DNA of 38,350 nt from Peptococcaceae bacterium SCADC1_2_3 (GCA_000681355.2 JJNX02000013.1:1-38350), one strand, 5' to 3'. Numbered from the stretch's first letter, positions 1-38,350 are shown. The notes: a model not told the origin generated them from the sequence alone. Translations and numbers: made by a program.

Positions 1-85
1 TTTGTTCCTCTGTATAATTAAGGAGTAGCAAAACTCCCGCATTTGATGTAAGGTTTTTTGCTGTAAATTCAATTTTATTAATCAT
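1..85 (-). CDS. Transposase N-terminus, IS1380-like, cut by window edge
   Basis: An open frame on the minus strand starts at ATG 85 and runs off the left edge, giving 28 residues. It begins MINKIEFTAKNLTSNAG, which resembles the N-terminus of IS1380-type DDE transposases (a basic strand followed by LTSNAG and a hydrophobic stretch). A GGAG lies about 11 bases upstream of the start. Only this short piece is visible, so the family call rests on memory of the N-terminal pattern. It suggests that an insertion sequence borders the region, as one also does at the other end of the window. Confidence 0.5.
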   Translation of the reverse strand, partial: MINKIEFTAKNLTSNAGVLLLLNYTEEQ

Positions 86-279
86 GCCATTAAGTGCTCC
101 TTTTCTTTGGGTTGTAGGGCAGGCTTCTAGCCTGTCTTTAGGCTCAACACCACTAATTATACCACTTTAAGGGCACTTTTTGTATATATTTGCTTCACCT
201 GTCTGCCGACAGGCAGGCCTTTTGGGTGAAAAGTTGAATTCCTCGTGTTCCTTATATATCAATGGGTTAAGTCTGTTTT

Positions 280-1053
280 CTAAAGGCTCACGCAGATTCT
301 CGGTTTTAGTTTATTAGAGCATTCCTCCAACTTTTTTACCCTGGCGATATTTTCTTCCGGGGCCAGCCAGAATTTTCCTGCCACCGTCTTTTCTGAAATG
401 GGTTTGCCGGCAATTACAGGCTGTACCTGCCAGATGGATCCTTCTCTGGTAATGGGTACAGGCCATTTAAAACTTATCCACTTTTCTTTTGAAGAAGGGA
501 TTTTGTAAACCATTTCTTTATCCTTAAGATAGATCGTCACCAGGTATTCCCGGGCGTCTTTCAGGTTAAGCCATTTTAGCTCTGCATGTTTTTCTCGCCA
601 GGCGGTGTAAAAAAAAGACCTGGTGGTTAATTCTTTTTCGGCTGCTCCTAAGGCAACAAAGCTAAATAAAGGGTCAGTGTACATGTGTTGGCGGAGTATT
701 TCAGCTTCTGGCATCTCTTTATATTTATTTAAAAGGGAGAGTTTTTCTTTTAGTAGTGTCTCTATTTGAGGACGAACTGCTGCCGGAACTTGTTTTAAGG
801 TATCAAACATGAGTTGGTAGGTTTCCTTTACTTTTTCCCACCAGCTTTTTAAGGGGAATGGTCCCCTTAAGGGAACGGCAATTTCTCCTCTGGCTACAGC
901 CAAATCTATGTACTCGCCCCAGGCATTTGAGCAATCTTCACAAAGCAGCAAATGGGCATTGACTCTGCCTCTTGAAGCAGGCGCCAAGCTACCATGGAGA
1001 AGGTCTTTTAGTTTTTCTTTAACCTGAGCACAAGATAGTTTCTTATGTTCCAT
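280..1053 (-). CDS. zf-HC2 zinc-finger protein, anti-sigma-like
   Basis: A 257-residue protein whose first 45 residues hold an HxxxCxxC pattern (NAHLLLCEDC) with an upstream Cys (LSCAQV). This is the arrangement of the zf-HC2 zinc-binding anti-sigma domain. The rest is unfamiliar: a charged helical middle, and a C-terminal part rich in W and P (about residues 170-240) that could be a beta-rich sensor. There is no clear membrane segment, so it would be cytoplasmic, unlike many anti-sigma factors. A frame ending 57 bases upstream on the same strand has a sigma-like stretch, which would fit a regulator pair. The role is inference; the zinc finger is the only recognised part. Confidence 0.6.
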   Translation of the reverse strand: MEHKKLSCAQVKEKLKDLLHGSLAPASRGRVNAHLLLCEDCSNAWGEYIDLAVARGEIAVPLRGPFPLKSWWEKVKETYQLMFDTLKQVPAAVRPQIETLLKEKLSLLNKYKEMPEAEILRQHMYTDPLFSFVALGAAEKELTTRSFFYTAWREKHAELKWLNLKDAREYLVTIYLKDKEMVYKIPSSKEKWISFKWPVPITREGSIWQVQPVIAGKPISEKTVAGKFWLAPEENIARVKKLEECSNKLKPRICVSL

Positions 1054-1110
1054 TTAGTAAACCTCTATAATGATATTTTATCAAGGTATGCTTTTTCCTC
1101 GCCGGTCTTT

Positions 1111-1548
1111 CTATTTAATTAACGAAATAAAACTAAAAAATATTTTCTTCCCGGAAAAACTTTTTAAGCAGATCCCGGATTTTTTCATCCTTTGATATAA
1201 GACATCTCTGGTAATTCCCAGTGTTTTTTCCAGATATTCATACAAATCTTTTCTTGTAGAGTTAGATGCAGATAAATCTGCTGCCTCAAGAAGCTTTTCA
1301 AAGCTGGCACGATCAGGAGGGGGTTTATCCAGACATTCACGCAGTTTTAAGTAAAAGCAATCCAGGATGGCCTGAACTGTTCTTTGCAGTGCAGGTTGTC
1401 CGGCAAGCTTATTTTCTTTAAAGTTTAAAAGAGTTTCATAAAGAAAGGCCAGGGCTTCTTTTTGAATAGCAAGGTCTTCGGGTGGTGGTAGAGTACCGGG
1501 TAGAATATCTATAAGAGGGGTTCCTTCTTCATTTTCTATAAAAAGTAT
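1111..1548 (-). pseudogene. Possible sigma-70-like remnant or AUA-start gene
   Basis: The minus strand is open from an in-frame stop near 1585 down to the stop at 1111-1113, but contains no ATG, GTG or TTG in its first part. The product has a stretch EEGTPLIDILPG followed by PPPEDLAIQKEAL, resembling the acidic linker and following helix of sigma-70 family proteins, and then helical sequence ending in a lysine-rich tail. Either it is the 3' part of a decayed sigma-like gene cut off by the toxin-antitoxin unit upstream, or it starts at ATA 1548, which sits 7 bases after a GGAGG (1560-1556 on this strand). It ends 57 bases before the zf-HC2 gene. The family call is weak. Confidence 0.35.
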
Positions 1549-1640
1549 TCTTTCCCCTCCCAGACCTAGTTGCGGGCTTCTTTATCATTTGCCTTCCATT
1601 TCCGGAAAGTATATCACCAGTAACACTTTAGTGGTACTTT

Positions 1641-1660
1641 TATATCAATTTTGATATAAT
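1641..1660 (+). promoter_or_regulatory. Palindromic operator overlapping a -10 box
   Basis: TATATCAA-TT-TTGATATA is a perfect 8-bp inverted repeat (1641-1658) that overlaps a consensus TATAAT (1655-1660) just upstream of the toxin-antitoxin pair. This placement is typical of an operator bound by the XRE-type antitoxin to repress its own operon. No good -35 hexamer is evident. Confidence 0.6.
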
Positions 1661-1680
1661 AACTATGGAGAGTGAAACAA

Positions 1681-2037
1681 TTGTGGATTGTAGAACACTT
1701 TCGTCTACCGGGCGATCGCCAGCCCGTAGCAGAGATCATTGATAATCAGAGTAACTATGACGCTGCCAAAATACTCCGGGGAATTACCCTTCTGGAAGAG
1801 TTCGGGCCATTATTAGGTATGCCTCATGTTCGCCGTATGGTTGGTTCCGACAAACTTTGAGAATTGCGGATTCACGGCAGAAACAACATCTTTAGAGTAT
1901 TCTTTGGTCAAGCGGATAATAAGCTCGTACTCCTACACGCAATAATTAAAAAGAGCCAGAAAACTCCTCTACGGGATATTCGACTGGCAGAAGAAAGGTT
2001 CACACAATACTTACAGGAGCGTGAACGTGATGAGTGA
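1681..2037 (+). pseudogene. HigB/RelE-type toxin with internal TGA
   Basis: A Gp49/HigB-type mRNA-interferase toxin frame of 118 codons is interrupted by TGA at 1858-1860. The sequence on both sides is in the same frame and matches the family: LWIVEHF and PVAEII at the N-terminus, then after the stop ELRI, IFRVFFGQ, LLHAIIKKSQKTP and a final helix. The family normally has Trp where the TGA stands (the LWELR motif), so a single TGG to TGA change is the likely cause. The best start is TTG 1681, 9 bases after GGAGA; GTG 1672 is too close to that site. The end overlaps the antitoxin ATG by 8 bases. The toxin is probably inactive. Confidence 0.75.
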
Positions 2038-2326
2038 CCTTAAAAAGCACCTTCAAGAAAAAATGAAAAACCCTGCTTTTGCCAGAGCATGGGAAGAAGC
2101 CGAACTGGAATACCAGATTTCCAGAGCGGTCATCAAGTTACGGTTAGACATGGGACTAACCCAGAAACAATTGGCCCAAAAAGCAGAGGTGCCACAGTCA
2201 GTAATCGCCAGACTTGAGAGCGGGCGGCACTTGCCTTCACTTCGGTCATTAAAACAGATTGCAAAAAAGCTGGAGTTACACATCGTTCTTGATTTTAAGC
2301 CGCAGAAGAAGTCTGCTATTGTTTAA
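2030..2326 (+). CDS. XRE-family antitoxin (HigA-like)
   Basis: A 98-residue protein with a helix-turn-helix of the Cro/C1 type at about residues 35-85 (LGLTQKQLA-like core, then VPQSVIARLESG). It is the usual partner of HigB/RelE toxins; it binds the toxin and the operon operator. ATG 2030 overlaps the toxin reading frame, as is normal for translational coupling; GTG 2021 is an alternative start. The antitoxin is intact although the toxin upstream is broken, so it may persist as a stand-alone regulator or by drift. Confidence 0.8.
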   Translation: MSDLKKHLQEKMKNPAFARAWEEAELEYQISRAVIKLRLDMGLTQKQLAQKAEVPQSVIARLESGRHLPSLRSLKQIAKKLELHIVLDFKPQKKSAIV

Positions 2327-2460
2327 TTTAGACATCCATGCCACAAGCGGCACCAGCAGTGGAATGAAAATGTCTTCTAATTGCCACCTCATTAAAAATA
2401 AATGAAAATAGATGGAAGACTATTTTCGAGCTAAATAAAAACATTATGGGGGATATAAAA

Positions 2461-3243
2461 ATGACCTATACGGCCTGGGTAGAGGTAACGCGTGTTGACG
2501 GCAACGAAGTGTCTGTTGCCAGAGATATGGTAGTAAAGGAAAGCCCAATAACTCTTTATTTAAATGATAAAGAGTTTACTACCTTGATTTGTTCTCCCGT
2601 TTACTTGAAGGAGCTAGCGGTTGGGTTTCTTTGCTCGGAAGGAATTCTTCAAAAACGGGAAGATTTAAAGGATATTTCCGTTAACGAGACCGCTGGCTTA
2701 ATCTGGGTTGAAACACTAAATCCTTCCCCGGCTGAGCAGGCGTTTCTTAAACGTTATATTACCACCTGCTGTGGCCGGGGAGGAGCTTTGTTTTATTTTC
2801 TTAACGATGTTCGAAATCTAAACCCGGTAAAATCAGAACTAAGCCTAACCGCAGCGCAAGCTCGCGTTTTGAGTGAACAGTTGGAAAAAAACACTGTTCT
2901 TTTCCGGTCTACCGGGGGCACTCATGGGGCCGCCTTATGCTCGAGGACCGAAGTGCTTTGGACTTTTGAAGACATTGGGCGGCACAATGCCGTAGATAAA
3001 GTTTTTGGACGCTGTTTTTTAGAGGAAGTTCCTATCGCGGACAAGCTGATGGTTTTTAGCGGGCGGGTTTCCTCTGAAATTCTAATTAAAATAGCCCGCC
3101 TGGGTATCTCTATTCTTATTGCCCGCGGCGCGCCAACCGATCTGGCCCTGGAAATGGCTAAAGAATTAGGCGTAACCGTGGTAGGCTTTGCCCGCGGAGA
3201 TAAATTAAATATTTATACCCATGGTCACAGAATAAAGACGTAA
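2461..3243 (+). CDS. fdhD: FdhD, sulfur carrier for formate dehydrogenase
   Basis: FdhD transfers sulfur from the cysteine desulfurase IscS to the molybdenum/tungsten bis-MGD cofactor and is needed for active formate dehydrogenase. The 260-residue product shows family landmarks: the PVYLKELAVGFLCSEGI segment, the TTCCGRGG site, the STGGTHGAAL loop and EDIGRHNAVDKV near residue 180. The CxxC of the E. coli protein is replaced here by CCGRG, leaving one Cys at the aligned site. ATG 2461 is preferred to ATG 2446 because GGGGG lies 8 bases before it. No formate dehydrogenase gene is in the window, but the flanking moeA genes fit the same pathway. Confidence 0.93.
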   Translation: MTYTAWVEVTRVDGNEVSVARDMVVKESPITLYLNDKEFTTLICSPVYLKELAVGFLCSEGILQKREDLKDISVNETAGLIWVETLNPSPAEQAFLKRYITTCCGRGGALFYFLNDVRNLNPVKSELSLTAAQARVLSEQLEKNTVLFRSTGGTHGAALCSRTEVLWTFEDIGRHNAVDKVFGRCFLEEVPIADKLMVFSGRVSSEILIKIARLGISILIARGAPTDLALEMAKELGVTVVGFARGDKLNIYTHGHRIKT

Positions 3244-3316
3244 GCAAGGATAATACTGCAACTGTTTGGCCTGCCTGGTTACGCCAAGGCAAATTTTAAA
3301 AAAGACACCGGAATTT

Positions 3317-4147
3317 TTAAAAACAGCCCAATTCACATGCTTTTAGCTTTATCTTTAGGCTGTCGCAGGCCACTCCAACCGTACGGGGTTGTACCCCTAA
3401 CTTTGTGGCCAGTTGACGGGCTGCCGAACAGGTGAGCCTTCCGTCAGACGCCGCTTCTTTAACTGCTTCCAGGATACGGGAGGGAACCTCCGTTTCTTTT
3501 GCCTCCTCAACGGTTGGTTTTTGATGGCTGGCCAGTTTATGGGCAAAGAAATTTTCGGCGTAAATTGCCCCCAGGGGATTATGGGCCAGCACCCGGTCTT
3601 TTACGGCCAGCACCGTTACCGGAGCACTGGAATAACGGATAAATAACGTATCGTGACCTACACATAAGCCTAGTAAAACATTTAACTGGGTTCCGGCCTC
3701 ATTTAACAGTTTTGCTTGGGCAATAGGGTTGCAAATTGGCTCGAACTGACCGGGACGTACCTTTTGAGAATCAGATATACCCAGGCGTTCTTTGGCGTAA
3801 GATCCTGTTTTGCAAGCCACAGAACTCAGGTTAAACCCGGCGTTATCAAAGATTTTGGCTACTTGCCGGGCTTCTTTACGCAAGCCTACGCAAAAAGCAA
3901 GCCCTAGTTTATTAAAATTAGCCCTCCGGCTAAATTCCATTATTTCTTCTATTCTGGTCCAGATACAGTAACCGGTAGCTTCTACTATGGCCGCATTATA
4001 GCTAAGGTTATTAATCTCTGTTTTTTGATATTCCTGCAAGGCCTCTTCGTAAAGTTCCTGGTGGTCTTGCATAGGGCAATGATCCGGTATTTTTTCTGTT
4101 TGACCCTGCCAACAGGCAAATATCCCACAATTAGCGCAGTTACTCAA
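3317..4147 (-). CDS. DUF1847 cysteine-rich protein with C-terminal helical domain
   Basis: A 276-residue cytoplasmic protein. The N-terminus carries metal-type cysteines (CANCGIFAC, then DHCP), and the middle has the DUF1847 pattern (AFCVGLRKEA, CKTGSY, NPIAQA, LCVGHDTLF). A C-terminal extension of about 50 residues (DGRLTCSAARQLATKLGV through LKACELGCF) looks like a small helix-turn-helix module with extra cysteines. The biochemical role of DUF1847 is unknown to me. It is convergent with fdhD and divergent from moeA across 130 bp, which suggests a link to molybdenum/tungsten cofactor metabolism, possibly as a sensor; that is inference. GGAGG-type ribosome site precedes ATG. Confidence 0.7.
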   Translation of the reverse strand: MSNCANCGIFACWQGQTEKIPDHCPMQDHQELYEEALQEYQKTEINNLSYNAAIVEATGYCIWTRIEEIMEFSRRANFNKLGLAFCVGLRKEARQVAKIFDNAGFNLSSVACKTGSYAKERLGISDSQKVRPGQFEPICNPIAQAKLLNEAGTQLNVLLGLCVGHDTLFIRYSSAPVTVLAVKDRVLAHNPLGAIYAENFFAHKLASHQKPTVEEAKETEVPSRILEAVKEAASDGRLTCSAARQLATKLGVQPRTVGVACDSLKIKLKACELGCF

Positions 4148-4205
4148 TTAGGCCACCTCCATAATCTTAAATTTTGTTTTTTAGCGTGTTTTATAAAACC
4201 AATGC

Positions 4206-4214
4206 TGCTATAAT
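4206..4214 (+). promoter_or_regulatory. Extended -10 promoter of the moeA operon
   Basis: TGCTATAAT is a perfect extended -10 element (TGnTATAAT) 63 bases before the moeA start. A palindrome GTTTTATAAAAC (4189-4200) lies just upstream, between the divergent genes, and could be an operator. The -35 region is poor, as is common for extended -10 promoters. Confidence 0.5.
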
Positions 4215-4277
4215 AATAAAGAATAAAAAGTAAAGAGTAAAGTGGCTTATAATGAAAACCGGGGGAAATAAAAATAA

Positions 4278-5516
4278 ATGACCGAACTTTTTAAGGCCGT
4301 TACCATAACGGAGGCCCGAAAAATAATATCGGCTCATTACAGCGGGCCGAAAAAAACAGAAATGATTCCTTTGTTGTCAGCGCAAGGACGTCGCCTGGCA
4401 GAAGAAGTAAGGGCTAAAGAAGACGTACCGGGTTTTACCCGTTCTACGGTGGACGGTTTTGCCGTGCAAGCCCGGGATACCTTTGGCGCATCCGAAGGAT
4501 TACCGGATTACCTGGAAATAGCCGGTGAAGTTTTTATGGGCGAAGAACCTAAAGGAAGATTAGAAACCGGGCAGGTATGGCAAATTGCTACGGGTGGTAT
4601 GCTCCCCGCAGGGGCCGACGCGGTGGTAATGGTTGAATACACCGAAAATCTGGAGGAAAAAATTATTGGCGTTGTTAGACCGGTAGCACCTGGAGAAAAC
4701 GTAATCCGCCAGGGAGAAGATATAGCCGCGGGCAGCCTTGTTTTGCCCTTTAGTCACTGCGTAAAAGCTCACGATTTGGGTGTCCTGGCTGCTGCCGGCG
4801 TAACCGCCGTAAAAGTTTTTTGTCCCCTGCGGGTAGGTATAGTTTCTACGGGAGACGAAGTGGTCCCTCCAGAGGAAAAACCTGTTCCCGGAAAGGTCAG
4901 GGACATTAATTCTTATGCTCTGTACGGAGCAGTAACTGAAGCAGGCGGCCAGCCACATCTTTACGGTATTGTCAGGGATGATTTTCACCGGGTAAGGGAG
5001 AGCTTATCTGCCGCTTTAAGCGAAAACGACCTGGTGATGCTTTCCGGCGGCAGCTCAGTAGGAACCAGAGACGTAGCGCGAGAGGCAATAAACTCTTTGG
5101 GCAATCCGGGGGTATTATTTCACGGCCTTTCTATTCAGCCCGGAAAACCTACCATTGGGGCGGCAATAGAAGGAAAACTGGTTTTTGGTCTGCCCGGCCA
5201 CCCTGCCTCGGCCCTGGTAGTTTTTCACCTGCTGGTGGCTCCCTTGCTGTATAAGGGCAGCTATTACGAAGAAGAAAATGGGTTCTGGGAATTTCCTTTA
5301 ACGGCCCAAATTACCCGCAACATTCGCTCCGCCCCGGGACGGGAAGATTTTATCCGGGTTAAGCTGTTTCTTCGGCAGGGAAACCTTTACGCCGAACCCA
5401 TATTGGGCAAGTCAGGTTTAATAACCACTTTAGTTAAAGCTAACGGTCTGGCCCGGATAACCGCCGGAAAAGAAGGGGTAGAGGCAGGAGAAACAGTAGA
5501 GGTAAAATTGTTTTAG
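4278..5516 (+). CDS. moeA: MoeA, molybdopterin molybdenumtransferase
   Basis: MoeA inserts molybdate (or tungstate) into adenylylated molybdopterin, a late step of cofactor synthesis in the cytoplasm. The 412-residue length is usual. Seen: the N-terminal FTRSTVDGFAV segment, ATGGMLPAGADAVVMVE (about 105-120), GVVSTGDE-type strand (about 192), the MoCF/MogA-like domain with LSGGSSVG and GLPGHPAS, and a C-terminal beta domain. A GGGGG ribosome site lies 12 bases upstream. The next gene begins 4 bases after its stop and is a second MoeA-type protein, so they form one transcription unit. Confidence 0.93.
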   Translation: MTELFKAVTITEARKIISAHYSGPKKTEMIPLLSAQGRRLAEEVRAKEDVPGFTRSTVDGFAVQARDTFGASEGLPDYLEIAGEVFMGEEPKGRLETGQVWQIATGGMLPAGADAVVMVEYTENLEEKIIGVVRPVAPGENVIRQGEDIAAGSLVLPFSHCVKAHDLGVLAAAGVTAVKVFCPLRVGIVSTGDEVVPPEEKPVPGKVRDINSYALYGAVTEAGGQPHLYGIVRDDFHRVRESLSAALSENDLVMLSGGSSVGTRDVAREAINSLGNPGVLFHGLSIQPGKPTIGAAIEGKLVFGLPGHPASALVVFHLLVAPLLYKGSYYEEENGFWEFPLTAQITRNIRSAPGREDFIRVKLFLRQGNLYAEPILGKSGLITTLVKANGLARITAGKEGVEAGETVEVKLF

Positions 5517-5520
5517 GGAG

Positions 5521-7476
5521 ATGAAAAATATAGTGAAAAAAGCGGCCGTGAAACGGGATATTTACCTGGAGGACAAACCCTGGGAAGAAGCACTGGAGCT
5601 CTACCTGGATTTTCTAGACCAATTAGGGGGACTAAAAACTGCGCCGGCAGAACTAATCTCGGTTGAAAAAGCGCTGCACCGGATAACAGCAGCGCCTTTG
5701 CACGCTAAAGTTTCCTCCCCGCATTACCATTCTGCCGCTATGGACGGTTATGCCGTTATATCTACCGCCACTTTTGGCGCCGGTGATACTACTCCGGTAA
5801 GGCTTAAAACAGGTGTCGACGCTGTGCCCGTGGATACCGGGGATCCCCTGCCGGCAGGCACTGATGCCGTAATCATGATTGAGGACGTTCACCCGGTTAA
5901 TGAAGATACTATTGAAATAATCCATCCTGCCTACCCTTGGCAACATGTGCGGGTAGTAGGGGAAGACATTGTAGCTACAGAAATGATCATCCCCGCCAAT
6001 CACCGGGTGCGGCCCATAGATTTAGCCGGTTTATTGGCCGGAGGAATAACCAAAATACCTGTTTACCCCCAACCAAGGGTGGCCCTTATCCCTACGGGCA
6101 ATGAACTGGTAGAACCGGGAGCAGAACTGGCGCCGGGAAAAATTATTGAGTATAACACCCGGATGTTAGGAGCAATGGTGGAAGAGTGGGGCGGAATAGC
6201 TAAACGCTTTAAGCCCGTAACAGACGATCTGGAAGCCCTTCAGGAAGCTTTATTTACCGCTTTAAAAACTGCCGACCTGGTGCTTATCAACGCCGGTTCC
6301 TCGGCCGGCCGGGAAGATTTTACCGCTGAAGTTATCCGCCTCAAGGGAAAAGTATTGGTGCACGGTGTGGCAACTAAGCCAGGCAAACCGGTGATTCTGG
6401 GGGCGGCAGAAAATAAGCCGGTGATTGGTGTGCCCGGCTATCCAGTGTCCGCCTACCTGTGCGCCGAACTTTTCGTAAAACCAATTATTTACCGCAAACT
6501 GGGTTCTTTGCCCCCAGAGCAGGAAAAGATAAAAGCGACAGTTTCCCGTAAAATAGTTTCTTCTTTAGGGACGGAAGAGTTTGTCCGGGTTAAACTGGGT
6601 CAGGTTGGGGAACGGATAATGGCGGTCCCTATTTCCCGCGGGGCAGGAATCATTACCTCGTTAATCCGGGCTGATGGTATAGTTCGTATCCCAAGGTTTT
6701 CGGAAGGTTTTACGGGCGGAGAAAAAGTAACGGTAGAGTTGCTTCGTTCATTGCCTGAAATCAAAGAGACTACGGTTATCATGGGCAGCCACGATAATTC
6801 CTTAGATGTGCTGACTAATCACCTGCGGTTAATTTATCCCCAAGCCTCTCTCTCCAGCGCCCACGTAGGAAGTCTGGCCGGCATAAATGCCTTGAAGCAA
6901 AACGAAGCTCATTGTGCGGGGACTCATCTTTTAGATGAGGAAACTGGGGAGTATAACATCTCTTATCTTAAGCGACTTTTACCGGGACGTAAAATAGGGC
7001 TGGTTAACCTTGTCTGGCGGGAACAAGGGTTAATTATTAAAAAAGGCAATCCCAAAAATATTAAAGGATTGGCCGATTTAACCCGGCCCGACGTAGTCTT
7101 TATTAACCGCCAGCGGGGAGCAGGTACTCGCGTGCTGTTGGACTATAACTTAAAGAAGATGGGAATACGTCCGGCGGAAATTCGTGGCTACAGACGAGAA
7201 GAATATACCCATATGGCGGTGGCTGCAGCAATAGCCGCCGGCGAAGCAGACTGTGCCCTGGGTATTTTGGCGGCAGCCCGGGCCTTAAGCTTAGACTTTA
7301 TCAGTCTGGATGAAGAGCGCTATGACTTATGCATCCTTAAAGAATACTGGGATACGTCGTACATTCAGCGCCTGCTGGAGGTAATAAGCCGCCCCGAGTT
7401 TCAAGAGGAAGTACAGGCCTTAGGTGGTTATGACCTGCGAGATTGCGGAAAAATCGTATGGGAAAATGGTTATTAG
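5521..7476 (+). CDS. MoeA fused to a periplasmic-binding-like domain
   Basis: A 651-residue two-part protein. Residues 1-415 are a full MoeA unit (SSPHYHSAAMDGYAV, GDPLPAGTDAVIMIED, INAGSSAGREDF, GVPGYPVSAYL). Residues 420-650 are a PBP-like domain with VIMGSHDNSLDVL, an RQRGAGTR loop and GEADCALGI, related to substrate-binding or LysR effector domains that hold oxyanions. Such fusions are known in Firmicutes and archaea and are often annotated as molybdopterin biosynthesis protein. The binding domain could sense or hand over molybdate or tungstate (inference). Start is uncertain: ATG 5521 sits against its GGGAG site, and GTG 5533 is possible. Two MoeA genes may divide work between Mo and W. 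Confidence 0.88.
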   Translation: MKNIVKKAAVKRDIYLEDKPWEEALELYLDFLDQLGGLKTAPAELISVEKALHRITAAPLHAKVSSPHYHSAAMDGYAVISTATFGAGDTTPVRLKTGVDAVPVDTGDPLPAGTDAVIMIEDVHPVNEDTIEIIHPAYPWQHVRVVGEDIVATEMIIPANHRVRPIDLAGLLAGGITKIPVYPQPRVALIPTGNELVEPGAELAPGKIIEYNTRMLGAMVEEWGGIAKRFKPVTDDLEALQEALFTALKTADLVLINAGSSAGREDFTAEVIRLKGKVLVHGVATKPGKPVILGAAENKPVIGVPGYPVSAYLCAELFVKPIIYRKLGSLPPEQEKIKATVSRKIVSSLGTEEFVRVKLGQVGERIMAVPISRGAGIITSLIRADGIVRIPRFSEGFTGGEKVTVELLRSLPEIKETTVIMGSHDNSLDVLTNHLRLIYPQASLSSAHVGSLAGINALKQNEAHCAGTHLLDEETGEYNISYLKRLLPGRKIGLVNLVWREQGLIIKKGNPKNIKGLADLTRPDVVFINRQRGAGTRVLLDYNLKKMGIRPAEIRGYRREEYTHMAVAAAIAAGEADCALGILAAARALSLDFISLDEERYDLCILKEYWDTSYIQRLLEVISRPEFQEEVQALGGYDLRDCGKIVWENGY

Positions 7477-7517
7477 TTAAAGTAGCATAATCGTCCTGAT
7501 TGTGAAGGAAAACATTT

Positions 7518-7991
7518 ATGTCTAAAAAGGAGAAAAAAATAATTATCCTTGGAGTGGGTAACCTGCTCCTCCGGGATGAAGGTGTTGGTATTCACGCCAT
7601 AAAGGAACTGGAAAAAAAGTGCTTTCCGGCGCAGGTAAAAATTATTGACGGAGGTACAGGGGGGATTGATTTATTATTTTGGTTGGAAGAGGCGGACTAC
7701 GCCATTATTATTGACTGCGTGAGAACAAAAGCAGCGCCGGGAACAATTTTTCGCTTTCCCGTGATGGAATTAGACTTAGATACCGGTGAACAAATTGCTT
7801 CCCTTCACGAAGTAAACCTTAACCAACTTTTGCTTTTAGCTAAAAAACTAGGAAAGCTGCCGCCAACCGTTATTTATGGAATTCAACCAGAAGAAATTTC
7901 CTGGGGGCTGGAGCTCTCCCCGGCAGTTAAGCTGTCTTTACCCCGCTTGGTCTATCTTGTCAGTCAAGAAATTGAAAAACAGCAAAATTAA
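7518..7991 (+). CDS. Hydrogenase maturation protease, HyaD/HybD family
   Basis: A peptidase of family M52 that removes the C-terminal tail of the [NiFe] hydrogenase large subunit after nickel insertion. The 157-residue product has the family signature GVGNLLLRDEGVG (Glu21 as a predicted Ni ligand), IIDCVRTK (second acidic ligand) and SLHEV (His ligand near residue 97). It follows the MoeA fusion by 41 bases and precedes the [NiFe] hydrogenase, whose large subunit keeps a C-terminal extension after its DPCLACAVH motif, making it the obvious substrate. No hypABCDEF genes are in the window, so the rest of maturation must be encoded elsewhere. Confidence 0.9.
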   Translation: MSKKEKKIIILGVGNLLLRDEGVGIHAIKELEKKCFPAQVKIIDGGTGGIDLLFWLEEADYAIIIDCVRTKAAPGTIFRFPVMELDLDTGEQIASLHEVNLNQLLLLAKKLGKLPPTVIYGIQPEEISWGLELSPAVKLSLPRLVYLVSQEIEKQQN

Positions 7992-8085
7992 ATTTTTTTA
8001 TCTAAAATAGCAGGAATTAAATTTTTTATGGCGAATTATTTTTAAAAAAGTAAAAATTAAAGGTTAAAATTTTATTTTTAATATT

Positions 8086-8176
8086 CTCCGAGCCTGGTTG
8101 TCTAAAGTTTAAAGCCATGGCGCCAGGCCGATAGGGTATATTGGGAAACTGGTATGCCTCCACTTTTGGGAAGGAG
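8086..8176 (+). ncRNA. Moco-family riboswitch upstream of [NiFe] hydrogenase
   Basis: The transcript has the Moco RNA layout: CTCCGAGC at 8086-8093, a stem GCCTGG/CCAGGC (8092-8097 with 8123-8128), the core CCGATAGGG, the GGGAAACTGG loop region, and the closing pair GCCTCC with GGGAAGGAG. It shares the same order of motifs with the copy at 13789-13883, although the stem sequences differ and keep pairing. The arm between the first stem strands is short (about 25 nt), which could mean the tungsten-cofactor (Tuco) variant; I cannot settle that by eye. It is followed by a terminator and then hydrogenase genes. Confidence 0.8.
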
Positions 8177-8205
8177 ATGATAAGGTATAGTATTACCTAA
8201 TTTTA

Positions 8206-8260
8206 GAAGCCGTGTATTAATTTTATATATTTATTTATAATTAATAGGCGGCTTTATTTA
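8206..8260 (+). terminator. Intrinsic terminator, riboswitch expression platform
   Basis: AGCCG-TG-TATTAATT pairs with AATTAATA-GG-CGGCT around an AT-rich loop and is followed by TTTATTTATAT. It lies 30 bases after the riboswitch and about 140 bases before the hydrogenase start, so ligand binding could decide between termination and read-through. A second perfect inverted repeat, CTAAGCTT/AAGCTTAG at 8321-8364, lies further on and is unexplained. No gene is seen in 7992-8396. Confidence 0.65.
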
Positions 8261-8396
8261 TATCTTCATAAGTTAATTTATGTCAGTGCTAGCAATTATT
8301 AGTAATATCTAACTATACAGCTAAGCTTCTAAGGTTTAACTCCTAAAACCAAAATTAAGCTTAGTTTAATAAATGAATTTTAAGGGGGGAAAAAGT

Positions 8397-9392
8397 TTGG
8401 GTTTAACGCGGCGGGAATTTATTAAGCTTTGTATGAGTTCCGCAGCAGGAGCAAGCCTTTTAACCATGCTTGGTCCTGAGCTTGAGGAAACACTGGCTTT
8501 AGCGGCTGATGGCAAACCTCCGGTACTCTGGATCCAAGGGGCCAGTTGTACCGGTTGCTCCATCTCTTTGCTTAACAGTGTGGAACCGGGAATTGCCAAA
8601 GTAATTCTGGACGTAATTAGTTTAAGGTACCATCCAAACATTATGGCCGGAGCAGGGCATCTTTGCGCCGAAGTATTAGAAGAAACAGCCACCAAATATA
8701 AGGACCAGTTTTTATTAGTGGTTGAAGGAGGCATTCCTACCAAGGATAAGGGGATTTACTGTATTATTGCGGAAAAAGACGGTAAAGAGCTTACCATGCT
8801 GCAGGCCGTGAGCACTTTAGGCAACGCAGCCGCAGCGGTAATTGCGGCCGGTCAGTGCGCTTCTTTTGGCGGCATCCCTGGTGCGGCGCCTAATCCTACC
8901 GGGGTGGTAGGAGTAAATAAGGTGGTAACCAAAAAACCGGTAATTAATATTTCCCTTTGCCCTATGCACCCGGATCACTTTTTAGGTACGGTGATTTACA
9001 TTTTAATGTACGGACAGATACCTGAGTTAGATAAGTTTGGCCGGCCAAAAATGTTTTACCCGGAACCCATTCATGATGACTGTTGGCGGAGGCAATACTT
9101 TGACGTGGGTAAATTTGCCCAGTACGCAGGTGACGAGGGCTGCCTGGCTCTTTTAGGCTGTAAAGGTTTTGTAGCTATGGCGGATTGTAATAAACGGGGC
9201 TGGAATAATAATGTTAACTGGTGCGTAAGGGCCGGGGCTCCCTGCATGGCTTGTTCTGAGCCCACCTTCCCTGATGAAAGCGCACCTTTTTATGGTTTGT
9301 ATCCCCTGACTAATAAAGCAGGAGTTGCTTATCCACCGGTTGTGCCCCAAAAGGTGGAATTTGTTACTCCTTTAGAAAAGAAAGCCCTTTAA
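8397..9392 (+). CDS. [NiFe] hydrogenase small subunit, Tat-exported
   Basis: The electron-transfer subunit of a periplasm-facing uptake-type [NiFe] hydrogenase. It begins with a twin-arginine signal (LTRREFIKLC then a hydrophobic run to about residue 35). Cluster ligands are visible: CTGCSISLLNS, GQCASFGG and LCPMHPD for the proximal cluster, and HDDC, GDEGC, LGCKG, NWCVRAGAPCMACSEP for the medial and distal clusters. The start is TTG 8397, because GGGGGG lies 6 bases before it and the RR motif then stands near the N-terminus; the upstream ATG 8373 has no ribosome site. No C-terminal membrane anchor is present, so attachment needs another partner. Controlled by the riboswitch upstream. Confidence 0.92.
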   Translation: MGLTRREFIKLCMSSAAGASLLTMLGPELEETLALAADGKPPVLWIQGASCTGCSISLLNSVEPGIAKVILDVISLRYHPNIMAGAGHLCAEVLEETATKYKDQFLLVVEGGIPTKDKGIYCIIAEKDGKELTMLQAVSTLGNAAAAVIAAGQCASFGGIPGAAPNPTGVVGVNKVVTKKPVINISLCPMHPDHFLGTVIYILMYGQIPELDKFGRPKMFYPEPIHDDCWRRQYFDVGKFAQYAGDEGCLALLGCKGFVAMADCNKRGWNNNVNWCVRAGAPCMACSEPTFPDESAPFYGLYPLTNKAGVAYPPVVPQKVEFVTPLEKKAL

Positions 9393-9417
9393 TTTTTTAG
9401 GAGGTGAAAAATAGAAA

Positions 9418-10866
9418 GTGGCCCAGCGTGTGATAGTTGATCCGGTAACTAGAATTGAAGGACACCTGAAAATTGAAGTAGAAGTGGAAAACGGAAAAGT
9501 AATTGACGCCAAGTCAAGCGGGACGTTATTCAGGGGAATTGAATTAATTTTAAGGGGCCGTGACCCCCGTGATGCCCCCCATATCGTGCAGCGCATTTGT
9601 GGTGTTTGCCCCATTACCCACGGCATGGCCTCCATGTTTTGCCTGGATGATGTTTTTGGGGTAAAACCGCCTCCCAACGGCAGAATAGTGCGCAGTTTAA
9701 TTCAAGGGGCAAATTATATTCAGTCCCATATTTTACATTTTTACCACCTGGCGGCTTTAGACTACGTTATAGGTCCGGAAGCAGCCCCCTTTATTCCCCG
9801 TTACAAAGGGGACTACCGTTTGCCTAAAGCCATTAACGATAAGGCCGTGGAACATTATATTCAGGCTTTAACCATGCGGAAAAGAGCTCAGGAGATGTTG
9901 GCCATTTTTGGGGCTAAAATGCCTCACGTGACGGTATTTACCGCCGGGGGGGTTACCGAAAGAGTAACGGCGGAAAAAATTGACCAGTTTAAAGCTTACT
10001 TAAAGGAACTGACTTCTTTTGTTGATAACGTATATGTTCCTGATGTCCTGGCGGTAGCCAATGCTTACGCTGACGACTGGTTTAAAATTGGGACAGGCTG
10101 TAAAAACATGCTGGTTTACGGTGTGTTCAGGCTTTCGGATGAAGATGACCCGGCCGGGCAAAAGCAATTTTTTAAGCGGGGCCGTTACACCAAAGGGCAA
10201 TTTGCCCCGGTGGATATTTCTAAAATAACGGAAGACGTAAAGTATTCCTGGTTTGAGGATGAAAATACCGGCCTGTATCCCGGAGAAGGAGCTACCGTAC
10301 CGAGCCCCCGCAAAAAAGAAGCTTATACCTGGCTAAAGGCGCCGCGTTACGAGGGTTTACCGCACGAGGTAGGACCGTTGGCCCGAATGTGGGTAAATAA
10401 ACAAAAAGACGTGGCTGCTTTAGGTGAAAAAGCCTTTTCTGTTTTAGGCCGGCATTTCGCGCGGGCACTAGAAACCTCTATGGTTGCTCACGCTATGTTT
10501 AGTTGGCTTGACCAATTGGTGCCTGGGGAACCTACTTTTGCTCCCTTTGATATACCCGGTGAAGGAAGCGGGGTGGGTCTTAATGACGCGCCGCGGGGCG
10601 CTTTAGGACATTGGATTACCATTAAAGACCATGTCATTGCCAATTACCAGGCGGTGGTACCTACCACCTGGAATGGAGGCCCCAGAGATGATAAAGGGCA
10701 GCGGGGTCCAATTGAAGAAGCGCTAGTGGGAGCACCGGTAAAGGATGCCGATAACCCCATTGAACTGGTTCGTATTGTGCGGGCCTTTGACCCCTGCCTT
10801 GCCTGTGCCGTGCACGTTTTAGAAGTTAAGGGGGTTTATAAAGAACCAAAAAGATTCATAATTTAA
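9418..10866 (+). CDS. [NiFe] hydrogenase large catalytic subunit
   Basis: The 482-residue subunit holding the NiFe(CN)2CO site. The four Cys ligands are in RICGVCPITH (about residues 60-69) and DPCLACAVH near the C-terminus. Sixteen residues follow the last His, the tail expected to be cut by the maturation protease encoded at 7518. It has no export signal of its own and would cross the membrane with the Tat-tagged small subunit. The start is GTG 9418, 13 bases after GAGG, a long spacer. The gene lies 25 bases after the small subunit in the same operon. The group within [NiFe] group 1 is not assigned. Confidence 0.94.
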   Translation: MAQRVIVDPVTRIEGHLKIEVEVENGKVIDAKSSGTLFRGIELILRGRDPRDAPHIVQRICGVCPITHGMASMFCLDDVFGVKPPPNGRIVRSLIQGANYIQSHILHFYHLAALDYVIGPEAAPFIPRYKGDYRLPKAINDKAVEHYIQALTMRKRAQEMLAIFGAKMPHVTVFTAGGVTERVTAEKIDQFKAYLKELTSFVDNVYVPDVLAVANAYADDWFKIGTGCKNMLVYGVFRLSDEDDPAGQKQFFKRGRYTKGQFAPVDISKITEDVKYSWFEDENTGLYPGEGATVPSPRKKEAYTWLKAPRYEGLPHEVGPLARMWVNKQKDVAALGEKAFSVLGRHFARALETSMVAHAMFSWLDQLVPGEPTFAPFDIPGEGSGVGLNDAPRGALGHWITIKDHVIANYQAVVPTTWNGGPRDDKGQRGPIEEALVGAPVKDADNPIELVRIVRAFDPCLACAVHVLEVKGVYKEPKRFII

Positions 10867-10989
10867 CTTTATTATAATTAATTTCATTTAAAACTAAATT
10901 TTAGACATATATTATTCTCCTGTAATTTTAAAAAATAAACCTGTTCACGAAGGACAGGGCTTAAGCTAAAAACATTGACCATTAAAAGT

Positions 10990-11047
10990 AACCATGAAGG
11001 TGCTTCTCTCCCTTAAGGAAGGGGAAGTGTTCGTGGTTATTTTTTTA
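10990..11047 (+). terminator. Hairpin with T-run between the two hydrogenases
   Basis: AACCATGAA at 10990 pairs with TTCGTGGTT, extended by CTTCTCTCCCTT with AAGGGGAAG, and is followed by ATTTTTTTATAT. This has the form of an intrinsic terminator. It ends only 36 bases before the [FeFe] hydrogenase start, leaving no room for a separate promoter, so it may attenuate read-through instead of ending the operon fully. A smaller hairpin CCTGT/ACAGG lies about 40 bases upstream. Confidence 0.65.
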
Positions 11048-11082
11048 TATATAAAGATATAAAATTTTTAAAGGAGGAAAAA

Positions 11083-12672
11083 ATGATGAGTCTAAACAGC
11101 AAAGAATTGGAAGAAAGCAAAGAAATTACCCGGCGGGCCTTTTTAAAAATAATTAGCGGGTTAGGTCTTACTGGTTTAATGGCGGGAGGATTAAGCGGTT
11201 GCGTACCTAAGCAAACCGGGGAGATTACTCCTCCTTTACTAGCCAAATCAAAGATGTGGCCGGAAAATGTAGTTGGCCGGATTCCTATTGACCCTGACAA
11301 TCCTTCTATTGTTCGTTATGATGAAAAATGTATTCTTTGTGGTCAATGTATTCAAGCCTGTCAGGAAACTCAATCCGTATACGGTTTTTACAATTTACCG
11401 GTGGTGGATGAAACTATTTGCATTAATTGCGGTCAGTGTACTCTAGTTTGCCCTACGGGGGCAATAAGTGAACGGGATGATACAAGGAAGGTGCTAAAAG
11501 CCCTGGCCGACCCGGATAAATTTGTAGTTGTCCAAACTGCTCCGGCTACCCGGGTAGCGCTGGGGGAAGAATTTGGGATGCCTGCCGGTGCCTGGGTGAT
11601 GGGCCAACAGGTGGCAGCCTTAAGACGTCTTGGTTTTGACGCCGTCCTGGACACTAACTTTACGGCAGATTTAACCATTATGGAAGAAGCCACCGAACTA
11701 ATTAAAAGAATAAAAGGAGAAATTGATAAACCCCTACCCCAATTTACTTCTTGCAGCCCGGGATGGATTAAGTTTTGCGAGTATTTTTACCCCGAACTAC
11801 TTCCCCACATGTCTTCCTGTAAATCACCCCAGCAAATGTTCGGTGCCCTGGCAAAAACTTACTACGCAAAAAATAAAAATATCCCTCCCGAAAAGTTTGT
11901 TTCTGTTTCTATTATGCCTTGCACCGCCAAAAAATTTGAAGCTAAACGTCCGGAAATGAATGATAGCGGACTATGCTTGGGAAAACCTGCATTACGGGAT
12001 GTTGATATTGTTCTGACTACCCGGGAGTTGGCCCGGCTGTTAAAACAAAGAAACATAGATTTAAATAAACTACCAAAAGAAAATTACGACCCCTTGATGG
12101 GAGAAAGCACCGGAGGAGCAATTATTTTTGGAGCTACCGGCGGAGTAATGGAGGCAGCAGTACGTACGGCTTACTTTTTTGTAACCGGCCAACAACCTCC
12201 GGCAAGTTTATTTAATCTTACGCCCGTGCGGGGCCTTTCCGGAATTAAAGAGGCCCAGGTGGATATTCCAGGCGCCGGTACGGTGAAGGTAGCAATTTGT
12301 CACGGTATGGCTAACGGCCGTAAAGTGCTGGAAAAAGTGAAACAGGGCCAGTCACCGTGGCATTTTATTGAATTTATGGCTTGCCCTGGCGGCTGTTTAG
12401 GTGGTGGAGGACAACCCCGAACTACCGCCTTGCCTTCGGATGAAATTCGCACCAAACGTCTTAACAGTCTTTACCAGGCGGATGCTCGCTGGCAGCGGCG
12501 GGAAAGCCACGAAAATCCGGAAGTCGTTGCCCTTTACCATAAATTCCTGGAACACCCCATGAGCGAATTGGCCGAAAAGCTTTTGCATACTGAATATGTG
12601 TCCCGGGCGGATAAACTTAACCGGACGGCGGTAGCTGCCGCCAGAAGCTGGAAATTAAGGGTTGTAAAGTAA
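11083..12672 (+). CDS. [FeFe] hydrogenase, Tat-exported lipoprotein
   Basis: A 529-residue iron-only hydrogenase. Residues 16-40 carry a twin-arginine motif (TRRAFLK) followed by a lipobox LSGC with Cys40, so the mature enzyme should sit on the outer face of the membrane. Two 4Fe-4S ferredoxin motifs follow (CILCGQCIQAC near 83, CINCGQCTLVCP near 112). H-cluster motifs are TSCSPGW (222-228), MPCTAKK (278) and EFMACPGGCLGGGGQP (430). By spacing, Ser225 lies where clostridial enzymes have the first 4Fe-4S ligand Cys; the proton-relay Cys (224) is kept. The small-subunit-like C-terminus is fused. Ribosome site GGAGG precedes ATG. The next gene encodes its likely electron partner. Confidence 0.92.
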   Translation: MMSLNSKELEESKEITRRAFLKIISGLGLTGLMAGGLSGCVPKQTGEITPPLLAKSKMWPENVVGRIPIDPDNPSIVRYDEKCILCGQCIQACQETQSVYGFYNLPVVDETICINCGQCTLVCPTGAISERDDTRKVLKALADPDKFVVVQTAPATRVALGEEFGMPAGAWVMGQQVAALRRLGFDAVLDTNFTADLTIMEEATELIKRIKGEIDKPLPQFTSCSPGWIKFCEYFYPELLPHMSSCKSPQQMFGALAKTYYAKNKNIPPEKFVSVSIMPCTAKKFEAKRPEMNDSGLCLGKPALRDVDIVLTTRELARLLKQRNIDLNKLPKENYDPLMGESTGGAIIFGATGGVMEAAVRTAYFFVTGQQPPASLFNLTPVRGLSGIKEAQVDIPGAGTVKVAICHGMANGRKVLEKVKQGQSPWHFIEFMACPGGCLGGGGQPRTTALPSDEIRTKRLNSLYQADARWQRRESHENPEVVALYHKFLEHPMSELAEKLLHTEYVSRADKLNRTAVAAARSWKLRVVK

Positions 12673-12687
12673 GGAGGGGACTAAAAA

Positions 12688-13521
12688 ATGGCAAAGGCAG
12701 TTTTAGTTGATATTACCAAATGTGTGGGCTGCGGCGGATGTACGGTAGCCTGTAAATTATATAATGAGCTTACCTGGGAAGAAAAAGAACCGCAGTTGGG
12801 GGAAAAGGCAAATCTCTGTGCTAATAACTGGACAGTAGTGCAAAAATTTGCGGTAGATACACCAGAAACAGGGGTGTGGCGGTACATAAAAAGACAGTGT
12901 ATGCATTGTTTAGAGCCCGCTTGTGAATCGGCCTGTTTTACCCATTCTTTTGTAAAAACAAAGGAAGGGGCAGTGATTTACAAGCCAACGGAGTTAAAAC
13001 AGGATTTTTGCGTGGGCTGCCGTTACTGCATGATTGCCTGTCCCTTTGACATTCCTAAATTTGAATGGGATAAAGCTCTTCCTTTTGTTCGCAAGTGCCG
13101 TTTTTGTAACGACCGCCTTAAAGCGGGAGAGCCACCGGCGTGTGTGTCGGTTTGCCCCACCGGCGCCTTAAAATTTGGCGAAAGGGAAGAACTGCTGGTT
13201 GAAGCCAGGCAAAGAATAAGCGCCAGTCCTCATTATGTAAAAGATATATACGGAGAAAAAGAATACGGCGGAACTTCCTGGCTTTACCTTTCCGATGTGC
13301 CTTTTGAAAAAATAGGGCTTAAAACAACGGCCTTTGAAAAGCCGGTTTCCAAGGAGCCCATTCCCTTATACAGCTGGAATGTCCTTAAGTGGACTCCTTA
13401 CATCTTTGTGGGTTGGGGGGCTGTCTTAACCGCTTTGCACTATTACACTAAAAGAAGGGTCGAAGTCCACGAAGAAGAAATGTACGAAGCGGTGGAAACA
13501 AAAGAAGATATAAAGCAGTAA
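12688..13521 (+). CDS. Membrane-anchored 4x[4Fe-4S] electron-transfer subunit
   Basis: A 277-residue FdhB/HybA-like ferredoxin subunit with four Cys clusters: CVGCGGCTVAC (about 12-22), CMHCLEPACESAC (about 72-84), CVGCRYCMIAC (about 109-119) and CRFCNDR with CVSVCPTGA. A single transmembrane segment near residues 236-256 (YIFVGWGAVLTALHYY) is followed by KRR and an acidic tail. It lies 15 bases after the [FeFe] hydrogenase and most likely carries electrons between it and the membrane quinone pool or another redox partner. No cytochrome b-type subunit is found. There is no N-terminal signal, so the protein could travel with the Tat-tagged hydrogenase. Confidence 0.88.
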   Translation: MAKAVLVDITKCVGCGGCTVACKLYNELTWEEKEPQLGEKANLCANNWTVVQKFAVDTPETGVWRYIKRQCMHCLEPACESACFTHSFVKTKEGAVIYKPTELKQDFCVGCRYCMIACPFDIPKFEWDKALPFVRKCRFCNDRLKAGEPPACVSVCPTGALKFGEREELLVEARQRISASPHYVKDIYGEKEYGGTSWLYLSDVPFEKIGLKTTAFEKPVSKEPIPLYSWNVLKWTPYIFVGWGAVLTALHYYTKRRVEVHEEEMYEAVETKEDIKQ

Positions 13522-13524
13522 TCT

Positions 13525-13541
13525 GGGGCCAGGTCTTGAAA
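13525..13541 (+). repeat. Left copy of 17-bp inverted flanking sequence
   Basis: GGGGCCAGGTCTTGAAA lies just after the electron-transfer gene. Its reverse complement recurs at 24869-24885 with 16 of 17 bases matching. Together they flank the riboswitch, surface-protein and transporter cluster. Confidence 0.6.
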
Positions 13542-13618
13542 AATAAGAAAATGCTTAATATAATAGCCATTGAAAAAAGATATTCCTTTTCAACCTTGAC
13601 TATACTTAAATTAAAAAA

Positions 13619-13647
13619 GCTTAACTTCCTGGCAAAGACAGTTAAGC
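13619..13647. other. Stem-loop downstream of hydrogenase operon
   Basis: GCTTAACT and AGTTAAGC form a perfect 8-bp inverted repeat with a 13-base loop. No T-run follows, so it is not a clear terminator. The surrounding stretch (13542-13738) holds no supportable gene. Confidence 0.45.
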
Positions 13648-13738
13648 ATCTGAAGGTGGAATGGTTAGGGCTTTTTCAAAATTGTCTGAGCAAAAAGGGG
13701 TTTTAAAGACAAAATGCGCGTAAATATACGCAAAATAC

Positions 13739-13766
13739 TTGACACCTGGTAAATAAGCATGATAAC
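13739..13766 (+). promoter_or_regulatory. Promoter of the surface-protein/wtp operon
   Basis: TTGACA (13739-13744) is followed after 16 bases by GATAAC (13761-13766), four of six matches to the -10 consensus. Transcription would start near 13773, about 16 bases before the riboswitch, which is the expected geometry. Confidence 0.6.
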
Positions 13767-13788
13767 CTTACTTTAAATTTACAGACTG

Positions 13789-13883
13789 CTCCGAGCTTAT
13801 TATCCTAAAACGAAAAAACGTCACGGAAATAAGCCGATAGGGTAGTTTTGGAAACGAAACTGCCTCCCTTATTTGGAAAGGAG
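13789..13883 (+). ncRNA. Moco-family riboswitch upstream of surface/wtp operon
   Basis: Motifs in order: CTCCGAGC, stem GCTTATT/AATAAGC, CCGATAGGG, the hairpin GTAGTTT with GAAACTGC, and GCCTCC closing with GGAAAGGAG. All match the Moco RNA consensus and the copy at 8086. The 3' strand AAGGAGTAG (13878-13886) could also pair with CTATT-ACA-CCTT (13920-13931), directly before TGTTTTTCTTTT, giving a possible terminator that competes with the aptamer; this alternative fold is inference. The long leader to 14093 holds no other gene. Finding it ahead of WtpABC fits control of Mo/W uptake by cofactor level. Confidence 0.82.
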
Positions 13884-14093
13884 TAGGAAATGATTCAGTT
13901 TTTACTATTTACAAAAAGGCTATTACACCTTCCTGTTTTTCTTTTCTGTTTTCTTTTTCTTTTCATTTTTATTCTTCAGTCCGAAAGATTTTTCTCCGGT
14001 TGCCCTCCTTGATTTTCAGGTTTGAATTATTTTTGAATTATTAAGGTTCTCCTGCTCTTTTATCTTTGACCTCGAAGTAAGGAGGAAACGGAT

Positions 14094-14966
14094 ATATTTA
14101 GCTTTTTAGCAAAAGCCAGGGTATTCTGCCGGCGAGTTGGTATTTTTCAGTCAAGAAAAGCTAAATTCCAAAGAAAAGTCTTTGTCTTTACCCTGCTTTT
14201 CTTCATTTTAATCCTGGCCCTGCCTGAAGGACAGGCAAATGAGTTTTCGACCCGGCAGGTACGCATAGTTAAATATGCTCCTGACAAAAAAACAATTTTA
14301 TCCGAAAGAACAATTGATTATAAATGGATGAAGGCTAATCTTCCCGTATTCGGGAATGGAAAGACCCACTATTACCACCAGGGACCGGTTTTTGAAGACA
14401 GTTGGCGGAAAGTTTACCCGAACAAATCATATAACCGGTGGGACCCCAAAGAAAGCATTAACGTAGAAAACCGGGACATGGGAGCAGTAAAAGGAACCAG
14501 CCTTAAAGACCTGGTTAACCTGGTGGGCGGAATGTCTAAGGGCGACGAAGTAAGGGTTAAGGGGACAGACGGTTTTTATAAATGGTTTGCCTTTGAAAAT
14601 ATCTGCCGTCCTCCTTCAAGACAAGGGCCTATCGTCCTTTGCTGGTACAATAGCGGAAAAAACAGCAAAGGAGAAGAACAAGGGACTGGTTATCCACCCG
14701 ATTATTACTCGGGAATGCGGTTGGTTTTTTTTGCTCCAGTTGCGGGCAATTCAAAGGGTTTACATTGTTTTGGAAATTGGGACATGTACGGATGTCTGGC
14801 CAAAAAATACTGGCATTTTTATGGGAGTGGAAAAGAGAAATATCCTTCTTCAAGCGGACTTTCGGTAAAAAGAGTGGCTGAAATAGCCATTTATACCAAA
14901 AATATTTCTGTTTCAAAAACAAAGGAGGTAGATTTTTGTGCTCAAAAAATTTCTGGTAAAAAATAG
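14094..14966 (+). CDS. Exported paralog 1, SUOX-like domain, AUA start
   Basis: First of four paralogous exported proteins, about 290 residues. From Lys49-region onward it shares the family pattern: VKYAPD, DYKWMKANLPV, THYYHQGPVF, GTSLKDL, GGMSKGDEV, QGPIVLCWY, YWHFY, and VAEIAIY near the C-terminus. This resembles the sulfite-oxidase-type molybdopterin-binding domain (PF00174-like) but without a proven cofactor site. The frame is open from 14070 and encodes a signal peptide (VFVFTLLFFILILALPEGQA), yet has no ATG, GTG or TTG before Met at 14328, which lies inside the conserved domain. An AAGGAGG at 14079-14085 stands 8 bases before ATA 14094, the proposed start. It overlaps the next gene by 29 bases. 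Confidence 0.7.
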   Translation: MFSFLAKARVFCRRVGIFQSRKAKFQRKVFVFTLLFFILILALPEGQANEFSTRQVRIVKYAPDKKTILSERTIDYKWMKANLPVFGNGKTHYYHQGPVFEDSWRKVYPNKSYNRWDPKESINVENRDMGAVKGTSLKDLVNLVGGMSKGDEVRVKGTDGFYKWFAFENICRPPSRQGPIVLCWYNSGKNSKGEEQGTGYPPDYYSGMRLVFFAPVAGNSKGLHCFGNWDMYGCLAKKYWHFYGSGKEKYPSSSGLSVKRVAEIAIYTKNISVSKTKEVDFCAQKISGKK

Positions 14967-17900
14967 CGACTTTTTTAAACCTGTTATTTGTCTATTGTTT
15001 GCTTTTTTCTTTTTATCTTTATTGCTTCCTGCTTTAGCATCAGCAGCCGAGACCACGACCTCGGCGCACTTAATTAAGTATGCCGCGGATGGACAAACTG
15101 TAATTACCGAAACAACTGTTGATTATGTGTATATGAAAAACCATTTTCCGGTAAAAGGGGATGGAGTAACCCACTATTACCACCAGGGACCAGTTATGGA
15201 AGGGGATATGTGGGATCCGACCAGAACAATAAATTTAAAGGACCAAGGGACAGTTCAAGGAACTGACCTCAAAGACCTTTGCGAGTTAATAGGTGGCCTG
15301 TCGACTGGAGAAAAGGTAAGGGTTAAAGCTGCAGACGGTTTTTTCAAGGAATTTCCGTACGAAAACATCTATTCTCCCAGTCTCAATCAAGGGCCTATTG
15401 TCCTTTGCTGGTCCAAAGACAAAGTGGAAGTGCCTGGTTTTAGTGATGGAATGAAGATAGTTTTTATGTCCCAGGTAAAAAATGGGGATGGTAAGTATGT
15501 TTTTGGAAACCAGGATATGAAGGAGTGTTTTCCGGAAGCATACTGGCATTTTTATAAAAGCGGCACCCAAGATTATCCCTCTAGCAGCGGTTACACGGTA
15601 AAGTATGTAAGTGAAGTTGCCATCTTTAGTAATGTTCCTGCTGAACCATCCTGGGAGCTTGAGTTGAGCGGGGCAAAAAGTGAGAAGATAAGCAAGGCAA
15701 AATTTGAAGAAGGGGCTAACTGCCACGGCTTGGAATACACGGATAACAATGGCAAATGGAAAGGTATACCATTATGGTATTTAATGGGTTGGGTAGATGA
15801 CGAAATATCCCATGGCCCAGGCGCCTTTAATGACAGCCTGGCTGAAACCGGCTACGAAGTTAAGGTAACGGCCGGCGATGGTTTCTCCAAAACTTTTTCA
15901 TCTAAAGACCTGGCCAGAAATAATAATTATATTGTTGCCTGTTATCTTGACGGCTCTCCTTTACCTGAGCTTGATGATAAGAAAAGACCCCTGGCTCCTT
16001 TAAAACTCGTTGGGACTGCAGCAGAAGGCGGAAACAAGGTAGGCAATATTGTTAAAATCAGTCTGGATATTACCCCGGCGCCACCCCAAGAAACCCTTAC
16101 AATAACCGGCAAAACAGGCTCGAAAGTTTATACTTTAGCTGAAATTAAAGCCCTGCCAGCCTACACAGATCATGGCGGCTTTAAAAAAAGCACGGGTGCA
16201 ATTGTAGGGCCATACAAGTACCAAGGAGTAAAAGTGGTGGATTTACTTTCCGGAACAGGAGGTCTGGAGGCTTCCGACAGTCTAAAAATAACGGCTTCCG
16301 ACGGGTACTCAATGGACTATACTTACGACCAAGTGCAAGGAAAACTAACTACTTATAATAAGGACACGGGCGGGGAGGAAGCTGTCCCGGGGCCGGTAAA
16401 CATGGTGCTGGCTTATGCGGAAAACGACAATCCTATTCCGAAGGAAAACGGCGGCCCTTTAAGAATTGTTTTTGCCGGTCCGGATAAGCCAATTACCGAC
16501 GGCCATTTTTGGGTAAAGTATATCAGCAAAATTGAAGTGCAGGGTGGCCTAAGTGAATGGTGGCTTGAACTAGAAGGGGCAATTAAAGAAAAAATGGACC
16601 GTTCTACTTTTGAAAGCGGCGCCAGTTGCCACCAGGCTGTATACACAGATGGCGAGGGTAATAAGTGGAGCGGAATACCTCTTTATTATCTTGTAGGACG
16701 AGTTGATGACGCAGCGTCCCATGATTTTAACGATGAACTGGCAGATACCGGCTACACCGTCACGGTTACTGCCGCTGATGGATACGCCAAAACCTTCAGC
16801 AGTGCATTTGTAAAGCTTAACAAAGGGATTATCCTGGCCAACCGTTTAAATGAAGAGGTATTACCGGAAAATAACTGGCCGCTTAAACTTACAGGTCCCG
16901 CGCTGAAAAAAGGAGAGAACGTTAAAAAGGCAGCCAAAATAACCTTAACCATAACCAACCAGGCTGACCTTTGGCCTTCGGTTATTACCTTGCCTGAGTA
17001 CCTTCAAGCCGGCAGCTCAAGCACCGTAACCGTTCGTGTTTATAATGGAGGCGCAAAAAACGCCGCAAATTTTGAGATTATCCTTAACGCCAACGAAAAA
17101 CAGGTGGAAAGTAAAAGAGTTGACCTGCTGGCAGCCGGGGCAGATACAGAAATCAGTTTTACCTGGACTCCGGAAAATGCAGGCCTATATACTTTAAAAG
17201 TAATTATTGACCCTAAAAACGAAATTTTAGAAAACAATAAACTGAATAACGAATTAACTAAAGATGTGCAAGTTGCCTCTCGTCCTGGAAGCAGTGGGGG
17301 TGGAGGAGCGCCAACTAAACCCCAAAAGGTAGAAAAAAATATTGTCGCGGGGGCGGCTACCGTTGCTGAAATTTCCGGAGTAGTAAAGATAGAGGTACCG
17401 GCAGGAGCGGTAAGCGGGGGAAATGCCGTTATTGCCGCCGAGACGATCGGTGAACAAAAGGCAAAAGGTTTGGACAGGCCCCTTTTAAGTAAAGTGGTTG
17501 ATGTTCAGGTGAAAAACGGAACAATAACCGGAAAGATCAATCTTACCCTTTATTTTGACCCTAAAAAGCTGGCTAAAAATCAAGAACCGGCAGCTTTTTA
17601 TTATGAAGAAAAAAACAATCAGTGGGTCAAACTGGACGGGGTGGTGGATTATGACCGGTCTACCGCTACTGTATCAGTAGAGCACCTTACGCCCTTTGCT
17701 GTTTTTGCTCTGCCGAAAGAAGAAATTAAGCCTGCGGTTAAAGAAAAAACTGTTTTTCCCGATTTGCAAGGCCATTGGGCAGAAGCAGTGATAAATGAAT
17801 TAGCTGGAATGGGCATCATCAGCGGATACCCTGAGGGCGCCTTTAAACCGGAAAATAAAATCACCCGGTTGGAGGCCACCGCTCTTTTAGCCCGGGCTCT

Positions 17901-18309
17901 TAAACTTACTTCCGGGGATGAAGAGGAGCTTAAAATTTTTAAAGATGCAGCCCACATCCCTGGCTGGGCCAGAAAAGCAGTCTCGGCAACGGTAAAAGAA
18001 GGTTTGCTAAAAGGTTACGAGGAAGCAGACGGAACTTTCACCTTCGCCGGACAAAAGTTGGTTAACCGGGCGGAAATGGCCGTCTTGGCAGGCCGGATTA
18101 TGGATAGAAAGCTAGGGCCGGTAACCCCGGCAGCTCTTAATTTTACTGATGCCGGGCAGATTCCGGTTTGGGCCAGACAAGCTGTTGGCGTGGCAGCGGC
18201 TAAGGGGGTTATGAGCGGCTACCCGGACAATACCCTGCAGGCTCTAAATAACCTTAACCGGGCCGAAGCGGCAACCATGATTAAACGAATGCTTGATTTA
18301 TTAACTTAA
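14938..18309 (+). CDS. Giant S-layer-anchored paralog 2, multi-domain
   Basis: An 1123-residue cell-surface protein. Order: signal peptide (1-37); the shared paralog domain (about 38-235, HYYHQGPV); two alternating kinds of SUOX-like module, A (237-380 and 536-670, GANCHGLEY or GASCHQAVY, IPLWYL or IPLYYL, TGY.V.VTA.DG) and B (384-536, TLAEIKALPAY, KYQGVKVVDL, ASDGYSMDY); a CARDB-type Ig domain (678-780); a Gly/Pro linker; a beta domain (800-930); and three SLH domains (938-1120) that bind secondary cell-wall polymer. GTG start with GGAGG 9 bases upstream, overlapping paralog 1. The role is unknown; genomic context with a Moco riboswitch and WtpABC suggests binding of a metal oxyanion or cofactor, or an extracytoplasmic redox function. 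Confidence 0.85.
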   Translation: MLKKFLVKNSDFFKPVICLLFAFFFLSLLLPALASAAETTTSAHLIKYAADGQTVITETTVDYVYMKNHFPVKGDGVTHYYHQGPVMEGDMWDPTRTINLKDQGTVQGTDLKDLCELIGGLSTGEKVRVKAADGFFKEFPYENIYSPSLNQGPIVLCWSKDKVEVPGFSDGMKIVFMSQVKNGDGKYVFGNQDMKECFPEAYWHFYKSGTQDYPSSSGYTVKYVSEVAIFSNVPAEPSWELELSGAKSEKISKAKFEEGANCHGLEYTDNNGKWKGIPLWYLMGWVDDEISHGPGAFNDSLAETGYEVKVTAGDGFSKTFSSKDLARNNNYIVACYLDGSPLPELDDKKRPLAPLKLVGTAAEGGNKVGNIVKISLDITPAPPQETLTITGKTGSKVYTLAEIKALPAYTDHGGFKKSTGAIVGPYKYQGVKVVDLLSGTGGLEASDSLKITASDGYSMDYTYDQVQGKLTTYNKDTGGEEAVPGPVNMVLAYAENDNPIPKENGGPLRIVFAGPDKPITDGHFWVKYISKIEVQGGLSEWWLELEGAIKEKMDRSTFESGASCHQAVYTDGEGNKWSGIPLYYLVGRVDDAASHDFNDELADTGYTVTVTAADGYAKTFSSAFVKLNKGIILANRLNEEVLPENNWPLKLTGPALKKGENVKKAAKITLTITNQADLWPSVITLPEYLQAGSSSTVTVRVYNGGAKNAANFEIILNANEKQVESKRVDLLAAGADTEISFTWTPENAGLYTLKVIIDPKNEILENNKLNNELTKDVQVASRPGSSGGGGAPTKPQKVEKNIVAGAATVAEISGVVKIEVPAGAVSGGNAVIAAETIGEQKAKGLDRPLLSKVVDVQVKNGTITGKINLTLYFDPKKLAKNQEPAAFYYEEKNNQWVKLDGVVDYDRSTATVSVEHLTPFAVFALPKEEIKPAVKEKTVFPDLQGHWAEAVINELAGMGIISGYPEGAFKPENKITRLEATALLARALKLTSGDEEELKIFKDAAHIPGWARKAVSATVKEGLLKGYEEADGTFTFAGQKLVNRAEMAVLAGRIMDRKLGPVTPAALNFTDAGQIPVWARQAVGVAAAKGVMSGYPDNTLQALNNLNRAEAATMIKRMLDLLT

Positions 18310-18348
18310 GAGAAAAGTAACTATTCAGGTGGATAGCCTGTAGGCAGT

Positions 18349-18392
18349 TAGGCTGTAGGAGGAAATAGGCGTGACTAACAGCCTACAGCCTA
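18349..18392. repeat. Inverted repeat, 11-bp arms
   Basis: TAGGCTGTAGG (18349-18359) and CCTACAGCCTA (18382-18392) are perfect inverted copies with 22 bases between them. Further AGCCTGTAG-type words lie alongside. A similar GCAGGC/GCCTGT hairpin occurs near position 120-140, so this may be a dispersed intergenic repeat. Confidence 0.55.
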
Positions 18393-18438
18393 TGGCCTAA
18401 ACAACCTGAGTAGCAACAGAGAAAATAATATTTTTGGT

Positions 18439-18471
18439 GGTGATGGCACCTTTAACTCTGGTACCATCACC
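18439..18471 (+). terminator. Strong hairpin between paralogs 2 and 3
   Basis: GGTGATGG-C-ACC pairs with GGT-A-CCATCACC around a 9-base loop. The following sequence TTAAAACCTTATTTTAGG is only weakly T-rich, so it may slow or partly end transcription, or stabilise the upstream mRNA end. Confidence 0.5.
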
Positions 18472-18521
18472 TTAAAACCTTATTTTAGGTGATAAAAAAG
18501 GAGGTTTATCGCTGACCGATC

Positions 18522-20225
18522 ATGAGCAGATTTAAAAAAATTACTTTTGCCCGGTTGTTTTTTACCTTTTTCTTGTTTTTTTCTTTTTCCCTTCTTCAAC
18601 TGTTGATTTTCGTCTCTGAAGGGGCAGCAAGCACAACTTCGGTTCACCTGGTTAAGTACGCTTCTGACGAAAAGATGATCCTGGCTGAGCGCAATGTAGA
18701 TTACCAGTGGATGAAAAATAATCTCCCGGTATATGGAGATGGAGTAATCCACTATTACCACCAGGGACCTGTTTTTCCAGAAGAATGGGAGAAGGTTTGG
18801 GGAGCAGTCTATACGGAAAAGCCTTATGATATATGGGACCCTACCAGAAGCGTTAATTTAAAGGACAAGGGGGCGGTAAAAGGAACTGCCCTTAAGGATT
18901 TGTGTGTTTTAGCAGGCGGCCTGGCTCCCGGCGAAAAGGTAAAAATTAAGGCTGAAGACGGTTTTTCTAAAATTTTTCCTTATCCCAATGTCTATACCCC
19001 TTCAGCCAGCCAGGGGCCAATTGTTCTTTGCTGGTCTAAAGATGGCCAGGAGGTTCCTGATTATAGTGACGGGATGCAGCTTATTTTCTTTTCCCAGGTG
19101 ACTAACGGGGAAGGAAAATATGTCTTTGGAAATTGGGATATGCGCCAGTCTTTTCCCCAGGAATACTGGCACTTTTACGAAACCTACCCTACTACCACCG
19201 GCTATACTGTGAAGTATGTTTCTGAGATAGCCGTTTATAGTCAGGAAGCTCCCCCGGCCTCTCCGGGCAACGGGGCAGGCTCCGGCGGGGGGATTGCTGT
19301 TGGGGAGTTGCTTAAGGTTGACCGCACCGACCCGGAAGATAAAGCTCTTGAGGTACCAGTAAACCAAACTATAACCATCGTTTTCAATCAAGAAATAAGC
19401 GCGGGGGAAATTTTTGAAGAAATTACTCTTGGCGGTAAAAACGATGAGCCCAAAGAAATAAACAAAGAGATAAACAAGTCAATTGAGGGCAAGACCCTTA
19501 CGATTAAGCCAAAACAAAACCTTAAGATTAATACTAAATATACGGTAACTATTCCGGCCAGGGCAATAAAAGACAAATCAGGAAACAGCCTTAAAGAAGA
19601 CTATAAATTTAGTTTTACCACCCTGGTTGAAAAACAAATTCCCCTAGAGGAAACAGCCATTGACTTTTTGGATTTGCAAAACCACTGGGCAAGAGAGGCT
19701 GTTGCCAAGCTGGCTGGTGTCGGTTTAATTAGAGGGTATCCTGATGGCAACTTTAAACCAGAAAAAAAGGTTAGCCGGGCAGAAATAACCGTTACCTTGA
19801 CGCGCTTACTCGGACTTTCCCCGGAAAATGAACGGGAATTAAGATTATTTGCGGATGCTGCGGCCATTCCTGTCTGGGCGCGCGGGGCAATCGCCGCGGC
19901 AACTAAAGATGACCTGATAAAAGGGTATCTGCAGGACGACGGGAGGTTAATCTTTGAGGCAGAAAGGCCTGTCAGCCGCTCTGAAATGGCTTGTTTGGCC
20001 GTGAGGATAATTAAAGAAAAAACGGGCGAGGAAAGCTTAAGCCCTTTTGAATTTAAAGACGCCGGCAAAATTCCGGTCTGGGCAAAAGAGGCCTTTGAAT
20101 TGTCTTTAGCCAAGGGATTTATAAAAGGTTATCCAGACAATACCCTTCGTCCGGATAACTTGGTGAGCCGGGCTGAAGCTGCTTTAATAATAGGGCGGTT
20201 GAGGGATTTAATCAGCAAAACGTGA
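18522..20225 (+). CDS. S-layer-anchored paralog 3 with Ig-like domain
   Basis: A 567-residue surface protein: signal peptide (1-37), the shared paralog domain (about 38-232; VDYQWMKNNLPVYGDG, HYYHQGPVF, GPIVLCWSK, YWHFYE), a Gly-rich linker (about 245-260), a Big_5-type Ig domain (about 265-370; VNQTITIVFNQEI, KYTVTIPARAIKD) and three SLH domains (377-563) ending with SRAEAALIIGRL. ATG 18522 is the first usable start after an in-frame stop at 18513, but GAGG is 17 bases upstream, an unusually long spacer. It lies 212 bases after paralog 2 and one base before paralog 4. Function unknown; SLH anchoring on the outside is clear. Confidence 0.85.
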   Translation: MSRFKKITFARLFFTFFLFFSFSLLQLLIFVSEGAASTTSVHLVKYASDEKMILAERNVDYQWMKNNLPVYGDGVIHYYHQGPVFPEEWEKVWGAVYTEKPYDIWDPTRSVNLKDKGAVKGTALKDLCVLAGGLAPGEKVKIKAEDGFSKIFPYPNVYTPSASQGPIVLCWSKDGQEVPDYSDGMQLIFFSQVTNGEGKYVFGNWDMRQSFPQEYWHFYETYPTTTGYTVKYVSEIAVYSQEAPPASPGNGAGSGGGIAVGELLKVDRTDPEDKALEVPVNQTITIVFNQEISAGEIFEEITLGGKNDEPKEINKEINKSIEGKTLTIKPKQNLKINTKYTVTIPARAIKDKSGNSLKEDYKFSFTTLVEKQIPLEETAIDFLDLQNHWAREAVAKLAGVGLIRGYPDGNFKPEKKVSRAEITVTLTRLLGLSPENERELRLFADAAAIPVWARGAIAAATKDDLIKGYLQDDGRLIFEAERPVSRSEMACLAVRIIKEKTGEESLSPFEFKDAGKIPVWAKEAFELSLAKGFIKGYPDNTLRPDNLVSRAEAALIIGRLRDLISKT

Positions 20226-20235
20226 GGTGATAAAG

Positions 20236-21102
20236 ATAACCATAAAAAACAGGAATAGGTATTTTAGTTTTTTTTTACTTAGTTTTTTACTTATTTTTTA
20301 TTTATTTTCCCCGGTATTGGCCTGGGGGGCGGAGCCGACTACAGCAGTACAACTGGTAAAATATGAAACCAATAAAAAAACAGTGACCGGGGAAAAAAGG
20401 GTGGACTACCGTTGGATGGAAGCCAACCTGCCGGTATACGGAGACGGGAAAACTTTTTACTATCATCAGGGACCTGTTTTTGAAGGAGACAAATGGGACC
20501 CCGGCAGAGCCAAAAATTTAAAAAATAAGGGAGCGGTAAAAGGAACTGCTCTTAAGGACCTTTGTAAACTGGTTGGGGGCATGTCACCAGGTGACGAAGT
20601 GGTAATTTTTGCTTCTGATGGCTATCAGGTGAAACTAGATTACCAGAATATTTATGAGCCACCAGACAGACAGGGTCCGGTAGTTCTTTGCTGGTATAAC
20701 GGGGAGGAAGAAAAAGCCGGGGAGCAACAGGGAAATGGTTATGTGCCTTCTTATTATACCGGAATGCGGCTTGTTTTTATGTCAAAAGTTCCTAATGCAG
20801 AAGGCAAGTATGTTTTTGGCAACGCGGATATGCGGGATTGTATGAAGAAGGAAAAATACTGGCATTTTTATGAAGGAAAGTATCCAAGTACAAGCGGGCT
20901 TTCCGCAAAATGGGTAGAAGAGATAGCCATTTTTTCTGGAGGGGCACCGGAAAAACCTTTTCGGCTAACTACCAAAGAAACCGGCAAAAAATCACAATTC
21001 CCCCCGTCCGATTATACGTTTATGGATATGATTCCGTATATTGTTTGTTTTTTAATATTGCTTCTGGCCGGAGTTTATTTTTTTAACCGGCCAAAAAAAT
21101 AA
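20236..21102 (+). CDS. Exported paralog 4 with C-terminal membrane anchor
   Basis: A roughly 288-residue relative: signal peptide (about 1-31, ending AWGA), the shared domain (VDYRWMEANLPVYGDG, FYYHQGPVF, GPVVLCWY, GKYVFGNADM, YWHFYE), then a linker and a C-terminal transmembrane helix (YIVCFLILLLAGVYFF) with a basic tail. It is held in the membrane instead of by SLH domains. GTG 20227 is the first conventional start but lies inside the 8-base perfect Shine-Dalgarno GAGGTGAT (20224-20231). ATA 20236, 8 bases after GAGG, is the better placed start. The Shine-Dalgarno overlaps the end of paralog 3, giving tight coupling. Confidence 0.78.
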   Translation: MTIKNRNRYFSFFLLSFLLIFYLFSPVLAWGAEPTTAVQLVKYETNKKTVTGEKRVDYRWMEANLPVYGDGKTFYYHQGPVFEGDKWDPGRAKNLKNKGAVKGTALKDLCKLVGGMSPGDEVVIFASDGYQVKLDYQNIYEPPDRQGPVVLCWYNGEEEKAGEQQGNGYVPSYYTGMRLVFMSKVPNAEGKYVFGNADMRDCMKKEKYWHFYEGKYPSTSGLSAKWVEEIAIFSGGAPEKPFRLTTKETGKKSQFPPSDYTFMDMIPYIVCFLILLLAGVYFFNRPKK

Positions 21103-21122
21103 AGGGGAAAGAGATTAAAAGA

Positions 21123-21716
21123 ATGTGGGGAAAAAGAAGTAAATCTATCTTTTCTGTCTTCCTGGTGGTTGCTATTATTTGCCTTTTATCTATTTATATT
21201 TACGGTCATTGGCAAAACGGTCGAATAAGCTGGAAACTAACCTTAACGGGTAAAGAAGGCACTAAGGAGCTTACATTTTATCAAATTAAAGAAATGTCTT
21301 CTTACCAGGGGTGGGGCGGTTTTTTTACTTCGGTTGGTGTGGTCAACGGGCCGGACAAGTACAAAGGGGTGCCGGTGGAAGACCTTTGCGCCCAGGTAGG
21401 CGGTATTTCCCCAAAAGATTGCCTTTGGGTTTTTTCTCCTGATGGCTACTCCATGGTTTTTTCTTACGAACAGGTAAGGGGAGACTTTGTGGCCTATGAC
21501 CCGCAGACTTTAAAGGAAATACCTGCCAGAGGATTAAAGATGCTTCTGGGGTACGAGAAGAATAAAACCTTCTTTACTGAAGAAGAAGGAAAGCCCTTAA
21601 GAATTGTTCTGGCGGGCCGGCAAAAGCTTTTAACCGAGGGGCATTACTGGGTTAAGTGGGTGAACAAAATAGAGGTTCGGCCAGTAAAAAAAGGATTAAG
21701 AGAAGATGAAGGTTAA
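21123..21716 (+). CDS. Small membrane-anchored SUOX-like domain protein
   Basis: A 197-residue protein with an uncleaved N-terminal membrane helix (about 8-28) followed by one module of type B of the large S-layer protein: LTFYQIKEMSSYQGWGG, KYKGVPVEDL, SPDGYSMVF, PLRIVLAG and a closing HYWVKWVNKIEV. This fold resembles the molybdopterin-binding domain of sulfite-oxidase-type enzymes, but the Cys that ligates Mo in those enzymes is not obvious here. It lies 20 bases after paralog 4 and overlaps the substrate-binding protein gene by 11 bases, so it is translated with the transporter. It could pass ligand between the surface proteins and the binding lipoprotein; that is inference. Confidence 0.75.
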   Translation: MWGKRSKSIFSVFLVVAIICLLSIYIYGHWQNGRISWKLTLTGKEGTKELTFYQIKEMSSYQGWGGFFTSVGVVNGPDKYKGVPVEDLCAQVGGISPKDCLWVFSPDGYSMVFSYEQVRGDFVAYDPQTLKEIPARGLKMLLGYEKNKTFFTEEEGKPLRIVLAGRQKLLTEGHYWVKWVNKIEVRPVKKGLREDEG

Positions 21717-22758
21717 ACAAATTATCGCGGGAATAATATTAGCCGGTCTGTTTTTAAGTTTAAATGCCTGTGGCCTTCGGGAAAAAGAAAAACCTAAATT
21801 AAAGGTTATTTACGCCGGAAGCCTGATCCAACCATTGGAAGAGGCAAGCAAACAATTTAATAAACTTTATCCGGAGGTAGAGGTGGAAACAGAAGGGCAC
21901 GGAAGCATCCAGGTGATCAGGTATGTAACTGACCTGGGGAAAAAGGCGGATGTACTTCTGGTGGCCGATTATTCTCTGATTTCCTCCTTGATGTACGATG
22001 ACTATGCTAACTGGTATATAAAGTTTGCCACCAACCAGTTGGTAATTGCCTACACGGAAAAAAGCAAATATGCGGCTAAAATCAATAGCGCCAATTGGTA
22101 CGAAATTCTTTCCCTTCCTGAGGTAAAATTTGGCTTGGCACATCCGCTTTTAGATGCTTGTGGCTACAGGTCATTAATGGCCATTCAATTAGCGGAATTA
22201 TATTATCAAAAACCCAATATCTTCAAATATTTAATTGCGAATAATTTTGACCCGTCCGTGAAAGTGCAAAAGGATGACGGCAACTATACCATATTCATTC
22301 CCGAGGTTATAAAACCGCTTAGTCAAAAAGTATCTTTGCGGGGCGGCAGTATCCAGGTTTTGGCCTTGCTTGATGCCGGGTTGATCGACTACGCTTTTGA
22401 ATACCGCAGTGTTGCCCTGCAACACGGGCTTAAATTTGTTGAACTGCCTCCTCAGATTAACTTAAGTTCCCCTGTCTGTGATGATTTTTACCGCCGGGTA
22501 AAAGTAAATTTTGGGTTTCAGCGTTTTAGCGCTATTGGTAATGAGCAGGCAGGAAAAGTAATTTTTTACGGCTTAACTATTCCCAAGAATGCTCGAAATC
22601 CTCTTTGGGCTGAAGAATACGTAAAATTTATCCTTGGTCCAGAAGGGAAAAAAATCTTTACCGAACATGAACATCCGGTTATTCCCCCGGAAGCAGATAA
22701 TCTTTATCAAATACCTCCTGCCTTGGCACCTTTTATTAAAAAGGAGAAAACCTGGTGA
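21706..22758 (+). CDS. wtpA: Tungstate/molybdate-binding lipoprotein, WtpA-like
   Basis: A 350-residue extracytoplasmic solute-binding protein. The N-terminus has a lipobox LNAC with Cys near residue 22. The mature part shows family features of archaeal-type WtpA/ModA: KVIYAGSLIQPLEEA, HGSIQVIRYVTDLGKKADVLLVADYSLI, TNQLVIAYTEKSKY, and LAHPLLDACGYRS. Binding-site residues cannot be assigned surely by eye, so tungstate versus molybdate is open. Its start overlaps the small SUOX-like gene, and its stop overlaps the permease start by 4 bases. Confidence 0.85.
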   Translation: MKVKQIIAGIILAGLFLSLNACGLREKEKPKLKVIYAGSLIQPLEEASKQFNKLYPEVEVETEGHGSIQVIRYVTDLGKKADVLLVADYSLISSLMYDDYANWYIKFATNQLVIAYTEKSKYAAKINSANWYEILSLPEVKFGLAHPLLDACGYRSLMAIQLAELYYQKPNIFKYLIANNFDPSVKVQKDDGNYTIFIPEVIKPLSQKVSLRGGSIQVLALLDAGLIDYAFEYRSVALQHGLKFVELPPQINLSSPVCDDFYRRVKVNFGFQRFSAIGNEQAGKVIFYGLTIPKNARNPLWAEEYVKFILGPEGKKIFTEHEHPVIPPEADNLYQIPPALAPFIKKEKTW

Positions 22759-23543
22759 AAAAAAGGCATGTAGAAACAATTTACTTTATTTCTCTTTTTA
22801 CCAGCCTGATTACCTTTTTCTTTATCGTTTATCCTATTTTTAATACCATCTCTTTGACCAAAGGAAGCATGCTCTGGGTAACGCTTCGGGATATTTCTTT
22901 AATGCACCCGGTTTATTTAAGCATTCTGGCGTCTACCATAACGGCTGTTGTTTCTTTGTTCCTGGGGGTTCCTCTGGCTTACCTGTTGGCCCGCAAAGAT
23001 TTCAAAGGCAAAGGTCTTTTAGAAAGTATTGTTGACTTGCCGGTGGTAATTCCTCATCCGGTGGCAGGTATTTGTCTTTTAACCGTGGTCAGTCCTAATT
23101 GCTGGGTAGGACGGTTACTGGAGCGCTCAGGAATTGAAGTAGTTGGAACGCTAACGGGCATTGTCATGGCCATGACTTTTGTGAGCATTCCTTTCCTGAT
23201 TAATGCAGCCAGGGAGTCCTTTGAAAATATACCTTGGCGTTTAGAAAACGTTTCCCGTACTTTAGGAGCTACCCAAACTCAGGCTTTTTTTACGGTTACC
23301 CTCCCTTTAGCAAAGAAGGGTATCGTAAACGGCCTGATCATGACCTGGGCCCGGGCAATTGGCGAATTTGGGGCCGTCATTATTTTGGCCTATCATCCGC
23401 TAATTGCTCCCACTAAAATTTATGAAACGTTCCTTTCTTATGGTCTTTTCCAGGCTATACCCTTAACCACCATCATGCTTATTGTTTGCCTTGGTTTGTT
23501 TTTCTTAGCGAGGTTGCTTACGCAAAGAAAAAGGTCTTCTTAA
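22755..23543 (+). CDS. wtpB: Tungstate/molybdate ABC permease, WtpB-like
   Basis: A 262-residue inner-membrane permease of the molybdate/tungstate/sulfate type. About six hydrophobic segments are visible. The cytoplasmic EAA loop that contacts the ATPase is seen as SRTLGATQTQAFFTVTLPLAKKGI, followed by ARAIGEFGAV, a strong signature of the ModB/WtpB/CysT group. GTG 22755 overlaps the wtpA stop, with AAGGAG at 22741 as ribosome site. The ATPase gene follows after a single base. Confidence 0.88.
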   Translation: MKKRHVETIYFISLFTSLITFFFIVYPIFNTISLTKGSMLWVTLRDISLMHPVYLSILASTITAVVSLFLGVPLAYLLARKDFKGKGLLESIVDLPVVIPHPVAGICLLTVVSPNCWVGRLLERSGIEVVGTLTGIVMAMTFVSIPFLINAARESFENIPWRLENVSRTLGATQTQAFFTVTLPLAKKGIVNGLIMTWARAIGEFGAVIILAYHPLIAPTKIYETFLSYGLFQAIPLTTIMLIVCLGLFFLARLLTQRKRSS

Positions 23544-23544
23544 G

Positions 23545-24594
23545 ATGTTGGCCGTCCATAATTTATCTTTAAACGTTGGCCGCTTTAAATTAAAAGATAT
23601 TAATTTGGTAGTGCAAGAGGGAGAATTTTTTGCCCTCTTAGGACCTACAGGAGCAGGAAAATCAGTTTTTTTAGAAGCTCTGGCCGGACTGCGCCAGGTT
23701 AATTCCGGCAATATTTGGTTAAACGGGCAGGATATTACCTTTGAGAAGCCAGAAAAGCGTAAAATGGCTTTTGTTTATCAGGATTTTTCTCTTTTTCCCC
23801 ATTTAAAGGTAAAAGATAATATCCGTTATGGACTTTATTTTCAAAAACAAAAAAATAAAGATAGGGAGGAAAAATTTTATCGTTACTTGGTAGAACTGTT
23901 AAATATAGAAAATCTTTTAGAGCGCTACCCTGAAAGTTTAAGTGGAGGAGAAAAGCAAAAGGTGGCGCTGGCCAGAGCTTTGATGGTCAGACCGGCCACG
24001 TTGCTGCTAGACGAACCGTTCAGCAGCCTGGACTTTAATACCAGAGAGGAATTGGTAAATAAGCTTCAAAGCTTGCACCGGGATTTGGCTAATAGGGTTA
24101 TCCTGGTTACCCATGATTTTACCGAGGCAAGAATTCTGGCTAACCGGGCAGGCGTGATTAGAGAAGGATTTTTAGAGCAAGCAGGAAGTTTAGAGGAGAT
24201 CTTTTTAAAACCGGCATCTTACTTTGTGGCTGAATTTACCGGAATGAAAAATCTTTTCCCGGTAACCGTTTCGGAGGGCAAGGCATGGTTTAGTGAACAT
24301 GCCCAGGCGGTGGTTATTGAAGGAAAGGCAAAAGAAGGCAATTATTACTTGGGGGTGCGTCCGGAAAATATTCTTTTGGCTAAAGATTGCATAGAAAGAA
24401 TTGGCAATTGCTTTTCGGGAATTATTACCGGAATTAAAAATAAGGGGGTTTACCTGGAAGTCAATATTACCACTCCCTTTGCTCATTGGAAAGCGGTTTT
24501 AAGTCCCAGCCAGTTTTCTGCCCTGGACCTTAAGCTAGAAGAAAAGGTATACTTTGGCTTTAACCCGTCTCAGGTAATTTTAGTTGACCATTAA
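23545..24594 (+). CDS. wtpC: Tungstate/molybdate ABC ATPase, WtpC-like
   Basis: A 349-residue ATP-binding subunit that drives oxyanion import. Seen: Walker A GPTGAGKSVF (about 33-42), a Q-loop YQDFSLFPHL, the signature LSGGEKQKVALARAL (about 133), Walker B LLLDEPFSSLD and switch His in VTHDF. Residues 235-349 form a TOBE/Mop-like regulatory domain that in ModC and WtpC can bind the oxyanion and trans-inhibit transport. It ends the operon; no clear terminator follows, only AT-rich sequence. Confidence 0.88.
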   Translation: MLAVHNLSLNVGRFKLKDINLVVQEGEFFALLGPTGAGKSVFLEALAGLRQVNSGNIWLNGQDITFEKPEKRKMAFVYQDFSLFPHLKVKDNIRYGLYFQKQKNKDREEKFYRYLVELLNIENLLERYPESLSGGEKQKVALARALMVRPATLLLDEPFSSLDFNTREELVNKLQSLHRDLANRVILVTHDFTEARILANRAGVIREGFLEQAGSLEEIFLKPASYFVAEFTGMKNLFPVTVSEGKAWFSEHAQAVVIEGKAKEGNYYLGVRPENILLAKDCIERIGNCFSGIITGIKNKGVYLEVNITTPFAHWKAVLSPSQFSALDLKLEEKVYFGFNPSQVILVDH

Positions 24595-25117
24595 TTAATA
24601 CCACAATAATAGATTTTTTCATAATCACAAACTTGAATATCACATGATAGTAGCGCCGTCTGTAGGTTAATTTTCCCAATGAAGTTACTATTCTTTTTTC
24701 GTAAATATCGGCTGCTTCCCACCCTGCCCGCTCTACGGAGCAAAGTAATATGTTATCCAGGTACTGCAAAAAGGAGGAAGCAAAAGGTCAATCGAAGCAC
24801 TTTTGCGCGATTATGTGGAAAAGGGCTGGCTTTTATCGGAAGCTTATGGCCCGGAAGATTTTCTTATATTTCAAGACCTGACCCCATGGACTCTTTGTTG
24901 CACCAACTGACCAGCAGACAAGGGTACTGAAAGTTAATATCCTAAAACTTATTCCCTGGGTAAGTGATGAAACACGGTTATAATAGATGGTAACAATTAT
25001 CAGGGAAAAAGCCGATAAACTGGGTTATTATGCCGAGAGTGAATATGAAAAGCCTGGAAAAATGGAGTTTGGACAGAAACGACATCCTTCCCGGCGGATA
25101 AAAATTTATTTTTTCGA
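24595..25117. other. Gene-poor stretch with decayed sequence
   Basis: No convincing gene is present. A short frame near 24790-24910 reads RSIEALLRDYVEKGWLLSE and could be part of a decayed gene. A 45-codon frame (24987-25124) begins MVTIIREKADKLGYYAESEY, with a TATAAT just upstream at 24979 but no ribosome site. Neither is recognised. The right copy of the 17-bp flanking sequence lies at 24869-24885. Confidence 0.4.
24869..24885 (-). repeat. Right copy of 17-bp inverted flanking sequence
   Basis: TTTCAAGACCTGACCCC is the reverse complement of 13525-13541 with one mismatch. The pair encloses the 11-kb riboswitch, surface-protein and wtp cluster. Confidence 0.6.
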
Positions 25118-25150
25118 GTGCTGAAGAACGATAATGGACGGAATAAACGG

Positions 25151-26557
25151 ATGACAACAAAAGAACCGCTTCTTCAAAAGACTGAAAGAATTAATTTGCA
25201 AATAAACGGGATTAACCACTCCGGGGAAGGGGTAGGGCGGTATCACGGTATGGCCGTGTTCGTTCCCGGGACGGCGCCAGGAGATGCAATCCTGGCCGAG
25301 GTGGTCGAGCTTAAAAAGAACTATGCCCGGGCCCGCCTGCTGGAAATCACAGAGCCTGCGCCGGTCCGGAGACAGCCGGATTGCCCCCGGTTTTCCACCT
25401 GCGGTGGTTGCCGCCTACAGCATGTGGATTACAAGGAACAGCTCAGGTTGAAAACCGGGCTGGTAAGTGACAGCCTTGCCAGGATCGCCGGTTTGAGTGG
25501 GGTAACTGTTCATGACACGGCTGGTATGGATTACCCCTGGCACTACCGAAATAAAGCCCACTTTCAGGTAGAAAAGTGCGATAGCGGGTATCGTATGGGC
25601 TTTTACGAGGAAGGTTCCCATACGCTGGCTGCTTTTTTCGAACAAGATGATTGTTTGGATTCAGGTTGCCTGCTGGTGGACGTGGAACTTAACGAAGTGG
25701 CGTCGGTGGTAGAAAAACTTCTTAACAAACACGGCAAAGTGGTTTGCAGCCAGGAACAACAAGGCAGGTTTTTTCGCCACGTTGTCTTACGAAAGGGATT
25801 TCACACCGGAGAAATCATGACCGTGCTGGTAACAGGAAGCGGGGAGTGGCCACGGGAAAATGCCTTTGTAAGAGAGCTTTTGTCTTTACGATCCGGACTT
25901 GCGTCGGTAGTTCGTAACATCCATAACGGGTTATCCGGAATTGTTCCCGGAAGGGAAAACCGGTTTCTGGCGGGGAGGGAGTATATCATCGACCACCTGG
26001 GGCATCTAACCCTTAACATATCGCCGTCTTCCTTTTATCAGGTCAACCCGGCTCAGACATTGGTGTTGTATCAGAAGGCACTGGAATATGCAGCGCTGAC
26101 CGGAGCGGAGACGGTGGTGGACGCTTATAGCGGGGTCGGTACCATTGCTCTTTACCTGGCCGGGCGCGCCAAAAAGGTGTACGGCCTGGAGGTGATACCA
26201 CAGGCGGTGGAAGATGCCCAAAGGAATGCCGCGTTAAACAATGTCAGAAATGTTGAATTTTTTCCGGGGAAAGTGGAAAAACAACTCCCGGTTTTGGCCG
26301 CACGGGGACTGCGCCCGGATGTAGTAGTGCTGGACCCGCCCCGTAGAGGCTGCAGCCGGGCGGCGCTGGACGCGGTGACGGACATGTGTCCGCCGCGGGT
26401 GGTCTACGTTTCCTGCGACCCTGGCACCCTCGCCCGGGATCTCGGTTATCTTGCAAGCAAGGGGTACCGGGTGGAAGAAGTCCAGCCGGTAGACATGTTT
26501 CCATGGACACACCACGTGGAGACGGTAGCATTGATGTCACGTGTAGAAAGTGAATAA
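25151..26557 (+). CDS. rlmD: 23S rRNA (uracil-5-)-methyltransferase, RlmD/RlmCD type
   Basis: A SAM-dependent RNA methyltransferase forming 5-methyluridine in 23S rRNA (or tRNA, for TrmA-like relatives). Seen: N-terminal TRAM domain (about 8-65; GEGVGRYHGMAVFVPGTAPGD), a 4Fe-4S motif CPRFSTCGGCRLQH, SAM-binding VVDAYSGVGTIALYLA, GLEVIPQAVEDA, LDPPRRGC, and the catalytic SCDPGTLARDL with nucleophile Cys. Start is either ATG 25151 or the upstream GTG 25118; neither has a strong ribosome site. The gene is visibly richer in G+C than its neighbours and sits between decayed sequence and a transposon, which may mean acquisition by transfer. Confidence 0.9.
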   Translation: MTTKEPLLQKTERINLQINGINHSGEGVGRYHGMAVFVPGTAPGDAILAEVVELKKNYARARLLEITEPAPVRRQPDCPRFSTCGGCRLQHVDYKEQLRLKTGLVSDSLARIAGLSGVTVHDTAGMDYPWHYRNKAHFQVEKCDSGYRMGFYEEGSHTLAAFFEQDDCLDSGCLLVDVELNEVASVVEKLLNKHGKVVCSQEQQGRFFRHVVLRKGFHTGEIMTVLVTGSGEWPRENAFVRELLSLRSGLASVVRNIHNGLSGIVPGRENRFLAGREYIIDHLGHLTLNISPSSFYQVNPAQTLVLYQKALEYAALTGAETVVDAYSGVGTIALYLAGRAKKVYGLEVIPQAVEDAQRNAALNNVRNVEFFPGKVEKQLPVLAARGLRPDVVVLDPPRRGCSRAALDAVTDMCPPRVVYVSCDPGTLARDLGYLASKGYRVEEVQPVDMFPWTHHVETVALMSRVESE

Positions 26558-26565
26558 GCCCAAAA

Positions 26566-26640
26566 GTGGGGGATGTCATGGGGGATGTCATGGGGGGATG
26601 TCATGGGGATGTCGGGATGTCGGGATGTCATGGGGACGGG
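26566..26640 (+). repeat. Degenerate GGGGATGTCAT tandem repeats
   Basis: About six imperfect copies of a GGGATGTCATG-like unit start 9 bases after the methyltransferase stop and run into the left inverted repeat of the transposase element. Copies vary in the length of the G-run and some lose the CAT. Confidence 0.8.
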
Positions 26641-27475
26641 GTTGTTGACAACACTTCTAATATACGGTAAAGTAAATTGGAGGTGTTTTTTATGCCAAGA
26701 AAAGCGAGAAAGAAAAGCGAAAGCGAAATATATCATATAATTATGAGAGGAATAAACCGGCAGAGCATCTTTGAAGACGAAGAAGATTATGTAAAATTTA
26801 TACAAGTAATACAGAAATATAAAATGCAAAGCGGATATAAAATCTATGCATACTGCTTGATGGGAAATCATGTGCATTTATTATTAAAGACCGGTATAGA
26901 ACCACTAGAACAAGTGATGCGCAGAATATGCGGTAGTTATGTTTATTGGTACAACTGGAAATATCAAAGAATAGGAAACTTATTTCAAGACAGATTCAAA
27001 AGTGAACCGGTAGAAAATGAATCATATTTTGTAATTGTTCAAAGATATATTCATCAGAATCCACTTAAAGCAAGATTGGTAGGAAGTATTGAACAATACA
27101 AGTGGAGTAGCTTTAAAGAATATATTAATAAAACAAAATTCGTTGACGCAGATTATTTGCTAAAATTGTTTAATAATGATAGAGAAGAGGCAATAAAGGG
27201 TTTTTATCAATTTAATAACGAGGTAAATGATGATGTATGTTTAGATATTGAAGAAAAATATCGAATAACAGATGAGGAAGCCAGGAATATAATAAAAAAG
27301 GTATGTAAAGTACAGAATACACCTGATTTGCAGAAATCTGATATATTAAAAAGGAATATGTATTTGAAAGAGCTAAAAGAAGAACATGGCTTATCAATTA
27401 GACAAATTGAGAGGCTTACAGGTATCAATAGGGGTATTGTTTTAAAAGCATAAATGTCAACAACCCCGTCCCCAT

Positions 27476-27479
<4 letters not shown>
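26626..27479 (+). mobile_element. REP-associated transposase element with 25-bp inverted repeats
   Basis: Perfect 25-bp inverted repeats (26626-26650 and 27455-27479, inner end TTGTTGACA and outer end TGTCATGGGG) enclose a Y1-type transposase gene. The right repeat begins 1 base after the transposase stop codon. On both outer sides the GTCATGGG word continues as degenerate tandem repeats in opposite orientations. The layout resembles RAYT genes nested in REP palindromes. Confidence 0.8.
26692..27453 (+). CDS. REP-associated tyrosine transposase (Y1/HUH type)
   Basis: A 253-residue transposase of the IS200/Y1 superfamily. The HUH motif is in GNHVHLLLK (about 61-69), and the likely catalytic Tyr is in QRYIHQNPLKA (about 122-132). 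The N-terminus MPRKARKKSESEIYHI with IIMRGINRQ is typical of RAYT-type proteins. The C-terminus carries an added helix-turn-helix (HGLSIRQIERLTGINR). Start ATG 26692 has GGAGGT 8 bases upstream; ATG 26677 would precede that site. It nicks and joins single-stranded DNA at the flanking palindromes. The gene is intact and AT-rich compared with its host neighbours. Confidence 0.88.
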   Translation: MPRKARKKSESEIYHIIMRGINRQSIFEDEEDYVKFIQVIQKYKMQSGYKIYAYCLMGNHVHLLLKTGIEPLEQVMRRICGSYVYWYNWKYQRIGNLFQDRFKSEPVENESYFVIVQRYIHQNPLKARLVGSIEQYKWSSFKEYINKTKFVDADYLLKLFNNDREEAIKGFYQFNNEVNDDVCLDIEEKYRITDEEARNIIKKVCKVQNTPDLQKSDILKRNMYLKELKEEHGLSIRQIERLTGINRGIVLKA

Positions 27480-27613
<134 letters not shown>

Positions 27614-28570
27614 GTTCTCTTAGAGAAACATGACCTGATCAAAGAGCTGCTGCATGGCCACGACTATAGCAAATTCTTAACCGGCAAGCCAAGTGAAAAA
27701 ATGCAAGCGATTGTTGAATTGATGGATTATATCATTGGGCTTCGGGAGGATAGAAAGAACGATTATATCAAACTGGTAACCGAAATGGCCCGGGCTTATT
27801 CCTTATGCGCCACAACCGATATTGCTGAAAGGCTCAACGTGGAGATCGGATTCCATAAAGCCGTTAAAGTAAGCATTGTCAAAATGATAAGCGATGACAC
27901 TAAAAAGAAAACAACTTCTCAACTCAATATTGCGTTGAATCAACTGATATCTAAAGCTATTTCTTCAAATGAAGTGATAGATATCCTGGGTTCATTGGGA
28001 CTTGCAAAACCCAATATTGCCATACTTTCTGATGAGTTCCTTGAAGAAGTTAAAGGTATGAAGCAGAAGAATCTTGCAGTCGAACTATTGAACAGATTGC
28101 TTAAGGGCGATATAAAAACATTCTCAAGGCGCAACCTTGTGCAGTCAAAAAAATTCTCGGAGCTGTTGGATGCTGCGATTAGAAAATATCAAAATCGGGC
28201 TATTGAAACGACTCAAGTCATTATGGAACTGATAGAACTTGCCAAAAAAATCAGCGAGGCAGAAAAACGCGGCGAAAAAACAGGGCTGACACCGGATGAA
28301 TTAGCATTCTATGACGCCTTGACGGAAAACGAATCCGCCAGAGAGATTATGGGTGAAGATGTTCTAAGGCAAATTGCAAGAGATCTAACCGTGTCCATAA
28401 AAAACAATATCAGCGTAGACTGGGCTATTCGTGACAGCGTTCAGGCCAAAATGAAAATGACAATTAAGAGGCTGCTGAAAAAATACGGATACCCGCCAGA
28501 TAAGACTGAAAAAGCGGTGGATATTGTAATGGAGCAGACAAAGTTGATGTGTCAGAACGAGAGCAGATAA
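27614..28570 (+). pseudogene. hsdR: Type I restriction HsdR, C-terminal fragment
   Basis: About 318 residues match the C-terminal region of type I restriction endonuclease R subunits (DUF3387-like): KHDLIKELLHGHDYSKFLTG, an AYSLC segment, SQKFSELLD-type and YQNRAIETTQVIMELI helices, LTPDELAFYDAL, and the end VDWAIRDSVQAKMK with IKRLLKKYGYPPDK. A complete HsdR has about 1000 residues with nuclease and helicase domains. All of these are missing; the reading frame upstream is only translated tandem repeat. No hsdM or hsdS is nearby. The gene was probably cut by the transposase element or a linked deletion, and the fragment is likely nonfunctional. Confidence 0.85.
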
Positions 28571-28617
28571 GATAGACCAGAAAGTGGCTAGAGAACAAGC
28601 TAAAAGTTAGGTATTTA

Positions 28618-28692
28618 TGGCAGGGGAGACAGGGCTCGAACCTGCAACCTACGGTTTTGGAGACCGTTGCTCTACCATTGAGCTACTCCCCT
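28618..28692 (-). tRNA. trnW: tRNA-Trp (anticodon CCA)
   Basis: On the minus strand a 75-base cloverleaf is complete: acceptor AGGGGAG pairs with CTCCCCT, D arm GCTCAATGGTAGAGC, anticodon loop with CCA, T arm with GGTTCGAGCC, and an encoded 3' TGCCA end. The anticodon reads UGG. It stands alone next to the restriction fragment, a common place for integrated DNA. Confidence 0.95.
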
Positions 28693-28905
28693 ATGTTTAT
28701 CCAGATCCTCTTCTTTTCTTGCCTTTAATAAGAATTAAGGACAAAAATGATTATATATTTTTTACGTTTATAGTATATATTTATTCGTTAAAATGGTCAA
28801 GTAAAAATTTTACTAAAAACTTTTCCTACAAAAATCCAGTTATACCGGCTAGCCTTTATCCTTCCCTCTTTCTTTAAAAAACCATATTTTCTCTTAATTA
28901 AATTC

Positions 28906-28934
28906 TTGACATAAATTATTATGTGTGTTATTAA
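28906..28934 (+). promoter_or_regulatory. Promoter of the cobalamin-riboswitch operon
   Basis: TTGACA (28906-28911), a 17-base spacer, and TATTAA (28929-28934). Transcription would begin about 25 bases before the riboswitch. The remaining stretch 28693-28905 is AT-rich and shows no gene. Confidence 0.6.
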
Positions 28935-28964
28935 AATAACTAAGAAATAAAAAACTAAATAAAA

Positions 28965-29193
28965 TAAACAGGTGCCTTAACAGGAGAATAGGGAAATTCG
29001 GAGGTTGGCACTCAGCATTGCCGTAAAGGTAAGCTTTGGGCGGTATCCTAGCTTAAAATACTGAGTGTCACCCCAAACGGTGCGGTCCCGCCACTGTAGT
29101 CGGAGAGCTGGTTTAAAGCTGGTCACTGGGCGCCACCCTGGGAAGGCCTGAACAAAAAGCGATGATCCGTTAGCCAGGAGACCTGCCTGTTTA
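28965..29193 (+). ncRNA. Cobalamin riboswitch
   Basis: The outer stem TAAACAGG pairs with CCTGTTTA at the two ends. Conserved parts follow in order: GGTGCC, the core GGTGCGGTCCCGCCACTGT (about 29079-29097), GCCACCCTGGGAAGG, and the B12 box AGCCAGGAGACCTGCC. This fits an adenosylcobalamin-class element. A strong terminator follows directly, so it should turn the downstream genes off when cobalamin is plentiful. Confidence 0.92.
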
Positions 29194-29219
29194 TTGAAAA
29201 AATACGCGAGGATGATGGT

Positions 29220-29263
29220 AAAGTCTTCAGCCAAAAGTTATTTTGGTTGAAGACTTTTTATTT
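29220..29263 (+). terminator. Riboswitch-controlled intrinsic terminator
   Basis: AAGTCTTCAGCCAAAA and TTTTGGTTGAAGACTT form a perfect 16-bp stem with a GTTA loop, followed by TTTATTTT. It ends just before the ribosome site of the dehydrogenase gene. Confidence 0.9.
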
Positions 29264-29278
29264 TGGGGAGGTGTTTTT

Positions 29279-30310
29279 TTGCAAGCCGCGGTTTTGAAAG
29301 CGCCAGGCTGCCTGGAATTAGAAAATATTCAGCCACCAAGATGCCCTCCTGGAGGGCTCCTGGTAAAAACCAAGGTGTGTTCAATTTGCCCTACGGACGT
29401 GAAGATGTTCTTCGGCGGTCACCGCGACCTGATTTACCCGCGTATTCCCGGCCATGAAATTGCCGGGGTGGTTGTTAAAAGCAAAAGCGACCTGTTTAAA
29501 AGTGGGGCGCGGGTACAAATAGCCCCGGGGATAAGTTGCGGGAAATGTGCGTTGTGCCTGCACAAAGCAGATAACCAATGCGTGAGTATTGATATTATAG
29601 GGTTTACCTATGACGGAGGATTTGCCGAATTTATAGCCGTACCACCCCAAAGCTTGGTCACCGGGGCGGTAAACCTTGTTCCCGACAGGCTTAGCTTTGA
29701 GGAAGCTGCCTTAACTGAACCGCTTGCCTGCTGTATAAACGGGCAGGAAAGAACCGGCGTGGATGAAAATGATACGGTGCTTGTCATTGGCGGCGGCCCG
29801 GTTGGCTGCCTGCATGTCCTGCTGGCCAGGGCCAGAGGAGCAAAAAAAATTTTTCTAACCGAATGCTTGCCAAACAGGATTAACCTGGCCGGTCGTTTTT
29901 TGACTGACGTTAGCCTAATTAATCCCTTGGCAAAGGAAATAAAAAAGGTAATTTACCAGGAAACCAAAGAAAGGGGGGTAGATGTCATTTTACTTGCCTG
30001 CCGGGAGGGAATAGATTACCCCTTGCTGGACTTACTGGCTCCAAGGGGTCGTATTTGTTTGTTTTCCGGTTTGCCGCCCGAAAAAGCCCGGCCATATTTT
30101 GATTTAAATACGTTGCACTACCGTGAAATTACTCTGGTTGGCGCCTATGGCTGTACGGCGGCGCAAAACAAAGCCGCCCTTGAGCTTATTGCTTCAGGCA
30201 AGGTACCGGTAAGCTGGCTTATTACCAGGCAGATAAGGTTAGAGCAAATAAATGAAGGGTTAAGGTATTGCGCGCAACGCAAGGGTTTTAAAGTATTAAT
30301 TAAATTTTAA
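29279..30310 (+). CDS. Zinc-dependent medium-chain dehydrogenase under B12 riboswitch
   Basis: A 343-residue member of the medium-chain dehydrogenase/reductase family (sorbitol/threonine dehydrogenase-like). Catalytic zinc residues are in CSICPTD and GHEIAGVV; the structural zinc loop is CGKCALCLHKADNQC; the NAD(P) fold is VLVIGGGPVGCLHVLLA. TTG 29279 is the start, 7 bases after GAGG in GGGGAGGTG; frames opening earlier lie within the terminator. The substrate is not known. With the cobalamin riboswitch and a TrpD-like partner 17 bases downstream, it may serve cobamide synthesis or a pathway replacing a B12-dependent one; that is inference. Confidence 0.85.
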   Translation: MQAAVLKAPGCLELENIQPPRCPPGGLLVKTKVCSICPTDVKMFFGGHRDLIYPRIPGHEIAGVVVKSKSDLFKSGARVQIAPGISCGKCALCLHKADNQCVSIDIIGFTYDGGFAEFIAVPPQSLVTGAVNLVPDRLSFEEAALTEPLACCINGQERTGVDENDTVLVIGGGPVGCLHVLLARARGAKKIFLTECLPNRINLAGRFLTDVSLINPLAKEIKKVIYQETKERGVDVILLACREGIDYPLLDLLAPRGRICLFSGLPPEKARPYFDLNTLHYREITLVGAYGCTAAQNKAALELIASGKVPVSWLITRQIRLEQINEGLRYCAQRKGFKVLIKF

Positions 30311-30327
30311 GAAGGGAGCAATTTTAT

Positions 30328-31380
30328 ATGTGCATAGAAGAAAAGATTAAAACTTTTGGCGGTAAAGTAACTGAGCTTATAAATAAAAAATGTTTAGCCA
30401 GACAAGAAGTTAAGGAAATGTTTTCGCAGGTGCTTTTAAATGAACAGCCTGAACTGCAACAAGGCGCATTTTTAGCTGCCCTGGTTGCAAAAGGGGAAAC
30501 TTTAGATGAAATTGCCGGGACATGGGAAGCAATTTATGAATTTGATACGGTAAAGGCAAAACCAACCGTCCCCCAGCCTTTGGTGGAAAACTGTGGGACG
30601 GGAATGGACGGGTTAAAGACATTTAATATTAGCACCGCGGCCTCTATAGTTGCTGCGGCAGGTGGCGTCTTTATGGCCAAGCACGGCGCCAGGGCAATTA
30701 CCTCCCGGTGCGGGGCGGTAGATATTTTAGAAGCAGTAGGGGTTGACGTTGAATGTGAGGCAGAAATTGTGAAAAAGAGCATTGAAAGAGCAGGTATTGG
30801 AATTTTTAACGGTATGAGCCCGAATATTCATCCTGCCTTGGCTAGGATACTTTCCCAAATCCGTTTTGGGACTACCTTAAATATAGCCGCCTCTTTGGCC
30901 AACCCGGCTTTACCCCGCTACGGCGTAAGGGGGGTTTACGCTAAAGAACTGGTTGAACCCGTGGCCCAAATTATGAAAGAAATTGGCTATAAGCGAGCTA
31001 TAGTAGTACACGGTTTGGATGAAGATGAAGGACAGGGCATGGATGAGGCCTCTATTAACGGGGAATCAATTATAGCCGAGTTGGAGGACGGCAAAGTTAC
31101 CACTTATAAGATTAACCCTGAGGATTTTGGAATAAGGCGCGCTAACTACCAGGAAATTATGGCCTCATCTTTAGAAGAAGAAGTTAAACGTTTTTTAGCC
31201 TTGTTAAGCGGCAAAGAAGATGGGCCGCGGCAAGAAATTGTTTGCTTAAACGCGGCCCTTGTTTTTTACTTATTTGACCAGGATAAGGATTTAAAAAAGA
31301 ATTATATAAAAGCAAAGGAGATTCTCGGTTCCGGGCAAGCTATGTTCAAGTTAAAACAATGGGTTAAAGAGCAAAATTAG
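30328..31380 (+). CDS. TrpD-like phosphoribosyltransferase, divergent
   Basis: A 350-residue member of the anthranilate phosphoribosyltransferase/nucleoside phosphorylase fold. The PRPP-binding part is kept (ENCGTGMDGLKTFNIST near residues 85-101, and MAKHG near 115). Residues that hold anthranilate in TrpD are changed: KHGNR is KHGAR here, and the loop ending GPLxNPA reads ASLANPA. No other trp gene is nearby. The gene shares the cobalamin-riboswitch operon with the dehydrogenase, so a different aromatic or base acceptor, perhaps a cobamide lower ligand, is plausible. AGAAGGGAGC precedes ATG 30328. Confidence 0.78.
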   Translation: MCIEEKIKTFGGKVTELINKKCLARQEVKEMFSQVLLNEQPELQQGAFLAALVAKGETLDEIAGTWEAIYEFDTVKAKPTVPQPLVENCGTGMDGLKTFNISTAASIVAAAGGVFMAKHGARAITSRCGAVDILEAVGVDVECEAEIVKKSIERAGIGIFNGMSPNIHPALARILSQIRFGTTLNIAASLANPALPRYGVRGVYAKELVEPVAQIMKEIGYKRAIVVHGLDEDEGQGMDEASINGESIIAELEDGKVTTYKINPEDFGIRRANYQEIMASSLEEEVKRFLALLSGKEDGPRQEIVCLNAALVFYLFDQDKDLKKNYIKAKEILGSGQAMFKLKQWVKEQN

Positions 31381-31461
31381 GAAAATAATCTATGTTTCAC
31401 CATTAATAAAATTTAACATATATTAGTAATAAAAAAATATTAACAAAAGGAGGTCGGTAAC

Positions 31462-31692
31462 TTGCCAAAAAATTCAACGACTCCAAGCCAGAATTACCCA
31501 AACCCTCAAGCACCACAAACACCAAACAAACCTCCAACACCAAAGAACCCGGCAACTTTATCATATTACCCGCTGGCTACTCTTGCGCAAGCTTATGTAC
31601 CCGTGCAAACTTACGATAAAACTTTTAGCCCGGAAGAAGCTTTAGAAAAAGGTACTCTTTTCCCAGAATTATACCGTCCTTATCCTTATTAA
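31462..31692 (+). CDS. cotJA: Spore coat associated protein CotJA
   Basis: A 76-residue protein with a Pro/Asn/Thr-rich N-terminal half and a conserved end (PLATLAQAYVPVQTYDKTFSPEEALEKGTLFPELYRPY), the CotJA signature. It works with CotJB and CotJC in the inner spore coat. Start is TTG 31462, 8 bases after GGAGG. The three cotJ genes follow in the usual order, which shows the organism can form endospores. Expression from a mother-cell sigma-E type promoter is expected, but I cannot mark one firmly. Confidence 0.9.
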   Translation: MPKNSTTPSQNYPNPQAPQTPNKPPTPKNPATLSYYPLATLAQAYVPVQTYDKTFSPEEALEKGTLFPELYRPYPY

Positions 31693-31727
31693 AAAATTAT
31701 TAAAAATTTTTGACTTAAAGTTATAAA

Positions 31728-31745
31728 GGCGTTAAATTTAACGCC
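31728..31745. repeat. Perfect palindrome between cotJA and cotJB
   Basis: GGCGTTAAATTTAACGCC is an 18-bp perfect palindrome. The same core recurs after cotJC at 32635-32668. It may tune expression of cotJB or be a dispersed repeat. Confidence 0.8.
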
Positions 31746-31767
31746 CCTACCAGGAGAGGAGATAAAA

Positions 31768-32025
31768 ATGGACCATATTCAAATGCAAATGCTGCGTGAT
31801 ATTCAAAAATTAGAATTTACCGCCATTGAGCTAACTCTTTATCTGGATACCCACCCAGATGAGCAGGCGCCCTTAAATGATTACAATAAAACAGCAGAAA
31901 AATTGGACAGTTTAAAAATGCTTTATGAGAAAACATACGGGCCGTTAATGGCCTACGGTTTTTCTTCCAGCCCCTGTCCTTGGCGTTGGATTGAGGGGCC
32001 GTGGCCGTGGGAAATAACTTTATAA
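31768..32025 (+). CDS. cotJB: Spore coat protein CotJB
   Basis: An 85-residue helical protein with the CotJB pattern: MLRDIQKLEFTAIELTLYLDTHP, a middle DYNKTAEKLDSLKMLYEK, and the aromatic end SPCPWRWIEGPWPWE. It is a coat component assembled with CotJC. The ribosome site AGGAGAGGAG precedes ATG, and cotJC starts 33 bases after its stop. Confidence 0.93.
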   Translation: MDHIQMQMLRDIQKLEFTAIELTLYLDTHPDEQAPLNDYNKTAEKLDSLKMLYEKTYGPLMAYGFSSSPCPWRWIEGPWPWEITL

Positions 32026-32058
32026 TAGCTAAGGCAAGGAAAGAAGGGAAGGTATATA

Positions 32059-32631
32059 ATGTGGCTTTACGAAAAAATTTTAGAATATCCGGTTCGTGTT
32101 TACAAAACGGACCTGCGGATGGCCAAATACCTGATGGCCCAGTACGGTGGCCCGGATAGTGAGTTATCAGCCGGGGTCAGGTATTTAACCCAGAGATATT
32201 CCATGCCTACCAACCGGGCCAAAGGCTTGCTTACTGACATTGGCACTGAAGAACTGGCCCATTGGGAAATAATTGGCACTATGATTTATAAATTAATAAA
32301 AGATGCAACCCCAGAACAATTGCGGCAGGAAGATTTAGGTGGTTATTTTACGGAACACGGCCAGGCCATCTACCCGGCGGACGCCAGCGGTATACCCTGG
32401 ACGGCTGCTTATATTCAGGCCACCGGTGATCCGGTAACTGACTTACACGAAGATATGGCTGCCGAACAAAAAGCACGGACTACCTATGAACATTTAATCA
32501 GGTTAACCGATGATCCGGGCATTAAGGACGCTTTGCGCTTTCTAAGGGAGAGAGAGGTTGTTCATTTCCAGCGTTTTGGTGAGGAGTTAAATAGAGTGCA
32601 AGAGGAACTTATAGCGAATAAGGTTTTTTAA
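32059..32631 (+). CDS. cotJC: CotJC, manganese-catalase-type coat protein
   Basis: A 190-residue di-manganese catalase family protein of the spore coat. It begins MWLYEKILEYPV, typical of CotJC, and carries ferritin-like helices with metal ligands in ELSAGVRYLTQ, IGTEELAHWE, and EDMAAEQKARTTYEHL with a later REREVVHFQRF. It probably removes peroxide at the spore surface. It ends the cotJ operon before a large palindrome. Confidence 0.93.
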   Translation: MWLYEKILEYPVRVYKTDLRMAKYLMAQYGGPDSELSAGVRYLTQRYSMPTNRAKGLLTDIGTEELAHWEIIGTMIYKLIKDATPEQLRQEDLGGYFTEHGQAIYPADASGIPWTAAYIQATGDPVTDLHEDMAAEQKARTTYEHLIRLTDDPGIKDALRFLREREVVHFQRFGEELNRVQEELIANKVF

Positions 32632-32634
32632 GGT

Positions 32635-32668
32635 ATTGGAGGGGCGTTAAATTTAACGCCCCTCCAAT
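32635..32668. terminator. 34-bp perfect palindrome after cotJC
   Basis: Seventeen-base arms (5' half ATTGGAGGGGCGTTAAA) form a perfect palindrome with no loop bases, followed by AAAACAAATAATTATT. It can act as a terminator, though the T-run is weak. Its core equals the palindrome at 31728-31745. Beyond it, 32700-32775 shows GTGCC/GGCAC and AAGACA/TGTCTT small inverted repeats and no gene. Confidence 0.6.
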
Positions 32669-32776
32669 AAAACAAATAATTATTGCTTTCATCCATTGAT
32701 GGTGCCACCTGCGGCACGGGGAACTACCTGACGCAAGACAGGGGAACGGTTTTCTTGTCTTCCGTGTTCTATGATT

Positions 32777-33775
32777 CTATGGTAATTGTTTCAAAAAATC
32801 CTCCGCCTGTTCTTCTCCGTAAGCCATCAGGTCGTATATGAATGAAGGGCTGCGATCCAGTTTTGATGAGTAATCCAAGTCACGACCCATCTCGATTTCT
32901 TTTATCTCAACAAGCTTGTACTTGTCGCTTGGAAGAAAGCCTTTTTCTAGCCACTTGTTAACTGTTTTAATAAAATCTTTTTCTTGATTTAGCGAAAGAT
33001 TGCCCGCCAGTTCACTTCGCCTGTCCTTTATCTCTTCTATTGAGGTTGGCTCCTTTTCTCGCGTTTGCGGCTCTATTTGAATCACCCATATTTCATCAGG
33101 TTTCTCGTGGAAATCAATATCCTGGACAAAATTTCGGATAGGAGGGTTTTGGGAAAACAAGCCATCCCAATACAATTCCTTCCCAATCCAAACCGCCCTA
33201 AATAATGAGGGTATAGCAGCCGAAGCAAGAATTGCCTCAGTAGTAATCTCTACATTTTTGAAAACTTTAAATTGACCGGAACGCACTTCAACCGCCCCAA
33301 CAAACAACATAGGCTTTACCGGTCTTGACTTTTCTATAAACTCTTCTACCAGAAGCTGCTTAATTTTTTCAAAATCAACGTGATTTACCAATATTTTCTT
33401 TAAATGTTCTTTGGCCCAGGGAGGATAAAAATACGGGCTGATTTCAGGCGTGGAAATACGGGATAACCAAATCATCCATTCATTTAAAAGCATTTCCCAA
33501 AATGAATTCGCGGCGTTATCCTGCCAAAACGAATCAAGCAGTTCAACGCCCTTGTCTCCATTATCTGTTAACAAGGCAGACCAGGCCAATAGCGCGCAAA
33601 TAGCCCCTCCGGAGGTGCCGCTTAAAGCCCCGATCTCATATCCCTTTTCCTTCAAACTATGCTGTTCTTTTAAAATTTTTTTCAGCACTCCGGCGATAAA
33701 AGCAGTGTGACTTCCGCCGCCTTGACAGGCAATGGCAACCTGTTTAATGTGTTCGTTTTCATTATTTTTATTCAT
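32777..33775 (-). CDS. Patatin-like phospholipase
   Basis: A 332-residue acyl hydrolase of the patatin/RssA family. The oxyanion hole GGGSHTAFIAGV is near residue 20, the nucleophile Ser is in ALSGTSGGA (GxSxG), and the catalytic Asp is in YWDGLFSQNPP. ATG at 33775 is preferred because AGGAGGAGG lies about 8 bases before it; the frame is open 81 bases further but lacks a site there. The substrate lipid is unknown. No signal peptide, so it is cytoplasmic. The gene stands alone on the minus strand. Confidence 0.88.
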   Translation of the reverse strand: MNKNNENEHIKQVAIACQGGGSHTAFIAGVLKKILKEQHSLKEKGYEIGALSGTSGGAICALLAWSALLTDNGDKGVELLDSFWQDNAANSFWEMLLNEWMIWLSRISTPEISPYFYPPWAKEHLKKILVNHVDFEKIKQLLVEEFIEKSRPVKPMLFVGAVEVRSGQFKVFKNVEITTEAILASAAIPSLFRAVWIGKELYWDGLFSQNPPIRNFVQDIDFHEKPDEIWVIQIEPQTREKEPTSIEEIKDRRSELAGNLSLNQEKDFIKTVNKWLEKGFLPSDKYKLVEIKEIEMGRDLDYSSKLDRSPSFIYDLMAYGEEQAEDFLKQLP

Positions 33776-33896
33776 AAACAAAACCTCCTCCTGTTGTTTA
33801 ATGGCTATGTTCATCTTTGAGCTTCGCAAGGCGCCTTTTTTAGCTTTATCCGGCATAGCAAACTTTCCCGTTAAATATTTTATTTAACTTATTTTT

Positions 33897-34838
33897 TCAT
33901 TTGCAGTAAATATATCTGTCCAGCCCCTTCACCCAGCCTGTCCAAGGGGAATCTTTATCCTCCCGGGAGGCGGCGGCGCGGGAAAACATATCCACTTGAG
34001 TATCCAGCATATCAAGTTGGTGCAGGAGGGCCGCCTCTAAAAACTTGGGCCGCTTGGGCGACTGCCACTCATAGCGCCCATGGTGGCTAATCAGTATATG
34101 CAAAAGCTTTAAGCGCAGCTCCCCGGGAAAGCCTGGTACCTTTTCAATGTAACGTTCCAAGAACAATGCCCCGGAAACGATGTGCCCCAAAAGCCGGCCT
34201 TCGTCAGTTTGCTCCACGGCGCCGCGGCAACAGTACTCCTGCACCTTGCCGATGTCATGCAAAATTGCTCCGGCCACCAGCAGGTCCCGGTTGGCCTGGG
34301 GATAATTACCGGCGATGCCGTCTGCCGCCGCGGCTACGCTGACGCTGTGAAGTAAAAGCCCTCCCATGAGGGCATGATGATATTGCTTGGCGGCCGGAGC
34401 AAGACAAAAGGACTCGTAAAAATTTTGTTCCGAAAAAAGAAGGGAAAACAGTGATTTTAAGGGCGGGTCAGTTAAAGAATTAATCAACTGGTGAAACTTT
34501 TCTTTGGCCTTATCCAGACCTTTGGCAAAGGGTATAAACCGGGCCGGATCAATTTGACCGTTTTCTTTAACAATTGAATCTATACGCAACTGCACCAACC
34601 TGTTGTATTCCACCGCCAGGGCCTCCACGGTAACGATGTCTCCTGCTTTCAAGCGGGCGCCGGCCTCTTCGGCTCCTTCCCAGAGCCGTCCCTCCACTTC
34701 GCCGGTTCTGTCCCCCAGCGTCACGGCCAGAAAACACCCCGGCGCTTCCCGGAAGGAAAGAAGCTTCTTTGCCTTTAACGCGAAGGTCCCGCGTACATTT
34801 AGCCCGGGTCTGATTTGATTAACCGGTATCTCAGGCAT
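33897..34838 (-). CDS. YhaM-like 3'-5' exoribonuclease (OB fold + HD domain)
   Basis: A 313-residue protein with an N-terminal OB-fold nucleic-acid-binding domain (about 1-95; FLAVTLGDRTGEVEGRLW) and an HD metal-dependent domain (HHALMGGLLLHSVSV, then GAILHDIGKVQEY near residue 190 and LISHHGRYEW). This is the layout of YhaM, a 3'-5' exonuclease acting on RNA and single-stranded DNA. GGAGGTAG precedes ATG 34838. The 230 bases between it and the next gene are AT-rich with no feature seen. Confidence 0.85.
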   Translation of the reverse strand: MPEIPVNQIRPGLNVRGTFALKAKKLLSFREAPGCFLAVTLGDRTGEVEGRLWEGAEEAGARLKAGDIVTVEALAVEYNRLVQLRIDSIVKENGQIDPARFIPFAKGLDKAKEKFHQLINSLTDPPLKSLFSLLFSEQNFYESFCLAPAAKQYHHALMGGLLLHSVSVAAAADGIAGNYPQANRDLLVAGAILHDIGKVQEYCCRGAVEQTDEGRLLGHIVSGALFLERYIEKVPGFPGELRLKLLHILISHHGRYEWQSPKRPKFLEAALLHQLDMLDTQVDMFSRAAASREDKDSPWTGWVKGLDRYIYCK

Positions 34839-35070
34839 TTTACTACCTCCATGAATACAGATTTTATCACGGTTGTTGAGGGTAATTTTTCAAAATAAAT
34901 TTACCACTAAATTTCACGATAAGATAGGCTAAATATTCATTGAAAAGTAAATATCTTTCTTAATTATATTAAACAAATAAATGGTTTTTTGCAAAGGATA
35001 TTGATATAATTTCTTTTTTTTGAAATGCCGAGAGCTTACTTTTAATAAATGAAAAAAGATGAAAAGGAAG

Positions 35071-36057
35071 TCAAAAAATAGTAAGAACAGCCGCTCCCCG
35101 TACCTTCCCCTGGCGCAGGGCATTTAGGGCTTCATTGGCCGCGCTTAAAGGGAAGGCCTGCACTTCGGTGCGTACCGGGACCCTGGGGGCCAGAGTCAAA
35201 AACTCCTCTCCATCCCGGCGGGTCAGATTGGCTACAGACCGTACGCTGCGCTCTCCCCAAAGAATTTCGTAAGGAAAAGAAGGGATATCGCTCATGTGAA
35301 TCCCGCCGCAAACCACTACCCCGCTTTTGGCCACCGCGCGTAAGGCGGCCGGTACCAGTTCCCCGGCCGGAGCAAAGATGATTGCCGCCTCCAGTTCCTC
35401 TGGAGGTGTAGCACCGGACTCGCCTGCCCATACTGCTCCTAAACTCAAAGCAAACTGCTGCGCCTCCAAGTCACCAGGCCGGGTAAAAGCGTAGACCCGC
35501 CTGCCCTGGTAGCACGCTACCTGGATAACTATGTGGGCCGCGGCACCAAAACCGTAAAGACCAAGACATACCGCTTCGCCGGCCATTACCAGAGAACGGT
35601 AGCCAATAAGACCGGCACAAAGCAAGGGTGCTGCTTGTAGATCCGGGTAATTCTCCGGGATGGGAAAGCAAAACTGCTGGTCTGCTACCGCATATTCGGC
35701 AAAGCCACCGTCAATCTGATAGCCGGTAAAACGGGCCTTATCACAAAGATTTTCCCGGCCGGAAAGACAGTAACGACAGTTATTGCAGGTAAAGCCCAGC
35801 CAGGGGACGCCTACTCGTGTTCCTTGGGCAAACCTGTCCGCCCCGGCGCCGGCCGCAATCACCGTACCCACAATTTGGTGGCCGGGAATTAAAGGAAGTT
35901 TGGGTTCTTTTAGTTCCCCGTCCACTATATGAAGGTCAGTCCGGCACAAACCACAGGCGCGGACACGAATAAGAACCTGTCCCGGACCAGGTTCCGGCAT
36001 GGGTACATCAGCCTCCCGCAGAGGTCTCCCCGGTGCCTCAAGTATCATTGCCCGCAT
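35071..36057 (-). CDS. Zinc alcohol dehydrogenase, AdhP/cinnamyl type
   Basis: A 328-residue medium-chain dehydrogenase. Catalytic zinc ligands in CGLCRTDLHIVDGEL and GHQIVGTV; structural zinc loop CNNCRYCLSGRENLC; the nucleotide fold around LGLYGFGAAAHIVIQVA. It differs from the dehydrogenase at 29279 and looks like the NADP-linked aldehyde/alcohol branch. Substrate not inferable. A GGTGGTGG lies upstream of ATG. The downstream end (window positions below 35071) has no clear terminator. Confidence 0.87.
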   Translation of the reverse strand: MRAMILEAPGRPLREADVPMPEPGPGQVLIRVRACGLCRTDLHIVDGELKEPKLPLIPGHQIVGTVIAAGAGADRFAQGTRVGVPWLGFTCNNCRYCLSGRENLCDKARFTGYQIDGGFAEYAVADQQFCFPIPENYPDLQAAPLLCAGLIGYRSLVMAGEAVCLGLYGFGAAAHIVIQVACYQGRRVYAFTRPGDLEAQQFALSLGAVWAGESGATPPEELEAAIIFAPAGELVPAALRAVAKSGVVVCGGIHMSDIPSFPYEILWGERSVRSVANLTRRDGEEFLTLAPRVPVRTEVQAFPLSAANEALNALRQGKVRGAAVLTIF

Positions 36058-36236
36058 TTTTTTCCACCACCTAAAGATGACCAGAAAATTTGGTAAATAA
36101 ACTATGATTATTCTACATACGAGATACTTTTTCCTCTAACGGTGTGCGGATGGCTTCGGAAAACGAAAAATTAATTGAATATGTTTCTTCACCACCGGTT
36201 TGGTAAAAAAGCTTAGCCTTAACTTTACCCTAAGAT

Positions 36237-36263
36237 TTAGCCCAGGGAAGTTCCCTGGGCTAA
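36237..36263. terminator. Perfect 13-bp stem hairpin
   Basis: TTAGCCCAGGGAA and TTCCCTGGGCTAA are perfect inverted arms around one base. A short TCGTTTAAG follows on the plus strand. It lies upstream of the minus-strand dehydrogenase and of the cassette region; the rest of 36058-36368 shows no gene, only a small AGGAC/GTCCT hairpin near 36318. Confidence 0.55.
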
Positions 36264-36368
36264 TCGTTTAAGTACACCAGTAAGATTTTAAAGGCAACTG
36301 CTTTGCTGGACGATACCAGGACTTTTCTGTCCTATTGGAAGGAATGAGTATATAGTGACAAAACGCCA

Positions 36369-36617
36369 ATGAAAACGAAGGTGAATGGCATGAAAACAAA
36401 GGTCATTACTATTCGAGTCAGCCCTGAAGCAGCGGATGCTTACGAGACAGCGCCTGCCGAACAACAGCGAAAGCTCAATGTCCTGCTAAGCTTGAAACTC
36501 TCTGAAGTGACGCGAGCGAAACGCCCCTTGGAAGTCATCATGAGCGAACTGAGCCGCAAAGCCCAAGAACGTGGTCTGACTCCAGAAATTCTGGAATCAA
36601 TTTTGAATGAGCAGTAG
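36369..36617 (+). CDS. Antitoxin-like protein paired with PIN toxin
   Basis: An 82-residue protein: a short N-terminal strand KVITIRVSPEAADAYE, then helices and LSRKAQERGLTPEILESILNEQ, the last part resembling the toxin-wrapping tail of VapB/Phd-type antitoxins. A second Met (MKTKVITIRV, 24 bases on) is equally possible as the start. Its stop overlaps the start of a PIN-domain toxin by 11 bases, which is the reason for the antitoxin call. The toxin is broken, so the pair is inactive. Confidence 0.65.
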   Translation: MKTKVNGMKTKVITIRVSPEAADAYETAPAEQQRKLNVLLSLKLSEVTRAKRPLEVIMSELSRKAQERGLTPEILESILNEQ

Positions 36618-36856
36618 TGCGCGTTACGTCCTCGACACGAATACCCTGGTGAGCGCCCTTCATTGAGCCGACGAAAGAGCTACGGATATGCCGTGATGCC
36701 AAGGATGATAAGTTTCTGGAGTTAGCGGTCAGTGGAAGGGCGGCCTACCTCATTAGCGGGGACAACGACTTGCGGTCGTTAAATCCCTTTTGCGGAATAG
36801 CTATAGTAACGGCAGCAGGGTTTTTGGCGGCTACTAGTGGAGAGGAAACCGTCTAA
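36607..36856 (+). pseudogene. PIN-domain toxin with internal deletion
   Basis: The first 19 codons (MSSSARYVLDTNTLVSALH) match the start of PIN RNases with the first catalytic Asp, then reach TGA at 36664. A later frame reads IEPTKELRICRDAKDDKFLELA and AAYLISGDNDLRSL, the C-terminal half of the same family with its acidic residues, and ends at TAA 36854-36856. About 50-60 residues between are missing. The toxin cannot be functional as read. Its stop codon lies inside the attC-like sequence that follows, as usual for integron cassettes. Confidence 0.75.
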
Positions 36857-36950
36857 CAACGGCGTGCAGGCCGACCGCAGCCCGCGAGCGGTTCCTGGTG
36901 GAGATGAAATGATACGTTTGGGCTGCGGCGGCTGACGCCGGGCGTTAGGC
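36851..36950 (+). repeat. attC-like integron recombination site
   Basis: GTCTAAC at 36851 fits the RYYYAAC box and GTTAGGC at 36944 fits the GTTRRRY core. Between them two arms are imperfect inverted repeats: GGCGTGCAGGCCGACCGCAG on the left and GGCTGCGGCGGCTGACGCC on the right, with a few unpaired bases as in real attC sites. Length 100 bp is in range. An integrase gene is not in the window. Confidence 0.75.
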
Positions 36951-36994
36951 CCCTAGTGAATTATGTCAATACTATTCTGATTGATGGAGTGAAT

Positions 36995-37234
36995 ATTATG
37001 ACTGAGTTTGAGGAAGTCTCCACAAAAGCCATGTCTTTACCCGCCGAAAGCAGGGCCGAACTTGCCGAGATTCTAATTCAAAGTCTTGACGAGAAGGAAA
37101 ATGAGGGGGTCAATTTCGCCTGGCTTGCCGAAATACGTCGAAGGGATCAAGAGATTAGGGCTGGTGCATCCATAACTAAACCAGCTGACCAAGTTCTTAA
37201 GGAAGCTCGCGAAAGACTAAGATGTATGAAATAG
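36995..37234 (+). CDS. Addiction-module antitoxin (RelB/ParD-like)
   Basis: A 79-residue protein of the putative addiction module component family: MTEFEEVSTKAMSLPAESRA, LAEILIQSLDE, then VNFAWLAEIRRRDQEIRAG. Such proteins pair with RelE/ParE toxins. ATG 36995 has GGAG about 10 bases before it (36985); the ATG 36956-frame opening earlier overlaps the attC end. It is the first gene after the attC-like site, as in a second cassette. Its stop overlaps the toxin start. Confidence 0.8.
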   Translation: MMTEFEEVSTKAMSLPAESRAELAEILIQSLDEKENEGVNFAWLAEIRRRDQEIRAGASITKPADQVLKEARERLRCMK

Positions 37235-37384
37235 AATTTCATCTCGATGCCGACGAGGAAATGAAGGCGGCGGCTTTCTATTATGAAGAACGAGTGGCAG
37301 GACTTGGAAGCGATTTTCTTGACGAAATAGAGCGCGGAGTGAATAGGATTCGACAATTTCCATTTCTCTCGTTAATCTATAAAT
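37223..37384 (+). pseudogene. RelE/ParE toxin, truncated by insertion sequence
   Basis: ATG 37223 overlaps the antitoxin end. The product MYEIEFHLDADEEMKAAAFY, then ERVAGLGSDFLDEIERGV and a helix ending FPFLSLIYK, stops after 53 residues at TGA. The family normally has about 95-100 residues with a C-terminal beta sheet and basic catalytic residues (FPY and AHxRRxPxYW). The break coincides with the left end of the insertion sequence that carries the transposase downstream. Confidence 0.75.
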
Positions 37385-38350
37385 GATCCCACTGCAAAAA
37401 CCCTTTAAAATAACCGAAAGAGCTCCATAAAAAGCAGGAAAAACAAGGGTGAATATCGAATATAACATTAATATAAAGAGATTTTGCTGCTTTTGTCTAA
37501 TCCAAAACATAGAGATAAATCACATAGAATGACACAGGGAGGTTCTGTATGTTTCGGGAAAACAAAGACCACCTTCAAACAGAACTATTTAACAGTTACT
37601 CGATGATGAATCCCAAGATACAGGCTAGTTTACAGGGAACCTGGGCACCTCTTTTTTATGAACACGTATTTTGCAAAATCGACGAGACAGTCTTTGCACC
37701 TTTGTATTGCCTGGATAACGGACGTCCCAACTTCCCCGTGAACATCCAGCTTTCATTGGAGTTCATCAAACACATGAAAGATTACACCGACGAAGATATT
37801 CTCGAACAGTTTCGCTTCAACTATCAGGTTATGTACGCTGTGGGGTTGCGTAACCTTGGTGAACTCTACCTGGCCGAGCGCACACTTTACGAGTTCCGGC
37901 GGCGGGTTTACCACTACACCGTAGAAAATCCGGGAAAAGACGATTTTATCTTCGGGCAGTTCGAAAAACTAACCGAACATTTTATAGCGGTAGCCGGGAT
38001 CAATACCAAAGAACAGCGCGTAGACTCCACACAAATCATGACCAATATCAAGTTGGCCGGTCGGCTATCGCTGGCGTATGATGTACTGACGCAAGCACTG
38101 GCCGCCTGCCCTCCGGAGATCCTTACAAACGAATTAAAAAACGTTCTCGAACCGGAGTATAAAACCAAAACCCTATACCGGTCCAAAGGTAGCGAAGCCA
38201 AAAAACGCATACAAGAGATAATCGGGTTAGGAGCCGAACTGGTGTCCATCACCGAATCCAGTCCGGAAATCAGTGAATTGGAGGCTATCGCTATCCTCCG
38301 ACGGTTTATCAACGAGCAGGCCACATTTGACAACGAGAAGAATGCCTGGA
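37385..38350 (+). mobile_element. Insertion sequence, IS1182-like, right end outside window
   Basis: The element appears to start near 37385 (after the toxin break) and continues past the edge. The 5' leader (37385-37548) has no gene. The exact terminal repeat cannot be confirmed without the other end. Confidence 0.6.
37549..38350 (+). CDS. IS1182-like transposase, partial
   Basis: ATG 37549, 7 bases after AGGGAGG, opens a frame that remains open for 267 codons to the window edge. The N-terminal half is typical of IS1182/IS5-related DDE transposases: a segment FPVNIQLSLEFIKHMKDYTD, then QFRFNYQVMYAVGLRNLG, AERTLYEFRRRV, and RVDSTQIMTNIKLAGRL with the first catalytic Asp. The remaining DDE residues lie outside the window. 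Confidence 0.8.
   Translation, partial: MFRENKDHLQTELFNSYSMMNPKIQASLQGTWAPLFYEHVFCKIDETVFAPLYCLDNGRPNFPVNIQLSLEFIKHMKDYTDEDILEQFRFNYQVMYAVGLRNLGELYLAERTLYEFRRRVYHYTVENPGKDDFIFGQFEKLTEHFIAVAGINTKEQRVDSTQIMTNIKLAGRLSLAYDVLTQALAACPPEILTNELKNVLEPEYKTKTLYRSKGSEAKKRIQEIIGLGAELVSITESSPEISELEAIAILRRFINEQATFDNEKNAW

Follow-up and report, generated by a model that had tools for sequence, protein, structure and literature searches.

Methanogens, anaerobic alkane oxidisers and syntrophic Bacillota need tungsten or molybdenum (W/Mo) enzymes, such as formate and formylmethanofuran dehydrogenases, and the two metals are often scarce or sulfide-bound where such organisms live. Uptake of W/Mo is thought to start at the binding proteins ModA, TupA and WtpA, and we know of no dedicated microbial uptake route for the W/Mo cofactor. 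In the Isd/NEAT surface relay for heme, several wall-anchored receptors deliver their cargo to an ABC importer. For Moco RNAs that lack the P3 stem, hosts show signs of tungsten-cofactor use in 17 of 19 cases, and the Moco RNA of E. coli is an OFF switch (PMC2408646). PruR is an exported protein with the sulfite-oxidase-type (SUOX) fold and no Mo-ligating cysteine. Its ligands are reduced pterins, although annotations often label it a molybdopterin oxidoreductase, and its pocket is thought too small for Moco (PMC13259868). Dietary Moco uptake is known in C. elegans (PMC9793310), which makes extracellular transfer of the cofactor plausible.

The operon described here lies in a 38,350-nucleotide stretch of the genome of Peptococcaceae bacterium SCADC1_2_3 (hereafter the window, meaning the whole stretch analysed). 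We consider it probable, though well short of certain, that through this operon the cell acquires tungsten/molybdenum at its surface, in a system repressed by the cofactor and feeding a dedicated importer; the captured W/Mo species is perhaps pterin-bound. WtpABC, RF01055, SLH and PruR are each already known; the combined system fits no known family, and we infer its function. The original prediction, made from the sequence alone, knew of no described system of this composition, and indeed the literature searched (titles, abstracts and term counts, with many subscription papers outside this coverage) contains no description in which these four come together with a set of surface receptors for W/Mo.

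Anatomy of the cluster in the source genome

The source genome is a draft of 2.59 Mb in 259 contigs, 90% complete. All parts of the predicted arrangement are present on the + strand, in order: a Moco-family riboswitch, four exported paralogs, a small membrane-tethered relative matching PF00174 (here called OxMo) and wtpABC (Table 1). The tight junctions predicted from 20225 to 24594, with overlaps or gaps of 1 to 20 bases, were recomputed and agree: paralogs 3 and 4 are 1 base apart, paralog 4 and OxMo 20 bases, OxMo overlaps wtpA by 11 and wtpA overlaps wtpB by 4, and wtpB and wtpC are 1 base apart. The genes of paralog 4 and OxMo directly precede wtpA. Paralogs 2 and 3 are separated by 212 bases, in which no + strand terminator was found. 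Upstream, the riboswitch half of the predicted promoter-riboswitch pair is confirmed by an RF01055 match; the promoter half is a weak candidate, read in the sequence as TTGACA with a weak -10 and not called by a consensus promoter scan, and by itself it is no evidence.

Table 1. Features of the cluster, in positions of the window
Feature	Position	Strand	Basis
Candidate sigma-70 promoter (weak)	13740..13768	+	TTGACA at 13740, weak -10, read in sequence
Moco/Tuco riboswitch aptamer without P3 stem	13777..13899	+	RF01055, 84.6 bits, E 2.4e-19
Paralog 1: exported N-type SUOX-fold domain; start codon uncertain	14094..14966	+	domain E 1.2e-114
Paralog 2: N-type domain, PF00174 region(s), CARDB, 3 SLH; 1123 aa	14938..18309	+	
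Paralog 3: N-type domain, Big_5, 3 SLH; 567 aa	18522..20225	+	
Paralog 4: N-type domain, C-terminal membrane helix; 291 aa	20227..21102	+	
OxMo: membrane-tethered SUOX-fold protein (PF00174) without Mo-ligating Cys; 197 aa	21123..21716	+	
WtpA, tungstate/molybdate-binding protein, cluster-specific clade	21706..22758	+	TIGR03730, NF003196, PDB 2onk, tree
WtpB permease	22755..23543	+	best match NF040839, 278 bits, cut-off 340
WtpC ATPase	23545..24594	+	best match NF040840, 322.6 bits, cut-off 440

The N-terminal (N-type) domains of the four paralogs share 54-58% identity with that of paralog 4 over ~205 aa. The SLH repeats of paralogs 2 and 3 (E 1e-31 to 1e-32) bear out the claim that two paralogs are SLH-anchored, and OxMo has a single N-terminal membrane helix. 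Paralogs 1 and 4 have no NCBIfam match and no Pfam match above its cut-off. In a search of the source genome, the N-type domain was confined to the paralogs at 14094-21102; PF00174 above its cut-off likewise occurs within this genome in this cluster only, and no aldehyde:ferredoxin oxidoreductase was found anywhere in the genome.

The start of paralog 1 is unusual. Its frame is open from 14070 and contains a signal-peptide-like stretch, KVFVFTLLFFILILALPEGQA, with no in-frame ATG, GTG or TTG ahead of it; starting at the ATG at 14328 would lose the signal peptide, and the sole good Shine-Dalgarno sequence, AAGGAGG, lies 8 bases 5' of an ATA at 14094. Damage to the gene, a misassembly or initiation at a non-standard codon would explain this.

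Gene order, importer and riboswitch in other genomes

When GTDB genome contigs were scanned with an alignment of the four paralogs, 74 loci emerged. Most belong to Methanomicrobiales, Methanosarcinales, Argoarchaeum and Methanophagales; Bacillota and Dehalococcoidia contribute a few. The gene order recurs: N-type domain, OxMo and WtpA are consecutive in 37 of the 74, mostly with short overlaps, and many of the remaining loci are cut by contig ends. The N-type protein before OxMo has a median length of 286 aa and in most loci a C-terminal membrane helix, and most long loci hold 3-4 paralogs. The N-type domain is present in 31 of 247 genomes sampled evenly across the phylum to which a Methanoculleus belongs; matches were found in 20 of 299 genomes from the window's phylum, several of them through a shorter OxMo-like part, and in 7 of 60 close relatives of the source genome. 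Of the archaeal genomes with clear matches, 24/26 have a wtpA 327-908 bp from the N-type domain, and 16 of the 26 carry a further wtpA elsewhere.

The importer of the cluster is itself distinct. The window's WtpA exceeds both NCBIfam cut-offs (NF003196, 364.5 versus 355 bits; TIGR03730, 344.1 versus 242.75 bits) and matches PDB 2onk with E 5e-87, while WtpB and WtpC have the wtp models as best match, yet fall below the curated cut-offs. A maximum-likelihood tree built from 53 WtpA rows places 31 cluster WtpAs, the window's among them, in a single clade (100/100, stem 0.55) with members from archaea, Bacillota and Chloroflexota; the further WtpAs that these genomes carry fall outside it. The rows labelled as cluster copies outside the clade are second WtpAs that happened to fall within the fetched stretches. 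By path, the window's WtpA is closest to Methanosarcinales copies. All 31 cluster WtpAs have HGS at the ligand serine, with a histidine two residues before the serine of the GS motif (EGHGS in most), where WtpAs outside the clade have G, A or another residue; the binding serines and the Asp of DACGYRS are conserved. The cluster WtpA also has Ser at the position of an A. fulgidus Glu that we take to be the ligand Glu218. Loss of tungstate coordination through this change was considered and rejected, as most second WtpAs of the same genomes share the Ser, which is thus not cluster-specific. Because the cluster WtpAs form one separate clade, the importer part appears, on sequence grounds, to have co-evolved with the surface part. 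Conserved gene order and the WtpA clade together support a link between the surface part and the importer, as the original prediction proposed.

Other partners vary. A secreted purple-acid-phosphatase-like (PAP-like) enzyme, with PF16656 and PF00149, is often found in the clusters of other genomes (39/74 loci); the source genome has none, and the phosphatase is therefore not part of the window's system. In one genome of the window's family (G006), the order is moeA, moeA, a TupABC-type transporter, riboswitches back to back, two N-SLH proteins, the phosphatase, an N-TM protein, OxMo, WtpABC, an N protein, tandem riboswitches, an SLH protein and a FecBCD-like transporter. In G279, G136, G080 and others, the same riboswitch type lies ahead of phosphatase and OxMo proteins, together with a YkoE-type (PF09819) ECF component fused to an OxMo domain and tandem ECF ATPases. 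Bacillota with a single N-type domain have no WtpA match above cut-off and have other importers instead; what they carry may therefore be something other than tungstate. These variants have the surface module and its control in common and differ in the importer. Cluster proteins also carry CARDB, Big, PKD, PEGA and SLH modules; the anchors change from lineage to lineage, but the SUOX-fold domain is retained, as is its association with W/Mo genes or W/Mo control.

Control by the cofactor, the other claim on the riboswitch, is supported by its linkage to the cluster across genomes. The window's aptamer is full-length and far exceeds the RF01055 gathering score of 36; a second RF01055 lies in the window at 8074-8192 (+, 68.3 bits), and for both the P3 columns of the alignment are empty. 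Among the 26 Bacillota genomes searched with RF01055, namely those having the N-type or related OxMo domain, 20 have a same-strand riboswitch upstream within 4.5 kb of the domain, against 0.11 expected by chance from the number of riboswitches per genome. In a 21st (G041), it lies ~10 kb upstream of a seemingly single long operon, and the others (G115, G161, G241, G005 and G010) have no upstream riboswitch, with contig edges in two of them. Every aptamer inspected in detail (the window, L039, L093, L130, L131, L132, L135, L137, L139, L142, L143, L145 and L147 among others) passes from P2 to P4 in a few bases and so lacks P3. A terminator-like hairpin follows the aptamer in L135 and, by eye, in L039 and L139; none is clear 3' of the window's aptamer. 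The switch in the source organism would presumably act in the OFF direction. None of nine archaeal loci scanned has the Moco riboswitch motif. The original prediction would have been contradicted by homologs generally lying away from Mo/W genes; the 24 of 26 archaeal genomes (through wtpA) and the 20 of 26 Bacillota genomes (through the riboswitch) show the contrary.

Fold of the surface domains and rival readings

Structure prediction, a check suggested with the original prediction, was carried out for two domains, the N-type domain of paralog 4 and OxMo (AlphaFold mean pLDDT 97.3 and 91.7), and both models take the SUOX fold, which the original prediction had noted as a resemblance. The top Foldseek match in the PDB is PruR (7kom) for both (N-type E 2.1e-4; OxMo E 1.4e-6), with a modest TM-score of 0.42-0.46 by query for the N-type domain, followed for both by sulfite dehydrogenase/oxidase and YedY; among SUOX structures, OxMo matches 2a9a with E 2e-6 and the N-type domain 2ca4 with E 4e-3. 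Profile comparison joins the two domains (97.6%), the OxMo profile retrieves sulfite oxidases by sequence, and OxMo retains GxPLR and an EGxxWVKW motif. By phmmer, paralog 4, OxMo and a stand-alone relative have no PDB sequence match, a sub-profile built to display the PruR alignment did not retrieve PruR, and direct profile comparison or alignment of OxMo with MsrP gave too faint a signal to rely on. The conserved patches comprise Y43, Q46, W55, Q114, W121 and D166 in the N-type domain, and R160, T171, E172, W176 and W179 in OxMo. The segment of the Mo ligand has no conserved Cys in 40 OxMo rows or in 113 N-type rows; the sole near-invariant N-type Cys, C78, lies in a DLC..VGG helix. PruR has a Trp in place of the ligand Cys and pterin contacts of the Trp160/Tyr104 type; in OxMo the column of that Cys, judged from sequence rows rather than a residue-level structural alignment, seems to be Thr/Ser. 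A catalytic Moco site in these domains is unlikely, because the Mo-ligating cysteine is missing and the nearest fold is that of a non-catalytic pterin binder. Ligand binding by the modelled domains is likely; since the PruR pocket is thought too small for Moco, a W/Mo-pterin ligand is our proposal and not a finding. Points that the first reading of the sequence had missed are the precedent for pterin binding, the existence of a WtpA clade dedicated to the cluster, the partner phosphatase and the variant with an ECF importer.

These features bear on several other accounts of the cluster. Its proteins could be exported Moco/Tuco redox enzymes that catalyse a reaction outside the cell and are for that reason controlled with metal uptake, an alternative that the original prediction had itself offered. 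PF00174 and the homology to sulfite oxidase favour this account, which we nonetheless reject on the absent cysteine; with C78 placed in its helix, signal peptides that by eye are Sec-type rather than Tat, no heme or Fe-S partner in the cluster, and a Moco OFF switch that would shut the enzyme down when its cofactor is present, it is very unlikely. The PruR match instead raises the idea that the surface domains are extracellular pterin sensors of cofactor status or of neighbours, with an importer that is merely co-regulated. PruR signals through DcpA, and no DcpA, DTB regulator, sensor kinase or c-di-GMP gene is among the recurrent neighbour families; wall-anchored paralogs with an importer and a phosphatase also suit supply better than signalling, which leaves sensing an unlikely explanation.

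The variety of modules (SLH, CARDB, Big, PKD and PEGA) might suggest structural or adhesive cell-surface proteins, such as S-layer components, that stand in a W/Mo operon by chance; this seems improbable, as it is the anchors that vary by lineage and the SUOX-fold domain with its W/Mo genes or control that is constant. That many paralogs share a locus with a dedicated importer would also suit a surface store or filter that buffers tungstate/molybdate, or excludes thio-species, in place of capture and relay. Control of the OFF type, as exerted by the Moco RNA of E. coli (PMC2408646), predicts expression in scarcity and not in excess, and we give this account very little weight.

Proposed mechanism and comparison with known systems

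Acquisition at the surface, the reading that we prefer, could proceed as follows. A shortage of tungsten (or molybdenum) cofactor in the cell would, through the P3-less riboswitch, allow the operon to be expressed, presumably as a single transcript. Beyond the wall, a ligand that bears W/Mo or is a pterin would be bound by secreted and S-layer-anchored proteins, each with a non-catalytic SUOX/PruR-type domain. The membrane-tethered paralog 4 and OxMo may pass it on to the dedicated WtpA, and WtpBC would import the metal as an oxyanion. Relatives with the secreted phosphatase may use it to remove phosphate from the ligand, and in some relatives an ECF importer takes the place of Wtp. A more specific version, possible but doubtful, is that these cells scavenge ready-made W/Mo cofactor or its pterin remains released by other cells. 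The SUOX-fold surface proteins would then act as receptors for metal-pterin, the phosphatase (where present) would strip the phosphate, and the import step would take in the metal through WtpABC or the pterin through an ECF (YkoE-like) system. We know of no earlier dedicated microbial route for taking up the W/Mo cofactor, so that such scavenging, if true, would be the first. More generally, the cluster makes cofactor cross-feeding in methanogenic communities testable and points to an earlier, extracellular uptake step common to archaea, Bacillota and Chloroflexota, and to a likely function for a widespread unnamed domain and for proteins whose family name implies a molybdopterin oxidoreductase.

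As in the WtpABC importer (Pyrococcus furiosus WtpA; A. fulgidus ModA/WtpA, 2onk), WtpA, B and C are present and adjacent; unlike it, the cluster has a surface module ahead of them and a WtpA from the separate, HGS-bearing clade. The aptamer is a full-length Moco/Tuco riboswitch (RF01055) of the P3-less form tied to tungsten-cofactor users (PMC2408646), but it precedes surface proteins, which that paper does not name (it has no mention of the S-layer). With sulfite oxidase and the YedY (MsrP) family of Moco enzymes, the cluster domains share the fold and, in OxMo, the G-x-P-L-R ... VKW motif, but each is short and single, with no Cys ligand and no redox partner. Like PruR of the PruR-DcpA system, their best PDB match, they are exported and have the SUOX fold without the Mo-ligating Cys; they differ in that several paralogs, anchored in the wall or the membrane, occur together with a metal importer and a Moco riboswitch, in lacking a DcpA/DTB partner, and in the longer N-type domain (~205 aa), which has no Pfam family. 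While the domains and cargo are unrelated to those of the Isd/NEAT heme relay, making this an analogy only, the logic is alike: wall-anchored receptors leading to an ABC importer.

Riboswitch-associated genes in the window

A Moco-family riboswitch of the P3-less form lies 5' of hydrogenase genes in the window, with both NiFe(Se)-type and [FeFe] enzymes and an HmcB-like Fe-S protein encoded downstream. Placing hydrogenases under a tungsten-cofactor switch could allow the cell, when tungsten is scarce, to swap formate dehydrogenase for hydrogenase. At the riboswitch preceding the surface-protein cluster, a hydrophobic reading frame of 40 codons starts with ATG, and its Shine-Dalgarno-like GGAG forms part of the P1 stem of that riboswitch, on the 3' strand; this frame may be a leader peptide or may be there by chance. 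Two genes downstream of a cobalamin riboswitch, one zinc-alcohol-dehydrogenase-like and the other coding for a TrpD-like phosphoribosyltransferase, may form a cobamide-related pair.

Features in the window and at loci on other contigs
Feature	Location	Context or basis
Riboswitch-hydrogenase region	window 8074-13521	
NiFe(Se)-type hydrogenase	window 8373, 9418	downstream of P3-less riboswitch
[FeFe] hydrogenase	window 11083	downstream of P3-less riboswitch
HmcB-like Fe-S protein	window 12688	downstream of P3-less riboswitch
40-codon frame	window 13890-14012	
Cobalamin riboswitch with dehydrogenase-like/TrpD-like pair	window 28953-31380	riboswitch upstream of the pair
Tandem Moco riboswitches	L135:19439-19745	
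Tandem Moco riboswitches	L138:8234-8537	
ModABC-like transporter	L149 (G000:C128) 1317-3801	
Heme/Hb-type fusions	L093:9884-20616	Pelotomaculum
Proton channel + DUF2149	L130:10114-11086	Pfam
Proton channel + DUF2149	L133:4169-5130	sequence likeness
Proton channel + DUF2149	L141:3676-4630	sequence likeness

Transport genes at other loci

Operons in L130, L139, L142, L145, and L147 have a Moco riboswitch upstream and carry a phosphatase and a YkoE-type ECF component joined to a SUOX-fold domain as a fusion (the L139 operon also encodes an ApbE-like protein), a possible ECF importer for a pterin or a W/Mo species. Two genomes of one genus carry Moco riboswitches in tandem, followed by genes for an SLH protein and for a FecBCD-like transporter. 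Genome G000 has a second transporter, ModABC-like, with its own Moco riboswitch upstream; on another of its contigs (L148, G000:C54), the two ends, which both bear the same riboswitch, are inverted copies of each other, probably through an artefact of assembly.

Surface-protein partners

Shr-like_HID heme/Hb-type modules are joined to N-type and OxMo domains in one Pelotomaculum, a hint that differing metal cargoes may be served by the same anchors. In three loci, a MotA/TolQ/ExbB-type proton channel and DUF2149 adjoin the surface proteins, which suggests an energised surface complex.
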